NCBI GenBank assembly: GCA_035651655.1
Contig: DASRFG010000028.1
Coordinates: 1-64,000 of the forward strand
DNA: 64,000 nt
Source: Terriglobales bacterium
GTDB taxonomy: Bacteria > Acidobacteriota > Terriglobia > Terriglobales > Acidobacteriaceae
Direction of reading: 5' to 3'
Part shown: positions 1 through 64,000 of the stretch, in pieces
Position numbering within the stretch: the stretch's first letter is position 1
Layout of the letters: each line of letters opens with the position of its first letter
Translations under genes and position numbers: made by a program
The notes under the pieces: generated by a model
What the model saw: only the letters and a program-made list of their open reading frames with translations
Database searches by the model: none
Told to the model about the DNA's origin: nothing

Positions 1-5
1 GCAGT

Positions 6-503
6 TCACCTGATCAGCTTCTGTACTGCGGGCGGAAGCTTTTCCACGCGGCTGATAAACATGGTCACTCGCCAGAGATCGTCATCTTTGACAGTTTCGC
101 CCCATGCGGGCATGCCACTCCAGCGGACGCCGTGCTTGACGGTAAAGAAAATGCGCCATTCCGGATCATCAAGCGGATGGATGATCAACTGCGGAGCCGG
201 CGGATAAAACGAACGACCGAAGGCGGAGGGCTTTTTGTCCATGCCGCCGTGGCAGCCAGCGCAGTTCATAATGTAAAAACGCATGCCCTCAATCAGATGG
301 GCGTCGGTGGCTGGCACGGGGCTGTTGATGCGCGGCGCCTGGTGCTGCATGGAAGCGTCCAGCGCGGTAGTGGCCAGGTAGTTCTCAATCGCTCCAGGAG
401 TGCGGTCGGCCCGCAAGTCCATACCTCCGGTGCGGGTGTAAACCAGGCCGCCGCCCCCGATCAACAGCACCGTAATCAGAACTCCTAACAAAAAGCTGCG
501 CAT
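6..503 (-). CDS. class I c-type cytochrome, membrane-anchored or secreted
   Basis: Small mono-haem c-type cytochrome, an electron carrier on the periplasmic side. The 165-residue product opens with a hydrophobic stretch (about residues 4-23) that could be a signal peptide or an uncleaved anchor. The haem site CAGCH is at residues 81-85, and GMPAW at 130-134 offers Met131 as the likely distal ligand. The ATG at 501-503 is preceded by a strong GGAGG site. It lies 80 bp behind pdhB and is the last visible gene of the lpd-lipB-pdhA-pdhB run, so co-transcription is likely. A functional tie to pyruvate oxidation is inference only, and the redox partner cannot be told from the sequence. Confidence 0.85.
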   Translation of the reverse strand: MRSFLLGVLITVLLIGGGGLVYTRTGGMDLRADRTPGAIENYLATTALDASMQHQAPRINSPVPATDAHLIEGMRFYIMNCAGCHGGMDKKPSAFGRSFYPPAPQLIIHPLDDPEWRIFFTVKHGVRWSGMPAWGETVKDDDLWRVTMFISRVEKLPPAVQKLIR

Positions 504-583
504 GCATACCTCCGCGGGTCACTCCCAGTGTGCCACTTCCAAAGAGATCGTGGAAAATGTGATTGGTCAGGGAACAGCTTACG

Positions 584-1558
584 TCAGTAGGCGTGCAGGC
601 GGCGAGCCTCGCGTACCACGTCTGCTACCTGCGGCAGAAAGTGCTCTTCGAGCGGCGGGGAAAAAGGCACCGGCGTATCGCGTGAGGTGATGCGGACAAT
701 TGGGCCGTCAAGGTCGTCGAATGCCTCTTCGTTGATGATGGCAGCGATCTCGCCGGCGATGCCGCCCGTGCGGGTGTCCTCGTGCAGGATGATCACCTTG
801 TTGGTGCGGCGGACGGTATTGGCGATGGCTTGGCGGTCGAGCGGCAGCAGCGTGCGCAGGTCCACCACTTCCAGTTCGATTCCTTCTTTGGCCAGGATTC
901 CCGCTGCCTCCAGCGCGACGTGCAACATGGCGGCGTAGGTAATCACGCTGACGTGGCGGCCTTCGCGCGCCACGCGGGCTTTGCCGATGGGAACGGTGTA
1001 GTCCTCGGCGGGTAGATCTTCTTTGATCCGGCGATAGAGAAACTTGTGCTCGAAGAAAATCACGGGGTTGTTATCGCGTATGGCGGATTTAATAAGCCCC
1101 TTGGCGTCATAAGCCGTAGCCGGGCAGATCACTTTTAGACCGGGCGTGTGCACAAAATACATCTCCGGATTCTGGGAGTGGAAGGGGCCTCCGTGAACTC
1201 CGCCCCCACTCGGCCCACGCAGCACGAGCGGCGCTGGCGCTCCCCAGCGATAGTGAGACTTGGCCGCCATGTTGGTGATCTGGTTGAAGGCGCAGCCGAT
1301 AAAATCCATGAATTGAAACTCGGCTACCGGACGCAACCCGGTGAGCGCCGCGCCGAAAGCTGCGCCCACGATGGCAGATTCGGCAATCGGGGTGTCAATC
1401 ACGCGCTCGGGGCCGAAGCGGTCAATGAAGCCGTCTGTGACTTTGAAGGCGCCGCCGTAAATGCCAATGTCCTCGCCCAGGCAGAAGACCGCTGAGTCGC
1501 GTTCCATCTCCTCCCAGATACCCTGGCGAATGGCTTCGAGATAGGTGGTTTGGGACAT
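584..1558 (-). CDS. pdhB: pyruvate dehydrogenase E1 component, beta subunit
   Basis: Beta subunit of the thiamine-diphosphate-dependent E1 of a 2-oxo acid dehydrogenase complex, which decarboxylates pyruvate (or a branched-chain oxo acid) and acylates the lipoyl group of E2. The 324 residues match the usual length. Visible family marks are GEDIG near residue 28, the cofactor-contacting Glu in TPIAESAIVGAAFG near residue 60, and the SQNPE segment of the transketolase-type central domain. A transketolase C-terminal domain fills the last third. It follows pdhA by 84 bp on the same strand, and that gap holds a complex palindrome. The pyruvate assignment comes from the neighbouring lpd and lipB; a branched-chain substrate cannot be excluded. 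Confidence 0.92.
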   Translation of the reverse strand: MSQTTYLEAIRQGIWEEMERDSAVFCLGEDIGIYGGAFKVTDGFIDRFGPERVIDTPIAESAIVGAAFGAALTGLRPVAEFQFMDFIGCAFNQITNMAAKSHYRWGAPAPLVLRGPSGGGVHGGPFHSQNPEMYFVHTPGLKVICPATAYDAKGLIKSAIRDNNPVIFFEHKFLYRRIKEDLPAEDYTVPIGKARVAREGRHVSVITYAAMLHVALEAAGILAKEGIELEVVDLRTLLPLDRQAIANTVRRTNKVIILHEDTRTGGIAGEIAAIINEEAFDDLDGPIVRITSRDTPVPFSPPLEEHFLPQVADVVREARRLHAY

Positions 1559-1583
1559 CCTGTTACTCGCTAAATCGTCCTAT

Positions 1584-1630
1584 GTGGGCGAGCTCTGCTC
1601 GCCTGCACAGGCGTGGGCGCCTGTGCCCAC
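1584..1630. repeat. composite palindrome (two hairpins inside an outer stem)
   Basis: Between pdhA and pdhB. GTGGGC (1584-1589) can pair with GCCCAC (1625-1630). Inside are two perfect hairpins: GCGAGC-TCT-GCTCGC (1588-1602) and GCACAGGCG-TGGG-CGCCTGTGC (1605-1626). No U-tract follows on either strand, so it does not look like a simple terminator. Its form suggests a dispersed extragenic palindromic element or an mRNA-stabilising structure; copy number cannot be judged from one window. Confidence 0.6.
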
Positions 1631-1642
1631 GTGGTTCGGTGG

Positions 1643-2974
1643 CTATTTTAAATGCACTGCGGCGTCTTGTGGCTTCTGGCGGACTCTGCCTTTCGGCATC
1701 GCAGTTTTCAGTACGCCGTACTTCGGTTTGATTTCATGGCAACCATCGCAGTAGGCATCGAGCGGCGTAGTCGCAGGATCGGGCATGGGCGAGTTCACTG
1801 CGAAGTCGCGGTCGGCCTCAAGCTGCCGGTCAACGTCGGCGATCAGCGCCTGGTTTTGAGCGGGCGTCAGCCATTTCTTTTGCAGCAGGAAATTTTCGAA
1901 ACGAGTGATTGGGTCGCGCTTCCGCCAATACTCCAACAGTGCCTTGGGAACATACTCAGCGGCGTCGTGAATGGCGTGTCCTTTCATGCGCATCATTTTT
2001 GCTTCGATCAAGGTGGGCCCTTGGCCGCGCCGCGCCCGCTCGCAGGCTTCGTTAGTAGCGTCGTAAACCTGGCAAGGATCGGTGCCGTCAACGATTACGC
2101 CGGGAATCCCGTAGGCTATCGAGCGCTCCGCAAGATCTTTCACCGAGAACTGCATGTCCGCGGGAGTGGAGTATCCCCAAAGATTGTTTTCAACGATCAG
2201 CACCAGGCCGAGCTTCTGCACGGCGGCGAAGTTGATGCCTTCGTAAGTCACCCCGGTGGATTGGCCGCCATCACCGATGTAGGTGAGGGCGGCAATGTTG
2301 CGGCCCTGAAGTCGCGCTCCCAGCGCCACGCCCGCCAGCACCGGAATCAGGTCCCCCAGGGTAGAAATGGGTGAGACTACCTGTCGCTGGTAAATATCGC
2401 CGAAGTGTGAAGACGCATCTTTGCCGTGAGTCGGCGACCCCGCCTTGGCCATGTACTGCATCATGATGTCGCGCGCCGAGAAGCCGCGCACCAGCAGCGA
2501 GCCCTGGTTGCGGATCATGGGCGCGAGCCAGTCTTCCGAACGAAGCGCATAGGCCGAGGCGCAGGAGCAGGCCTCCTGGCCGAGACCGAAGTAAACCCCG
2601 CCCACCACTTTGCCCTGCTTGTAAAGATTTTCCAGGGCCTGTTCCATCTTGCGGTTCAGCAGCATCCAGCGGTAGATCTCGACGCATTGTTCGGGGCTGA
2701 GGTATTTGGACTGGCGAATGGGAGGCACGGGGGCACTCAGGTTCCCACGCACTTCATAATGAACTTCCTCGCCGGGAATCTGGCGGATTTCGATGTCGAG
2801 GTGCTCGAGGCGGTAGTCGGGAATGGTGTAGGTACGCTGGGCAGAGCGGCTTCCGTTACGTGACAGCCTATTTACGTTGCTGGATGGTATCGGCGCTACT
2901 TTTCCGGAACTGTCGGCCCGGGGGCTTTTCCGGGCGGCCCGCTGTTTTGGGGAGTGGGAATTCTTCTTCGCCAT
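1643..2974 (-). CDS. pdhA: pyruvate dehydrogenase E1 component, alpha subunit
   Basis: Alpha subunit of the E1 2-oxo acid decarboxylase. The thiamine-diphosphate motif runs from GDGG at residues 234-237 to the paired Asn at 263-264, the classical spacing. A phosphorylation-loop-like region (DAAEY) and the usual helical C-terminus follow. At 443 residues it is longer than the common 320-370. About 75 extra N-terminal residues, the first 45 basic and Ser/Arg-rich, look disordered. The C-terminal tail contains CDGCH at 409-413, which resembles a c-type haem site, but there is no export signal, so haem attachment is unlikely. It lies 40 bp downstream of lipB and forms the heterotetramer with the pdhB product. 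Confidence 0.92.
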   Translation of the reverse strand: MAKKNSHSPKQRAARKSPRADSSGKVAPIPSSNVNRLSRNGSRSAQRTYTIPDYRLEHLDIEIRQIPGEEVHYEVRGNLSAPVPPIRQSKYLSPEQCVEIYRWMLLNRKMEQALENLYKQGKVVGGVYFGLGQEACSCASAYALRSEDWLAPMIRNQGSLLVRGFSARDIMMQYMAKAGSPTHGKDASSHFGDIYQRQVVSPISTLGDLIPVLAGVALGARLQGRNIAALTYIGDGGQSTGVTYEGINFAAVQKLGLVLIVENNLWGYSTPADMQFSVKDLAERSIAYGIPGVIVDGTDPCQVYDATNEACERARRGQGPTLIEAKMMRMKGHAIHDAAEYVPKALLEYWRKRDPITRFENFLLQKKWLTPAQNQALIADVDRQLEADRDFAVNSPMPDPATTPLDAYCDGCHEIKPKYGVLKTAMPKGRVRQKPQDAAVHLK

Positions 2975-3013
2975 GGTAAGGCGGCTGCTAAAAAGCCAAG
3001 TATACCGTGCTCA

Positions 3014-3769
3014 CTAGGCCAGAAAGATTTCTTCCTCGTGCAACTCCCTTAGCTCCGCCGGAGGGCGTAGGGGTACGCCGACAGTTCGGCCAAGCAGGGC
3101 GTCGAGTGTATCCAGCCAGCGTATTTCAGCCGCGAAGACCTTGCCGAAGTGTTGGGCCACCGATTGCGCAATCTTATCGAGGGCAAGTTGACGCTGCAAT
3201 TCTTTGTTCAACGAGGTCACTGGTCTGGAGGTAATTCCGCAGGGCACAATCAGGTTGAAATATTCCAGATCAGTGTTCACATTCAGCGCGAAACCGTGGG
3301 AGGTGACGCCGCGGGAGATGTGAACGCCGATGGCGGCAATCTTGGCGGGGACTTCACCGCTCGTCCATACGCCAGTCAATCCGGCGATTCTTTGGGCGGC
3401 GACTCCGAAATCGGCACAGGCGCGAATAATGACTTCTTCTAACCGCCGCACAAACTCCACTGCGCCGAGCTTTGGCTGGAAGCCGCGCAGATCAAAAATG
3501 GGATAGCCGACCAGCTGACCCGGGCCGTGGAAGGTGACGTCGCCGCCGCGATCGCAGTCGAAGAGCTCGACGCCCTTTTCCGCCAGCAACTCCTGAGAGG
3601 CCAAGAGATTGTTGCGGCTGGCGTTGCGGCCGAGGGTGATTACGGGAGAGTGCTCCAGCAGCAGCAGCGTATCTCCGATTCCCTCTTGTTTGCGCAGATC
3701 AACCAGCGACTGCTGAAGGCGCAGCCCGGTGGCGTAATCGAGCGTGCCGAGTTGGACGACAGAGATCAT
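3014..3769 (-). CDS. lipB: octanoyl-[ACP]:protein octanoyltransferase LipB
   Basis: Transfers the octanoyl group from acyl carrier protein to lipoyl domains, the first step of lipoate attachment on E2 proteins. The family signature RGGDVTFHGPGQ is at residues 74-85, the conserved Lys of PAKIAAIG at 143 and the catalytic Cys of VPCGI at 177. The ATG at 3767-3769 is preferred over an in-frame TTG four codons upstream because family members begin with a sequence like MISVVQLGTLDY. It starts 20 bp after the lpd stop. Its place inside the dehydrogenase run makes sense: it supplies the cofactor for the E2 that E1 and Lpd serve. Confidence 0.93.
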   Translation of the reverse strand: MISVVQLGTLDYATGLRLQQSLVDLRKQEGIGDTLLLLEHSPVITLGRNASRNNLLASQELLAEKGVELFDCDRGGDVTFHGPGQLVGYPIFDLRGFQPKLGAVEFVRRLEEVIIRACADFGVAAQRIAGLTGVWTSGEVPAKIAAIGVHISRGVTSHGFALNVNTDLEYFNLIVPCGITSRPVTSLNKELQRQLALDKIAQSVAQHFGKVFAAEIRWLDTLDALLGRTVGVPLRPPAELRELHEEEIFLA

Positions 3770-3789
3770 GGTGTCCAGCAAATCAGCAG

Positions 3790-5223
3790 CTACACATTGA
3801 TGGCAATGCCTTCCACGCTGTTGGCGGCGTCGAGCATAGCCTCAGACAGCGTCGGGTGAGCGTGGATGGTCCACATCAGGTCCTGTGCAGTGGCCTCGAG
3901 GTCCATGGCGGCTACCGCTTCGGCGATCAGCTCAGTGGCCAGGGGGCCGATGATGTGCACGCCCAGAATCTCTTCGTACTTTGCGCCGGAGACAACTTTG
4001 ATGAAGCCTTCGTGCGCTCCCAGAATGCTGGCTTTGGAGTTGGCAGTGAAGGGGAACTTTCCGATTTTCAGCTCCATGCCGCGCTCCCGCGCCTGGGCTT
4101 CGGTAAGACCGACGCTGCCAATCTGCGGCTCGCAATAGGTGCAGCCGGGGACACGGGACGGGTGAACCGGCCGGGCATTGCGTCCGGCAATTTTGGCCAC
4201 AGCAGTAATTCCTTCCATGGCGCCAGCATGTGCCAGTTGTGGCAGACCGGCGACAATGTCGCCGACAGCATAGATGCCAGGCTCAGCGGTCTGCATCCAT
4301 TCATTCACCTTTACGAAGCCGCGGTCGAGCTGGATTTTTGTCTTCTCAATTCCCACATTCTCGGTGCGCGGCTTACGGCCGATAGCAATCAGGATTTTTT
4401 CCGCCTCCACTTTCTGCTGCTTACCTTCTGCGGTGAAGGTCACCGCCACGCCGTTCTTTGTCTTTTCCACTTTTTCCACTTTGGCGCCAGGCTGGCAGTT
4501 GATGCCCTTTTTGCGGAAGGCGCGCAGCAACTCCTTGGAGATCTCCTCATCCTCTACCGGAACCAGGCGCGGCAGCATCTCGAGCAGGGTGACTTCGGTA
4601 TCAAAAGACCGATATAAGGAGGCAAACTCCACGCCCACGGCGCCGGCGCCGACGATGACCAGGGATTTGGGAATGGAATTTAGAGACAGAATCTCGATGT
4701 TGGTCAGCACGCGCGCATCCGGCTGCAGCCCGGGAAGCATGCGGGCTTCTGAGCCCGTGGCAAGAATCACGTTCTTCGCCCTGATGGCTGTCTTTTCACC
4801 GGCATCGTTTGAAACCTCTACCGTGATCCAACCGTCTTTTGCGGGCCCGGTGAGACGGCCATAGCCGGCCACGACCTCGACCTTGTTTTTGCGCATAAGG
4901 AATTCGAGGCCTTTGGTGTGTTTGGTGACAATCTTGTTTTTGCGTTGCTGGATGGTGTCCCAATTGATCTTGGGAGCGGTGATGCCTTCAATGCCGAACT
5001 CTTTGGCGACTTTAATATGATCGTAAATCTCGGCGCTGTAGAGCAGCGCCTTAGTGGGAATGCAGCCAACGTGCAGGCAGGTGCCGCCCAGCTTGGCATC
5101 TTTTTCGATAAGGCAGGTCTTCAGCCCCCATTGTCCGGCTCGAATTGCGGCGGTATAGCCAGCCGGACCGCTGCCGATGATCGCGAGATCGCAAGTCTTA
5201 TCAGGCAAAGTGTTGCTCCCCAC
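3790..5223 (-). CDS. lpd: dihydrolipoyl dehydrogenase (E3)
   Basis: FAD flavoprotein that reoxidises the dihydrolipoyl group of E2 and passes electrons to NAD. It shows the N-terminal FAD motif GSGPAGYTAA (residues 18-27), the redox-active disulfide CLHVGC (Cys49 and Cys54), the NAD-binding GAGAVGVEFAS in the middle, and the C-terminal HPTLSE whose His (about 456) and Glu (about 461) form the dimer-interface active-site pair. At 477 residues it is full length. The start is taken at GTG 5223; no closer ATG fits the family N-terminus. It appears to be the first gene of the lpd-lipB-pdhA-pdhB transcript, with the divergent VOC gene upstream. Confidence 0.95.
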   Translation of the reverse strand: MGSNTLPDKTCDLAIIGSGPAGYTAAIRAGQWGLKTCLIEKDAKLGGTCLHVGCIPTKALLYSAEIYDHIKVAKEFGIEGITAPKINWDTIQQRKNKIVTKHTKGLEFLMRKNKVEVVAGYGRLTGPAKDGWITVEVSNDAGEKTAIRAKNVILATGSEARMLPGLQPDARVLTNIEILSLNSIPKSLVIVGAGAVGVEFASLYRSFDTEVTLLEMLPRLVPVEDEEISKELLRAFRKKGINCQPGAKVEKVEKTKNGVAVTFTAEGKQQKVEAEKILIAIGRKPRTENVGIEKTKIQLDRGFVKVNEWMQTAEPGIYAVGDIVAGLPQLAHAGAMEGITAVAKIAGRNARPVHPSRVPGCTYCEPQIGSVGLTEAQARERGMELKIGKFPFTANSKASILGAHEGFIKVVSGAKYEEILGVHIIGPLATELIAEAVAAMDLEATAQDLMWTIHAHPTLSEAMLDAANSVEGIAINV

Positions 5224-5291
5224 CGCTATGAATTTCGGCCGATGGCCAAACTCATGATTCTACGATACGAGTATTAGATTCGGCGAATAGG

Positions 5292-5325
5292 GAGCCGGGT
5301 TCAGTGCCGGGCCTCCACCCGGTTC
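5292..5325. other. hairpin in the lpd/VOC divergent spacer
   Basis: GAGCCGGGT (5292-5300) and ACCCGGTTC (5317-5325) form a nine-pair stem with one G-T wobble around a GC-rich loop. It lies upstream of both divergent genes, so it is either part of the lpd 5' leader or an extragenic palindrome. No function can be assigned. Confidence 0.35.
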
Positions 5326-5360
5326 ACACGGAAGTGCCAGGAAGGCTCGAAAGGCAAAAG

Positions 5361-5366
5361 TATAAT
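5361..5366 (+). promoter_or_regulatory. candidate -10 box for the VOC gene
   Basis: A perfect TATAAT lies 41 bp before the ATG of the VOC gene. No good -35 hexamer is seen 16-18 bp upstream, so this is a tentative promoter call. Confidence 0.3.
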
Positions 5367-5407
5367 GTCCGCTAACATGCACAAAATCAGCGCGCACGAG
5401 GCTTCGC

Positions 5408-5842
5408 ATGGGTAACAGGCCGCAGAGCAACGAGGATCAGCAGACCAGTATTGCCCCAATGCTCTCGGTCCGAAACGGCGCGAAGGCGATCGAGTTTTAC
5501 AAGGCGGCGTTCGGAGCTAGCGAATTGTTCCGAATTGACGCCGAGGGTGGGGCCGTGGTCGCTCGGCTCTCCGTTGGAGGGTCAGAATTCTGGGTGGCAG
5601 ACGAGTCGCCGGAGCACTTGAATTTCAGCCCCGAGTATCTGGGAGGCGGTTCGGTACGGCTGGTGATGGTGGTCAAGGACCCGGACGCGGCTTTCAGTCG
5701 CGCCGTAAAAGCAGGAGCGACCGTGGTTCGAGCGGTTGAGGATCAGCCATATGGTTGGCGCGTCGGACGAATTATGGATCCCTTCGGACACCATTGGGAA
5801 ATCGGTAAGCCGTTGGAGGCTAATGCACCGGCCCAGGAGTAG
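5408..5842 (+). CDS. VOC (glyoxalase/PhnB-like) family protein
   Basis: A 144-residue single-domain protein of the vicinal-oxygen-chelate fold, closest in look to PhnB-like or 'extradiol/glyoxalase-resembling' proteins. Two beta-alpha-beta-beta-beta halves are visible: the first opens with the segment LSVRNGAKAIEFYKAAFGA, and the second ends with RIMDPFGHHWEIGKP, a common VOC closing motif carrying the conserved His and Glu. The metal ligands of true glyoxalase I are not all recognisable, so the substrate is unknown. It stands alone between lpd (divergent) and hemB (convergent). Confidence 0.8.
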   Translation: MGNRPQSNEDQQTSIAPMLSVRNGAKAIEFYKAAFGASELFRIDAEGGAVVARLSVGGSEFWVADESPEHLNFSPEYLGGGSVRLVMVVKDPDAAFSRAVKAGATVVRAVEDQPYGWRVGRIMDPFGHHWEIGKPLEANAPAQE

Positions 5843-5918
5843 CAGCGAATGCAGCGGAAGCGAGCAGAAGAGGAGCCAGGCACCAGGCGGGAGATGCGCC
5901 CGGTTGAGTGTTCCCAGA

Positions 5919-7025
5919 TCAGGCCAAAAGTCTCGCGGCGTCCTTGGCGAAGTAGGTCAGGATCACGTCTGCCCCGGCACGGCGGATGGCGAGCAGTGAT
6001 TCCATCATGACGCGCTGGCGGTCGATCCAGCCATTGCGGGCGGCGGCCTCGATCATGGCGTACTCACCGGAAACCTGGTATGCGGCCAAAGGCGCGTCGA
6101 AGCGTTGGCGAGCGGCAGCAATGACGTCGAGGTAAGGCAGGGCGGGTTTTACCATGATCATGTCCGCGCCTTCCTCAAGATCAAGTTCGATTTCCCGCAT
6201 AGCTTCGCGCAGGTTGGCCGGATCCATCTGATATGAGCGGCGGTCGCCGAACTGGGGCGCCGAATCGGCAGCCTCACGGAAGGGGCCGTAGAAGGCGGAA
6301 GCGAATTTGGCAGCGTAAGAAAGAATGGGCGTGTTGAGCAGGCTGGCTTCGTCCAACGCCTTGCGGATGGCGGCGACCCGGCCGTCCATCATGTCGGAGG
6401 GGGCAATGATGTCCACGCCCGCGCGCACCAAAGAAACCGAGGTGCGGGCCAAAATCTCCAGCGTGGCGTCGTTTACGATTTCATACTCAGTTGCGGCTTC
6501 CCGGGCAGAGGCGGCCGCATCGCCAGGCTGCGAGGGCTTCGTTTTAGGGACAGCGGATTTAGCTGCGGCCGCTCCCAGCGGCTTTGCCGCGGCCGCTCCC
6601 AGCGAGTTCGGAGCGCCAAGCTTGCGCACCACTCCACAGTGGCCATGCGACATGTACTCGCACAGGCAAACGTCGGCAATCACCACCATGTCAGGAATCT
6701 CACTCTTCAGTGCGCGTGCGGCCTGCTGCACGATGCCATCGTCGGCCCACGCTCCGGTCGCGACTTCGTCTTTCTTTTCCGGCAGCCCGAATAGGATTAC
6801 CGCCGGAACACCCAAAGACTTCGCCTGCCGAGCCTCCTTCACCGCCTGGTCAACCGAGAGATTGTGTACTCCCGGCATGGAGCGTACTTCGCGGCGGATG
6901 CCCTCGCCGGGACAGACAAACATGGGATAGACCAGCGACTCGGGGGTGAGGCGCGTCTCGCGGACCATGGAGCGCAGTGGCTCACTCTGGCGCAGGCGGC
7001 GCAACCGGGTAACCGGGAAACTCAT
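5919..7025 (-). CDS. hemB: delta-aminolevulinic acid dehydratase (porphobilinogen synthase)
   Basis: Condenses two 5-aminolevulinate molecules to porphobilinogen in tetrapyrrole synthesis. The zinc-type Cys triad is present (Cys120, Cys122, Cys130, in [13 protein letters not shown]), as are the Schiff-base lysines Lys240 (SYAAKFAS) and Lys293 (MVKP). It has 368 residues against about 325-335 normally. The excess is an insertion at residues 134-180, rich in Ala, Lys and Pro, between the metal-site loop and NDATLE; it contains two LGAAAAK units. ATG 7025 is used rather than a TTG two codons upstream. It faces mutS2 divergently across about 65 bp and stands as a single gene. Confidence 0.95.
6565..6604. 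repeat. two 16-bp direct repeats inside hemB
   Basis: GCGGCCGCTCCCAGCG occurs at 6565-6580 and again at 6589-6604, a period of 24 bp that keeps the reading frame. It encodes the duplicated LGAAAAK unit of the HemB insertion and suggests growth of the insert by slippage. Confidence 0.8.
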
Positions 7026-7090
7026 AGGCAAATCTTAGCACCTCACGGCCCAGCTTCCGCCGCACTCGCGATATACCATATATCCAGACA

Positions 7091-9562
7091 ATGTTGGCCC
7101 AGTCCATGCCGGTCCAGCCCCAACCTCTGCTCCACAATAGCGGGCGGGTGCTGGAATTTGAGTCAGTGCGCGATTTGCTGCGGGGGTACGCGCCGTCTCT
7201 GTTGGGTCAAACCCGGATCGCGGGCCTGGCGCCGACCAGTGACCGCTCCTGGATCGAGCGCCAACAGCGGCTCACGGAAGAGGTCCGCGAATTCCGGCGA
7301 GCCGGAGGAAATTTCGATTTCTCCGGGCTGATTGATCCCATGCGCCTGGTAGACAAGGCGCGGATCGAAGGCGCCGCACTCGAGCCCGGCGAGATCCGGG
7401 AAGTTCTAGTGGTGGTGGACCGGGCGGCGGAGTGGCGGGAAGTGGCATTGCATCCGCCAGCCGCACTGAAGTCCGACTGGATCTCTATCGCGGAGCTCTC
7501 CGCCGGAATTGCGGATTTCACTATTTTCCTGCGCGGCTTCCGCAACAAGATCCTACCGGACGGCACGCTTGACGACCGCGCGTCGCCCGAGCTGGCCGCT
7601 GTCCGCCGGGAGATCGAAAAGCAGAAGCGCCTCATTCAGGAATCGTTGCGCGGTTATGTGCGCCGGCTCGCGGAGGACGGGGCCGTGCAGGAGGAGCTGG
7701 TCACTATTCGTGGCGAGCGCTTTGTGATTCCGGTGAAGGTGGAGCAAAAGCGGCGGGTCAATGGGGTGGTGCACGGGGTCAGCTCAAGCGGCCAGACGGT
7801 CTTTGTGGAGCCGCTGGAGACCATCGAACAGAATAATGAGCTAGTGCGCCTTCTGGAGGACGAGCAGGCGGAAATCCATCGCATCCTGCTGGAGATGACT
7901 CGACTCATCCGGGAACAGGCGGATGCAATCGTCTCGGCCGCCGACGCATTGAGCGAACTGGAGTTGCAGTTCGCCAAGGCGCGGTTTGCAGAAGATTACA
8001 ACTGCGTTGCGGCGGTGATTCCGGACGGGACCCCAGGTGCGCGCGAAGCGGGGCTAGTGCTGCGCAATGCTCGCCATCCTCTGCTGGAGCGCAACCTCAA
8101 AGCCAAAGGTGGCAGGGTGGTTCCCACCAGCATTGAAATGGAAGGGCCACAGCGGCAAATCATCATTACTGGTCCCAACACCGGTGGAAAGACGGTTGCA
8201 CTAAAAACCGTGGGCCTGCTGGCGCTGATGGCGCAATCGGGAATGCCGGTGCCCGCGGAACGAGCTGAGCTGCCGATCTTTGACGCCGTGCTGGCTGACA
8301 TCGGTGACTATCAATCCATTGAGCAGAACCTCTCGACTTTTTCCGCCCACGTCACCAACATTGATTTTATTTCGCGTACTGCGACCCCACAGTCGCTGGT
8401 GCTGCTGGACGAACTGGGTTCGGCAACCGATCCCGAAGAAGGGGCAGCCCTGGCGGTGGCGATTGCAGATCACTTCCGGCAGCTGGGCGCGCTCTCCATT
8501 ATTTCCACGCACCATACCTCGTTGAAGGTTTATGGAGCGAATACGACCGGAGTATTGAACGCGGCAGTCGGGTTCAACGAGAAGACACTGCAGCCGACCT
8601 ACGAATTGCATGTCGGGGTGCCGGGGGCTTCGGCGGGAATCAACATTGCGAGCCGGCTGGGCTTGAACTCGGCCATTGTGGAGGCGGCGCGCGCCCGGCT
8701 GGGGGAGCAGACGCGAGACATCTCAACATTTCTGGATCGGCTGCATGCTGAGCTGCGCGAAGCCGAGTCTGAGCGCGGCAAACTGCAGTCCGGCGAGCAG
8801 GAGCTGGCCCGCGAGAAGGCACGCCTGGCTGCGGAGGGGATGCGCGAGCAGCGGGCCAAGGTGCGCGAACTGGAAAAGAAGCTGGATAGCGTGTTACGGG
8901 ATTTCGAGTATCGTGCCCGGGAAACGGTGAATGCGGTACAGGAGCGCGCGGCCGCCCTCAAGTTGTCAAAAGACGCCGAGCGACGCATCGCAAAATTGCG
9001 ACGGGAGTTCAAGGAGCAGTTCGATTCCGCCGTGGTGGCGCACACCAGCGGGGCGGATGTCGGCGATCCGCACGCCCGGCCGCAGGAGGTGCGGCAGGTG
9101 GCGGAGGGCGACACGGTAAAGCTGAAGTCACTGGGTCGCTCGGCTGTGATCAAGCGCAAGCTCGATGGCGAAGGCTTCGAGGTGGAGGTCGGCGCCATGA
9201 AGATGCGCGTGGGACGAGACGATATTGCAGAAGTTCTGGCGCGCGCATCAGACAATCCGGTGCAGGCTGCGAGGGCGCGCGGGGTCACGGTATCGCTTGC
9301 CAAAGACGATCCAAGCGCGTCCAGCGAAATCAATGTGATCGGGCACAATGTGGACGACGCGACGCGAGCGGTGGAGAAGTTTGTTGACCGGGCGTTCCTG
9401 GCTGGGATGCCGCGGGTCCGCGTGGTGCATGGCAGCGGCATGGGAGTTTTGCGCAAGGCACTCCGGCAATTCCTGAAGCAGCATCCGCACGTAGAAGCCG
9501 TTTCTGAGCCGCCGCAGAATGAGGGTGGAGGTGGAGCGACGGTGGTGGAGTTGAAGACCTAA
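7091..9562 (+). CDS. mutS2: endonuclease/ATPase MutS2
   Basis: MutS2-family protein of 823 residues. Known members act on branched DNA or on collided ribosomes. The N-terminal MutS core and clamp regions lack a mismatch-recognition domain, as the family requires. The ABC ATPase has Walker A GPNTGGKT near residue 361 and Walker B with LLDELGSATDP near 440. A long charged coiled coil (about 515-640) follows, and the C-terminal Smr nuclease domain (about 745-823) carries VHGSGMGVLR. All parts are present and in frame. The ATG at 7091 is the first usable start in the short spacer from hemB. Confidence 0.94.
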   Translation: MLAQSMPVQPQPLLHNSGRVLEFESVRDLLRGYAPSLLGQTRIAGLAPTSDRSWIERQQRLTEEVREFRRAGGNFDFSGLIDPMRLVDKARIEGAALEPGEIREVLVVVDRAAEWREVALHPPAALKSDWISIAELSAGIADFTIFLRGFRNKILPDGTLDDRASPELAAVRREIEKQKRLIQESLRGYVRRLAEDGAVQEELVTIRGERFVIPVKVEQKRRVNGVVHGVSSSGQTVFVEPLETIEQNNELVRLLEDEQAEIHRILLEMTRLIREQADAIVSAADALSELELQFAKARFAEDYNCVAAVIPDGTPGAREAGLVLRNARHPLLERNLKAKGGRVVPTSIEMEGPQRQIIITGPNTGGKTVALKTVGLLALMAQSGMPVPAERAELPIFDAVLADIGDYQSIEQNLSTFSAHVTNIDFISRTATPQSLVLLDELGSATDPEEGAALAVAIADHFRQLGALSIISTHHTSLKVYGANTTGVLNAAVGFNEKTLQPTYELHVGVPGASAGINIASRLGLNSAIVEAARARLGEQTRDISTFLDRLHAELREAESERGKLQSGEQELAREKARLAAEGMREQRAKVRELEKKLDSVLRDFEYRARETVNAVQERAAALKLSKDAERRIAKLRREFKEQFDSAVVAHTSGADVGDPHARPQEVRQVAEGDTVKLKSLGRSAVIKRKLDGEGFEVEVGAMKMRVGRDDIAEVLARASDNPVQAARARGVTVSLAKDDPSASSEINVIGHNVDDATRAVEKFVDRAFLAGMPRVRVVHGSGMGVLRKALRQFLKQHPHVEAVSEPPQNEGGGGATVVELKT

Positions 9563-9573
9563 CCGAGCGCGGC

Positions 9574-11295
9574 TCAGTCCGCGGTTGCCGCCATTGCTTT
9601 TCCTTTGGCTTTGTTAGAGGCGCTCGCCAGCAGAGCTTTCCCTTGCAGCGTGGAAGAGCTTTTTCCTGATCCGTCATGGGTCCTTAGTTTGAAACTGCCC
9701 ACAAGTTTCTGCAGATCAATGGCCAGCCCGGAGAGATCCTGGCAAGCTTTGGCGGCATCTTCCGCGCGTCCCGCGGAATCGTGAACTATTTTCTCAATAC
9801 TCTCAAGGTTCCTATTCACCTCCTCGGTCGCACTCGACTGCTCCGTAGAAGCGGACGCTATCTGAGTAATCATGGAGCCGACCTCCTCCGCCATCTGAAT
9901 GATTTCTTTGAGGGAATCGCCCGCTTTGGCAGTCGTCAGAACTCCTTCCTCGGCTTGTCTGGTTCCAGCTTCCATGGCACGAACCGACTTCTGGGTTTCG
10001 TCCTGCACCTGCTTGATCATTTGTGCAATTTCCTTGGTGGCGGTCGTGGTCCTTTCGGCCAGTTTGCGTACCTCGTCGGCCACCACGGCAAAGCCGCGGC
10101 CTTGCTCTCCAGCACGAGCGGCTTCAATAGCGGCATTGAGCGCCAGCAGATTGGTCTGGTCGGCGATATCGTCAATTACATTGATAATGCGGCCAATGTG
10201 GTCAGAACTTTTTCCCAGTGCGGTGATTTTCTGTCCAGTGCTGCTGACGGATTCCGCAATGGCGCGCATTTTGACGAGAGTCTGGTTGACAATGTCGCCT
10301 CCAGCGCGGGCGGTTTCGGAGGCATTTCGCGCGGCTCCCGCTGCCCTAGCTGAGTGTTCGGACACTTGCAGGACGGTGGAGGACATTTCCTGCATCGCCT
10401 TGCCGACCAGCAAAGCCTGCTCCTTCTGAGCGGCTGCGCCTTGTGCTTGTTGGCTGGCGCCGGAAGATATCTGATCGGTCGCGCTCGCAACATGTTCAGC
10501 GGTGCCGGCGATTTGGGCGACGATATCGTGCACTTTCTGGATGAACATGTTCAGCCATTTTCCTAATTCGCCGATTTCATCCTTGCGGTCTTCATCCACT
10601 CGCCATGTCAGATCGTTGGCGCCCTTGGCCATTTCCTCGAATAAGGCGGAGAGCGACGCCAAGGGTCGAGTGATGCTGGCCGTGGTGCGCAAGGCGATGA
10701 CCAGTAGCAGCAGAAGGGAAAGGCCACCCATTACGAACATAAGGTGGATGGCGCGTGAGGCCTTAATATTGGCACTGCGCTCGGCGTCCTTGGCCTCAGT
10801 TTCGAGCTGGTCGCTGGTGACTTCAATTTTTTGCTGAAGGTCTTTATATAGCTGCAGGAAATTGCCGAGCTGTGATGCGGCGGCGCTGGGGTTGTGAACG
10901 ATGGTGTCCACCAATTCCTGGCTACTGGTGATGTATTGCTCGGTGAGGCGGTGTTCGTCGGCAAGATTGGCCTGCATGGTGGAGCTCACTGCCAGCATTC
11001 TCGCCTTAGCCATTCGTTCTTTGAGCAACTTGGCATGCTGGAGGAGTTCTTCCACCTTATTCTGCTGGTCCTCTCCTTTGTGCATGAAGACGGCAGAAAC
11101 GTCTGCCCGCGCCATATCGAGATAAACGCCGGCTTCGACGTGGTTTCGAATAGCTGAACTGGTGGCCGACACCTCAGCGATTGTTTTTGTGACGGTAGAA
11201 ATGCCCCAGTATCCAGCCGCGCTCACGGCCGCCACAAATATCAGGCCGCTAGCCGTCATGCTCAACAGTTTTCGTCTAATGGTCCAGCCCACCAT
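9574..11295 (-). CDS. methyl-accepting chemotaxis protein
   Basis: Transmembrane chemoreceptor of about 573 residues. TM1 covers about 8-28 and TM2 about 183-203, enclosing a helical periplasmic sensor of about 150 residues (four-helix-bundle type). A HAMP domain follows, then a long coiled-coil signalling domain whose tip reads [19 protein letters not shown], the CheA/CheW contact. No C-terminal NWETF-like CheR pentapeptide is seen; the tail is Ala/Lys/Ser-rich. ATG 11295 has GGTGGGA at good spacing; GTG 11307 is an alternative. It is the third gene of a compact operon behind a porin and a PstS-like protein, which hints that the periplasmic protein could present a ligand to it. Confidence 0.9.
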
Positions 11296-11322
11296 ATGGC
11301 TTCCCACCCTTTAGTTGGTTGC

Positions 11323-11835
11323 TTACAGTTTTAGCTTGTAGCCTGAGTCGCTGGGGGACAGCCCGTCCACTTTGACCGTTTTGATGGCGCCATCGGAAGC
11401 GTCACCATGTAGATCGCTAGCGCGAACGAAGCCGACACCGCCGGGTGAGGAAGCGACAAAAGACCGCACGTCACGCGAGCTGCTGACTTCTTTGGGAGGA
11501 GAAACAATCTTGCCGGTGAAAGCGGCTTGCACAAAGTATTTGTTGAAATCGGCCTCTTTCATGCCGCAAACGATTTTCAGGAAGGCAACTCGGTCGGCCT
11601 GGCCGCTGGCCGGCATTACTGGCGCTACGGATTTTCCGGTGTCCCAGCGGCTGCGTTCGGCCAGGAACAGTTTGCGGATTTCTGAGGTGGTGAGATTGTC
11701 CACCGGGTTGGAGTTGTTCAAGATCACTACGATGCTTTCGTCGCCAGCGCCAAGAGCAGGAGGGGCCCCGACTATCGCCCAAGCGATGACTCCAACCAGG
11801 GGCAGCATTCTATAGAAGAGCCGGTGATTGTTCAT
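11323..11835 (-). CDS. PstS-like periplasmic substrate-binding protein (short form)
   Basis: A 170-residue secreted protein: signal peptide about 1-27 (hydrophobic, ending near GAGDES), then a phosphate-binding-protein-like fold. Family marks are NNSNPVDNLTTSEIRKLFL near the start of the mature part, FLKIVCGM in the middle and SSPGGVGFVRASDL near the end. It is about half the length of true PstS, matching the short PBP-like domain proteins often annotated as phosphate ABC transporter substrate-binding proteins without ABC genes. The ATG at 11833-11835 has GAGGAG upstream; an upstream in-frame extension has no such site. It lies 10 bp behind the porin gene and about 27 bp before the MCP. Ligand unknown. 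Confidence 0.8.
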   Translation of the reverse strand: MNNHRLFYRMLPLVGVIAWAIVGAPPALGAGDESIVVILNNSNPVDNLTTSEIRKLFLAERSRWDTGKSVAPVMPASGQADRVAFLKIVCGMKEADFNKYFVQAAFTGKIVSPPKEVSSSRDVRSFVASSPGGVGFVRASDLHGDASDGAIKTVKVDGLSPSDSGYKLKL

Positions 11836-11845
11836 TTCGATCTCC

Positions 11846-13123
11846 TCAGAACGTAAATGCAAATTGCGTCGCCAAGCCGTTACTGCTGGGGCCGCCGCGA
11901 ACCTCCACCCGGTCATACTGGAGCTTTACGGCCGCATAGTCGCTGAAGTCGTAGCGAATTCCGGCGGAAGGACCATTTTTACGGCCTACCTCAGTTGCGT
12001 CCTCCGCATCGCTGTAAATCGGGTCACGTGCGTTGGCGTTCATGTATGAATAACGAAAGTACGGGCGATAACTGCCAAAGCGCCGCGAGAATTGGGTATA
12101 CCAGCCGGGGTTATAAAAAACTGGTCCGTCATGCTCGTCGGTGTGGCGTACCAGAAGGGCCTCATTGAGGAACTCATACTCGGAGGTTTGATAGACCACA
12201 TGTGCCGCCATAATGGACTCTTTATGATTTATGGCGTCCGGAAAGGTCAGGCGGTCCTGATAGTAGGAGAACCCGGTTTGCAGACCGGAAACCCAACTGG
12301 GGCGTGAGAAGATGGCGAGATTGAAAGACTTGCCATTATTTGAGTCCACAATATTCTGGGCCGGCTCAGAGCCGAGCAAATGCGACCGACCGTTACCGAT
12401 CTCAGCCACATAATGCAAGCCAAGTCTTCCCGAAGGAATCGTTCCGTGGGTGGTGACCCCTACCTCTTGCAGAGGCAAAAAACCGCCATGATCGTCAAAC
12501 TCATACATGAAAGGGCGGCCGATGGCGGTCTGGAACCATTGTCCCTGGTGAAATGCGGTGTTGTAGTAACCGATTGAGGAGTGGTAGCGCCCAACTGCGA
12601 AGTTGAAGTGCTCATCGTGCTCATACTGGAACAACAATCTTTCCAAATCGGTATTCACCGCATTGTCTTGAGTGGAGATAAAAAGCACTTCTCCAAGCAG
12701 AGAAATCTTATCGGTGAGGCGCGATGTGGCAAACAGGTCGAAAGAGCCAATATGGAAGGCGTTGGTTGAGCCCTTATGATCAGTGGCGGCATAGCCTACG
12801 TCGCCAAAAATGTGCATCTGCAGTCTGCTTCCTTGGGCCGCGGGCCTCGGTGTCTCTGGCGATTGCGCCTCCACAATTGCAGGAGCTGGGACCGCCACTG
12901 GCGCCGAAGGATTAGACGCTTGCTTATCCTCCAACTGCTTGAGCCTGGCTTCCAGTTCGCGAATACGATCCAATAATTGTTTACTGGTTTCATCCTGACT
13001 CGACGTCGAATTCGCCGCCTGCTGTGCAAAGGATGGAAAACCCCACAGGAGACACAGGAGCAGACACACGACCGTTAATTTGCGGGCGCCGATTGAACAT
13101 AGGTTTCGCATTATCGTATTCAC
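11846..13123 (-). CDS. outer-membrane porin-like beta-barrel protein
   Basis: A 425-residue exported protein. The signal peptide (about 15-34) ends at FAQQ and is followed by a short coiled coil at about 45-65 (LDRIRELEARLKQLEDK), which resembles the periplasmic trimerising helix of phosphate-selective and sugar porins. A Pro/Ala linker and a barrel of alternating aromatic strands follow; the last strand ends in FAFTF with a C-terminal Phe, as needed for barrel assembly. It is the promoter-proximal gene of the porin/PstS-like/MCP operon. Substrate cannot be read from the sequence; the anionic-solute idea comes only from the neighbour. Confidence 0.75.
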   Translation of the reverse strand: MNTIMRNLCSIGARKLTVVCLLLCLLWGFPSFAQQAANSTSSQDETSKQLLDRIRELEARLKQLEDKQASNPSAPVAVPAPAIVEAQSPETPRPAAQGSRLQMHIFGDVGYAATDHKGSTNAFHIGSFDLFATSRLTDKISLLGEVLFISTQDNAVNTDLERLLFQYEHDEHFNFAVGRYHSSIGYYNTAFHQGQWFQTAIGRPFMYEFDDHGGFLPLQEVGVTTHGTIPSGRLGLHYVAEIGNGRSHLLGSEPAQNIVDSNNGKSFNLAIFSRPSWVSGLQTGFSYYQDRLTFPDAINHKESIMAAHVVYQTSEYEFLNEALLVRHTDEHDGPVFYNPGWYTQFSRRFGSYRPYFRYSYMNANARDPIYSDAEDATEVGRKNGPSAGIRYDFSDYAAVKLQYDRVEVRGGPSSNGLATQFAFTF

Positions 13124-13362
13124 CTGCGGTGCACACCTCGGTCTTCAAGGTGGCTTAGATTGAACACACGGTTATCTTCGGCAGCAGCCCGGCTTGGCTT
13201 TATAGGTAACTGCTAGGTAGCAAGCTTGGAGAGTGGAGTAGGGAGATCAAAATGAACACTTAGGTACGGGGAAGGTTGGGGTTGAAACAATGGTCCAGCG
13301 CTGCAACCGATGTGCGCGCCACTGATTGCGAACCGTGGTCGGGGACTGGACAGAGTACAGGC

Positions 13363-15468
13363 TTACTCTTCCACTACTACCGCTTCGCCGCGCTCTGCCT
13401 TCACCTGAGCGATGATCTTCTCCTGCAACTGCTGCGGGACAAGATCATAGTGGGCCATTTCCATGTGGAAAGTGCCGCGGCCTTGTGTCATGGAAGTGAG
13501 ATCAACCCCGTAGGTGAGCATCTCCGCCATGGGCACTTCGGCTTTGATCAAAGTTTTGCCGCCCTTGTTGTCCATGCCCTGGATGCGGCCACGGCGGCCG
13601 TTCAGGTCGCCCATGATACTGCCGGCAAATTCATCAGGCACCGTGATCTCAACCGCCATGATGGGCTCGAGCAGCGTGGGTTTGGCTTGTTCCATGGCGG
13701 CGCGAAACGCCAGCCGGCCGGCGAGTTGGAAGGAGAGGTCGTTTGAGTCCACGTCGTGATATTTGCCGTCATATAGGATCACCCTGAAGTCCACCACCGG
13801 ATAACGGGCCAGGTAGCCGCGTTCGGCGGTATCGCGGATTCCCTTCTCCACCGCAGGGATAAAGTTTTTGGGAATGGCGCCGCCGAAAATATCGTTGACA
13901 AACTCGAACCCCGCGCCCCGCGGCAATGGCTCCATTTTGATGCGGCAGACGCCGAACTGGCCGTGGCCTCCGGTTTGTTTCTTGTGGCGTCCTTCTACGT
14001 CAGCCTTTCCCCGGATGGTCTCGCGATAAGGCACCTTGGGGGCCTTGAGGTTGACTTCCGTGTGATAACGCTTCTTGAGCTTCGACACCACGACCTCGAT
14101 GTGCTGCTGACCGGTTCCGGCAATCAGGAATTCTTTGGTCTGCTCATCACGGAAGAAGCGCAACATGGCGTCTTCCTCCATCAGTTTGTGAATGCCGTTG
14201 CTGAGCTTGTCTTCGTCGGCTCGGGTCTTGGGTTCAATGGCAAATGTAATGGCGGGCTCGAGCAGGCTAACTTTGGGAAATTGTATGGGGCTCGATTTTT
14301 CGCTCAGGGTGTCGCCGGTGAGGGTGTCTCTTAGTTTTGCCACCGCGCCGATGTCGCCGGCATGAAGTTCGGTGACCGGAATGGCGTTCTTGCCCTGCAT
14401 CACGGAGAGGTGCGAGAGCTTCTCGCTGGTGTTGCGGGTGAAGTTCTGCAACGTGGCATCGTTCTTCAAAACTCCGGAATAGACCTTGAGATAGGAGATT
14501 CGTCCGGCAAATGGATCAGAGACGGTTTTGAAGACATATAAGGAGACGGGCTCGGAGTCGGCAATCTTCCGGGTCGGCGGTTCGCCGTTATTGGGGGTAG
14601 CGATGGCCTTTACCGGAGCGCGATCGGTAGCTGCCGGCGCGTACTCCACTATGAAGTCCATGGCGAGATCGGCGCCGATGTTGCCCAGTCCAGAGGTAAA
14701 CAGGACCGGGAAAATGCGATCCTCGCGGATGGCGTCGTGCAATGCTGGGACGAGGTCTTCTACAGGAATAGTGCCTTTCTCAAAAAATTCTTCCATGAGC
14801 GCGTCGTTGCCTTCGGCAATCATTTCGACCAATTTTTCGTGCGCGCTTTGCACCGCGTCGGCCATGTTGGAGGGGATTTCAATCTCTTTCCCTTTTCCGC
14901 TACCGCCCAGTTCATAGCTGTAAGCCTTCATCTTCACCAGGTCCACGAGGCCGCTGAGGTTCTTCTCACTGCCGATGGGAAACTGCACCGGCATTACGGC
15001 GCGCCCGAAGGCCGCGCTCAGCGATTGCAACACACGGCTGGCGTCGGCACGCTCGCGATCCATGCGGCTGGCAATGATGATGCGCGGCAGATTGACCTCT
15101 TCGGCGAAGCCCCACACGCGGTCGGTGACCACTTCAACGCCGGAGACGCCGTCCACCACGACGGCCACCGACTCGACCGCCGGCATGGCCAGCTTGGCCT
15201 CGTGCACGAATATGCTGAATCCGGGAAGATCAATGAGGTTGATTTTGCTCTTGCCCCATTCGGCAACGGCCAGAGTTCCGGAGATGGACATCTTGCGGGC
15301 AATTTCTTCTTCGTCGTAGTCGGTGACGGAGGTGCCGTCATCTACGCGGCCCAGGCGCGGAGTTGCGCCGGCTGTGGCCAGCATGGCGGAGACCAACGAT
15401 GTTTTGCCGGCGTGGCCATGACCGACCACCGCTACATTACGGATATTTGCGCCTTCATAGGTTTTCAC
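13363..15468 (-). CDS. elongation factor G-like GTPase (EF-G paralogue)
   Basis: A 701-residue translational GTPase with all EF-G domains: G domain, domain II, domains III-V with the TGGHGQFG segment of domain IV and a complete C-terminal domain. G1 is GHGHAGKT. The G3 box, normally DTPGH, reads DLPGF, so the His that positions the hydrolytic water is replaced by Phe, and the G4 NKxD reads SRMD. These changes fit the EF-G2/'elongation factor G-like' group rather than the housekeeping translocase, so a canonical fusA should exist elsewhere. No rpsL, rpsG or tuf neighbours are present. Divergent from the Cys/His-rich peptide gene. Confidence 0.88.
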   Translation of the reverse strand: MKTYEGANIRNVAVVGHGHAGKTSLVSAMLATAGATPRLGRVDDGTSVTDYDEEEIARKMSISGTLAVAEWGKSKINLIDLPGFSIFVHEAKLAMPAVESVAVVVDGVSGVEVVTDRVWGFAEEVNLPRIIIASRMDRERADASRVLQSLSAAFGRAVMPVQFPIGSEKNLSGLVDLVKMKAYSYELGGSGKGKEIEIPSNMADAVQSAHEKLVEMIAEGNDALMEEFFEKGTIPVEDLVPALHDAIREDRIFPVLFTSGLGNIGADLAMDFIVEYAPAATDRAPVKAIATPNNGEPPTRKIADSEPVSLYVFKTVSDPFAGRISYLKVYSGVLKNDATLQNFTRNTSEKLSHLSVMQGKNAIPVTELHAGDIGAVAKLRDTLTGDTLSEKSSPIQFPKVSLLEPAITFAIEPKTRADEDKLSNGIHKLMEEDAMLRFFRDEQTKEFLIAGTGQQHIEVVVSKLKKRYHTEVNLKAPKVPYRETIRGKADVEGRHKKQTGGHGQFGVCRIKMEPLPRGAGFEFVNDIFGGAIPKNFIPAVEKGIRDTAERGYLARYPVVDFRVILYDGKYHDVDSNDLSFQLAGRLAFRAAMEQAKPTLLEPIMAVEITVPDEFAGSIMGDLNGRRGRIQGMDNKGGKTLIKAEVPMAEMLTYGVDLTSMTQGRGTFHMEMAHYDLVPQQLQEKIIAQVKAERGEAVVVEE

Positions 15469-15706
15469 GAGCGACTCCTTTGATCATGCCAGACGCCTGT
15501 TGCGTCGGTGGAGTCCCGTCGGTTGTGTAGGCGGGATACGGGCGCCCGGCAGAGGGCCTGCCAAAACCTCGATGCTACCACGGCTGGATTTGGAGGCTCA
15601 ATAGAGGGTTGGAGGGCAGACAGCAGCCGGGTTGAGCATTCGACACGCGGGCCACAAAGCGGTAACCTGAGTCGGTTTGCCCCATCTGAACGTGAGCAAC
15701 CCGCCC

Positions 15707-16042
15707 ATGCAGCGCTTCGTCGTCAGGTTGTTTATGCCTCTGCTGCTGTGGGGGACGTTTGCTCCGCTGGCGCTAGCGCAAACGCAGAGGCAGGCGCATA
15801 GCTGCTGCGTTCGGAAACAGCACAGCTGTTCCACGACGCATGATGCCGGTTTCCAAGCTGCTGATTGTTCACACCGCTGTTGCCGAGGGTTGGCGGTGCG
15901 GCGTAGTGCGCTTCCGGTGGCTTCGATTTCGGCAAGGTACGACAGCCGCGCGACTGTCGCTGCGGATTTAGTTCCTGCTTCTGCGCGAGCCCTCATTTCC
16001 GCTGGTACTCACTCCTCCAGAGCCCCACCTGTAAACGCCTGA
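15707..16042 (+). CDS. small secreted Cys/His-rich protein
   Basis: A 111-residue product with a good signal peptide (about 1-25, basic start, Leu-rich core, cut near LALAQ). The mature part begins with dense Cys and His: HSCC, KQHSC, a lone C and CSHRCC within about 40 residues. A Ser/Ala-rich tail follows. I do not recognise a named family, but the layout suggests metal binding or disulfide-rich folding outside the cytoplasm. ATG 15707 is chosen because the signal peptide starts there; a TTG ten codons upstream is less likely. It sits 120 bp before a TonB-dependent receptor on the same strand, a suggestive pairing. The 240 bp upstream, back to the EF-G-like gene, hold no other gene. Confidence 0.6.
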   Translation: MQRFVVRLFMPLLLWGTFAPLALAQTQRQAHSCCVRKQHSCSTTHDAGFQAADCSHRCCRGLAVRRSALPVASISARYDSRATVAADLVPASARALISAGTHSSRAPPVNA

Positions 16043-16161
16043 TCAATCTAAGCTGCAATGTGTGTTGGTGACGTGCCTACATCCGCCCAAACGAAGCTTG
16101 GACGGGGCACCCACGGACGCGGCGTTTTTGGAAGGGCACTCTGGCGCCACAGGAGAAGTTC

Positions 16162-18378
16162 ATGCGATGCATCTTCGCGTTCTGCGGAATAGCGATCATG
16201 TTGTTGTCGGGAGAAGCAAGCGCGACCATTTTCGGTAGCATTCGTGGCCTGATACACGACCCGCAACATCGGCCAGTTCAGGGCGCACAAGTCACCCTGA
16301 GCGCGGCGAACTCCGCGTGGACGAAGTCAGGCAGCAGCGACGATTCGGGGAGCTTTCGTTTTGACGCGGTGCCGATTGGTGAGTACAAGGTCACGGTGAC
16401 GAAACCGGGATTTGATTCGGTTACACAGACGGTTGTCGTCAAGTCAGACAGCGAGCCGATCCTACATTTTCAGCTCTACCTGCCCAAGCTGTCGGAAACT
16501 GTGAACGTCTCTGGCGAACCGGAAGCGGCCCAAACCGCCGAATCCGCGACTCCTTCGACGCTGGTGAATCGAATTGATGTTCAGCGCACTCCCGGGGCGG
16601 ACCGCACTAATAGCCTGGCAATCATCACCAATTTCGTTCCCGGATCCTACATGGTGCACGACCAATTGCACGTTCGGGGCGGCCATCAGGTGAGCTGGCT
16701 GATTGATGGGGTACAGGTCCCCAACACCAATATTGCCAGCAACGTGGGGCCGCAATTCGATCCGAAAGACATTGACTACCTTGAGGTGCAGCGCGGCAGT
16801 TATGAGGCGCAGTACGGTGACCGGACTTATGGCGTATTTAATGTGGTGCCCCGCACCGGCTTCGAGCGGAATAACCAGGCCGAGCTGGTTACAACATTCG
16901 GCAACTTCAAGCAGACCAACGACCAAATTAATTTCGGTAGCCACAGCGAGCGCTTTGCTTATTACGGCAGCCTGAACGGGAACCGAACCGACCTGGGTCT
17001 TGAAACTCCAGTTGGCAAAATCATTCACGATGCTGCAAACGGATACGGTGGGTTTGGCAGCTTTATTTACAACATCAACCAGGCCAATCAGCTGCGATTA
17101 GTTACGTCAGCGCGTCGCGACTACTATCAGGTGCCGAATACGCCAGAGCAGGAAGCCACGGGCATCCGCGACGGGCAACACGAGGGCGATGCCTTCGTTA
17201 ACTTTTCCTGGGTGAGGACCTTCGGTTCAGGAGTCCTGTTGACGGTGTCGCCTTTCTATCACCACAACAGCGCCAATTTCGACGGTGGAGCGAATGACTT
17301 CCCGGTCAGCACCACCGATCACCATACGTCAGAATATGCCGGAGGCCAGGCCACGCTGAGCGCCAGCTTATGGCGCAACGATGTGCAGGCCGGGTTTTAC
17401 GGATTTGGCCAGCGCGATAATCAATTCTTAGGTTTGACGTTCAATGACAACAGCAGTCCCGATCTGCGGGAGCGCCAGAAGATTGCCGGAAGTGTTGAAG
17501 CCGTATTTCTGGAGGACAAATTTAAGGTCACGCCCTGGCTGACAGTCTTGGGGGGTGTGCGTCAGACTCATTTCTCCGGCGCAATTGTGGAGAACGCAAC
17601 CAGCCCGAGGGTGGGCGCTTCCCTGCGGGTCCCTTATCTGAACTGGGTGTTCAGAGGATTCTACGGGAAGTTCTACCAACCGCCTCCTCTGATCACAGCC
17701 TCAGGCCCGCTGCTCCAGTTTGTGAACAGCCAGAACCTGGGGTTCATCCCGCTCCATGGAGAGCAAGATGAAGAACACCAATTCGGGGTGACAATTCCGT
17801 TCAAAAACTGGACTCTTGACACGGACTATTTCCGGACGCGTGCCCGCAACTATTTCGACCACAACAGTGTGGGCAACTCCAATATTTTCTTTCCGCTGAC
17901 CATTGATGGGGCTTTGATTCGGGGGTGGGAAACGACCTTACGCTCGCCCCGAATTGGGGGCCGTGCCCAAATTCATCTGGCATATTCCAATCAAATTGCC
18001 CAAGGCCGTGGAGGAATCAGCGGGGGGCTGACTGACTTTTCCCCGCCCGCAGGCTTCTTTCTACTCGACCACAACCAGCGGCACACGCTCAACGTGGGCG
18101 CGGACATTAGTCTGCCGTGGCGAACCTTCGCTTCGACGAACGTGTACTACGGCTCCGGATTTGCCCTGGAGGACGGTCCGCCCGACCACTTGCCTGGCCA
18201 CACGACGGTGGACCTTTCTCTGGGCAAGGAGTTCGGAGAGAGACTGGCACTTTCGGTGAACGCGTTGAACGTGGCGAACCGGCACCTGTTGATAGACAAC
18301 AGCTTGACCTTTGGGGGAAGCCACTACAACAATCCGCGGGAGATTTATGTGGAGCTGCGCTACCGGTTCAAGTACTAG
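16162..18378 (+). CDS. TonB-dependent receptor with carboxypeptidase-regulatory-like N-terminal domain
   Basis: A 738-residue outer-membrane transporter. The signal peptide (about 1-22) is followed by a carboxypeptidase-D regulatory-like beta sandwich (about 25-110, starting at GSIRGLIHDP). The plug domain has RGGHQVSWLIDGVQVPNT near 175 and YEAQYGDRTYGVFNVV near 215, and a 22-strand-type barrel ends in ELRYRFKY with the aromatic terminus typical of secreted barrels. No TonB box can be named with certainty. The preceding small Cys/His-rich secreted protein and the following DsbA-like gene suggest a metal or thiol theme, but the substrate is unknown. Confidence 0.9.
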   Translation: MRCIFAFCGIAIMLLSGEASATIFGSIRGLIHDPQHRPVQGAQVTLSAANSAWTKSGSSDDSGSFRFDAVPIGEYKVTVTKPGFDSVTQTVVVKSDSEPILHFQLYLPKLSETVNVSGEPEAAQTAESATPSTLVNRIDVQRTPGADRTNSLAIITNFVPGSYMVHDQLHVRGGHQVSWLIDGVQVPNTNIASNVGPQFDPKDIDYLEVQRGSYEAQYGDRTYGVFNVVPRTGFERNNQAELVTTFGNFKQTNDQINFGSHSERFAYYGSLNGNRTDLGLETPVGKIIHDAANGYGGFGSFIYNINQANQLRLVTSARRDYYQVPNTPEQEATGIRDGQHEGDAFVNFSWVRTFGSGVLLTVSPFYHHNSANFDGGANDFPVSTTDHHTSEYAGGQATLSASLWRNDVQAGFYGFGQRDNQFLGLTFNDNSSPDLRERQKIAGSVEAVFLEDKFKVTPWLTVLGGVRQTHFSGAIVENATSPRVGASLRVPYLNWVFRGFYGKFYQPPPLITASGPLLQFVNSQNLGFIPLHGEQDEEHQFGVTIPFKNWTLDTDYFRTRARNYFDHNSVGNSNIFFPLTIDGALIRGWETTLRSPRIGGRAQIHLAYSNQIAQGRGGISGGLTDFSPPAGFFLLDHNQRHTLNVGADISLPWRTFASTNVYYGSGFALEDGPPDHLPGHTTVDLSLGKEFGERLALSVNALNVANRHLLIDNSLTFGGSHYNNPREIYVELRYRFKY

Positions 18379-18444
18379 GAGGCAGAATTACCGGAGTACC
18401 CGGGACGTGAGCTTTCAAGTAACATAGATAAGAGTACAGAGTGG

Positions 18445-18459
18445 CCGCAATGCGGCCCA
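18445..18459. other. short GC-rich hairpin after the receptor gene
   Basis: GGCCGC-AAT-GCGGCC is a perfect six-pair stem about 65 bp after the receptor stop codon and before the DsbA-like gene. No T-tract follows, so intrinsic termination is not convincing. Confidence 0.3.
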
Positions 18460-18519
18460 AACTGCATCTAATTCAAGGTACCGGAAACGGTCCCTAAAAA
18501 CTCAACCAAGGTCAATTCA

Positions 18520-19122
18520 ATGAAGTCGCTTGCTATTTATCTAGTCGCAATAATCGCTGTGCCCCTGCTGATGGCGGTGATGGCGCTGGCCGCTGGTCCC
18601 CAGGACACTTCTGCGCTCCATCCGCCCAAGGGGGCAAAGGTCGCCATTGTGGTTTTCGAGGACCTGCAATGCCCGCAGTGCGCCCGGACGGCGCCGCTGC
18701 TGGAGCAGGCGGCAAAGACCTACAAGATTCCGGTGGTGCGCCACGATTTCCCGCTGCCCAAGCATAATTGGTCTTACGATGCTGCGATCCTCGCCCGCTA
18801 CTTCGATACTCATTCGGTAAAAGTGGGGAATGAATTCCGCGACGCGGTGTTTGCGAACCAGATTGACATCACCCCGCAGAACCTGCGCGCATTCGCCGAA
18901 AAATTTGCCAGCGAGCACAAGGTTGACCTTCCTTTTGTGGTTGATCCGCAGGGCGAGCTGGCGGCAAAAGTGAATGCCGATCGCACTTTGGGAAATCGAG
19001 TCGGCATTGATCACACGCCTACGGTTTACATCGTGACCGACAAAGCCTCAGGCACCCCGTTCGTTGAAGTGAAGGACAACACCCAGCTCTTCCAGACCAT
19101 AGACAGCATGAAGCGGGACTAG
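18520..19122 (+). CDS. DsbA-family thiol:disulfide oxidoreductase
   Basis: A 200-residue exported or membrane-tethered thioredoxin-fold protein. The first 25 residues form a hydrophobic signal or anchor. The active site CPQC is at residues 51-54, after VVFEDLQ; the helical insertion expected of DsbA/DsbG follows, and the cis-Pro loop is HTPTVYI near residue 167. The CPQC pair differs from the CPHC of E. coli DsbA, so the redox potential may differ. Substrates could include Cys-rich secreted proteins such as the one encoded upstream; this is inference. Its stop overlaps that of the convergent amidase gene by 4 bp. Confidence 0.85.
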   Translation: MKSLAIYLVAIIAVPLLMAVMALAAGPQDTSALHPPKGAKVAIVVFEDLQCPQCARTAPLLEQAAKTYKIPVVRHDFPLPKHNWSYDAAILARYFDTHSVKVGNEFRDAVFANQIDITPQNLRAFAEKFASEHKVDLPFVVDPQGELAAKVNADRTLGNRVGIDHTPTVYIVTDKASGTPFVEVKDNTQLFQTIDSMKRD

Positions 19123-20927
19123 GCCCGCAGCGGCGGATGCTTCAGGTGAAAGCCGGTCAGGTCCTGATAGGCTTTAGCCACAGCTAGCAGCTTTTCTTCT
19201 CCGAATAAATTGCCGAGGAAAGTCAGGCTTGACGGTGTGCCATCCTCGCGGAAGCCATTGGGCAGAATCAGCGCCGGATGGCCGGTAAGGTTCGTGATGG
19301 TTAGCTGATCGGAATCACTGGACGCCAGCAGCACGTCAACGTTCTTGAAAATCTCCGCCATTTTCTCCATCCATAGCGTGCGCGCGCGGTTTGCGTTGAC
19401 GTAGTCCACCGCAGGAATAAAGCGCGCAGCGCGCCAAACGTTGGGCCAGTCATCTTTGGCTTGCGCGGTGAGCAGTTTGTCGCGGCCGGTGCGAGTCAGT
19501 TCGTCAAAAGCCGCTCCCGATTCTGCCAGCAAAATGATTTGCAGCTCGTCCACCGGTAAGTTGGGCAGCTCGATGGGAACGGGCTTGATGCCAAGCTGCG
19601 GAAAACGAGCGAGGGCTGACTGCAGGAAGGCCACATCCTTTCGCCGGCGCTCGAGGAAGGTTGCGCGCTCAGCCTTTTCCTGTGCAGTCATGCCCTGTTC
19701 GCTTTCTGTGTCAGGTTTGAACTTGCCTTCGAAGTCGGCCTTGATGTATCCGACGCGTACGGTTTTCGGACCCAGAGTGGCATCCCAGTTAAAGGGCACG
19801 TTCAGCGTGCTGCGATCGTGACCATCCGGGCCGTTGATGGCGCGCATGACGATGGCGCAATCTTCCACCGACCGGCATATCGGGCCGAGGTGGTCCATGC
19901 TCCAGGTGAGCGCCATGCCCCCGCTGCGGGGAACGCGACCGAAAGTGGGACGCAGGCCGGTAGTACCGCAGCGCGAAGAAGGCGACGAAATCGAGCCCAG
20001 AGTTTCAGAGCCAATCCCGAATGCCATGCAGCCGGCAGCAGTGGCCGAAGCCGATCCCGCGGATGAGCCGCTGGATCCTTCCGCGGGGTTCCACGGATTA
20101 CGGGTCTTGCCGCCGAACCACACGTCGCCGTTAGCCAGGGCGCCGAGTGTGGTTTTGCCCAGCAACACTGCGCCCGCTGCATCCAGTCGCTGCACCACGG
20201 TGGCGTCTTGGTTGATCTGCTGATGTTCGAAGCCCGCAGCGCCCCAGGTGGTCGGATAGCCCTTCACGGCCAGTAGATCTTTGGCGCCCCAGGGCAAGCC
20301 GTGCAAAGGACCGCGGTACTTACCGGCTGCGATTTCGCGGTCAGCTTCACGCGCCTGCACCCGCGCTCGATCTTCGGTGTAAGTGATCATGTATTTCAGC
20401 AGCGGGTCGTAGCGCTTCAAGCGCTCAAGATACATATAAGTGAGCGCCGAGGAAGAAACCTTCCGGGTGCGAACCAGTTCGCCCAGTTCGCGGGCGCTGG
20501 CGAAGGCGACATCCTCCAGGTTGCGCGGAGCCCTTGCCACCGTGATACGGCCCAGCCGCATGGGCCGGGTTTGACGTTCGAAGCTCATGCCCGGCAGCAC
20601 GGGATTGAAAATCAGGGCCATCTGCACGTCGTTTGGCAGGTGGAGCTCGCGGATCTTCTCGTAGGCCTTCAGCTGATCATTCAGTAGGCTGAGCATGAGC
20701 TGCTTTTGGCTGTCTTCTATGGTCACGCCTGCGATGGCGGCTGCGCCGGCGATCATCTCAGCGGTGATCTTTTTGGGAGTTGGAGAAGGCGAGGGCTGGG
20801 GCCCAGGCGTGGCTGCTGGAGAAGAGCTTTCCTGCGACATTCCCCACAGCACTCCTGGGAAAAGAGTAGAACCCAGCCCAATAGAGGAACATACGGCCAT
20901 AAATTTACGGCGATCGAAGGTGTCCAT
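19119..20927 (-). CDS. exported amidase (amidase-signature family)
   Basis: A 602-residue amidase-signature hydrolase that cleaves amide bonds with a Ser-cisSer-Lys triad. Lys216 lies in WGAKDLLAVKG, and the Gly/Ser-rich signature GSSGSSAGSA near residue 290 is followed by GIGSETLGS. The start at ATG 20927 gives a twin-arginine-like leader (DRRKFMAVCSS) and a hydrophobic core, so export in folded form is likely; an upstream in-frame extension of 54 codons has no such logic. A Pro/Ser/Thr-rich linker (about 40-55) precedes the catalytic domain. Gln/Glu-tRNA amidotransferase GatA is a relative, but the leader and lack of gatB/gatC argue against that role. Confidence 0.88.
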   Translation of the reverse strand: MDTFDRRKFMAVCSSIGLGSTLFPGVLWGMSQESSSPAATPGPQPSPSPTPKKITAEMIAGAAAIAGVTIEDSQKQLMLSLLNDQLKAYEKIRELHLPNDVQMALIFNPVLPGMSFERQTRPMRLGRITVARAPRNLEDVAFASARELGELVRTRKVSSSALTYMYLERLKRYDPLLKYMITYTEDRARVQAREADREIAAGKYRGPLHGLPWGAKDLLAVKGYPTTWGAAGFEHQQINQDATVVQRLDAAGAVLLGKTTLGALANGDVWFGGKTRNPWNPAEGSSGSSAGSASATAAGCMAFGIGSETLGSISSPSSRCGTTGLRPTFGRVPRSGGMALTWSMDHLGPICRSVEDCAIVMRAINGPDGHDRSTLNVPFNWDATLGPKTVRVGYIKADFEGKFKPDTESEQGMTAQEKAERATFLERRRKDVAFLQSALARFPQLGIKPVPIELPNLPVDELQIILLAESGAAFDELTRTGRDKLLTAQAKDDWPNVWRAARFIPAVDYVNANRARTLWMEKMAEIFKNVDVLLASSDSDQLTITNLTGHPALILPNGFREDGTPSSLTFLGNLFGEEKLLAVAKAYQDLTGFHLKHPPLRA

Positions 20928-21068
20928 AGGGGTTAAAAGCGAAGGCGAATTATACAGGCGCGACTCTGCGCCCCACCTATAGACGGCGGAGTTCCGGGTT
21001 TGACGCTGCGTTTTTTGGGCTGTTAGACTGGTTTCAACCCGCCGAAGACCAAGTCCAGAAGGGAAATT

Positions 21069-21779
21069 GTGCGCGCAGAAGCCCGGCATAGACTAAAAGA
21101 AGATAGATTCGCTATCGCGACCCAGGAAACGATCCACTGGACGGTGGAGCACCGCAACAAGTTGGTTCTATCTGCCGTAATTGTCGGCGCGGTGCTCGCG
21201 CTGGCGCTGGGCGGCTGGTACTACTTGCGGCGCCAGGATCAAGCGGCCAGTATAGCGATGGGCCAAGCGCTACGCACTTATCAGGCTCCCATTATTTCCG
21301 CCGGAAGCTCCCCGGAACCTGGGATGACCAGCTTTCCTTCCGCGCAGGAGCGGGCCAAGGCCGCACAGGTGCAGTTCCGGAACATTGCCGCCAAATACTC
21401 ACATACCCGGAATGGCGAAATCGCCCGCTACTTCGCCGCGCTTGCGGACAATGACCTGGGCAACACAGCCGCCGCCGAGAAGGAATTGAAAGAGATTTCG
21501 GAGGTGCACAACGCCGATCTCGCGTCGCTGGCGAAATTCGCATTGGCGTCGCAGTACAAAACCTCCGGCCAGGACGCGAAGGCCATTGATCTCTACAAAC
21601 AGCTGATTGCTCATCCCTCGCGGACGGTGGGCAAAGCCGAGGCCCAGCTCGAACTCGCGTCCTTGTACGCAGCCAAGCAGCCGGCCGAAGCCAAGAAGAT
21701 CTATGAGGAGATCAGCAAGGACAATCCCGCCACTGCCGCCGCCCAGATCGCCCAGGCCAGGATGCAGGACCTGAAGTAG
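21069..21779 (+). CDS. YfgM-like membrane-anchored TPR protein
   Basis: A 236-residue protein with a short cytoplasmic N-terminus, one transmembrane helix (about 30-52, ending at YYLRRQ) and a periplasmic part built of tetratricopeptide repeats (about 95-230, e.g. AKAIDLYKQLIAHPS). Topology and length match the YfgM/UPF0070 family, whose E. coli member works with the PpiD chaperone at the Sec translocon; that role is not proven here. GTG 21069 has AGAAGGGA at suitable spacing. It is divergent from the amidase gene across about 140 bp. Confidence 0.75.
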   Translation: MRAEARHRLKEDRFAIATQETIHWTVEHRNKLVLSAVIVGAVLALALGGWYYLRRQDQAASIAMGQALRTYQAPIISAGSSPEPGMTSFPSAQERAKAAQVQFRNIAAKYSHTRNGEIARYFAALADNDLGNTAAAEKELKEISEVHNADLASLAKFALASQYKTSGQDAKAIDLYKQLIAHPSRTVGKAEAQLELASLYAAKQPAEAKKIYEEISKDNPATAAAQIAQARMQDLK

Positions 21780-21807
21780 TCTACTTACCCAACTCTACTT
21801 ACCCAAC
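21780..21807. repeat. 14-bp tandem duplication at a stop codon
   Basis: TCTACTTACCCAAC occurs twice in direct tandem (21780-21793 and 21794-21807). The second copy contains the stop codon of the minus-strand gene; the first lies just beyond it. It is a small, recent-looking duplication. Confidence 0.7.
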
Positions 21808-22676
21808 GTCTCGCAGTTGTTCCAGCACTTCACCGCCTGCAACTCGATTTCAGCTTTTTTATGGGGGACGTGTGTCAGTGAACTCGGCAGCACGACCAGC
21901 GACTGTGGGCCATCGGCCAGGTTAAACGCGCAATCGAAATTTAACGACTGCACTCCGCGCTGCTTGCACGAGGTGTTTGCCAGGGCGGAGGGCAGGGTTT
22001 CAGGGTTGTCGTACACCTGGTCGGCAAACTTCGAAGGCAGGACGGCGATGGTCATGGGCACCGGCGCCTTGATTCTGACGTTGACCGGCTGGTGGTCGCG
22101 TTCGGGAGTCAGCAGGCTGTAAATCTTCGGCGTCGCGGTGAGCTGATACTTTTCTTTCACCAGGCGAACCCAGCGAAATTCCGGCTGGTTGCAGTTGTCC
22201 ACGCACGCCCAACTGTAGTACTGCACATGAAGGCTGTTCGGCGAAATAAACTGCTTCGCCCCATGAGTCAAAACTGCGCCAATCCCGGTAAGAATCGCGC
22301 GATCAGGAGTGCGCTCGTCGTGGATCAGTAAGACCATCGGCCGGTCCCGCCCTAGATGACATTCATAAGTCGTGTTCACCACATGCTGCTGCAGGCAATG
22401 ATACTCAATGGTTCCCGCGGTCCCAGGATGTTGCAGGACTGCATTCCAATCATCAAGCCACGCCAGCGCGATGGTGACAGGCTGCTTGGCCGCGATATCA
22501 ACGTGGATATTCCCACCGTCGTTGCCGGGGCGGTAAACCCGTCCAGTGTGATAGTCGGCAGGGTCCAGCTGCACCGATTCATCATTGGCTCGCACCCAGT
22601 TGAAAGTCTTCTCTTGGCCGAATGATGCTCCGGCCAAAGCGCATGTCAGCAGCCCAAAAATCAGTATTTTTCGCAT
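21795..22676 (-). CDS. secreted protein of unknown function, Cys-containing
   Basis: A 293-residue product with a clear signal peptide (about 1-20, ending at SFGQ). I do not recognise a family. The mature part looks all-beta and has several Cys: CLQQ, YECHLG, ACVDNC, SCKQRG, NFDCAF and a terminal CWNNC pair, which suggest disulfides and a periplasmic or surface location. The start is the ATG at 22676; no strong ribosome site is visible. It is convergent with the YfgM-like gene (16-bp gap) and about 120 bp downstream of the aldo/keto reductase gene on the same strand. Confidence 0.7.
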   Translation of the reverse strand: MRKILIFGLLTCALAGASFGQEKTFNWVRANDESVQLDPADYHTGRVYRPGNDGGNIHVDIAAKQPVTIALAWLDDWNAVLQHPGTAGTIEYHCLQQHVVNTTYECHLGRDRPMVLLIHDERTPDRAILTGIGAVLTHGAKQFISPNSLHVQYYSWACVDNCNQPEFRWVRLVKEKYQLTATPKIYSLLTPERDHQPVNVRIKAPVPMTIAVLPSKFADQVYDNPETLPSALANTSCKQRGVQSLNFDCAFNLADGPQSLVVLPSSLTHVPHKKAEIELQAVKCWNNCETLGK

Positions 22677-22797
22677 AGGAGTTCAGCATTATTTAAGGAC
22701 AACAAAGACGTGCGCTACAACGTGATTCGTCGCAAGGAGGTTACGCAGGTAATCGAAAGGCATGCGAACCCGAAAGCGCGGCTTTGGAAGAGAGGGA

Positions 22798-23925
22798 TTA
22801 CTCACCGGTGAACAGTTTGGCCCATTTATCCGGCGGTGTAGGAGGCGAGAATGCCGGTTTCAGGTTCGCGAGTACGTGTTCTTTACGTCCCATGCCAATG
22901 AGTGACGTGGTTATTCCGGGCGCTGAACGCGCGAACTGGATTGCGTTTTCGGCGTCGGTGCTCATTCCGAGAGTCTTGCTTACGACGCCGGGCAGGTCTC
23001 TGGTCAATCGTCCTTGATACAGGGTTGCGCTTCCCATCACCGCAACGCCTTCCGCAGCGGCCACTTTCATGGCCGACATCTTGGTTCCAATCAGTTGATG
23101 GTTGGAGAGGCCGAAGGCGTCTGTCATTCCCAGGTTGAAGGGGAGCTGAATCACACGAAGATGGTGGGCATCGCCACCGGCTGCTCGCGCGATTTCCAGC
23201 ACTTCGGCGAGGCCCACATAATCGCTCTCCCCTTCCAGCACGCGGAAGGCATTCCAAGTAGCCACGCCGTAGAACCGTATCTTGCTGGCGGCAACAGCTT
23301 CCTCAAGCATTACAAATGCATCTCTCAGCCGATCGCGGAATAGGGCGCGAGAAACCTCCGAGAGCTGGGACTCCGGATTGTGCACGTAGAAAACGTCGAT
23401 TGTGTCGAGACCCAGGTTGCGACGGGAGCGATCAATCTGGTCGGCCAGATAGCGCGGCGACAAGCAGTGGCTGCCGGCGGCGACTTGGGCCGGATCCAGA
23501 ATGCCTGGCTTCACGTATTCACTCATGAAGTAGCCACGCACGTCGGCAGGCATATCGGCGTCGAATGACAGAAAACCCGCCTTCGTACATACCAGCACCT
23601 CGTCACGGCTCAATTCACTGGAACCGATAAGCTCCTGCAGAGCAGAGCCGATGCTGCGTTCGGAACGCTGGTGGCGATAGTTGATCGCCGTATCCAGCAC
23701 ATTGATGCCGGAGCGGAGAGCGGTGCCGATGGCGTCGGTGTAGGCGGCGTCAGCGGCGGGGGTCGGTTCCCCCAGGTACGTACCCAGTCCAATGGAAGAA
23801 AGCCAGAGATCACCGATTCCGGGGACGTGTTCTTGGCGGCGGAAATGACCGGCATCGCGCAGTTGAGGGAAGCGATTGCGATAGCGCAGGGTGCCTTCGG
23901 AGGTAGCGAAACCGGAGATTGACAT
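22798..23925 (-). CDS. aldo/keto reductase
   Basis: NAD(P)H-dependent oxidoreductase of the aldo/keto reductase superfamily, about 375 residues on a TIM-barrel fold. The catalytic set is seen as DTAINYRHQRSE (Asp and Tyr), LVCTKAGF (Lys) and FYVHNPES (His). The C-terminal part has the cofactor loop around MGSATLYQGRL. It is longer than the usual 280-340, with an insert after the catalytic Lys (about 135-175). ATG 23925 is preferred because homologous proteins start close to the GFATxEGT segment; ATG 23985 is an alternative. Substrate unknown. Confidence 0.85.
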   Translation of the reverse strand: MSISGFATSEGTLRYRNRFPQLRDAGHFRRQEHVPGIGDLWLSSIGLGTYLGEPTPAADAAYTDAIGTALRSGINVLDTAINYRHQRSERSIGSALQELIGSSELSRDEVLVCTKAGFLSFDADMPADVRGYFMSEYVKPGILDPAQVAAGSHCLSPRYLADQIDRSRRNLGLDTIDVFYVHNPESQLSEVSRALFRDRLRDAFVMLEEAVAASKIRFYGVATWNAFRVLEGESDYVGLAEVLEIARAAGGDAHHLRVIQLPFNLGMTDAFGLSNHQLIGTKMSAMKVAAAEGVAVMGSATLYQGRLTRDLPGVVSKTLGMSTDAENAIQFARSAPGITTSLIGMGRKEHVLANLKPAFSPPTPPDKWAKLFTGE

Positions 23926-24084
23926 TGGTTTGAGGAACTCTCCTGAAAGGGCTGTTCTGTCGCTCGGCGACGCGCCAAGCGACATCACACAATATAAATT
24001 AACTCCTTGTAATTTAGTAGCTTAGCAAGGGTGGAGGGTCGTTCGATCCTTGTGCTACCGCCCCCCATCTACTAAGCTTAAGCC

Positions 24085-25203
24085 ATGGCGGAGCAAGTTC
24101 TAACCCGACCCCAGGAAGCCGTTGCCTCGCCTGTTGCCCTTCGCGGGTCGGTTCTGGTGCTTATCCTCTATGACGTCTGCGAGGAGATCCGGCTGGAGGA
24201 GTTGCGGCGGATTTTCGGCGCGCGGACGGTGGCTCCAACCTTCAAAAGTGCAGCACCGGAGTATGTCCGTTTCGCTCGTCCGCCGGTGGTCGAGGCTCTT
24301 GAGACCAGCACCTTGGGCGGCGAGCGTCTAGATGGACAGATTAAGTATTACGACTACGGCGTGGTCAGCATTGTGTTTGAATTGCCGTTTGCGGGCGACT
24401 GGCGGACCCTGGTCCAAAGAGCGAGCCAATGGATGTGGGACGCTGAGTTCGAGCAGCACGCCCGTGCCATCGTGCGCGAGCGGTTGAAGCGCGCGGCGCC
24501 GGCCCTGGTCAAGCCTTACCCCGAGCCGTGGCTGAACGAGGACTATTTTATATTCCAGATGCGCGAAATCGAGGGCGATCCTACGGCGGCAGAGTTGCTC
24601 TCACGCCACGGCGAGGAGATTGCGCAAGTTGTGCGTGGTGAAACCGGAAAGCTCTCTGAGACTGAGAGCAACGAAGTATTGCAATCCAGTATTTCCTATT
24701 ATCCAAACGATCTGGTGGTGATCGGCTGGAATGCTGCCTTCGTTTATGACAGTGCTTCCGGGTCGCAGACCGCCACCGAACTGTTGGAGTATGCCAACTC
24801 ACAATTGCTCGAGTTCCGCCACTACGATGAATTGCTCACCCGCGAACTGGAGGGTGTGTATCGTTCGCTGGATCGTGGCACAGGCTTGCTCGCGCGCTGG
24901 CGCCTGGCCCGCGAAGCTACCCGGTTGCATACCGTGCTGCTCGATGTGACCGAGCTTTCCGAGCGCGCTGACAACGCCATTAAATTTCTCAGCGACATGT
25001 TCTCCGCCCGCCTTTACCGACTGGCTGCCGCCAAGGTGGGTGTGATTGACTACAAGAACCTGGTAAACCAAAAAATCCGCACCGCCGAAGACTTGTACCG
25101 CTTCATGGTTGACCAGTTTCACCAGAGCCGCGCCTTCTTTCTGGAGCTGCTGGTGGTGATCATTCTGATGATTGAGATTGTGTTCTTATTTCATGGCAAG
25201 TAG
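24085..25203 (+). CDS. RMND1/DUF155 family membrane protein
   Basis: A 372-residue protein of the DUF155 family (yeast Rmd1/Sif3, human RMND1). The order is typical: an N-terminal domain with a conserved FVFEL-like strand (here SIVFELPF near 95), a central helical part, and one transmembrane helix at the very end (about 350-370, followed only by FHGK). The eukaryotic relatives sit in the mitochondrial inner membrane and support translation; the bacterial function is not known. It stands alone; the aldo/keto reductase is divergent. A weak ribosome site precedes ATG 24085. Confidence 0.85.
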   Translation: MAEQVLTRPQEAVASPVALRGSVLVLILYDVCEEIRLEELRRIFGARTVAPTFKSAAPEYVRFARPPVVEALETSTLGGERLDGQIKYYDYGVVSIVFELPFAGDWRTLVQRASQWMWDAEFEQHARAIVRERLKRAAPALVKPYPEPWLNEDYFIFQMREIEGDPTAAELLSRHGEEIAQVVRGETGKLSETESNEVLQSSISYYPNDLVVIGWNAAFVYDSASGSQTATELLEYANSQLLEFRHYDELLTRELEGVYRSLDRGTGLLARWRLAREATRLHTVLLDVTELSERADNAIKFLSDMFSARLYRLAAAKVGVIDYKNLVNQKIRTAEDLYRFMVDQFHQSRAFFLELLVVIILMIEIVFLFHGK

Positions 25204-25376
25204 CAGCCGTTCCGGACAGCCGCTTTCAATTCGGATTTAAACCCGCCGGGTGCTCCGCAATCCAGCTCTGCAAGGACAACCTCAGCCCTACGGTCTACTT
25301 CTTAAGTCCTAAATAACGCGGTCGAAAATTTTCCTCGTCACCATACTGCACAGATCAACAAAAAAGGAGCATGACT

Positions 25377-25871
25377 ATGAAACTAGAGTCCTTACGCGAG
25401 CTGTTTATTCAGGAGCTGCAGGACCTGTATTCGGCAGAAAACATGATCATCAAGGCCCTACCCAAGATGGTGGAGAAGGCCTCGTCGCCAGAGTTGCGGA
25501 ATGCACTCAACGAACACCTGGAGCAGACCCGTGGACAGGTAAGACGCCTGGACCAGATTTTCGATCAACTGCGCGACGTGGATCGCGAAGACAAGAAATG
25601 TAAAGGCATGGAGGGCATCATCAAGGAAGGCGAAGAGATGGTGAAAAGCGATTCCGATGCGGAAGTGCGGGACGCTGGAATGATTGCCGGCGCGCAAAAA
25701 GTGGAGCACTACGAAATAGCTTCCTATGGCACAGTACGTACTTATGCCAGCTTGTTGGGGCATAGAGACTGGGCCCAACTGTTGCAGCAAACGCTGGATG
25801 AAGAGAAACAAGCGGACAAGTTGCTGAACGGTCTAGCCGAGCACATCAATCTGGAAGCAAAGGCAGCTTAG
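25377..25871 (+). CDS. YciE/YciF ferritin-like (DUF892) protein
   Basis: A 164-residue four-helix bundle of the DUF892 family, ferritin-like proteins linked to stress response in other bacteria. The characteristic start, LRELFIQELQDLYSAE, gives the first pair of possible metal-ligand Glu residues, and MIAGAQKVEHYEIASY contains the second. The ATG at 25377 is favoured over ATG 25371 because AGGAG at 25365-25369 then has normal spacing. It ends 25 bp before a strong intrinsic terminator, so it is probably a monocistronic unit. Confidence 0.9.
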   Translation: MKLESLRELFIQELQDLYSAENMIIKALPKMVEKASSPELRNALNEHLEQTRGQVRRLDQIFDQLRDVDREDKKCKGMEGIIKEGEEMVKSDSDAEVRDAGMIAGAQKVEHYEIASYGTVRTYASLLGHRDWAQLLQQTLDEEKQADKLLNGLAEHINLEAKAA

Positions 25872-25895
25872 TAGACACTCACTCCCCAGGAATGA

Positions 25896-25921
25896 GGGCG
25901 GATCCCCGGATCCGCCCTTTT
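25896..25921 (+). terminator. intrinsic terminator after the YciE/YciF gene
   Basis: GGGCGGATC (25896-25904), a four-base loop, GATCCGCCC (25909-25917), then TTTT. The stem is perfect. The next 335 bp up to the acyltransferase gene hold no supported gene. Confidence 0.88.
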
Positions 25922-26256
25922 ATCGTTATATAACCCCTGGCCTTGGGGATTTTCCTAATCTCATAAGTGCCAGCTAATTGATGCGCGCGCAGGTCGCCGA
26001 AGACCCCCGTCCGAAAAACCAGGAGCCGCTCACGAAACTGGTACAAAAAGCTGGTAAAGTCTAGTCCCGATTTCGCAAACTCTGCGGAACGTAACCTATT
26101 CATCCAGAAGACAAAATCACTTGGACCCGATGGAGGGAGCTGCACTGCATATACCAGCGGCCTCTATGCAATGAGCGGAAATGGGAAAGGCCTTTTATCT
26201 TCTTGTGGGCGAACATAATCGTCTCATTAATTGAGGTCTTATGCTAAGTATGGTCG

Positions 26257-27396
26257 GTGCACGAGCTGCTCGAGGATCGCGGGGAAGCCTCCATCGGACA
26301 AAAAACAGCACCCAGCAATTCTATTTTGCGGGCGTACATGCCGGAACTTGACACGGTTCGAGGCCTCGCCGTCCTGCTAGTGCTTTTTTACCATGGCATT
26401 GCACCGCAGATCGGCGGAGAGATCTCACATCTCGGAGCGACATTGTTATTTATTGCTCAGTATGGGTGGACAGGTGTCAATCTGTTTTTTGTGCTTTCGG
26501 GATTTCTTATCACCGGCATTTTGGTTGAAAACCGAGAGCGGTCGGATTATTTCTCGCGTTTCTACATCCGCCGTGCACTACGCATCCTTCCAGCTCTTTA
26601 CGCGGCTTTGACGGTGCTTTACTTGGCTGGTTGGATCTCCTTACGATTTATGGGAGCTGCAATGCTGTTTTTCGCCAACGGTGCTCCGCTACTTGGGATT
26701 CCAATGCAATATGGCCCATTGTGGTCGCTGGCAGTTGAAGAGCATTTCTATATGTTCTGGCCAGCTGCGGTTCGGAAGTTCCCCCATCGTTCACTAGTTG
26801 TTCTACTCGCAGTCGTGTGCTTTACGAGTCCCATTGCGCGTCTAATAAGGTTTGTTGTTTACGGAGAGAGCCTAAATTCACTTTATACCTGGTTTAACTT
26901 GGATGGGCTGGCGTTCGGTGCAATGCTAGCCCTATGGTGTCGGCGGTCATGGTTTCGCCGTTCGCAGCTGGAATGGTTTAGCCTCTGCTCTTTGGTGCTG
27001 GGTTTAATCACATTTGCCAGGGTTCAGGCTTACCCAGCCGCGAGCGCCGCGCTTCAGATTTCAGCCTGCAATGTGGCATCTGCAGGATTCTTGGCTGGAG
27101 TATTGCTGCTCGGGACCAGTCGATGGAAATTTCTGGTGGACCGGCCGATACTTAAGCTACTAGGGTACGTAAGCTATGGTCTGTATCTCATACATGTGCT
27201 GATGTTCAGAGTGACCGAACTGCTCTTTTCTCGCTTGTGGCCAATCTTATCCTCGCTCGGTTCAACTAGAGTTATGCTGATTCGTTTTCTGCTTGGCAGC
27301 TGTTTGGCAACGCTAGTCGCTTATCTATCGCGACGTTCGCTAGAGGAATTCTTTTTAAGAATGGGATTTTCCTCGCGAAATCGACGGGCCCGATAA
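26257..27396 (+). CDS. acyltransferase 3 (OafA/NodX-type) membrane protein
   Basis: A polytopic inner-membrane O-acyltransferase of about 379 residues, with roughly ten hydrophobic helices. It opens with LDTVRGLAVLLVLFYHG, the family motif with the conserved Arg and His. WSLAVEEHFYMFWP near residue 165 is the second family hallmark. Such enzymes acylate O-antigen, exopolysaccharide or other glycans. GTG 26257 is the longest start; ATG 26338 is an alternative, and neither has a good ribosome site. Base composition is visibly less GC-rich than in the genes left and right, which suits acquired surface-polysaccharide genes. A terminator overlaps its stop codon. Confidence 0.88.
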   Translation: MHELLEDRGEASIGQKTAPSNSILRAYMPELDTVRGLAVLLVLFYHGIAPQIGGEISHLGATLLFIAQYGWTGVNLFFVLSGFLITGILVENRERSDYFSRFYIRRALRILPALYAALTVLYLAGWISLRFMGAAMLFFANGAPLLGIPMQYGPLWSLAVEEHFYMFWPAAVRKFPHRSLVVLLAVVCFTSPIARLIRFVVYGESLNSLYTWFNLDGLAFGAMLALWCRRSWFRRSQLEWFSLCSLVLGLITFARVQAYPAASAALQISACNVASAGFLAGVLLLGTSRWKFLVDRPILKLLGYVSYGLYLIHVLMFRVTELLFSRLWPILSSLGSTRVMLIRFLLGSCLATLVAYLSRRSLEEFFLRMGFSSRNRRAR

Positions 27397-27411
27397 AAGC
27401 GGTCCCTTTTT
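27386..27411 (+). terminator. intrinsic terminator at the acyltransferase stop
   Basis: GGGCCCG (27386-27392), a seven-base loop and CGGTCCC (27400-27406) form a stem with one mismatch, followed by TTTTT. The stop codon lies in the loop region. Confidence 0.65.
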
Positions 27412-27876
27412 AACGAGTAAATCAAATTTCACGGGCAGATTTAGCCGGAGCTGAATACATTTAGGGTAGTTTCTCAGTGGCCGCGACGTAAACCGCTATA
27501 GGATAAAGAGGACCCAGTGGCCCCGCCATAAAGTCTCAGGTTAACCGTACCGATACTGACCAGAATGCCCAGCCGCACCGGAAGGAGACCAGTTCCGAGC
27601 GCAGCTAGACCTGCCGCCCACAAGAAGTTGTTCGCATCGCTTCGGCTGTCGGCACGTAAATCGGCCGCCGCTGCTCCTCAGTCGCATTGGAGGTTTATAC
27701 CCGTAAGTGATTGATTCTACAGCTAAACAAATGATGATCGCACTACTGATAACCACGATAACCGAAGCTGACACCCGGTGCTATGATCTACACGGCGCGA
27801 GCATTATTCCCCGCAACATACCTGCTCATTCTCATGTGCCCGCTCTGCCTGACACATTCCATTGGTAAGGTTTTGC
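27412..27876. other. intergenic stretch without a supported gene
   Basis: About 465 bp between a terminator and the HEAT-repeat gene. A 77-codon open frame on the minus strand (27541-27774) starts with a hydrophobic segment, but its second half is Arg/Ser/Gly-rich with no family likeness, and no ribosome site is seen. I see no RNA gene or repeat here. Confidence 0.5.
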
Positions 27877-29049
27877 ATGCACCGAGCTTCTCTAATTACG
27901 TTCGTGCTTCTCTGCGCTCAACTAACCGCAGGCCAACAACCGCAAGGCCGCTTCTATCCTGAAAAGGACAGCTATATGTTGGGCGAGCCTCTGTTCTTCA
28001 ATATGGAAGTGAAAAATACGGGAAAGGGCGCAGTTGGACTTGGCCCAAATAATCCTGCGAACTGTGTAGACGAATATGACTTCCTCGTACAACGTGAGGG
28101 TTCGGGCAGCTGCTCAACATCGTGGAACGCACAGTGCGGCCGAGATTTCATCAACCTCCAGTCGGGCGAATCTTATTCGGTGGGTTGGCCGCTAGAGATG
28201 TGGTACACCATCAGGAAATTAGGCCTCTATCATGTGACCATCAGCTACCGAGGCAAAACGGTAATTTCTGGCCAAGCACTTGACTACAATTTCTCCTCTA
28301 AGTTCGACATTCAAGTCGTAGCAGCTGACGACCAGCGCATGCAGGAGGTATTGCAGAAGTTCGAGCGGGAGCTGCAAAGTAACGATCCTGACGTCCACCA
28401 CCGCGCCCTGGACGTTATGTCGTCGGTATCTTCACCCTACTTCTACGATACGATTCTGCGGCTTGCGCGGGACAAGGACGCCTTTAATGTCTTGCACGCG
28501 ATTGGCGCCCTTAGGCGAATGAACACTCCCGATGGCCGGGCCGCACTAGCGGAGATAATTGAGAACCGCCAGCCTAACAGCCCGGATGAGCTCACCGCCC
28601 GTGAAAGCGCCATTCAGGCTTTAGGGGAGTCAGGCGATACCAGTTATCTGCCACTTATTGCCTCTCACACCGAGGAGAGCGAGCCCAATGTCCAATTAGC
28701 CGCGATGATCGCAGTGGCGCAACTGAGCCGGGACACAGCGGCATCCGAGTTGCAGCGGTTTCTGTTCAGTTCTAATCCTGTGACGCGGAAAAATGCGGCG
28801 TACGGTCTGCGCTTTGCGGTGAGCCGCAGCGCAGTCGAAGTACTGATCGGAGCACTTGCCGACAAAGACGCAGCGGTACGCGACCGAGTATTGACTAGCC
28901 TGCAGCAATTGACCGGTCGGCCGGCTGATACCTCCGAGAGTGCATTGTCCCTCTCGGAACTCCAAAACCGCTGGCGCAGATGGTGGCAGCAGAACTCGTC
29001 AAAAGCATCGCTCCAGGAAGTTGCCGACTTCTTCTGCAAGGTCGAATAG
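27877..29049 (+). CDS. secreted HEAT-repeat protein
   Basis: A 390-residue product with a signal peptide (about 1-20, cut near LTAGQ). Residues about 25-150 look like an immunoglobulin-like beta domain with two or three Cys (NCVDEY, GSCSTSWNAQC). From about 165 to 350, helical HEAT repeats appear, for example ALGESGDTSYLPLIAS, AMIAVAQLSRD and VLIGALADKDAAVRDRVL. The C-terminus is Trp-rich (WRRWWQQ). ATG 27877 fits the signal peptide and follows TAAGG. HEAT proteins bind partner proteins; no partner is suggested by the context. Located in the low-GC block. Confidence 0.75.
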   Translation: MHRASLITFVLLCAQLTAGQQPQGRFYPEKDSYMLGEPLFFNMEVKNTGKGAVGLGPNNPANCVDEYDFLVQREGSGSCSTSWNAQCGRDFINLQSGESYSVGWPLEMWYTIRKLGLYHVTISYRGKTVISGQALDYNFSSKFDIQVVAADDQRMQEVLQKFERELQSNDPDVHHRALDVMSSVSSPYFYDTILRLARDKDAFNVLHAIGALRRMNTPDGRAALAEIIENRQPNSPDELTARESAIQALGESGDTSYLPLIASHTEESEPNVQLAAMIAVAQLSRDTAASELQRFLFSSNPVTRKNAAYGLRFAVSRSAVEVLIGALADKDAAVRDRVLTSLQQLTGRPADTSESALSLSELQNRWRRWWQQNSSKASLQEVADFFCKVE

Positions 29050-29187
29050 CTGCTAAAATTGCAAGTTTTTTAGAATCCGCTAACCCTCGCAACTTACTGC
29101 AAGATACCTAACCGTTGAGAAATCCCCGTCTGACCTTTATTCCAAACCGAGTGCGTTTGCCGACTTAGACTAGTTCACGCCAGAGCT

Positions 29188-29249
29188 GCACTTGACGCGG
29201 TCCGGACGAACGTCATAGTCTCCGGGCCCGCATACCCCCTGAGGAATGT
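29188..29249 (+). repeat. repeat module A, left copy
   Basis: 62 bp matching 30582-30643 in the same orientation with three mismatches. It begins with the shared core (CTTGACGCGGTCCGGACG) and includes the palindrome CGGGCCCG. The stretch 29050-29489 contains no supported gene, only this copy and an inverted module B. Confidence 0.85.
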
Positions 29250-29349
29250 GCGATGGCGGAACGGGAGGTGTGCTGCACACGTGTACACACTTCCACTTCT
29301 GCCTTCGCATATTCCCCTGTATTCATAAGGGTGAGAGCGCTATGGCATG

Positions 29350-29426
29350 CGTCCGAGCCGCGTCAAGTGAGGGTCCAAACAGCGAAGTTCGGAACGGAAA
29401 GATGAACGAACCTATGCGAGGGAGAG
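29350..29426 (-). repeat. repeat module B, left inverted copy
   Basis: 77 bp that match the reverse complement of 30527-30602 with five mismatches and one indel. It lies 64 bp beyond the stop codon of the hydrolase gene. Its outer end is the same core (CGTCCGAGCCGCGTCAAGTG) that opens module A at 29188, so the core occurs three times in 1.4 kb. Confidence 0.88.
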
Positions 29427-29489
29427 TCCCCAAAACCCTGCTTCATCCCGTAGGCATTTTAAGCTGTGCTAGTGGTGAGAAGGGCTGTT

Positions 29490-30488
29490 TTAGGGTAGCG
29501 AAGTCGTTGGGTGCGTCGACTCTTTGACAAGTGCAAGCCACTCGGTCGCAAGTTGATGCGACGGAAGCCAGCCAGACGGAATCATGTCTGCCGGAGCAGC
29601 ACGCCCGACCCGCTGAATACTGGCGTCACACGCATCCCAAGTCGGTGTACCCCAGTCGTCGTACACCTCCGACGGGCACGTGCGAATGTATCCTACCCAG
29701 CCGCGGCTATCGTCGATCTTGCGCAACGGCTTCGTTGGGGACGGGTGGCGCAGTTTGATGATCTGGTCAAGCCACGCGAGTATCAGAGATTTCACATTGA
29801 TGATGCAGCAGTGTGGCGTCTTATTCTGAACGAGGAATGCCCAAGGAGCACCACGGTCTCGATACTGACGGAAGTAGTTGTAGGGGCGTTGAGTGCCGGA
29901 AATCTTGTCCGCACCTCCCGTCATAATCAGTTCAGGAACGGAGATGGCATCAAGGGAAAGGTGTACGTTGTCAATTCCAACCGGATCGTAATGACCGGGA
30001 TCGGCGGGAATAGATGCCACAACACGATCCGGCGCGTAACCGACGAAGTGAGCAAACAGAGCCCCCGTTCCTGAGAAGCCGAGCAGGATCAGCTTCGCTG
30101 AAGATAGTTCGGCATGGCCAGACTGATGGGAGAACTGGTCCAGAGCTGTAAAGAGGGCGCGCCCAACACCATGCGACGGGTCCATGTCCATCTCTTTCGG
30201 TCCGCCAGGGGCACTCTTTGCAGGGCACTGGTGCGGCATCATCAGTGCGAGATCGTTTCGCCGCGCAAATGCGACCACATCGGGATCGGAATAAAACTTC
30301 ATAATGTCCTCTCCTCGGTCGAAGGTCACCCAAACGGCTCGAACTGCACGCTGCCCAGCAGGCAAGGTAAGGTCATAGTGACAGGGCACTGCGAGCGTCT
30401 CGCTCGCTAGTGGGGCAACAGTGGTTTCGAACGACTGCGCATGGGCAAGCGAGGTTTGTATGGTCAATGCAATCAAAATCCAGCGCAC
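29490..30488 (-). CDS. secreted alpha/beta-hydrolase-like protein
   Basis: A 332-residue exported protein with a signal peptide (about 1-18, ending AHAQS). The nucleophile elbow GFSGTG near residue 138, the following Asp/His candidates (GGADKI near 190, and KTPHCC near 222) and the strand pattern indicate an alpha/beta hydrolase, probably an esterase or dienelactone-hydrolase relative. Cys pairs (HCC; CPSE with WDACD) may form disulfides. Substrate unknown. The gene is isolated and bracketed by a 77-bp inverted repeat whose right arm lies 38 bp upstream of the ATG, as if gene and flanks had moved or been rearranged together. Confidence 0.72.
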   Translation of the reverse strand: MRWILIALTIQTSLAHAQSFETTVAPLASETLAVPCHYDLTLPAGQRAVRAVWVTFDRGEDIMKFYSDPDVVAFARRNDLALMMPHQCPAKSAPGGPKEMDMDPSHGVGRALFTALDQFSHQSGHAELSSAKLILLGFSGTGALFAHFVGYAPDRVVASIPADPGHYDPVGIDNVHLSLDAISVPELIMTGGADKISGTQRPYNYFRQYRDRGAPWAFLVQNKTPHCCIINVKSLILAWLDQIIKLRHPSPTKPLRKIDDSRGWVGYIRTCPSEVYDDWGTPTWDACDASIQRVGRAAPADMIPSGWLPSHQLATEWLALVKESTHPTTSLP

Positions 30489-30526
30489 CTGTCTCTCCTG
30501 TCAAACCAAAGATCTGATTGTAAGGC

Positions 30527-30643
30527 CTCTCCCTCGCATAGTTCGTTCATCTCTCCGTTCCGAACCTCGCTGTTTGGACCCGCATTTGACGCGGTTCGGA
30601 CGAACGTCATAGTCTCCGGGCCCGCATACACCCTGAGGAATGT
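30527..30643 (+). repeat. full repeat unit (module B plus module A), right copy
   Basis: Module B occupies 30527-30602 and module A 30582-30643; they share the core at 30582-30602. This is the only place in the window where both modules are joined, so it may be the intact form. It lies upstream of the minus-strand hydrolase gene and may contain its promoter region. Confidence 0.85.
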
Positions 30644-31182
30644 TTTTCAGGGACTGAACGGTCGGGCCATGAAGAAAAAACTCAACATAATCGCAATCTC
30701 AACACGTTTTTTGCGATGCCCTGCGCAACAAGAAGGGTTTCCGAACGCTGCGAACCGTTTCTGCCGAACGGCGCGAATTTTGCCGAGATGTCCGCTTTAA
30801 GCTAAAGAACTATATTTTGAAAATGTGAAAGATGGGCCCCCGGATCCTCGACGTTTTCGCCAAATTATGAGAGTTTTCAGTAAACTCAGCATTTTAGTGG
30901 CAAAAATGAGCCAAAATTGCCCCCAATAAGCTGGTGAGAAGAGGGTTTCTCGCCAGTAACCGGCAGCGCTGAGCTACTTTGCAATCCAAACGACAAAGGT
31001 GAAGATCGTCCTCTTCGTATTGCCCGGTGATCTCCCAACATCCGAGCGTGGGAAAGTTGATTCCGGTGAGCATGTACTGCTGATCTGGCTTTACAAAAGC
31101 GTTATTGGCGCGGTCAGCGAGAAGTGGCGGAGCCGGGGCTTCCAGGCGTTTACCGGTGACCCTCAGTTTCGGCTCTGGCTCT
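30644..31182. other. intergenic stretch with an AT-rich tract and a hairpin
   Basis: About 540 bp without a convincing gene. 30790-30930 is AT-rich for this genome. CTGGTGAGAA (30931-30940) pairs with TTCTCGCCAG (30947-30956) around a six-base loop, ten pairs with one G-T wobble, but no T-tract follows. An open frame of 68 codons (30999-31205) has no signal peptide, family likeness or ribosome site and is not called. Confidence 0.45.
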
Positions 31183-31434
31183 CTACGCCAGACCTAGAAC
31201 TATGAACGTGTTCAAGACCATACGTAGCCGACTCTTAGGGTAAAACTGTCGGTGTAGTCTCTCAACTCTTGTTAGCAGCCCCGGATACCCAAACAAAGGA
31301 CCTATCTGTTCCTGCTCCGTCAGTTTTGCATTAACTTCTACTCTCATGAGGTAAAACAGCCAGGAGCAAATCACAGCAGAAGAGAGTGCACAGGCGAACC
31401 AAAAAACGAAGTGAATCGAAGTAAATTCAGACAT
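31183..31434 (-). CDS. small membrane protein of unknown function
   Basis: An 83-residue product with one strong hydrophobic segment (about 8-31, HFVFWFACALSSAVICSWLF). A short charged region, a cluster of basic residues (VERLHRQFYPKSRLR) and a second weakly hydrophobic end follow. The charge pattern suits a small inner-membrane protein. I recognise no family and no clear ribosome site, so the call depends on composition alone. Confidence 0.45.
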   Translation of the reverse strand: MSEFTSIHFVFWFACALSSAVICSWLFYLMRVEVNAKLTEQEQIGPLFGYPGLLTRVERLHRQFYPKSRLRMVLNTFIVLGLA

Positions 31435-31621
31435 GTCAGTGACACCCTTGGCGGGCAGCGAATAAAAGGAGATCCGGCTTCAGCTATGAAATGGGCGATA
31501 GAGACATTCCCGTCAGTCGCCAGCGAGGCGCCGTACCTTTCAGCACTTCAAAACCAGATGGTCATCCTGAACGGGCGCCTCTTGAATCTTTTTCCTGTAC
31601 ACTAAGGAGAAGATACCCCTG

Positions 31622-32167
31622 ATGACGCATCTGACAGTCGGCATCCTCCTTATAACTGCTGAGGTCTGCGTCGCCCAAAGTCACGGTAGTGCATCGAACG
31701 GGCTTGCCGCTACTTCCACGACTATTAAGCATGACCACCAATGTGTCAATTTGTTTGTGGGCATTAGCAGGAAGCCCAAGGATCAAGCTTCGCAAACGCT
31801 GGGCAAGGATGATGTTGAAGTTTATATGGGTTTAAGTCCCAATTGCGGGCATGGTTTCGGAACCCTCCGAACAGGCGTCTGGCCTGAGTTCTCGAAAGAT
31901 TTGCGCTTCAAGTTTGCATTCTCGAAAGGAACGGAGCCGCACGACACTCAGCCCCAACCCCTTTCAGGTAGGCTGACTGAAGACAACACTCCGGTTTGGC
32001 GCGAATCCGGGAGCACACGGACGTTGAGATTCATATTGGATGATTTGCCGCCCGATACCCCTGGGGAACTCTTTATAACAGTGTTATCGGCGGAAACGAG
32101 GCTAACACAGCTGAAATTTAGAATCACCGTGGGCCGTGGCAACAAGCCTAAACAAAACAGGAGCTAG
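31622..32167 (+). CDS. secreted protein of unknown function
   Basis: A 181-residue product beginning with a likely signal peptide (about 1-19, cut near VCVAQ). The mature part has two Cys (QCVNLF and PNCGHG), many polar residues and a beta-rich pattern, with a basic end (GRGNKPKQNRS). No family is recognised. AAGGAG lies upstream at a rather long spacing. It is the last gene of the lower-GC block before valS, from which it is separated by 140 bp containing C- and T-rich runs. Confidence 0.6.
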   Translation: MTHLTVGILLITAEVCVAQSHGSASNGLAATSTTIKHDHQCVNLFVGISRKPKDQASQTLGKDDVEVYMGLSPNCGHGFGTLRTGVWPEFSKDLRFKFAFSKGTEPHDTQPQPLSGRLTEDNTPVWRESGSTRTLRFILDDLPPDTPGELFITVLSAETRLTQLKFRITVGRGNKPKQNRS

Positions 32168-32306
32168 TGGGTACCGGGGGGTGCACTTTCAGAGGGCCCT
32201 ATCTCCTATCCCCCCCGTTTGACCCCCTTTTTTCCCCGCCTGTAATATCAATCTTTACCCTCCATGGTGGTTCCCGGTGTGCGGTTAGGGACCAGCCCTG
32301 AACAAT

Positions 32307-35108
<2,802 letters not shown>

Positions 35109-35109
35109 C

Positions 35110-35188
35110 CAGTACTCAGTATCCAGTACTCAGTAGCCAGTCAAGCGAAGCCGCAGGCTGCACTCTGAGTAGTGAATACTGAGTACTG
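35110..35188. repeat. inverted repeat with internal direct repeats before nadC
   Basis: CAGTACTCAGTAT (35110-35122) and ATACTGAGTACTG (35176-35188) are perfect 13-bp inverted arms. CAGTACTCAGTA occurs again directly at 35124-35135. The right arm ends two bases before the nadC start codon, so a transcript reading through from valS would fold just upstream of the TTG. Confidence 0.8.
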
Positions 35189-35190
35189 CC

Positions 35191-36069
35191 TTGGACTGGC
35201 AAAGCCGACGACTCACCGCGATCATTGAAAACGCGCTGCTCGAGGACCGGGCCACGCGCGATGCGACCACATACGCCTGCATAGATCCCCACCAGCGCGC
35301 CACCGGGACGATCGTTGCCAAACAGGATTGCATACTTTCCGGTATAGGCTCGGTGAGCCGCATTCTTGAGGTTTTCGCCAAGCTCGATGGAACGGTGACC
35401 GCGTATCCCGATGTCGCGAGCCACCCCGAGATTTTCGATGGTGTGCGCCTGCACCGCGGTCAGGCTGTGGCCGTCATTCGTCACAATGCGCGGGTGGTGC
35501 TCTCCTGCGAGCGGGTGATCCTGAATTTTATGCAGCGGCTCAGCGGCATCGCGACTCTTACTCGCAAGTTTGTGGACGCGGTGGCGGGAACCAAGGCCCG
35601 TATCCTCGACACGCGAAAGACTGTTCCCGGGCTGCGGATGCTTGACAAGTACGCCGTGCGCTGCGGTGGTGGCGAAAATCACCGCCTTGATCTGTCCGAT
35701 GGAGTGCTCATCAAACATAATCATGTAGCCTTGGCGGGCGGCATCGGCCCGGCGTTGGAACGTGCCCAGCACAATCGGCGCGGCGAGCAGCCGCTGGAAG
35801 TGGAGGTCCGCTCGCTTAAGGAACTCGATGAGGCATTGCAACACGGGGCGGAGACCGTCCTGCTCGACAATATGAGTGTGGATGACGTACGCGCGGCGGT
35901 GCAGCGGGTTGCAAACCATACGCGTCGCGTGCAACTCGAATGTTCCGGAGGAATCACGCTGGAGAACGTGCGCGCCTATGCCGAGGCGGGTGTGGATTAC
36001 ATCTCAGTGGGCGCGCTTACGACTTCCGCCACCTCGGTGGACATGAGTCTTCGGGTTGCGCCGGTCTAA
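35191..36069 (+). CDS. nadC: nicotinate-nucleotide pyrophosphorylase (carboxylating)
   Basis: Quinolinate phosphoribosyltransferase of de novo NAD synthesis. It makes nicotinate mononucleotide from quinolinate and PRPP. The 292 residues carry the family marks TRKTVPGLRMLDKYAV and GGGENHRLDLSDG and the catalytic-site LIKHNH, followed by LEVEVRSLKE and LLDNMS. TTG 35191 is used because the family N-terminus (DWQSRRLTAIIENALLED) begins there. nadA and nadB are not in the window. It probably depends on read-through from valS or on a promoter in the repeat-filled 82-bp spacer. Confidence 0.95.
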   Translation: MDWQSRRLTAIIENALLEDRATRDATTYACIDPHQRATGTIVAKQDCILSGIGSVSRILEVFAKLDGTVTAYPDVASHPEIFDGVRLHRGQAVAVIRHNARVVLSCERVILNFMQRLSGIATLTRKFVDAVAGTKARILDTRKTVPGLRMLDKYAVRCGGGENHRLDLSDGVLIKHNHVALAGGIGPALERAQHNRRGEQPLEVEVRSLKELDEALQHGAETVLLDNMSVDDVRAAVQRVANHTRRVQLECSGGITLENVRAYAEAGVDYISVGALTTSATSVDMSLRVAPV

Positions 36070-36075
36070 ACCTGC

Positions 36076-36522
36076 TTACCTGTTATGTCGCAACTTGGCG
36101 ATGCTGACACTCGCTTCGGCTTCGGACAGAGCATGGCGTGCCAGGGCCTTTTTTGCTTCCGGTGTCACCATCTGATCAAGGGTCATTAGTACCACGCCTT
36201 CGGCGAAGAAAGCCTTGTCCCAGTGCGCAAGCTTCAGTTCGTCTTTGGCTAAGTCAGCCGCGTTTTCATTGGCTCCGAGGATGAGTGTAAAACGTGGCCT
36301 GACCGGCGACGAAAGCCGGAATTCCCGCTGCACTGTTCGGGTTGCCACCAGGTAAATCTGGTCGGCCTCCTCTTGTGGCCACTTCTGCTGCTTTGCATTC
36401 TGCACCTCAAACAACTCCTGGGCGCAGCAGACGTGACATAGGCCGACGGTGAACAATATCGCCACGACCGGGATATGCAAAACACACCCAAGCACACCAA
36501 CGGAACTGCGTACCCCGTTCAC
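36076..36522 (-). CDS. secreted or anchored protein of unknown function
   Basis: A 148-residue product with a hydrophobic leader (about 8-34, ending near CCAQE). The remaining 110 residues are mixed alpha/beta, with RFTLILGANENAADL and an acidic-basic helix near the end; the overall look recalls peptidase-like or zincin-associated small secreted proteins, but I assign no family. GTG 36522 has GGAG eight bases upstream. Candidate promoter elements TTGACA (36574-36579, minus strand) and TCTTAC (36551-36556) have a 17-bp gap. It converges with nadC, with 6 bp between stops. Confidence 0.65.
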   Translation of the reverse strand: MNGVRSSVGVLGCVLHIPVVAILFTVGLCHVCCAQELFEVQNAKQQKWPQEEADQIYLVATRTVQREFRLSSPVRPRFTLILGANENAADLAKDELKLAHWDKAFFAEGVVLMTLDQMVTPEAKKALARHALSEAEASVSIAKLRHNR

Positions 36523-36623
36523 GATTCGTTCTCCTGTTCACAGTCAATACGTAAGACGGGGTACGGGTGAATTTGTCAACGACGCGAGCGATGGTGTAAC
36601 GCGTCAGTTTGCGATTTCTCGCG

Positions 36624-36647
36624 TAACCTGTCAGCTGTTACAGGTTA
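36624..36647. promoter_or_regulatory. candidate operator (8-bp inverted repeat)
   Basis: TAACCTGT and ACAGGTTA flank eight bases, a perfect dyad in the spacer between the divergent 36076-36522 gene and the SIMPL gene. Dyads of this size often bind dimeric repressors. No cognate regulator is seen nearby. Confidence 0.4.
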
Positions 36648-36918
36648 GAACGGGGCAATGGATAAATTTGCACTTGTGAATTGCGCGGTAAAGAGCAATG
36701 AAAGCTGGTGGGACTGCTGAACCAGTGCCAGCCGATCAGCACGACGAAGACAACCGCTAATCCGATGCGAGGGTGAACCAACAGAAATTGTAGCCCGATT
36801 GTGCCAAGCCCAGCCCCGGTTCTCAAAAAATACGCTGCAAAATACCGAAGGTGCGTCGATCTTCTGGTATAAGAACATCGGTTGTTCCGGCTGGCCATAT
36901 CTTGTGGGAGGCAGGCAA

Positions 36919-37671
36919 ATGCGGCAAGTCGCGAGTCTGTTGTGCGTTCTGATGTTGACAATGCTGGCGGAAGCACAAGATCGCGCTATTCGGCCCACCG
37001 ATGTCCTGAGCAGCATAACCGTAGAGGCTGATGGGCAGGTTGAGGCCGAACCGGATGTCGCCCAGATGCGATTTGACATCTCGGCTCAGGATCAATCGGC
37101 AAGAAACGCCTATGAGAAGGTAGCTAAGACATCGGACCAGATCCGGACAATCTTGAGAAGTAACGGAGTAGACTCGACGACCGCTGAGGTCGGCTCACTC
37201 TATTTCCAACCTTTGATTGAATACAAGAAGAACAAGCGAAAAATAGTGGCATACCGGGTCAAGAGCGCTGTGACGCTGAAGTTGCGAGACTTTGCGAAAG
37301 TGGGCGCAATTCTGCAGCAGCTTTCAGAGGGCGATATAACCGATTCTCAGTCGCTGAACTACATCCTGAGCAGCCTGGACTCAGCCAAGACCCGCGCGGC
37401 GGAGAATGCGATGCAGAAGGCACTTCGGGAAGCGACATCGGCGGCGAAAGCAGCTGGAGCGACGGTCGGATCCCTTATTAGTGCAACCGTGGATGTGCGT
37501 CAGCAAATCCGACCATTGCTCAATGCTGACTCAATCGGCAAGCTGGAAACGGTCGAGGTGAGCGCAGGTATGGCGAGCGCTCAGCCGCCACCTCCACCGC
37601 CAACGGCTGAGTTTACGCCACAAAGCGTGTCGATCTCCGCGCATGTGCGGGCAATCTTCTCGCTGAAATGA
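36919..37671 (+). CDS. SIMPL (DUF541) family periplasmic protein
   Basis: A 250-residue exported protein of the SIMPL/DUF541 family (E. coli YggE and BP26 relatives). The signal peptide (about 1-19, ending AEAQ) is followed by the family opening ITVEADGQVEAEPDVAQMRF, then AYEKVAKTSDQIRTIL and the helix ALREATSAAKAAGA. A Pro-rich linker and a last strand (VSISAHVRAIFSL) close it. ATG 36919 fits the signal peptide and has GGGAGG seven bases upstream; an upstream in-frame extension is rejected. YggE relatives are linked to oxidative-stress tolerance; the role here is unknown. Confidence 0.88.
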   Translation: MRQVASLLCVLMLTMLAEAQDRAIRPTDVLSSITVEADGQVEAEPDVAQMRFDISAQDQSARNAYEKVAKTSDQIRTILRSNGVDSTTAEVGSLYFQPLIEYKKNKRKIVAYRVKSAVTLKLRDFAKVGAILQQLSEGDITDSQSLNYILSSLDSAKTRAAENAMQKALREATSAAKAAGATVGSLISATVDVRQQIRPLLNADSIGKLETVEVSAGMASAQPPPPPPTAEFTPQSVSISAHVRAIFSLK

Positions 37672-37710
37672 AACGAAGAGAGTCACTGGGCCCTGAAAAC
37701 CCGCGCGGCA

Positions 37711-38904
37711 TTGGCGCACCCCACAAACCTAGCCACGCCAGGGGTGCACTTTGATACCGGCTGGTCTTTGGCTTTTTGCAGACTTCTCCTTGATAATTCA
37801 CTTATCCCCCGCTCCTCCACAGCTCGGCTGCGTTCGATTTCGAAAGCGCGCGCCGCTCTGCCCGCGGTCGCTCCGACTGATGCCCACTTGTGCCGCATCG
37901 TTCGCCTGCTAACAGATCACGCCACTGTTGTCATAAGCGGGACGAAGATCGCGGATGAAATCGGTACCAGCCGCTCAGAGGTTTGGCGACTCATACAACA
38001 ATTGCGGGCCTCGGGAGTGGAGATTGCCGGCCATCCAGCCACGGGGTACCGCCTGCAAAAAGTTCCCGACCTGCTTCTGCCGGACAGCCTTTCGCCACTT
38101 ATAAAGGGGACGGTCTTCGCCAACAGAATTCACCATTTCTTTCGCATCGGCTCTACGAATGTGGCTGCAATGGAAGCTGCTGCCGCAGGGGCGCCCGAAG
38201 GAGCCGTGTTCGTGGCCGAAGAACAGACCAGCGGACGCGGTCGAGGCGATCACGGCTGGCACTCCGCGCGTTCACAAGGCATTTACTGTTCGGTCATTCT
38301 GCGTCCGGCACTGGCTCCTGCGGATGTGCTGGTGTTATCGCTGGCCGCGGGGTTGGCGGTACGGGAGGCCGTGGCAGAGGTGATTGCCAGCACGAATGCT
38401 GACGCGCTCGAGAAGGCGAAATCGCAATTCAAACCGCCGCATCTCGATCTGCGCTGGCCCAACGATGTGCTGCTGAATGGCAAGAAATTCGCCGGCTTAC
38501 TCACTGAGCTGACCGCAGAAGCCACGCGCGTTCGCTATGCGGTTTTAGGAGTAGGGCTCAACATTAATCAGTCCAGCTTTCCGGCGGAACTGGATGGGGT
38601 TGCCACCTCGCTGCGCATCGAGGCTGGACATAAGTTCTCGCGGGTGGAACTCGCCGCCGGTTTGTTAAAATCGCTTGATCGCGAATATCGCAGCTTGCTA
38701 AGCGGCGGAGCCCAGACACGCGACGCAATATTGCGTCGTTTCGAGTTGCATTCTTCCTACGCGCGCGGCCGACGCGTGCTGGTGGACGAGAACGGTGGAT
38801 TCGAAGGCATAACTGCAGGTCTGGACGCCCGCGGCTTCCTGCTGGTTGAAACCGCCAACGGCATGCGGACGGTGATCTCAGGGGGCGTGCGCGCGCTGGA
38901 TTAG
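37711..38904 (+). CDS. birA: bifunctional biotin-[acetyl-CoA-carboxylase] ligase / biotin repressor
   Basis: Activates biotin to biotinyl-5'-AMP and attaches it to the carboxyl carrier protein. The N-terminal helix-turn-helix is seen at about 60-110 (ISGTKIADEIGTSRSEVWRL), which suggests it also represses biotin genes. The catalytic part has the adenylate loop SGRGRGDHGWHS, then LDLRWPNDVLLNGKKFAGLL and the C-terminal SH3-like domain (GFEGITAGLDARGFLLVE). The open frame begins at TTG 37711, but the first ~55 residues have no counterpart in BirA, so the true start is probably further in; no ribosome site decides it. coaX follows 23 bp downstream, a common gene pair. Confidence 0.9.
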   Translation: MAHPTNLATPGVHFDTGWSLAFCRLLLDNSLIPRSSTARLRSISKARAALPAVAPTDAHLCRIVRLLTDHATVVISGTKIADEIGTSRSEVWRLIQQLRASGVEIAGHPATGYRLQKVPDLLLPDSLSPLIKGTVFANRIHHFFRIGSTNVAAMEAAAAGAPEGAVFVAEEQTSGRGRGDHGWHSARSQGIYCSVILRPALAPADVLVLSLAAGLAVREAVAEVIASTNADALEKAKSQFKPPHLDLRWPNDVLLNGKKFAGLLTELTAEATRVRYAVLGVGLNINQSSFPAELDGVATSLRIEAGHKFSRVELAAGLLKSLDREYRSLLSGGAQTRDAILRRFELHSSYARGRRVLVDENGGFEGITAGLDARGFLLVETANGMRTVISGGVRALD

Positions 38905-38927
38905 GAACGGGGGTTCGGCAGTAAGAC

Positions 38928-39794
38928 ATGCTCTTAGTTCTTGACGTGGGTAATACCAACACGGTTTTGGGCGTCTTTGCGAAACCCGAGCAGGGCTTAG
39001 CGCAATACACGCGCCTGCTTGCCAACTGGCGCGTGGCCACTAATCGCACCCAGACTGTGGACGAGTACGGTGTTCTCTTCCGCAATCTTTTTGCTATGGC
39101 CAATATCGCGGTGGAGGAAATCCGTGGGATCGTGATCTCCTCCGTCGTACCGCCCATGGACTCAACTCTGCGCGAGGTCTGCGAGCGGTACTTCTCCACC
39201 AAGCCGCTTTTCATTGAGCCCGGCGTGCGCACGGGGATGCCCGTGCAATATGAGAACCCGTCCGAAGTGGGCGCCGATCGCATCGTGAACGGGGTTGCGG
39301 CATTTGAGAAGTACGGCGGGCCATGCATCGTGGTGGACTTCGGAACGGCGACAACGTTCGATGCCGTCTCGAAAAAAGGTGAATACCTTGGCGGCGTGAT
39401 CGCGCCTGGAATCGGCATTTCAGCCGAGGCCTTATTCGAACGCACCGCGCGGCTGCCGCGTGTGGACATCCGCAAGCCCCTGCGCATTATCGGCACCAAC
39501 ACCGTGGGCAGCCTTCAGTCGGGGCTTTACTACGGATATCTCGGCTTGGTGGACGGCATTCTCGAACTTCTTTTGGGGGAAATGGGCAAAGAGACGAAGG
39601 TCGTCGCAACCGGTGGCCTTGCCTCCATGATCGGCAAAGGATCGAAGTACATCAGCGAGGTAGATGATCTGCTCACTCTCGAAGGGCTGCGCATCATCTG
39701 GGAGCGGAACGCCGCGTCGCGCAAAGGCGCCCACGACTCCGATGGCGAAAATAGTGGTAAGCGATCGCTCGACAAGAGCCGCGCCGCTCGCTAG
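38928..39794 (+). CDS. coaX: type III pantothenate kinase
   Basis: First enzyme of coenzyme A synthesis, of the ASKHA-fold CoaX type, which uses ATP and a monovalent cation and is not feedback-inhibited by CoA. Marks are LDVGNTNTVLGVF at the N-terminus (phosphate loop with the catalytic-site Asp), PSEVGADRIVNGVAA in the middle and VVDFGTATTFDAVS near 140. At 288 residues it is slightly longer than usual, with a charged C-terminal tail (KRSLDKSRAAR). It forms a co-directional run with birA and the following unknown gene, whose GTG lies only two bases beyond its stop. Confidence 0.94.
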   Translation: MLLVLDVGNTNTVLGVFAKPEQGLAQYTRLLANWRVATNRTQTVDEYGVLFRNLFAMANIAVEEIRGIVISSVVPPMDSTLREVCERYFSTKPLFIEPGVRTGMPVQYENPSEVGADRIVNGVAAFEKYGGPCIVVDFGTATTFDAVSKKGEYLGGVIAPGIGISAEALFERTARLPRVDIRKPLRIIGTNTVGSLQSGLYYGYLGLVDGILELLLGEMGKETKVVATGGLASMIGKGSKYISEVDDLLTLEGLRIIWERNAASRKGAHDSDGENSGKRSLDKSRAAR

Positions 39795-39796
39795 CT

Positions 39797-40531
39797 GTGG
39801 ATAACTACTTCAATTATTTCACCGAAATCGAAGAGCACTTTTGCCGCCGGCGGGGAACAACTCTATTGCTCTCCACCCTCGATTGGGCGTTGATTGAAAC
39901 CTGGAAAGACGCTGGTATTCCTCTCGAAGCTGTCTTGCGGGGGGTTGACGAAAGTTTTGATAAGTACGAGCGCCGCCCATTCCGGACGCGCAAGATCAAC
40001 AGCCTCGCCTATTGCGCACAAGAAGTGCTTTCTGCTGCCGAAGATATGAAAGAAGCAGCGGTGGGGAGTGAAACGCAGCCTGGAAATTCGTCTCAGGGGA
40101 CACTGGCCGGAAGTGAGATTGCTGCGTTCTTCAAGAGGAATGCAAGTCATCTGGAAGCCACAGTTTCTGCGCCGGAAGCCAAGTCAGCGGAAGCCAAATC
40201 CGTGGTGCCCAAGGCTGCACACGAGGTGATCCGAGAGGCGGCTCATAGCCTTCGCCAGCTTGCCGGGGAATACGACTCACCGAACGCTCAGCCCCGCCTC
40301 GAAGACCTCGAGCGGCGCCTCACCGTAATGGAAGAGAAATTGTTTGCGGTTCTGCTGGCTGCCTCCGCCGACGAAGAACTGGTCGCTCTGCGCGCCGAAG
40401 CCGATCGCGAGCTAGCCCCCTACCGGCGGAAGATGCCTGCCGCACAGATTGATCAACTGCAGCGCCAGTACGTGCACAAGCGGCTACTGGAACGGCACGG
40501 CCTTCCGCGGCTAAGCCTTTTTTACCTGTAG
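39797..40531 (+). CDS. conserved-looking protein of unknown function, coupled to coaX
   Basis: A 244-residue cytoplasmic protein without signal peptide or membrane segment. It has a compact N-terminal domain (about 1-80, with EHFCRRRGTTLLLSTLDWAL and an aromatic/basic helix), an Ala/Glu/Lys-rich linker (about 85-135) and a helical C-terminal part with a predicted coiled coil (RLEDLERRLTVMEEKL). I know no function. The GTG start two bases after the coaX stop, with no ribosome site of its own, implies translational coupling, so it is very likely a real gene of this operon. It might be a DNA- or RNA-associated factor, but that is only a guess from its basic patches. Confidence 0.7.
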   Translation: MDNYFNYFTEIEEHFCRRRGTTLLLSTLDWALIETWKDAGIPLEAVLRGVDESFDKYERRPFRTRKINSLAYCAQEVLSAAEDMKEAAVGSETQPGNSSQGTLAGSEIAAFFKRNASHLEATVSAPEAKSAEAKSVVPKAAHEVIREAAHSLRQLAGEYDSPNAQPRLEDLERRLTVMEEKLFAVLLAASADEELVALRAEADRELAPYRRKMPAAQIDQLQRQYVHKRLLERHGLPRLSLFYL

Positions 40532-40562
40532 TTCAACACGGAGAGCTTCTTGGGATTAGTCA

Positions 40563-41930
40563 GTGACTACTTCACATCGTTCCCTCTGTGCCTCCGTGGT
40601 GACCCTCAAGGCCGCCGTGCAACAATGGACTGTGCAACTGGAAATCGAAAAGCTCATCTACGGTGGCGACGGTCTGGCACGCCTTCCAGCGGATGACCAG
40701 GGACGCAGGAAGGCCGTATTTGTCCCCTTCGTTCTCGAAGGTGAGCAAGTCGAAGCCCGGCTTGACCAACACAAGCCAGAATTCGCGCGGGCGCACGTTG
40801 ATCAAGTTCTGCGCCCGTCGCCGCATCGCATTGAGCCGAAATGCCCTTACTTCCACCGTTGCGGCGGATGTCACTACCAGCACACAACCTACGAGCACCA
40901 ACTCGAAATTAAAGCTGCGATTCTCAAAGAGAGCCTCACTCGGATCGCGAAGTTCGAGTTGATGGCTGATCTGCAGGTGCACCCTTCACCACCCTGGAAT
41001 TATCGGAATCGCACACGCATGCGAGTGCGGCCTAGTCCCTTCGCTCTCGGGTATAACCGCATGTGGTCGCACGTGTTCTTGGCGGTAGATCAATGCCCAA
41101 TCAGCTCACCGCTGATCAATCGAGCTATTGCTGAAATCTGGGAACTCGGACGTACGGGCGTGTCTTTCGATCAGATTAGCGAAATCGAGTTTTTCGCCAG
41201 CGCAGAAGATTCTGAGCTGCAGATTGAGTTGCACCCCGCTGAAGACACCCCTGAGGCCGGCGAGGCCGCGCGCCACCTGACACCGCAGCTGGCAGGGAAG
41301 ATTCCAGAGATGGCGACCGTCGCTGTGTCGGTTGCTGCGCCCATACCTCCCCGATCGCCGGAGGTCATTGTTGGGCCGGGCGCAATCTTTTACAAGACCC
41401 GAGACGCGGCATATCGCGTCAGCCCGGGTTCTTTCTTCCAAATCAATCGCTATCTGACAGACGAGCTCATCCAAATCGTAACCGCTGGTCGCACCGGCAA
41501 CACAGCCATTGATTATTACGCCGGCGTCGGCCTGTTTGCGGTTCCACTGGCCAGGCGTTTTGAGCGCGTTATAGCCGTGGAGTCGTCACAGACATCGTTT
41601 TCCGACCTTCAGTACAATGCGCCGGCTAACATCCGGGCGGTGCAGGCTACCGCCGAGCAGCATCTGAAGAATGCGACGTCCAGTCAACAGAAAATTCGTG
41701 CCGATCTGGTGGTGGTTGATCCGCCACGAGGCGGGCTTGGGCAAACTGTGGCTCAAGCTCTGGGGCGGCTCGGACCTCCGCGAGTCACTTACGTCTCTTG
41801 CGATCCGGCGACGCTCGCCCGAGACCTCAAGGTACTGCTCGAGTTCGGGTACAAAGTGGAACAGGCGCACCTGGTGGACCTCTTCCCACAGACGTATCAT
41901 TTGGAGACTGTGCTCAACCTCGTACGCTAG
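40563..41930 (+). CDS. 23S rRNA (uracil-5-)-methyltransferase, RlmD/RumA family
   Basis: SAM-dependent RNA m5U methyltransferase. A TRAM domain at the N-terminus (EIEKLIYGGDGLARL) is followed by the iron-sulfur cluster motif CPYFHRCGGC (Cys94, Cys100, Cys103, with a fourth Cys in DQCPISS). The SAM-binding site is around DYYAGVGLFAVPLA, the catalytic Cys lies in YVSCDPATLARDL, and VVVDPPRGGLG precedes it. It has 455 residues from GTG 40563. The first 18 residues overlap a sequence that reads like an extragenic repeat, so GTG 40617 may be the real start. Whether it modifies U747, U1939 or both cannot be told. Confidence 0.9.
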   Translation: MTTSHRSLCASVVTLKAAVQQWTVQLEIEKLIYGGDGLARLPADDQGRRKAVFVPFVLEGEQVEARLDQHKPEFARAHVDQVLRPSPHRIEPKCPYFHRCGGCHYQHTTYEHQLEIKAAILKESLTRIAKFELMADLQVHPSPPWNYRNRTRMRVRPSPFALGYNRMWSHVFLAVDQCPISSPLINRAIAEIWELGRTGVSFDQISEIEFFASAEDSELQIELHPAEDTPEAGEAARHLTPQLAGKIPEMATVAVSVAAPIPPRSPEVIVGPGAIFYKTRDAAYRVSPGSFFQINRYLTDELIQIVTAGRTGNTAIDYYAGVGLFAVPLARRFERVIAVESSQTSFSDLQYNAPANIRAVQATAEQHLKNATSSQQKIRADLVVVDPPRGGLGQTVAQALGRLGPPRVTYVSCDPATLARDLKVLLEFGYKVEQAHLVDLFPQTYHLETVLNLVR

Positions 41931-41996
41931 TTCGGCGGCATCCCTCAAGTTCACATTCTTCCTCCGCGAGCTCAACCCACTCAGAATCGGGAAGCT

Positions 41997-44597
41997 ATGA
42001 CGTCCCGTTCGAAGTTGCCGGCCAGGGACAGAGTCTTTCCACGCCAGCCGCTGTTTTATGCCGCGCTCGCATATGCTGCCGGAACGCTGGTTGGCGCTCG
42101 TCTGTGGCGGCCGCCGGTTTTCTGGATTGTCGCTATTGGGGTCGTCGCTCTGGGAGCAACTTACTTTTCTCGCCGTCGTCCCGTTTGGGCAACTGCATTA
42201 GGACTGGCCGGACTGGTGTTGCTCGGCGCTTTCATGATTGAGCTACGGGGCTCGGATGCGCCCAGCGATGCTGCTCTTGCTTTCACCGATGGAAACGAGG
42301 TGACACTCATCGGCCACGTCACCCAGGAGGGATTTGTTCGGGATGAGGGGTTTGGAAGGCAGCGACAGATCGTCGAACTTGAGAGCGAGCAGATTACTTC
42401 CGAAAGAACATCAACCAATCTACCTGCTGGAATCCGGCTGAGTCTGTTCTCCTCGCCCAAAAAGACGAGGTCCGCGCCTCCGGTCACAATGAAACAATTC
42501 CTTTACGGACAACGGCTGCGGCTGAAGGCCAAGCTAAGATCTCCCCGCAACTTCGGCAATGCGGGTGAATTCGACTACCGCAGCTATCTCCTGGATCGCG
42601 GAATCGTGGCGCTCGGTTCGGCGAACTCGGAAACAGTTGAGGTCTTGCCGGGATTCAAGGGTAGTCAAATTACTCTGTGGCGCAACCGTGCGCGGCGCAG
42701 CGTCCTGGAAAAGGTCCACCAGCTCTGGTCGCCGCTCGATGCCGCCCTGATTGACGCCATGGTGGTGGGCGAAATCTTTTTTATTGATCGCGACACCCGC
42801 GTGGACTACCAACGCTCCGGCACCTATCACATTCTGGTCGTCTCCGGGATGAACCTCGCAATTCTCGCGTTTGTAATCTTTTGGTGTCTGCGGCGCTTGC
42901 GTTTAAGCGAGTTCGCCGCGGCCATTCTCACGGTGCTGCTGGGTTTCGGATACGCCTACCTGTGCAATCTGGGAGTGCCGGTGTTGCGGTCCATCTTTAT
43001 GCTGACCTTCTATCTCGGCGCGCGCCTGCTTTATCGTGACCGCGCACCGGTGAATAGCATAGGCGGGGCAGCGCTTGCCGTCCTGGTCATTGACCCGCGT
43101 TCGCTGCTCGATCCCAGCTTTCAGCTCACGTTTCTGGCCGTACTGGCGATCGCTGGAATCGGCCTGCCGTTGCTGGAGCGGACCTCGCAGCCCTATAGGC
43201 GGGCACTGCGGTTTCTTGATTCCGCCGATTATGACTTGAATTTCAAACCGTCACTGGCGCAAGTCCGCCTGGATCTGCGGATGATTGGCGGTCGGCTATC
43301 GCGGTTCGTCGGCCGGCGACTCGGGACGCTCGCCCCCGCCGCCGCTGGTGGATTCGTTCTCGCCGCTTACGAAGTGTTGCTGATTTCGGCGCTGATGCAG
43401 CTGGCCCTCGCCCTGCCGATGGCCTACTACTTTCATCGGGCCACCGCGGTGGCGCTGCCGGCGAATGTGTTGGTAGTGCCGCTCACAGAAGTGTTGATGC
43501 CGGCTGCGGTTTTGTCCGTGGGTCTGGGATATATCTCGCTCATGCTCGCTAAGTTGCCGGCACTGATCACCATGTTCGCCTTGCACGGCATAACTGGCAC
43601 CGTAATCTTTCTTGGAACACTGCAAGTGGCGGACCTGCGTGTGCCAACTCCCAGCATTCCCGCCTGCATTAGCGCTGGGCTGGCGTTCGCTGTTGCGATG
43701 ATGCTCGTCCGTCGCCGTAGCGTGCTTGTGGCCGCAGGTGTTGCCGCTCTCACCGCTAGCGCTATCTGGATAACTTCCATTCCGCCGCGCCCACAACTCC
43801 GCCGTGGGGCGATCGAGATGACAGCACTCGATGTGGGACAAGGCGACTCAACGCTCGTCGTATTTCCGGACGGCAAGACTCTCCTGGTTGACGCGGGCGG
43901 CAGCCTTGGAGATTGGGGCTCGGAGTTCGATTACGGAGAAGACGTCGTGGCGCCGTACTTGTGGTCGCGAGGCATCGCACATTTGGATGCCATCGCCCTC
44001 ACTCACGGGCATGCCGACCACATTGGTGGAATGCGCAGTGTGCTTAAGGACTTTCGCCCGCGCGAGCTGTGGTTGGGCCCCAACCCAATGACTCATGCGC
44101 TGGCTGATCTGCTGCGCGAAGCGGCGGAACAGAGAGTGGTAGTCGTCCACCACGCTGCCGGCGATGCCTTCACTTTCGGTGGCGCCAAGGTGACCGTGCT
44201 GTCACCGCCTGCCGACTGGGAAACCCGTTTGCAACCACGAAACAATGATTCGCTAGCGATGAAATTCACTTTGGAACAAACCTCAATCGTGATGGAAGGG
44301 GACGCGGAAAAGCAGGCTGAGCACGGCATTGCACTTCAGCAAATTCATGCCGACGTTCTAAAAATCGCGCACAACGGCAGTACTACTTCCAGCACGCCTG
44401 AACTGCTCGACGCCGTTCAGCCGCATCTCGCCGTAATTTCGGTAGGAGTGCACAATTCGTTCAAGCACCCACGCCCGGAGGTATTGGCCCGCCTGGAAGC
44501 TCTTCACGTCCGGACTTATCGTACTGACCTCGACGGCGCCGTCACTTTCTATTTGGACGGGAAGCTGGTCAGGGTTCAGACGAGGGCTCTTCACTAG
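41997..44597 (+). CDS. comEC: ComEC/Rec2 family DNA uptake channel
   Basis: Inner-membrane channel for single-stranded DNA during natural transformation. All three parts are present in 866 residues: the N-terminal OB-like DUF4131 region after two or three helices (about 20-230), the Competence transmembrane domain (about 270-600, with YHILVVSGMNLAI), and a C-terminal metallo-beta-lactamase domain (about 610-860) with ALDVGQGDSTLV and THGHADHIGGM, the metal-binding residues intact. ATG 41997 follows GGGAAGCT. comEA is not nearby. Its last 29 bp overlap the 3' end of the convergent DUF2007 gene. Confidence 0.93.
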   Translation: MTSRSKLPARDRVFPRQPLFYAALAYAAGTLVGARLWRPPVFWIVAIGVVALGATYFSRRRPVWATALGLAGLVLLGAFMIELRGSDAPSDAALAFTDGNEVTLIGHVTQEGFVRDEGFGRQRQIVELESEQITSERTSTNLPAGIRLSLFSSPKKTRSAPPVTMKQFLYGQRLRLKAKLRSPRNFGNAGEFDYRSYLLDRGIVALGSANSETVEVLPGFKGSQITLWRNRARRSVLEKVHQLWSPLDAALIDAMVVGEIFFIDRDTRVDYQRSGTYHILVVSGMNLAILAFVIFWCLRRLRLSEFAAAILTVLLGFGYAYLCNLGVPVLRSIFMLTFYLGARLLYRDRAPVNSIGGAALAVLVIDPRSLLDPSFQLTFLAVLAIAGIGLPLLERTSQPYRRALRFLDSADYDLNFKPSLAQVRLDLRMIGGRLSRFVGRRLGTLAPAAAGGFVLAAYEVLLISALMQLALALPMAYYFHRATAVALPANVLVVPLTEVLMPAAVLSVGLGYISLMLAKLPALITMFALHGITGTVIFLGTLQVADLRVPTPSIPACISAGLAFAVAMMLVRRRSVLVAAGVAALTASAIWITSIPPRPQLRRGAIEMTALDVGQGDSTLVVFPDGKTLLVDAGGSLGDWGSEFDYGEDVVAPYLWSRGIAHLDAIALTHGHADHIGGMRSVLKDFRPRELWLGPNPMTHALADLLREAAEQRVVVVHHAAGDAFTFGGAKVTVLSPPADWETRLQPRNNDSLAMKFTLEQTSIVMEGDAEKQAEHGIALQQIHADVLKIAHNGSTTSSTPELLDAVQPHLAVISVGVHNSFKHPRPEVLARLEALHVRTYRTDLDGAVTFYLDGKLVRVQTRALH

Positions 44598-44901
44598 ATT
44601 CTTCTTCCTCCCCCGAATCGAACCACTCACCGTCTTCGTCTTCGCCCGCCGCGGCGCTTTTGGCCCGTGATTCTTCAATCACTCTTCGGGCTTCATCGGC
44701 CTGCTCTGCCCGGACCAGGACTGAAACTCCACCAATCGGGAACAAGTCCTGGTCGGCATCGATGGACTGGGTGATGGCGTCGATCCCGGCAGACTCCAAT
44801 AGGCCACGGACGATGAGCGCCTCCGCCTCCTGCTCACTCTCGAACACTTTGACCAGTTCCTCCTCGGGATCTACGTTAGGTTGATTGGGAGCAGTCGCCA
44901 T
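44569..44901 (-). CDS. DUF2007-type putative signal-transducing protein
   Basis: A 110-residue cytoplasmic protein. The first 65 residues match the small DUF2007 fold (VKVFESEQEAEALIVRGLLESAGI and the closing VSVLVRAEQADEARRVIEE). The rest is a highly acidic Ser/Glu/Asp tail. ATG 44901 has GGAGG four bases upstream, so the longer in-frame start is rejected. The family is thought to relate to PII-like ligand sensing, but no ligand is known. The coding 3' ends of this gene and comEC overlap antisense. Confidence 0.8.
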   Translation of the reverse strand: MATAPNQPNVDPEEELVKVFESEQEAEALIVRGLLESAGIDAITQSIDADQDLFPIGGVSVLVRAEQADEARRVIEESRAKSAAAGEDEDGEWFDSGEEEESSEEPSSEP

Positions 44902-45179
44902 GTTTCCTCCAGGGGGTTGGATGTGCAAACTACGGGTCATAGCTTACTCTTGCCCTTATTAAGGAAGCGAATGGTCTTGGACCGCAAACTTTGGTAATTG
45001 CAAGACCGTTGACTATCCGGTTTCATTTGACTGATTTAGCCATCCATTCCGTTGCCGAGCTTAAAAACGCAACATCGTCGGGCGGTAAATCATCAAATTA
45101 ATAGTAGAATCCCCCTCAAGGTGCTGGGCGGTTGAACTTTTTTGTCGATGTTTACCAAGGTCAGGGGTGAGGAGCAGTA

Positions 45180-45446
45180 ATGGGGAGCCACGAACCTGGG
45201 GAAGTTACTAATCAGCCGGGCAACGACGACGAAAATCGAAAAATCCGCCGCCTCCAGATCATGATGAACATGGTGATGTCGGTCATCAGCCAGGATACCG
45301 GACTCACTGTCGAGGAGGCCTCGGAACTGGTAGCCAATACCAAACGGGCCGCCCTGGCTATGTTCCCTGACAAAGAGTTCGCCTATGACATCATCTACAA
45401 GCCCCGCCTGCAACGCCTGATGAACGAACGCTTCAGGTTGCAATAA
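45180..45446 (+). CDS. small conserved-looking cytoplasmic protein
   Basis: An 88-residue, mostly helical protein. A hydrophilic N-terminal tail (1-22) is followed by helices containing LQIMMNMVMSVISQD and VEEASELVANTKRAALAMFPDKE and a basic end (RLQRLMNERFRLQ). GAGGAG sits at good spacing before ATG 45180. No family is recognised; the Met-rich helix and overall length suggest a small regulatory or scaffold protein. It lies in a 580-bp space between the DUF2007 gene (divergent) and the second acyltransferase. Confidence 0.7.
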   Translation: MGSHEPGEVTNQPGNDDENRKIRRLQIMMNMVMSVISQDTGLTVEEASELVANTKRAALAMFPDKEFAYDIIYKPRLQRLMNERFRLQ

Positions 45447-45517
45447 GCGCTGTTATCCTGCCCGTCCTGCCAGAGAGTTTTCTTGCGAACTCGAGCTATT
45501 CTGATTAATGTTGAGCG

Positions 45518-46717
45518 ATGGGCGCCCCGCCTGTAGAAAGCGCGCCAGTCCTGCAATCGCCCCGAGCGCTGGTTTCGTCGCGTTTGAAGTCTATTGATCT
45601 GTTGCGCGGTTGCGCCGCCCTCTTTGTAGTCGTTCATCACGCATTCGAGCATGACTTTGACTTCAGTTCTACCCCACTCTGGTACCGTTTCTTGCGAGCG
45701 TTCGCCGCGCAGGGCTACCTGGGAGTTCCTCTCTTTTTTGTTATTTCGGGATTCTGTATTCACCTGCAATACGCACGCAGTCTGGTTTCGGGGCAGAAGC
45801 CCAGCGTGGGGTTCGTGAGTTTCTGGAAGCGCCGACTCCATCGCCTCTATCCCCCTTATTTCGCCGCGCTTTGCGCCAGCATGTTGATCGTCGTTGCTGC
45901 CTACCTGGCAGGGATACATTCGGGATTGCTCGACCTCTATCCGCTTCCTCGTGGCCGCTGGATGGTGTTCGATTTTCTCGCTCACGTCACCATGCTTCAC
46001 GGTCTGATCCCGAGCCTTGACCAAATGGGCGGGAACGCGGCATTTTGGACGCTGGCTCGCGAAGAGTACCTGTATCTGCTCTACTTTTTCGTCTTAGCCT
46101 GGAGGAAAAGATGGGGTCTTCAGGTTGCGATGGCGTTGGTTTTGTTCAGCGGTTTCGCGTTTCACTTCGCATTCCTTCCTTTCGTCCCGCGGTCTTCAAG
46201 GTGGTGGTACATCATTGACACCTCCGCAATTGTGCTTTGGATTCAGTGGTGCCTGGGGATGGTGGCGGTGGAGGCCTACTACGGCATTATCAAGCTGCCG
46301 TGGTGGCTCTCCCAATTATGGATTGCAGCCTTGGTGGCACCGTTAGCCAAGCTTAGCGAGACGTATCGCCACGAGCTTTCGCCTGCTCTTTGGGCGCTCA
46401 CCTTCTTCATGGTTGTGAACTACTGCGTCAGGAAAGAGTCCACAGGGCGCCTGCCGGCTTCAGGCGTCTTTGCCTGGCTGGCTGCGGTAGGAGTGTTTTC
46501 TTACTCCCTCTACTTGATTCACGGTCCACTGCAACAGGTGATGTATGGGGTGCTTACGCGATCCCATGTAACGGTCACATTGGGTGTATCCGTCCTCTTT
46601 GCTCTGCTGACTATTGTCGCGAGTTACTACGGAGCTCGGGTGTTCTTTTATCTGGTAGAGAGGCGATTCCTAAATCCCCGGACACGGGTGGCGGTGGCAG
46701 CTTCGCGCACCGTCTGA
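45518..46717 (+). CDS. acyltransferase 3 family membrane protein
   Basis: A 399-residue polytopic O-acyltransferase with about ten hydrophobic helices. The family opening is LKSIDLLRGCAALFVVVHHA, with the conserved Arg and His. GVPLFFVISGFCIHLQYAR and FWTLAREEYLYLLYFF further match the pattern; the second region carries the family's acidic pair. It is likely to decorate a surface glycan. Unlike the 26-kb paralogue it has normal GC-rich composition, so it looks resident. ATG 45518 is the only reasonable start; its ribosome site is weak. Confidence 0.87.
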   Translation: MGAPPVESAPVLQSPRALVSSRLKSIDLLRGCAALFVVVHHAFEHDFDFSSTPLWYRFLRAFAAQGYLGVPLFFVISGFCIHLQYARSLVSGQKPSVGFVSFWKRRLHRLYPPYFAALCASMLIVVAAYLAGIHSGLLDLYPLPRGRWMVFDFLAHVTMLHGLIPSLDQMGGNAAFWTLAREEYLYLLYFFVLAWRKRWGLQVAMALVLFSGFAFHFAFLPFVPRSSRWWYIIDTSAIVLWIQWCLGMVAVEAYYGIIKLPWWLSQLWIAALVAPLAKLSETYRHELSPALWALTFFMVVNYCVRKESTGRLPASGVFAWLAAVGVFSYSLYLIHGPLQQVMYGVLTRSHVTVTLGVSVLFALLTIVASYYGARVFFYLVERRFLNPRTRVAVAASRTV

Positions 46718-46793
46718 GATGGCCTGGCTCGCACTTCCTGCCCATTGACCCTCGCCCCGACGCCGCATAAACTCCATTTCTCGGGAGTTTCCA

Positions 46794-48401
46794 ATGCGAA
46801 AACGTCTCCTGCCGTCTCTTGGGGCTGCTTTGCTGTTGCCCTTCTTATTTCTCCAGATTAGCGCGCTCGCGGATGACGAGCACGAAGGTCACCACCATTC
46901 CGGGGGAGAAGACCTGGGCAACGTGAACTTCCCAGTGTCATGTTCGGCGGCCGCGCAGGCAACATTCACCCGAGGTGTAGCCCTGCTGCACTCCTTCTGG
47001 TACGAGGAGGCGGAAAAGGCGTTCAACAGCGTTGCCCAACAGGACAAGCACTGCGCAATGGCCCACTGGGGAGTAGCTATGAGTCTCTGGCATCCGCTAT
47101 GGGAGCATCCCAGTTCAGACAGCCTCAAGCAGGGATGGGATGCGCTGAAAAAGGCCACGTCCATGGGCGCTAAGACGGATCGTGAGCGCGACTACATCAG
47201 CGCCCTCCGTGAGTTTTACCAGGACTCCGGCAAACTTGACCACGCCACCCGCGCCGGCAATTACGCTAATGCAATGGAAAAAGTGTACCAGCGCAATCCC
47301 GAAGACCATGAAGCGGCGATCTTTTACGCGCTGGCTCTGTTAGGCGCCGAGCCGGAGCATCATGTCTCGCTCGAACCTCGGAAGAAGGCTGCGGCCGTGC
47401 TGGAGAAGGTTTTTGCGGAAGAGCCGAATCATCCCGGCGTGGCCCACTACCTGATCCATTCCTATGACACGCCCCAGCTGGCGGCGCAAGGTCTGCCTGC
47501 GGCCCGCCGCTACGCCCAGATCGCCCCCGCGGCGCCGCACGCCCTGCACATGCCGTCTCATATCTTTAGCCGCTTGGGACTTTGGCAGGACGACATTAAT
47601 TCCAATCTGGCCTCCGTGGCGGCCACGCGCAAGTCGGCGGCGATGCACATGGGCGGCGCAGGCCACCAGTTTCACGCCATGGATTTCCTGGTGTACGCAT
47701 TTCTACAGAGCGGCAGCACGGGAAACGCCAAACGCGTCATAGAGGAAATGAAACGCACCACTTCGGAAATGGGCCAGTGGAACGACACTGCGGCAGTTTC
47801 GCAAGCGTCCTATGCGCTTGAAACCCGTGACTGGAAGGCTGCGGCGTCGCTGCCGGTTTACGACAGCACGGGCCCGCTGGCGAAAGCGTTCATCTACCGC
47901 GTGCGCGCCATGGGAGCGGCGCGAAAAGGGGACCGCTCCGCAACCCTCAAGGATGTGAAGCAAATTGAGGGGCTGGGAAAATCACTAGCCGGCAAGCACA
48001 AGAAGGACAGTTCTGAAGACGTGGACTTCAATCGTCGCGAGGCCGCTGCTTGGCTTGCCTTTGCTGAGGGAAAACCTGAGGACGCAGTCCAGCAGATGCG
48101 GGCCATTGCCGAGGATGAGGAGAAGACTGGCCCGGAGGCCAACCAGATGCCCGCTCGGGAAATGCTGGCTGACATGCTGCTCGAAACCAACCGTCGGCAA
48201 CAGGCGCTGGCGGAATATGAAGCTGCCCTTAAGCTTACTCCCAACCGCTTCAACGGTATCTACGGTGCGGCACGCGCAGCCGAGCAGACAGGCAATTCGC
48301 AACTCGCGGCCACTTATTATTCGCAGCTGGTAAAGGTGAGCGATCCGCACTCGGAGCGCCCGGAACTGGAGCACGCGCGTAAATTACTGGCAAAAAACTA
48401 G
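46794..48401 (+). CDS. secreted TPR protein
   Basis: A 535-residue exported protein. The signal peptide (about 1-26, ending ALADD) is followed by a His-rich patch (DEHEGHHH). TPR-like helical pairs then run through most of the chain, e.g. ARGVALLHSFWYEEAEKAFN, VAHYLIHSYDTPQLA and QALAEYEAALKLTPNRF near the end. HALHMPSHIFSRLG is a strongly conserved-looking segment. The His patch may bind metal. Similar long exported TPR proteins are common in this kind of genome, but their role is unknown. Its stop abuts the stop of the convergent DUF3108 gene without a gap. Confidence 0.82.
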   Translation: MRKRLLPSLGAALLLPFLFLQISALADDEHEGHHHSGGEDLGNVNFPVSCSAAAQATFTRGVALLHSFWYEEAEKAFNSVAQQDKHCAMAHWGVAMSLWHPLWEHPSSDSLKQGWDALKKATSMGAKTDRERDYISALREFYQDSGKLDHATRAGNYANAMEKVYQRNPEDHEAAIFYALALLGAEPEHHVSLEPRKKAAAVLEKVFAEEPNHPGVAHYLIHSYDTPQLAAQGLPAARRYAQIAPAAPHALHMPSHIFSRLGLWQDDINSNLASVAATRKSAAMHMGGAGHQFHAMDFLVYAFLQSGSTGNAKRVIEEMKRTTSEMGQWNDTAAVSQASYALETRDWKAAASLPVYDSTGPLAKAFIYRVRAMGAARKGDRSATLKDVKQIEGLGKSLAGKHKKDSSEDVDFNRREAAAWLAFAEGKPEDAVQQMRAIAEDEEKTGPEANQMPAREMLADMLLETNRRQQALAEYEAALKLTPNRFNGIYGAARAAEQTGNSQLAATYYSQLVKVSDPHSERPELEHARKLLAKN

Positions 48402-49226
48402 CTAGTCGCGTTGCACGTTCGCTAACCGTAGCGTGAGAGTCCCCCAGCGCACCTTCACTCTAATCTGTACCAGCATGTGCTGCGCGTCATCGGAGTACCA
48501 CGCCCACAGTCGTCCTTTGTTCTTCAGCGGTCCCGCGCTTGGCTCCAGAGCGATGCGAATGGCTTGAATGCTGCCCAGCGGCGTCTTCACCTGCTCGCGA
48601 TTTTCCACCTGCGCAGCAATGTTGTTCGTGGGTCCGCCATCATTCAGGGGCAAACGGTAGACCGCCCCCGGGGCGAGCGGAAGCGAACCTAGATAGAGGA
48701 AGCCGGACATCAGGTCGGTTACACATTTGGGAATGTCATGTTCAACGTGCTTGAGATTTCCATTCTTCGGATTTCTCTCGTCGAACACACTCTTACCGCG
48801 GGCATAGTCGAAGCGCAGTTCAACTTCCCGTTTACGTGAGCCTTCATCCGTTTGCTTGGTGATTGCCGTGGAACAGAAGGTGTGCGGATCAATTGTGGTT
48901 TTGAAACGGTCGTGTACGGAGTACAGCATGTTTACAAAGCCCGCAGTATCCGCATTTACCACAGCATGGCGGAACTCACCCGAAGACTCTGTGCGCAGCG
49001 TAGCCGTACCCGCTGAGAACGAATGCCATTCAGCCTTGTAGACCCAGGTTTGATGAACGGGGAAGCGATAGTTCTGGGCCGGTGGGCGAATCTCAGCAAT
49101 GGCTGCTGGGGAAACTGTGCCATTCGATGGCTTTGCTTCCTCATCTTTTGAGCCGGCAATCAGCAAGGTGGTCTCGGCAGCGATGACCAGCACAAATATG
49201 GCGGTGATACGCAAGCAAGGCCCCAT
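48402..49226 (-). CDS. DUF3108 family periplasmic protein
   Basis: A 274-residue protein with an N-terminal hydrophobic leader (about 5-24). The mature part is beta-rich, with VYKAEWHSFSAGTATLR near 65, SVHDRFKTTIDP near 105 and a closing segment LWAWYSDDAQHMLVQIRVK, all typical of DUF3108. This family is often found next to envelope and LPS genes. It is the last gene of the heptose operon: its ATG overlaps the stop of the ICMT-like gene in a TAATG arrangement, so translation is coupled. Function unknown. Confidence 0.85.
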   Translation of the reverse strand: MGPCLRITAIFVLVIAAETTLLIAGSKDEEAKPSNGTVSPAAIAEIRPPAQNYRFPVHQTWVYKAEWHSFSAGTATLRTESSGEFRHAVVNADTAGFVNMLYSVHDRFKTTIDPHTFCSTAITKQTDEGSRKREVELRFDYARGKSVFDERNPKNGNLKHVEHDIPKCVTDLMSGFLYLGSLPLAPGAVYRLPLNDGGPTNNIAAQVENREQVKTPLGSIQAIRIALEPSAGPLKNKGRLWAWYSDDAQHMLVQIRVKVRWGTLTLRLANVQRD

Positions 49227-49786
49227 TATTGATGCGCCAACCAGATCATCTTGGCCACTAGCGCAGCCATCATGCCTACTGCGCCCAGCACAGAATTGTA
49301 CTCACGGTGCTGCCAGTATAAGTCGGTGGAAAAGTTGCTGCCCAGGGTACCCGTGGGCGAACCTGGCGTGCGCAGGCGGGGAACAAATCGCGGCACACGA
49401 CGGGCGTATTCTTCGAATTGCGGGAACTGCTGCTGAAGGAATCTTTCTTCGGCATGAATCACGGGTAAGTACACAGCCACAAATATCACGATCATCCCAG
49501 CGCCGATCCACCAGCTACGCCCGGCAATCGCAAAGCCAGCTGCCAACATCAGTGAGCCCAGATACAAGGGATTGCGGGAATAGGCGTAGGGACCGCTCGT
49601 GGTCAACTCAGTATTTTTGCGAACGTGACCGGAGGCGAAGCCCCGCAGTAACAGTCCGGGAATGCAAACCAGCGCCCCGGCGATGATTGACTTCCAGGTT
49701 GGGTGCGCCAGCCAGAGGTAAACGGTCGCGAAACCGAAGCCTAGCGGCACGCGAATGCGGCGTGCAATGACGCTCCAACTAGGCAA
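49226..49786 (-). CDS. isoprenylcysteine carboxyl methyltransferase-like membrane protein
   Basis: About 187 residues with four or five membrane helices. The signature GPYAYSRNPLYLGSLML and the HAEERFLQQQFPQFEEYARR segment near the end place it in the ICMT/PEMT superfamily of SAM-dependent membrane methyltransferases. True isoprenylcysteine methylation is unlikely in bacteria; a lipid or small-molecule substrate is more plausible. The open frame extends upstream into waaC, but that part is not family-like, so TTG 49786, overlapping the waaC stop by 8 bp, is proposed as start. The gene is translationally linked on both sides. Confidence 0.8.
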   Translation of the reverse strand: MPSWSVIARRIRVPLGFGFATVYLWLAHPTWKSIIAGALVCIPGLLLRGFASGHVRKNTELTTSGPYAYSRNPLYLGSLMLAAGFAIAGRSWWIGAGMIVIFVAVYLPVIHAEERFLQQQFPQFEEYARRVPRFVPRLRTPGSPTGTLGSNFSTDLYWQHREYNSVLGAVGMMAALVAKMIWLAHQ

Positions 49787-50924
49787 GCCGAATCCCCAAC
49801 AATTCCTTTGCGGCCCGCAGCACTTCCGCAGAGGTAATGGCGAGCAGCCCGGGATCGGTTTGCCGGCGGCGTGCGTGAGTGGTTTCGCTCGCCGGGTTGC
49901 GCAGCACGATGCTTCGAGTACCGAACGGTCCGTTGCGTACCGGGTTGGTGGGGCCAAAAATCCCAACTACAGGAACGTGTAAAGCGGCCGCCAGGTGCAT
50001 GGGGCCGGTATCTCCGCCGATAAACAGTCGCGCGCGTCGAGTGAGAGCGATCAATTCACCCACCGAGCACGGCATTGCCCGCGCGGCTCCCCCACTCGCA
50101 GCCTCGACCTGCTTGGCCAATTCTTCTTCGCCGGGTCCAAAGTTTACTATTGAAGGTACGCCGGAAATTGCGAGCCCCTGGGCGACTTCGCCATATCGCT
50201 CGGCTGGCCACTGCTTCGCGCCCCATCCCGCGCCCGGGTTCAGGATGGCAAAATTTCGCACACCACGATCCCGTAGCTCCCGTTCGCACTTCTCTTCCAC
50301 AGCATCATCAATGGGGAATTCGACTTCCGGCAAACGCGCCGCCACACCTGCAAAGCTCGCGGCCAGCGAGACACTCTGCTCAATCACGTGATTTCCGCGA
50401 CCCGCGGCAGTTTGAGTGTAGAAAACTCCAGCAGCGTGCTCCCGTGGTTCTTCAAAGCCGACATACCGCGCCGCTCCGGTGCAGCGCGCAAGCAGGGCGG
50501 TTTTGGCAGCTCCTTGAAAATCAATGGCGACATCGTATCTGGCATCATGCAGTTCGCGCCAACTCGCCAACATTCCCTTCCAGGTGGCACTTGAAAATGG
50601 TGCTGACCGCCAGGCCATGGTGTCCACTACATGCACCGCATCCACCAGCGGCTTTGCGAGGTTGGGGCGGCCGAAGCGGTCGCCACCAGGCATACACAGC
50701 AATTCGGCCCAACGCTCCTCGATGATCCAGCCGAGGGTTGCTTCGGGAAAGCTTTCGCGTAGCAAAGCGACGGCAGGCATAGTATGGATAACGTCGCCCA
50801 TGGAACTCAGCCGGACAACGAGAATTCGGTTCACGGAGGCGGGTGAGGTTGCAGCGTTGGTGGGCGCGACAGGAGAATTCTCCTCCCGAGGCGCTACGAC
50901 AAGTGACGAAAGCTCTGTCGGCAT
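49779..50924 (-). CDS. ADP-heptose:LPS heptosyltransferase (GT9)
   Basis: Adds L-glycero-D-manno-heptose to the LPS inner core on the cytoplasmic face. It has 381 residues with a GT-B fold: LVVRLSSMGDVIHTMPAV near residue 34 is the N-terminal GT9 motif, and FIGGDTGPMHLAAALHVPVVG in the C-terminal half is the ADP-heptose-binding motif. Resemblance is to WaaC (heptosyltransferase I), but I or II cannot be settled. The ATG at 50924 lies one base after the rfaE2 stop (TAAGATG), so the longer in-frame start is rejected. An N-terminal Ala/Ser/Pro-rich stretch of about 30 residues precedes the core fold. Confidence 0.9.
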   Translation of the reverse strand: MPTELSSLVVAPREENSPVAPTNAATSPASVNRILVVRLSSMGDVIHTMPAVALLRESFPEATLGWIIEERWAELLCMPGGDRFGRPNLAKPLVDAVHVVDTMAWRSAPFSSATWKGMLASWRELHDARYDVAIDFQGAAKTALLARCTGAARYVGFEEPREHAAGVFYTQTAAGRGNHVIEQSVSLAASFAGVAARLPEVEFPIDDAVEEKCERELRDRGVRNFAILNPGAGWGAKQWPAERYGEVAQGLAISGVPSIVNFGPGEEELAKQVEAASGGAARAMPCSVGELIALTRRARLFIGGDTGPMHLAAALHVPVVGIFGPTNPVRNGPFGTRSIVLRNPASETTHARRRQTDPGLLAITSAEVLRAAKELLGIRLA

Positions 50925-50925
50925 C

Positions 50926-51507
50926 TTAAGACCGGCCGGAATTCTTGGTGCTGGACTCCTTGATCGAAGCCGCGCTTGCTCGGGCACGACTCTGCTGGCT
51001 CATGTTCTTCTGCTGAATCTTTCTCCGCGCCATGGTTCCTGAGATCAAACCGCTGCTGGAGTGAAGCTTCGAATCTCCCACAATCTCTACCCGGCCGCCG
51101 TACTCCATCACAGTGTCGCGTTCCGGGACACTATCCGCGGTGTAATCCGTGCCTTTGGCGTGGATGTCCGGGTGGATCTCCCGTACCAAAGCACGTACGT
51201 CAGATTCGGGAAAGATGATCACCGCATCAACATCAGCCAAGGCTGCCAGGATTTCGGCGCGTTCATCGGCGGGCATCAGGGGACGCCCTTCGCCTTTAAG
51301 CCCGCGCGCGCTCTCGTCAGAATTAATACCGACTACGAGCTTTCCGCCTAGTGCTTTGGCTGCGCGAAGGTAGCGCACATGTCCCACGTGCAATAGGTCA
51401 AAACAACCGTTAGCCAGCGTGATCTTCTCGCCGCTGCGCCGCCAATCGTCAGCTCGCTGCTGCAATTCGGTGCGGCTGAGAACTTTTTTTGTCCGCGAAT
51501 CGGCCAT
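50926..51507 (-). CDS. rfaE2: D-glycero-beta-D-manno-heptose 1-phosphate adenylyltransferase
   Basis: Nucleotidyltransferase that makes ADP-D,D-heptose from heptose 1-phosphate and ATP. The motif [16 protein letters not shown], with the HxGH signature of the cytidylyltransferase fold, is near residues 32-47. [19 protein letters not shown] and the late [15 protein letters not shown] complete the family pattern. At 193 residues it is longer than the usual ~160; the C-terminal 40 residues are Ser/Arg/Lys-rich and look disordered. Its ATG overlaps the rfaE1 stop (TAATG), so kinase and adenylyltransferase are separate coupled proteins rather than one HldE fusion. Confidence 0.93.
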
Positions 51508-52577
51508 TAATGCACTCTGGTAGCAGGAGGCGCTTTCTCCAGCGCCTCCAGCAGCTCCTTTTGAGAAACGGTTGCCGTGCCCCGCTTCATCACCACAATG
51601 CCACCGGCATAATTTGCCAGCTGAGCGGCTGCCTCGGTATCCGCGCCTGCCGCGAGCGCTGCTGTGAAGGTGGCAATGACGGTATCGCCCGCACCCGTTA
51701 CATCTGCAACTTCGTCGCTGCCGAAGATTGGAATGTCCACCGGACTTCGCCGCCGATCGAACGCTACCATGCCATCGTGTCCGCGAGTAATCACTAGCGA
51801 TTCCAGCTTCATACTTTTCATGACTTGCTCACCGGCTGAGAGGAGCTTGGTCCACTCATTGCCGATGCTAGCGCCCAGGGCTTGCTCAACTTCGGGTTCG
51901 TTGGGGGTTGCGGCTGTGACGCCTGCGTATTCAAGCATCCGAGCGCGTGAATCCAAAGTGACCGGAATCTTGTTCAAGCTGCCATTTGCGCGTACCGCGC
52001 TGAAAATTGCCGGAGTTGCTGCTCCATATCCATAATCCGAAACCAGCAGGGCATCGGACGCCCTGGCGTATTTCCGCGCAGCCTCGATCAATTCCCTGCT
52101 CACATGCGAATTAGGAGGTGACTCGGGCTCACGATCTACCCGCACAACCTGTTGCCGTCCCCAATGACTGATGCCCGCTAGTATGCGGGTCTTGGTCACG
52201 GTGGTGTAATTCTTGTCTTTGAGGATGCCGCTGGTGGGAATATGTTTTTGCCGAAAGCGTTTGAGCAGCTGCCGGCCAGGCTCGTCTTCCCCCACAACGC
52301 CGACGGGCAACACGTTCACACCCAGGTCGGCCAGGTTGTACACGGCGTTGGCGCCACCACCCGGCAGAACAGTGCGACCGCGATGCTTGAGGATCAGCAC
52401 CGGCGCCTCTCGCGACACCCGCGAAATCTCCCCGAATACAAACTCGTCGGCTACAAGATCCCCGAGCACCGTAATGGTGAGCTTGGGAAAGGCCGCAACG
52501 ATCTTCGTCAGCCTTTCGGTCTCGCTGGGATGCCTGCTCATCGTGTAGGTGGATTTTCTCACAAGGCGGCGCTCCAT
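51507..52577 (-). CDS. rfaE1: D-glycero-beta-D-manno-heptose-7-phosphate kinase
   Basis: PfkB-family sugar kinase that phosphorylates heptose 7-phosphate at O1. About 356 residues, with [22 protein letters not shown] near the N-terminus, [15 protein letters not shown] (substrate site) and the C-terminal [13 protein letters not shown] containing the catalytic Asp and anion hole. ATG 52577 has CCGGAG at good spacing and is preferred over ATG 52541. It is the first gene of the rfaE1-rfaE2-heptosyltransferase-ICMT-DUF3108 operon. About 100 bp separate it from the divergent glyA, a space that should hold both promoters. Confidence 0.93.
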
Positions 52578-52677
52578 TCTAAAACTCCGGCTTATCGGCG
52601 TAGAATGCCTCCATTGGGACTCTTGGCAGGTGAGAGCGCTCGCGCTATTTTGTTGAAGCCCAACACTCAACTAACTT

Positions 52678-53967
52678 ATGAATTCTGACCCGATGTACCG
52701 CCCGCTCGCCGATGTTGATCCGCAGGTTGCTGCGGCCATTGATAACGAAGTCCGACGCCAACACGAAGGCCTTGAGCTGATCGCTTCGGAGAATTTCGTC
52801 AGTGAAGCTGTGCTCGAAGCGATGGGCTCGGTGTTCACCAACAAATACGCGGAAGGCTATCCCGGTAAGCGCTACTACGGAGGGTGCGAGTTTGCTGATG
52901 TGGTTGAGAACCTGGCGCGCGATCGGGCCAAGCAACTGTTTGGCGCAGAACACGCCAACGTGCAACCGCACTCCGGCTCATCGGCCAACATGGAAGCATA
53001 CTCGGCGGTGCTGCAGCCGGGCGACACCATTCTGGGCCTGAATCTCGCTCATGGCGGCCATCTCACGCACGGCCACCACCTGAATTTTTCCGGCAAGACC
53101 TACAAGGTGGTGCCCTATGGCGTAACTCGCGAGACCGAGACTATTGATTACGACGATCTGGAAAAGCTGGCTGAACGCGAACATCCCAAGCTAATCATCG
53201 GCGGCGGCAGCGCATACGCGCGCATCATCGATTTCAAGCGCATGCGGCAGATTGCGGACAAAGTCGGCGCCCTCTACCTGGTGGACATGGCGCACTTTGC
53301 CGGGCTGGTGGCTGGAGGAGTACATCCTTCACCGATTCCCCATGCACAGATCGTGACCACCACTACTCACAAGACACTGCGCGGGCCACGCGCAGGAATG
53401 ATTCTGTCGAAGGCCGAACACGCCACCGCGATTGATAAGACCGTCTTCCCTGGCGATCAGGGTGGACCTTTGGTCCACATTATCGCAGCCAAGGCAGTGT
53501 GTTTCCACGAGGCGCTACAACCCGAGTTCCGCGAGTACGCCCGCCAGATCGTCGCGAACGCCAGGGTGCTCGCCGAGACCTTAGCTGCCGAAGGGTTCCG
53601 GGTGATCTCCGGGGGTACCGACACTCACCTGATGCTGGTGGATGTTTTCTCTCAAGGTATGCTGGGTAGCGAGGCAGAAAAGGCGCTGGGCGAGGCCGGC
53701 ATTACTGTGAATAAGAACGCCATTCCTTTTGACGTTAATCCTCCGCTTAAGCCAAGCGGCATCCGCCTGGGCACGCCCGCATTGACTACTCGCGGGATGC
53801 GTGAAGGTGATATGCGGCAGATCGGACGCTGGATTTCAGAGGCGCTACATCATCGCAATGAAGCTGACGTGCTGAAGCGCCTTCGCCGGCAAGTGCTGGA
53901 GCTGGCGGAACAATATCCCTTATATCCAGAGCGGCGGGCCAGAGCCCAGGCTGAGAGCAGGGTCTGA
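52678..53967 (+). CDS. glyA: serine hydroxymethyltransferase
   Basis: PLP enzyme that interconverts serine and glycine with tetrahydrofolate. It has 429 residues, the normal length. Marks are [19 protein letters not shown] near the N-terminus, [25 protein letters not shown], the PLP-lysine segment [16 protein letters not shown] near 235 and a family-typical C-terminus. No glycine or other riboswitch is recognisable in the short upstream space. A 55-bp gap separates it from the following glycosyltransferase gene. Confidence 0.96.
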
Positions 53968-54022
53968 CAGACCAGTCTGATAGATCAAAATAGCTGCTGG
54001 ATTTGACGCTATACTCATCCCC

Positions 54023-55225
54023 GTGAAGGTGGCCATTGATATCCGCCGGATCGCCGACTTCGGGGTCGGTACCTATATCCGCAACATAATCCGGGCCTTG
54101 GGACGGCTGGACCAGGAAAATCACTACATCATGATCGGCGCACCGGAGCGGGTGCGCGAAATTGGGCCACTCCCCCCAAATTTTAAAAGCGTCACGCTGA
54201 CCGCGCCCGAGGTCTCGTTCCGTGGCTACTCCCAGTTCCGCGCCATTGTGCGGCGGCTGGGTTGCGACCTGGTCCACATTCCCCACCTCTCCTGGGTACC
54301 GCAATCCATCTTGTGTCCTTATGTCATTACGGTGCACGACGTGCTGGAGCACATGTATCGAGCGCGCAACCACTCTGGTTTACGGCGAGCAGCGCATTTC
54401 CATCTCACGCGCAGGGTGCTGAACGGCGCCGAGCGCATATTTGCGGTCTCAAACTTCACCAAGCGGGAGGTCGAAGCTCTATTTCACGTCCCCGGCAGCA
54501 AAATAGAAGTGGTTTACAACGCTATTGACGAGCGTTTCCGGCAGGGCCACGCGACTGAGGCTGACCGGCAATTCATTGCAGAGCGTTATCAGGTCAATTA
54601 TCCGTTCCTGCTTTATGCTGGCAGGATCAGCCCACACAAAAATGTTGGGCGAATCATCGAGGCGTTCTCCGCGCTGAAGGCAGAATTGGAGAAGCAAGAC
54701 AAATTCCCGGACCTGAAGCTGATCATTATCGGGGATGAACTCTCACGTCAGCCGGAACTGCGCCGCACCGTGATTCGAAGCGCTGTGCAAAATGACGTGC
54801 GCTTTCTTGGTTTTGTGCCCATCGAGGTGCTGCGCATTTTCTACGACTCAGCGAAACTTTTTGTTTTTCCATCGCTGTATGAGGGCTTCGGCCTGCCGCC
54901 GCTGGAGGCCATGTCGCATGGCACGCCCGTAGTCACATCCAACACCACCTCACTGCCGGAAGTCGTGGCCGGGGCGGCAGTCCTGGTGAATCCAGAGAAT
55001 GTTTTTGAAATTATGCACGGACTGCACCGTGTGCTGCTCGATCAGGGTTTGCGTGAAAAGCTAAAACAACGGGGATACGATCAGGCGAGCCGCTTCTCTT
55101 GGGAGGCCACGGCAAACCGCATGTTGGCCGTGTACAAGGAAGTGGCGGGCGGCGAAAAAATACGCACCGGGGGAGAGAAAATACCCGTCCCCGCCACTGC
55201 TGGAAACCTTAAACAGGGTTCCTGA
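54023..55225 (+). CDS. glycosyltransferase family 4 (group 1)
   Basis: A 400-residue GT-B glycosyltransferase. The N-terminal part starts with VAIDIRRIADFGVGTYIRN, a donor/acceptor loop common to mannosyl- and rhamnosyltransferases of this group. The C-terminal part has LLYAGRISPHKNVGRIIEAF and the EX7E-type segment FPSLYEGFGLPPLEAMSHG. No membrane helix is present. GTG 54023 is the only start that keeps the family N-terminus. A Gly/Lys-rich tail of about 30 residues has two GGEKI units. Sugar and acceptor are unknown; the nearby heptose operon points to envelope glycans. Confidence 0.9.
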   Translation: MKVAIDIRRIADFGVGTYIRNIIRALGRLDQENHYIMIGAPERVREIGPLPPNFKSVTLTAPEVSFRGYSQFRAIVRRLGCDLVHIPHLSWVPQSILCPYVITVHDVLEHMYRARNHSGLRRAAHFHLTRRVLNGAERIFAVSNFTKREVEALFHVPGSKIEVVYNAIDERFRQGHATEADRQFIAERYQVNYPFLLYAGRISPHKNVGRIIEAFSALKAELEKQDKFPDLKLIIIGDELSRQPELRRTVIRSAVQNDVRFLGFVPIEVLRIFYDSAKLFVFPSLYEGFGLPPLEAMSHGTPVVTSNTTSLPEVVAGAAVLVNPENVFEIMHGLHRVLLDQGLREKLKQRGYDQASRFSWEATANRMLAVYKEVAGGEKIRTGGEKIPVPATAGNLKQGS

Positions 55226-55346
55226 GCCGGTGGTTCGCTTTTCCCAGGCGGAAATTTACCTGTTTTCGGGCCCTAGCTGAAGCCCACTCCTGGCAGGACA
55301 ATTGCTTCTAATCACATGAAAGTACCTACCCGCGCCATCGGGTCTT

Positions 55347-56240
55347 ATGCATCGCGAGTTACTCACTCTCGGGTCCTTGATTCTGGCGATCGCCGTGGTA
55401 TCTGGCTACGGTCAGAAGGTTGCGTCCCCGTCAGCCGGCAATCTCCCCATGGATGGTCGCGCGCCCGCAAGCAAAGACATTAAAGATCAGTCAGTTAAAG
55501 CCGATGTGCCAGGAATTGTCACCCATCTGGAGCAAGCGCAGCTGGCCAGCCGTGAGCACCTGCGCGCTTATAGCGTCACCCGCGACTACCGCTTCTTTGC
55601 CCAGGGCAACGACAAGCCGGACTCCGAGGTGATGGCGCGGATCAATTTTGTCCCTCCAGATACCAAAACTTATTCCATCGAGGAAGTCCAGGGGAACTCG
55701 CGCGGGGCCAAGATCGTCCGCCAGATCCTGGATCATGAGGCCAAATTGGCCCATGGAAGCCAAAACTACGGGCTTACATCCGCGACTTACGACTTCCAAT
55801 ATGTGGGACGTGAGTGGGTGGACGGTCGCGCCTGCCATGTGCTGGCTGTGGAGCCAAAACACAAGAGCGAAGATCTGGTGGAGGGCCGGGTGTGGGTGGA
55901 CGAAAGAACCTATCTTCCGCTCAAGGTTGAGGGCGACCTAAGCAAGAGTCCATCATGGTGGATCAAAAAACTTCACGTTAGCCTTGCATTCGGGAGCGTG
56001 GACGGAATGTGGCTGCAGACCACCTCGCGTGCCGTGGCTCAAATACGTCTCTTCGGCGAACATATCTTCATCTCACGAGCCTTGAACTTTCAGACCGGAG
56101 ATGTCGTTGCTCAAAGCCAGGGTCCGTCTTCTGTCGCCACGGATGCCAGATTGAGCAGCGCTGTGCGGCCTCGAGCAAGCCATACCAGACGCACGCTTTC
56201 AAACCCAACCATTATTGGCGCCGGCGTTTTGGCGAAATAG
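55347..56240 (+). CDS. secreted LolA/outer-membrane-lipoprotein-sorting-like protein
   Basis: A 297-residue exported protein (signal peptide about 1-22). The mature part has YDFQYVGREWVDGRACHVLAVEPK, GRVWVDERTYLPLKVEG and LHVSLAFGSVDGMWLQTTSR, the pattern of the LolA/LolB-like unclosed beta-barrel group (DUF4292/DUF1329-like). The Arg/Ser-rich last 40 residues look disordered. True LolA is shorter and lacks the N-terminal region seen here (about 30-75), so lipoprotein carrier activity is not claimed. Convergent with the CLC gene; only 24 bp between stops. Confidence 0.7.
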   Translation: MHRELLTLGSLILAIAVVSGYGQKVASPSAGNLPMDGRAPASKDIKDQSVKADVPGIVTHLEQAQLASREHLRAYSVTRDYRFFAQGNDKPDSEVMARINFVPPDTKTYSIEEVQGNSRGAKIVRQILDHEAKLAHGSQNYGLTSATYDFQYVGREWVDGRACHVLAVEPKHKSEDLVEGRVWVDERTYLPLKVEGDLSKSPSWWIKKLHVSLAFGSVDGMWLQTTSRAVAQIRLFGEHIFISRALNFQTGDVVAQSQGPSSVATDARLSSAVRPRASHTRRTLSNPTIIGAGVLAK

Positions 56241-56264
56241 CCTAACAGGATCCAGTGGCCTTTT

Positions 56265-58022
56265 TTATTCTCGATTCCTGCCTTGTAAGCCGTAGCGCCT
56301 AATCACATCCTCTAGAGAAATTATGCCCTCGAGCTTTCGAAAATCGGCGCGGTGAACCACCGGAATCTCAGCCAGATCATGTAAGTAAAGCAGCGCAGTA
56401 TCGAGAGGCTGGTCGGGATGCAAATAAGGTAGCGCAGGACTGCTCAGAGCCGCTCCCACGGTAAGGTCGCCGTGTCCTGCTGCCACCAGGGCCTGCAGCG
56501 AGCTCCTTTCAACCCGGTTCCATCCTATCGGTGACAGTCGAACAAAGACGGTGTCTCCTGGAAGACGTTGCACTCGCTTCAGAGCAGGTTCCAACAGCTC
56601 GTCTGCTTCTACGACGGCGACGGCCGGGGTCCGCATTGCGTCCTCCACGCGCAGGATGGGTTGTTCACGCTGCTGCTCGAGCGACGGCAACTCGACGCCG
56701 TCCTGTCTTGAGAGCAGGTCAAAAATTGGAGTGGGTTGCAGGCTGCGGGAGATGAGATACGCGATGGTGTTCGCTACCATCACCGGAATTATGATTGAGT
56801 AATTCCCGCTGACTTCCAGCACCATGAAGACGGATGTCATGGGGGCCCGCAGAAAACCGGCGAACAATACGCCCATGCCCACCAAAGCATATGTTCCTAC
56901 GGAGCCGGCCATGTGGGGGAAAAAGTGGCGTTCAAAACCTCCCACTGCTCCACCCAGCATTGCGCCGATGAACAAGGTCGGAGCAAACATCCCTCCCGGC
57001 GTGCCGCTGGTAAATGAAAGCGTAGTCGCCAGGATCTTCAGTCCTGCCAAAATCCCCAGGAACTCCCACGTAAATTGATCGTGCATCGCCTGGTCAATGA
57101 AGACGTATCCCGCGCCCATGACATGCGGCACACCGAGATAGCCGATGAGTCCAATCAGCAGACCCGCAACCGCAGGCTGAAAATACTGCGTCCATTGCGG
57201 TGCGGCCTTCAGGCGAGCGCGCGCGGCCGCGACACCTTTCGCGAATACGACAGAAGCAACTCCACCGACCAGCCCCAAAACCACGTATGCGGCCAACTCA
57301 CCAGGGCGTACTGAGGTGACCGGCGGGATGTGAAACAAAGGCTCCGACCCGAGGAACCAGCGTGCAATGACGACGCTAGAGACTGCTGAGAGAACTACCG
57401 AACCTAGTATGCCCGCGCTCCAACGTCCAATGACCTCCTCGATTACAAACAGGACGGCGGAGATTGGGGCATTAAAAGCAGCCGCCAAACCTGCCGCAGC
57501 TCCAACCGGGGCAATCAAGCGCAACTTCTCTCGTGAGAGATGCAACCAGCGTCCGAGTGCTGACGCCAGTGATGCACCGATCTGCAGCGACGGATCTTCG
57601 GGTCCGAGAGAGTGCCCCGCCCCGATCGCCAGTGCAGAGGTGATGAACTTCCCCACCGCCGTGCGAAGAGGAATATAGCCGTCATAGATGTAGAGCGCGG
57701 CTTTGGTCTGGTTGACGCCACTGCCCCTGACTCGAGGAAAAATCCTCATCACCAACACCGCAACTACAAGCCCGGCGATGCCGGGGGCCAGTAACAAGCG
57801 AGTATTGTGGGGTTCTAAAGTAGGGCCCAGCAGCACGAAGCGAAGCCACTCAATGCAAACCCGAAAGCACACTACGGCCAGACCAGAGAGGACTCCAATG
57901 AAGATGGCGAGAACCAGGAAGAAATGGTCTTCCGACAATCCCAAACGGTAGAGCAAGCGACGCCGCTGTACATCGCCAGCAACATCTAGCACTGGGCTCA
58001 CTTCGGTAGCACTCATCGTCAT
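56265..58022 (-). CDS. CLC-type chloride channel/antiporter with C-terminal CBS domains
   Basis: A 585-residue membrane protein with the CLC fold (about 25-440) followed by a CBS pair (about 455-580, with VRVEDAMRTPAVAVVEADELL-like and EGIISLEDVIRRYG segments). The ion-pathway motifs are a divergent GSGVNQ in place of GSGIPE, GPEDPSLQIGA in place of GREGPxxQIG, and a normal GGMFAPTLFIGA. The Glu of the second motif, the external gate in CLC antiporters, is kept, so Cl/H exchange is possible. CBS domains usually sense adenine nucleotides. No operon partner is visible except the TPR gene 23 bp upstream. Confidence 0.92.
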   Translation of the reverse strand: MTMSATEVSPVLDVAGDVQRRRLLYRLGLSEDHFFLVLAIFIGVLSGLAVVCFRVCIEWLRFVLLGPTLEPHNTRLLLAPGIAGLVVAVLVMRIFPRVRGSGVNQTKAALYIYDGYIPLRTAVGKFITSALAIGAGHSLGPEDPSLQIGASLASALGRWLHLSREKLRLIAPVGAAAGLAAAFNAPISAVLFVIEEVIGRWSAGILGSVVLSAVSSVVIARWFLGSEPLFHIPPVTSVRPGELAAYVVLGLVGGVASVVFAKGVAAARARLKAAPQWTQYFQPAVAGLLIGLIGYLGVPHVMGAGYVFIDQAMHDQFTWEFLGILAGLKILATTLSFTSGTPGGMFAPTLFIGAMLGGAVGGFERHFFPHMAGSVGTYALVGMGVLFAGFLRAPMTSVFMVLEVSGNYSIIIPVMVANTIAYLISRSLQPTPIFDLLSRQDGVELPSLEQQREQPILRVEDAMRTPAVAVVEADELLEPALKRVQRLPGDTVFVRLSPIGWNRVERSSLQALVAAGHGDLTVGAALSSPALPYLHPDQPLDTALLYLHDLAEIPVVHRADFRKLEGIISLEDVIRRYGLQGRNRE

Positions 58023-58045
58023 CGTTCTCTATTGTAAGGAATCGC

Positions 58046-59251
58046 TCAACGTTCAGGGTCTTCCCGGCGGCGGGAGAGCAGGAGAAGGGCAAGATCAGTT
58101 CCGGTGGGCGTGCCACAAAGTCTGCTGGTCTGGTCTTCAATTTGAAACACTAGATCCATGGCGGCATCAATGAACTCCGGCTGGCGCCGAAGCCTCGCCG
58201 AAGTTATGCCGGGACTCATCTGTTTCCATTGCATGTACAGCGCTTCCAAATCGGACGTCGAGTCCAGATTGCTCAAACTCTGACCTTTCGACTCGGCACA
58301 CTGTTTGAGGCGATCGCCAGCCTGCGTAAAGGCCGACACGCTCCTGGTGGCTCGTTCGCGGAGGGTCAATCCCCGGCGGGAGGGGTTCACAACGCTCATC
58401 AGATTTACGGTTGAGAGCAACTGGTCAGAGCGGGAATCCTTCGGATCTTCCACCACTGCGTCACGCAAATAGTGGCCAGCGAGACCGTATTGCGCGAGTT
58501 GGAAAGCGGCTTCTCCTGCTCCGGCTGCTCCGTTCTGATTTCCCGGCGCCAGCTGCAGGACGGAACGATACAGCCCCAGCGCGCTGCGGTAGTCCGGAAC
58601 CCTCGTGAACAAGCCAGCAACACGGAGGCGCAGGGGCACGTCGTTAGGCAGGTCGGCTGCGAGCGCCACCAGTTCGGATTGGGCCTGCGTATTCATTTTA
58701 TTGCGGAGTAGAAAGTCAATGAGATCGAGCCTCGCCTGGCGGCGATTTATGCCTGGCTCGTCCGGCCAGAATCCGTAAATCGCGGCATGAAAAAATCGAA
58801 TTGCATCTGGAACGTCGCCGTGCTGAGCAGCGAGGCGAGCCAATTGCAAGTTGACAACCCCGTTGCCGGGCTCTTCCTCAAAAAGACCCTCCAGGTAGGC
58901 CCGCGCCTCATTGGGATGGTTGGCGGCGGTTAGGGCCTGAGCCAGGCGCAGGCGGTAGCGCGGGTTCCCTCGTGAATACATGAGCGCAACTCGAAGGGCT
59001 GCGATGGCCGGTTCCGGCCGTCCACGCTGTAGTTCCGCGTCGCCTTTGGCAAAGAATTGTCTTCCGTAGGCGTCCTCCCGCGCGTGGTATGCCCGGGTGG
59101 CGAAATAATCCACTGTTCCAAGAGCGCCGAGCATGAGCAGGAGACCGAGAACCACCAGAGGTTCCCTCCGTCGGTAAGAGCGTGGCTGTGGTTGCGGGAC
59201 GGGGGCGGAGGTGTTGTCCGGAGGAGCTGGTTTTCTACGAAAAAATGCCAA
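58046..59251 (-). CDS. membrane-anchored TPR protein
   Basis: A 401-residue protein with a basic/Pro-rich cytoplasmic N-terminus (1-30), one transmembrane helix (about 33-50, LVVLGLLLMLGALGTVDYF) and tetratricopeptide-like repeats across most of the outside part, such as AKGDAELQRGRPEPAIAALR, AQALTAANHPNEARAYLEGL and FTRVPDYRSALGLYRSVLQL. A helical C-terminal region with two Cys follows. No specific family is known to me. It lies between the CLC gene and rnpB, all on the minus strand, so rnpB read-through could reach it. Confidence 0.78.
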   Translation of the reverse strand: MAFFRRKPAPPDNTSAPVPQPQPRSYRRREPLVVLGLLLMLGALGTVDYFATRAYHAREDAYGRQFFAKGDAELQRGRPEPAIAALRVALMYSRGNPRYRLRLAQALTAANHPNEARAYLEGLFEEEPGNGVVNLQLARLAAQHGDVPDAIRFFHAAIYGFWPDEPGINRRQARLDLIDFLLRNKMNTQAQSELVALAADLPNDVPLRLRVAGLFTRVPDYRSALGLYRSVLQLAPGNQNGAAGAGEAAFQLAQYGLAGHYLRDAVVEDPKDSRSDQLLSTVNLMSVVNPSRRGLTLRERATRSVSAFTQAGDRLKQCAESKGQSLSNLDSTSDLEALYMQWKQMSPGITSARLRRQPEFIDAAMDLVFQIEDQTSRLCGTPTGTDLALLLLSRRREDPER

Positions 59252-59329
59252 CGCGCTCCTCCTGATTCAAACCGGGCAAATGGGGAGTGGCTTTCGTTGC
59301 AGAGTTTGGTAGCTGGTTGATTACTTCAT

Positions 59330-59748
59330 GTTATCAGCAGCCGGACCTGTAAGCCGAATTCTGTCTGCCGGCCGAAGCCTGCAGGACGATCATTCCTCTG
59401 GGCCGCGCATCACTGCGCGGCTCTAGCGACCTACCCGGGAGTCTTGCGCGCCGAGCCAGCACGCTCCCGCCGGCCGAAGCCAGCGGATCTTCTCCCCTAT
59501 TTGGTCTTGCTCCGTGTGGGGTTTGCCATGCCCGCCGCATTGCTGCGGCAGCGGTGCGCTCTTACCGCACCTTTTCACCCTTACCCCGCCGAAACGGGGC
59601 GGTATATTTTCTGTGGCACTGGCCGTCGGCTGGGCTTGAACCCGGCCTCCCGGATGTTATCCGGCACACTGCTCTGCGGAGTTCGGACTTTCCTCCCCCG
59701 GTGGCTCGTGAGAGCCCCCAGGAGCGACCGTCCGGTCCGGCTGCCAAC
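59330..59748 (-). ncRNA. rnpB: RNase P RNA (bacterial class A)
   Basis: Catalytic RNA of RNase P, which matures tRNA 5' ends. On the minus strand the 5' part contains GAGGAAAGTCCGAACTCC (universal P4/CR-I region) and the 3' part ACAGAATTCGGCTTACAGG. The outer P1 helix pairs GTTGGCAGCCGGAC at the 5' end (59735-59748) with GTCCGGCTGCTGATAAC at the 3' end (59330-59346). The ~419-nt length and the full set of conserved blocks indicate a complete type A molecule. Confidence 0.96.
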
Positions 59749-59754
59749 TTATTG

Positions 59755-59760
59755 ATTATA
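59755..59760 (-). promoter_or_regulatory. -10 box of rnpB
   Basis: A perfect TATAAT on the minus strand, with six bases between it and the predicted first nucleotide of rnpB (59748). The -35 region is not a good match to TTGACA. Confidence 0.7.
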
Positions 59761-59879
59761 ACCTGCTAATTAGATGATCTGGCGGGCTGGTTGAGGCCTC
59801 TGCTCCTTCTGTAGCCTCTGCTACACTCGTGACGTAAATTCCTGGTGCACTCCACAGAAACAGTCCGCATCGTTGGGCA

Positions 59880-61043
59880 ATGCAAATCCAGCTAGCTCTC
59901 CAGATCTTTTGCGCAGTGATGGCGGTCTGTGGAATCGGCTTCTATGCGTTGTCCATCTGGAGTGCGCGGCAATACATACGAGAACGCCGTGCGGCAAGAG
60001 GCGCCCGTGGTGACGCATTTACCCCGCCGGTTTCGATACTCAAGCCGCTGCGCGGCACTGATCCGCACATGTACGAGAGCTTCCGTAGCCATTGCTTGCT
60101 GGATTATCCAGAATACGAGCTCATTTTCGGCGTCAGCGAGCCCGATGATCCGGTGATTCCACTGGTTGAGCGGCTGAAATTGGAATTTCCCCAACGCTCG
60201 ATCCAGTTAGTCCACTGTTCTCGCGACCTCGGCCCCAACACCAAGGTCAGCAATCTGATTCAGATGCTGCCGCTGGCCAAGTACGAATATGTGCTGGTGA
60301 ACGATAGCGATATTCACGTCCCGAGCGATTACCTCCGGCAAATCATGCAGCCATTTCAAAGTCCGGAGGCCGGCCTCGTTACTTGCTTGTACCGGGGCCA
60401 TGCCGGAACGTCCATCGGCTCACGGCTGGAGGCGATCGGCATCAGCACGGAATTTATGCCGGGAGTGCTGACCGCCAGAAAGATTGAGCATGGCATGCAC
60501 TTTGCTCTGGGCTCTACTCTGGCGATGCGTCGGGAAGCCCTGCAGGCAATCGGAGGCTTTGATCCGCTGTTGGATTATCTGGCCGACGATTTCGAACTCG
60601 GTTATCGGATTTCGCAGACTAGCTTTGAGGTTGCGCTTGCCGACGTAATCGTTGACACGTCAGTTCCGGATTACTCGCTGGGCGAGTTCTTTAATCATCA
60701 ATTGCGTTGGGGAAGGAGCACTCGGGATTCCCGGCGCTATGGCTATCTGGGGTTGGCATTCACATTCGGACTGCCCTGGGCCATTCTCGCCGTGATTTTT
60801 TCACGAGGAGCGCCCTGGGCATGGGCTTTGTTGGGCACGGTGCTAATCACCCGATTGCTGATGGCGACGGTTGTCGGTCACGGGGTGTTGCACGACCGGC
60901 AAGTCTGGCGCGATCTTTGGCTAGTTCCGATGCGAGAACTGGTGGCAGCAATTATCTGGCTGGGGAGCTTCGTCGGCCACACCATCACTTGGCGCGGCCG
61001 CAAATTCTTACTTCGTGACAAGCGGTTGTATCCCGCCGCCTAG
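59880..61043 (+). CDS. hpnI: HpnI-like glycosyltransferase (ceramide-glucosyltransferase type, GT2/GT21)
   Basis: A 387-residue membrane glycosyltransferase. N-terminal helix (about 5-25), then SILKPLRGTDPHMYESFRSH, the opening shared by ceramide glucosyltransferases and HpnI, which adds N-acetylglucosamine to bacteriohopanetetrol. The catalytic set includes NDSDIHV (about 145), DDFELGYRI (about 240) and HQLRWGRSTR, the Q/RxxRW-type motif. Two or three helices close the protein. No other hopanoid genes lie nearby, so a related lipid acceptor is possible. ATG 59880 is clear. The stop overlaps that of the convergent GT39 gene by 4 bp. Confidence 0.82.
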   Translation: MQIQLALQIFCAVMAVCGIGFYALSIWSARQYIRERRAARGARGDAFTPPVSILKPLRGTDPHMYESFRSHCLLDYPEYELIFGVSEPDDPVIPLVERLKLEFPQRSIQLVHCSRDLGPNTKVSNLIQMLPLAKYEYVLVNDSDIHVPSDYLRQIMQPFQSPEAGLVTCLYRGHAGTSIGSRLEAIGISTEFMPGVLTARKIEHGMHFALGSTLAMRREALQAIGGFDPLLDYLADDFELGYRISQTSFEVALADVIVDTSVPDYSLGEFFNHQLRWGRSTRDSRRYGYLGLAFTFGLPWAILAVIFSRGAPWAWALLGTVLITRLLMATVVGHGVLHDRQVWRDLWLVPMRELVAAIIWLGSFVGHTITWRGRKFLLRDKRLYPAA

Positions 61044-62893
61044 TGCGCCACAGCCTGATTCGTGTAGATGTATTTCCCCCCGCCGTGGGCCAATTCGTAG
61101 GAAGTCAGACCGGATAGCTGGGGAGGTTGCTCCTGGTCGCTCCAGAGAAACACGCGCGATGCGCCCTTCCACAGGCGTTCGAATGAATCCTGGGTCTCGA
61201 AGACCTGCGGCGCGTCAGGGAAGAATGATCCATACCAAAGATTCGCGCTGCGCGCGTGCAGGATGCGCACCGGGACTCCGGTGTAGAAGTTCAACGTAGA
61301 ACCCTGTTCGTATTCGCCGGCGATCACAATCACGTCTCCCGGCCGGTATTCTTTCTGAATCGCCACCGCAAGCTGCTTGGAGGAGAGAATCGGCGAGAAG
61401 GTAACCAAAGCCGCATGCACGCAGGAGAGCAGGGCCACCATCATGGCTGCCAGCGCCAGATTGCCGTTCGCCGGCGCGCCGCGCCGGCGGAACAGCCAGT
61501 TCAATCCCGTGCCGAGCAGCAGCGCCAGGCTGACTCCCAGTAGAGGATCGCGAAACACTCCGAGCGCCTGCGGAGTTAAATCAAAGATGTGTCCGAAGGA
61601 GAGAGCGTAATCCTGCGGATTCTTCCTGAGCAGTTCCGCGAGGTCACTGCCGGGCGGAACGGCGCGCGACCATGACAACAGCAGCAATCCGACTGCGCAA
61701 CCGAGAACGCCGATTGCGAACAAGATTCCGGACGAGATTCTCCCCGCCCGCCGATCCGGTGATTCCGGAGCCGCCACTGATTCTCGTGCCAGCCAGCCTC
61801 CAATCAGCAGTGCCAGTGCGGGCACCCCAGGGAGCGTGTAGTACTCCTGGCGAGTAGAGAAACTGAAGAAGAAGACAATCACCAACGCCCAGATGGCAAA
61901 CAACAAATTGGCGCGTTGCTCGTGGTTCAGCCCTGAACGCAGGCTGCGCAGCCGCAATGGAATGCTACGTATGGCTTGCGGCAGAAATGCACTCCACGGC
62001 GCCAGCCACAGCAAGAGTAGTCCCCAGAAGACAAGCAACGGCACGGTATCGTAGTCGCGGGGCACTCGCTTGTTCAGATAACGCAGGAAGTGTTCGTTTA
62101 CGAAATAAAACCAAAGAAACCCGCGCACGCTGCCCTGGGTGGGATTGCGAAGCGCCGCCAGGATGTGCCAGGGCGCGGCAATCGCCAAAAACACCGCGGC
62201 ACTGGAGAGCAAGCGCATCCGCAGCAAGTGGCGCAGATTCCCGGTGAGCAGCAGGAAGGTGAATATGATTGCACCCGGGAAGACGAGCCCGATCAACCCT
62301 TTGGTGAGCACATTGAGGGCGACAGTCCCAGCTAATCCCCAACACGCCAACCGCGATGGCGGCTGCTCTTTGAGCGTGCGCAGGAAAAAATAAAAACCGA
62401 GCGCCAACCAGAGGGCAACCAAGACGTCGGGGATCTGAAAACGGGTGAAGAGGTAAATTCCCAGGCAGGTGGCGAGCACCAATGCAGAGTAGAATCCGCC
62501 CACTTCGCCATAGGCGCGTTTTCCCAGACCGTAGGTGGCGAGCAGCAGCGCCAAAACGCCGAGCGCCAGGGGCAGACGTGCGCTCCATTCGCTTACGCCG
62601 AACAGCTTGAAACTAGCGGCAATGCCCCAGTACATAAAAGGGGCTTTCTCCAAATAACGAATTCCATTGGCGTAGAGCGTCACCCAGTCATGGCGGACCA
62701 GCATTTCACGTGCAGCTTCGGCGTGGACTGAATCCGCGTCGTCGAGCAAGGGGGGCGTGAAAAGCCCCGGAATATAAATGACTGCCCAGAGAAGGACAAT
62801 CATAAGAATGTGGAAATTCTTGCGCGTATGAGAGCAGCTCGTGGCGCCTTGAGATAAGGTCTGTTGATTTGGGATCGCGATGGATTGAGGCAT
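61040..62893 (-). CDS. ArnT-like glycosyltransferase family 39 protein
   Basis: A 617-residue polytopic GT-C glycosyltransferase. After the first helix (about 28-46) comes GLFTPPLLDDADSVHAEAAREM, with the catalytic Asp pair on the first outside loop. About ten more hydrophobic helices follow, then a soluble C-terminal domain (about 500-617). Relatives use polyprenyl-phosphate sugars; ArnT adds aminoarabinose to lipid A. The sugar here is unknown and no arn genes are in view. YLEKAPFMYWGIAASFKLFG is another family mark. The gene is single, with an ATG at 62893. Confidence 0.88.
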   Translation of the reverse strand: MPQSIAIPNQQTLSQGATSCSHTRKNFHILMIVLLWAVIYIPGLFTPPLLDDADSVHAEAAREMLVRHDWVTLYANGIRYLEKAPFMYWGIAASFKLFGVSEWSARLPLALGVLALLLATYGLGKRAYGEVGGFYSALVLATCLGIYLFTRFQIPDVLVALWLALGFYFFLRTLKEQPPSRLACWGLAGTVALNVLTKGLIGLVFPGAIIFTFLLLTGNLRHLLRMRLLSSAAVFLAIAAPWHILAALRNPTQGSVRGFLWFYFVNEHFLRYLNKRVPRDYDTVPLLVFWGLLLLWLAPWSAFLPQAIRSIPLRLRSLRSGLNHEQRANLLFAIWALVIVFFFSFSTRQEYYTLPGVPALALLIGGWLARESVAAPESPDRRAGRISSGILFAIGVLGCAVGLLLLSWSRAVPPGSDLAELLRKNPQDYALSFGHIFDLTPQALGVFRDPLLGVSLALLLGTGLNWLFRRRGAPANGNLALAAMMVALLSCVHAALVTFSPILSSKQLAVAIQKEYRPGDVIVIAGEYEQGSTLNFYTGVPVRILHARSANLWYGSFFPDAPQVFETQDSFERLWKGASRVFLWSDQEQPPQLSGLTSYELAHGGGKYIYTNQAVAH

Positions 62894-62981
62894 GCGGTCG
62901 CGGAGCTGACTAGCTAAAACCTCGATTATAAGGGAGAGAGATTCTCGACCCGCCGTCGGCTAACAGGTGATTTCGCGAACC

Positions 62982-63287
62982 TCACAACCGGGTTGGCAGG
63001 GTCGGGTCCGGCTCACGGACCGGCGCAGGCGGCTCAGGCTGCGGCCCATCGGGAGGTTCCTCTACCGGCGAACGGGGTTCCTGGTCGGGTGGTATCGGCG
63101 GCGCGGGACGGTCTTTCTTCAGCTCGTTGTTTGCTCGCGGCCCGAGCAGGCCACCAGCTAAGCCGGAAAACCCCAAAGCTCGCGACGAACGGTGTAATTC
63201 GCTTTGCCCACTCTGGGCAACATCTTCCAATATCTCTTGAGCGGTGCGGCGGGAAGAACTCACGACGGTGCTTTCTTGTGTTGCCAT
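62982..63287 (-). pseudogene. N-terminal fragment of a formate/nitrite transporter with a proline-rich tail
   Basis: About 101 codons. Residues about 13-45 (RTAQEILEDVAQSGQSELHR and ALGFSGLAGGL) read like the cytoplasmic start and first-helix entry of formate/nitrite transporter family proteins. In a normal member about 230 residues of membrane helices follow; here the frame runs into an unrelated Pro/Glu/Asp-rich tail and stops. It is therefore a truncated remnant or a small chimeric protein. No ribosome site is visible. The family match is by eye and moderate. Confidence 0.5.
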
Positions 63288-63407
63288 GGTGATGCTTAGA
63301 TGCATGCTTACCGACTGGTGGGTTTGGGTGTGTTTGAAGGTCAGGCAGGGATTACCAGAGTCGGTGCGCGCGGAAGGCTGCGCGACTCAGTTATTCAGTC
63401 ACCGGTT

Positions 63408-64000
63408 CTACCTAACGAAGCGAATGGTGCCGAATCGCGTGGGAGTATGGAAGTTGGCTTTAGAAGCGGGCACAGAACTCCAACAGAGGAATTTGCGTGA
63501 AGCGTCATCACCCTGGCCATCAGCGCGGAAGAAGTTAATCCGCCACACCTCGCCCGTTTTCAATCTGGCCTTGAGTGCGCTCAGGGGGATGCGCATCTCA
63601 CATATCCAAATGTTCCGCTGGGCATCAATGCGAGTCACGTGCTCGAAACCTGAATCCCAGGCAGCCGCGTTGAAGGGATGCTTGTCGAGATTGATTTCCA
63701 GGTCCACCCATTGATTATTGGGCGCAACCTCGAACTCATAATAGTGCTTCACTCGCGCGGGCTCCGGGTTTAGGAACACCTCCACCACATCGCGCTCCCA
63801 CAGTCCCCAACGCTCTTTTCTAGAGTCTTCGCCTTCATAAACATTCAAGGTCGAATACTTACAGCGGAAGGCAAAGTAAACGAACTTTTCCGTCCACAGA
63901 CTGGCAACTTCCGTAGCCAGTTCTGGAAAATTGCGCTTGCCCGTCCAGTCGGTGTCGAAACGAACATGCTGCGTTCGCCTCCAGACATCTTTTTCCAGGT
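63408..64000 (-). CDS. CBM9-like carbohydrate-binding protein, C-terminal part (cut by window edge)
   Basis: The frame is open from the stop at 63408 to the right edge of the window, about 197 residues, so the N-terminus is missing. It matches the family 9 carbohydrate-binding-like fold: VRFDTDWTGKRNFPELAT, then EKFVYFAFRCKYSTLNVYE, ERDVVEVFLNPEP, YYEFEVAPNNQWVDLEIN and WICEMRIPLSAL. Such domains occur alone in secreted proteins or at the end of larger hydrolases. Cellular location cannot be judged without the start. Confidence 0.82.
   Translation of the reverse strand, partial: LEKDVWRRTQHVRFDTDWTGKRNFPELATEVASLWTEKFVYFAFRCKYSTLNVYEGEDSRKERWGLWERDVVEVFLNPEPARVKHYYEFEVAPNNQWVDLEINLDKHPFNAAAWDSGFEHVTRIDAQRNIWICEMRIPLSALKARLKTGEVWRINFFRADGQGDDASRKFLCWSSVPASKANFHTPTRFGTIRFVR

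Follow-up and report, generated by a model that had tools for sequence, protein, structure and literature searches.

The window analysed here, a 64,000-nucleotide stretch of a Terriglobales bacterium (contig DASRFG010000028.1), contains a gene for a putative secreted hydrolase that stands between long repeats, which raises the question of what these repeats are and whether they ever carried the gene. A preliminary description of this DNA had reported direct and inverted copies around the gene, built of two modules (A and B) with a core of about 20 bp common to all sites, and had offered three readings: a non-autonomous mobile element, a site of inversion of the hydrolase gene, or a family of structured RNA or promoter elements. 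Our comparisons bear out the repeats themselves. Site 1 (29183-29249, plus strand) and site 3 (30577-30643, plus strand) are direct copies identical at 62 of 67 positions (93%, BLAST E 2e-19), while site 2 (29340-29429, minus strand) matches 30524-30612 (plus strand) as an inverted copy with 89% identity over 90 bp and one gap (E 4e-24); with such E values in local comparison, chance is excluded. The common core is also real and measures about 20-30 bp, 29189-29218 and 29340-29369 being mutually inverted copies. Two features go beyond the preliminary description: 29189-29370 is a single imperfect palindrome of 182 bp, and module B consists in part of sequence from upstream of the hydrolase gene. 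Site 3 is composite, its B side resembling site 2 and its A side site 1.

Inverted arms of about 90 bp directly outside a gene could form an inversion switch, in which the arms recombine and flip the hydrolase gene. The arms differ by about 10%, however, no integrase is among the matches listed on the contig, and a flipped gene would lose most of its conserved upstream region; the proposed inversion is thus unsupported, and we regard it as highly improbable. The preliminary description had also held that a lack of further copies in the genome would reduce the arrangement to a local rearrangement. A whole-genome search indeed found none in the rest of the 4.07-Mb source genome, but other genera contain homologous copies at non-orthologous sites, which counters that conclusion.

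An exact 32-mer of the repeat had no match in the GTDB contigs, and the 131-bp unit, searched against 300 family genomes at E<=10, gave almost only chance matches; BLAST in relatives found 71% identity over 107 bp in one genome (G025, E 7.7e-7) and shorter matches in two others (G146, G054; G, C and L numbers denote our genomes, contigs and loci). A profile search assigned site 2 (29262-29377, minus strand) to an element of about 127 nt, here called E, with homologues also in G092 and others. The alignment of E homologues (A2) comprises two modules, M1 (TGACGCGG..ACGCATGtCATAGCGCT..CCGCATgAA) and M2 (GGTGTGTACA..CACACTaTCCC). R1, a sequence-only profile model of E, was run on 398 genomes of the Acidobacteriales family and gave clear matches in about a dozen, each of these other than the window genome having one or two copies. 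When GTDB genomes were scanned for the M1 core pattern, three Acidobacteriales genomes came up together with chance-like matches, and the IMG/VR contigs with the E core pattern gave short chance-like matches. Two E-bearing contig starts (L119, G205:C89; L120, G381:C146) are identical in genomes of different assigned genera, which may reflect contamination or recent transfer. In the window, the cassette reads M2, M1 and B on the left, then the hydrolase gene, then B and M1 without M2 on the right:

29182-29288, plus strand: site 1, a second arm of E-like type (M1 and linker) that faces site 2 and forms the palindrome's left half; R1 profile match of 40 bits, 93% identical to site 3 over 67 bp
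29189-29370, no strand assigned: imperfect palindrome of sites 1 and 2, 67% self-complementary (E 8e-20), RNA fold z = -8.0 on the plus strand
29262-29377, minus strand: site 2, an E-type, casposon-like end; R1 profile match of 90 bits (E 2.8e-25), a score on which it bears that the profile was partly built from this site
about 29262-29296, minus strand: outer module M2 of site 2, with the outer GGG/CCC at left
about 29300-29377, minus strand: inner module M1 of site 2
29371-29429, minus strand: module B, inverted copy on the 3' side of the hydrolase gene, 89% identical to 30524-30581 within the 90-bp match
29490-30488, minus strand: secreted alpha/beta-hydrolase-like gene (open reading frame, 332 aa) with a GFSGTG motif and a signal-peptide-like start; GTG start at 30488, stop codon at 29490
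30524-30561, plus strand: module B on the 5' side of the hydrolase gene, conserved upstream sequence; DNA homology with G058 stops at 30561
30562-30643, plus strand: site 3, the M1 part of an E-type end without the outer M2; R1 match of 33 bits at 30575-30644

The strong fold of the window copy would suit a structured non-coding RNA or a small RNA gene. This fold, however, stems from a palindrome peculiar to the window genome (z is -0.8 in G025), the structure conservation index is 0.18 on both strands, and Rfam returned only chance microRNA matches for the region; hence, we give this reading hardly any credence, and it is the RNA half of the third proposal that falls. Two related candidates were rejected, namely a conserved RNA (no conserved fold across E homologues) and a small coding gene within E (no conserved reading frame).

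The genes adjoining E differ between genomes, so that its copies occupy non-orthologous sites, and most copies elsewhere are solo ends. What they share is the sequence next to them: in 13 of the 15 E copies outside the window, the outer CCC is followed by a 14-mer of the form GTCAA-N9 or N9-TTGAC (the exceptions being the copies of G349 and G060), while only 3 of 1931 CCC sites in the window fit this rule. In G044, two outward-facing copies of a different end type, T2, lie 16.5 kb apart and, like the two E copies of G217 described below, share one 14-mer in opposite orientation. Complete casposons in relatives account for these 14-mers; casposons are rare DNA transposons that work with Cas1, an enzyme of CRISPR type. 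Six elements (L173, L217, L218, L219, L222, L224) emerged from a blind scan for pairs of inverted ends with short direct repeats on either side, and all have perfect 14-bp duplications. Complete elements in relatives measure 5-16.6 kb, have inverted ends starting with GGG and are flanked by exact 14-bp target duplications containing GTCAA/TTGAC. An intact gene for a casposase, the Cas1-type enzyme, lies inside five of the six (L222 has a fragment inside and an intact gene outside), and polymerase genes lie inside L173, L218, L219 and L224 and outside the ends in L217. The polymerases are homologous to each other and match PHROG DNA polymerase (E 1e-9 to 1e-11), with no Pfam match. The largest element (L173, G044:C8:79000-98900, 1057-17662; 16.6 kb) lies beside the promoter of a Ser/Thr kinase, has GTCAACCGTCGCCC as its 14-bp duplication and encodes a Cas1 protein (Pfam E 4e-32), an HNH-like protein and a family-B-type polymerase with the motifs DFxSQYP and DTDS (PHROG DNA polymerase, E 2e-10). 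In the PDB, the Cas1 of the relatives matches 6OPM, a chain to which the casposase structure paper refers, and its catalytic E, H, D and E are invariant across 11 casposases; such proteins occur in 18 of 175 sampled relatives and in 11 of 79 genera. The defining features of casposons are a Cas1 that stands alone, a polymerase of family B, inverted ends and duplications of about 15 bp (PMC4046053). The complete elements have a stand-alone Cas1 with its catalytic residues, usually a family-B polymerase, and inverted repeats with a 14-bp duplication, and they are casposons; 14 bp is also the experimentally measured duplication of the Methanosarcina mazei casposon (PMC6977970). One genome (G146) holds two complete casposons with different end types, L219 (C53, 2118-16927) and L218 (C23, 9371-19256), and additionally another truncated casposase and a solo E.

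Read in one of its two orientations, the 14-bp duplication ends with TTGAC, the core of the promoter -35 box. In L224 (G081) and L218 (G146) the promoter TTGACC-N-TGTAAGATC follows immediately after the 14 bp, and in L224 it is the promoter of valS, the valyl-tRNA synthetase gene; this element (G081:C4, 1785-18186) is a complete casposon exactly at the valS promoter. Casposon-type ends lie upstream of valS at equal distance in G006, G026, G047, G052 and others, and ends adjoin each other across one target copy in L174, L182, L218, L222 and L224; such sets of ends can resemble tandem arrays. L182 (G047:C5) has two copies of the 14-mer GTCAAACTTCCAGC at valS, at 1519 and 9840, each followed by a casposon-type end, and looks like a tandem array 8.3 kb long. 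A further casposon-type end was seen in L224 across the outer target copy. In relatives, the valS promoter is a recurrent casposon target, a hot spot. In the window it lies about 1.6 kb to the right of the cassette, which ends 1.66 kb from valS itself:

32180-32212, minus strand: casposon-type end T3 (GGGATAGGAGATAGGGCC...) beside the valS promoter; pattern at 32195-32212 with 0 mismatches and none in shuffles
32219-32248, plus strand: valS promoter, with TTGAC at 32219-32223 and TAATAT at 32243-32248; casposon target in relatives
32307-35108, plus strand: valS (open reading frame), with homologues in 88 of 100 family genomes

In L218, L222 and others, ends of the T3 type adjoin copies of the 14-bp target; in the window, the T3 end is separated from the end of the valS -35 TTGAC by 11 bp and not by 14 bp.

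About half of the E copies lie directly upstream of sigma-70-like promoters, among them those of valS, a kinase gene and a tRNA-Met gene, and the modules are conserved across genera. E could hence be a cis-regulatory module, a binding-site array above strong promoters kept under selection, of which the window repeats would be copies. Copies that number one or two in a genome and stand at different genes make no regulon, though; other E copies lie between convergent genes, most valS promoters have no E, and regulation would leave the 14-bp direct duplications and the casposase-bearing parents unexplained. We consider this reading very unlikely, and an early candidate, a valS regulatory element, was dropped after the 14-bp duplications were seen. 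The promoter half of the third proposal stands insofar as casposon ends often lie just upstream of promoters, because integration takes place at promoter -35 regions. In L183 (G060:C224, 2205-2242), an M2-like end was noted just upstream of a tRNA-Met gene promoter.

What ties E itself to casposons is its outer module. In G005 (L174), a T2 end stands opposite an E-type M2 end, with AGGCTGGGTTTGAC, a 14-bp target, between them, and on the E side follow a polymerase (7836-10865) and a casposase (11966-13546); the contig stops before the other end, and the E-type end there shows M2 only. GGG...TACAC(A)CC is the layout common to the outermost 37 nt of E and T2. The link carried by this outer module is strong. 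None of the elements examined is an assembled casposon with full E (M1 and M2) at both ends. Two contigs of G217 each bear an E copy; the two copies are accompanied by one and the same 14-mer, oppositely oriented, and have at least 36 inner bp in common, which suggests an E-type element with long inverted ends of at least 150 bp; no overlap was found that would make these contigs one element, and the one casposase match in this genome is on a contig not joinable to them. Gene fragments beside E in G092 and G217 had hinted at a tyrosine-recombinase attachment site, a candidate rejected as other E copies have none nearby.

The window locus has terminal inverted repeats of casposon type, namely an E-type left end and a truncated right end, and we hold a casposon origin of these repeats to be very probable. 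The preliminary description was right that no transposase is present: a whole-genome search found no casposase gene in the window genome. The casposon polymerase had no match among the window ORFs, and no 14-bp target duplication was found around the cassette. There is no second cassette in the source genome, and the relatives examined share no left neighbours with the HEAT-valS interval of the window. As for the gene, searches of Pfam, NCBIfam and PDB gave no match, so that its name rests on the motif. Homologues occur in 16 of 397 other family genomes, a patchy distribution, and none was found inside the casposons examined in relatives. DNA homology with the closest of them, in G058, spans 29490 to 30561 and then stops; about 38 bp of module B (30524-30561) are therefore hydrolase upstream sequence also kept in G058, where no casposon end was found.

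This conserved B sequence, the solo state of most E copies and the missing target duplication would fit a history in which E is casposon-derived and the hydrolase was never cargo: a solo end came to lie beside a resident gene, whose upstream region was then carried, with part of the end, to the other side of the gene by a local inverted duplication. Such a history needs a coincidental inverted copy exactly at the other side of the gene, however, and against it stand the long inverted ends suggested for G217 and the patchy hydrolase gene, which in G058 is on another contig than valS. We consider this history as a whole unlikely. The reading we consider likely places the hydrolase gene in the remnant of a casposon that has decayed and has no casposase, beside the valS hot spot. 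Whether the gene was cargo of a non-autonomous casposon is close to evenly balanced, and the more specific version, a transposase-less mini-casposon with hydrolase cargo moved in trans by promoter-targeting Acidobacteriales casposases, is plausible though somewhat doubtful. Of the three early proposals, the non-autonomous mobile element is the best, and its repeats match casposon-type terminal repeats; the hydrolase gene itself is presumed to have been mobile.

The repeats would then be terminal inverted repeats of a casposon group in this Acidobacteriales family. A casposase-less or decayed casposon with the hydrolase gene would have come to rest beside the valS hot spot, its movement supplied in trans by a casposase made elsewhere. 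In the relatives, the 14-bp duplication preserves the -35 box of the target gene, and insertion would in this way leave the promoter intact. Later, the left end may have doubled into the palindrome, perhaps by fold-back copying via an M2 hairpin, while the right end would have lost M2 and both target-site copies vanished; exchange between the inverted cores could yield the mosaic of site 3. We infer that an old accretion derived from casposons covers about 29182-32212 at the valS hot spot, and the cassette is probably immobile today.

MITEs and mobile insertion cassettes consist of a short element or a passenger gene between inverted ends, with no transposase gene. The window cassette differs in that its ends would derive from a Cas1-dependent element, not an insertion sequence, in its low copy number, and in having no surviving target duplication. 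With the family 3 casposons of bacteria (AceAut-C1 type; PMC4046053; PMC9939771), the relatives' elements share a stand-alone Cas1 with zinc-binding and probable HTH C-terminal parts, a family-B polymerase, an HNH-like protein, terminal inverted repeats and duplications of about 15 bp, a likeness in features; the window copy differs in having no casposase. Known casposons integrate into tRNA or aEF-2 genes at the 3' end, or at a variety of other places (PMC4046053; PMC9939771), whereas those of the relatives target the promoter -35 region (N9-TTGAC), often that of valS. The casposons of M. mazei and Aciduliprofundum boonei have in common with them a 14-bp (14-15-bp) duplication, short inverted ends, site-specific integration and an end terminating in C, but are archaeal, with tRNA gene targets and the target motif CGCA (PMC6977970). 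In the open-access literature we found nothing relevant on casposons in Acidobacteria or on non-autonomous casposons. Casposons as such are known; a promoter-targeting Acidobacteriales lineage with decayed or non-autonomous derivatives, fairly common in the family, is one of which we found no description in the open literature.

CRISPR adaptation is proposed to stem from casposons, of which the literature covered gives few bacterial examples; here, a lineage occurs in about a tenth of the sampled genomes (18 of 175) of one bacterial family. With a target rule as simple as 9 bp plus TTGAC at promoters, above all that of valS, this lineage would give new casposases to test and a natural succession of older and younger insertions at a single essential gene. 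Moreover, casposon insertion at promoters would parallel CRISPR spacer integration beside the leader. Short conserved motifs above strong promoters in these bacteria may, as a caution, be transposon ends and not regulatory sites. In one relative (L121, G107:C85), E lies at 7559-7654, and 3.7 kb inward comes a near-copy of its 14-mer, with 1 mismatch, and then GGGTTAGGCT; the interval between them encloses a large permease-like gene and is possibly another casposase-less cassette.
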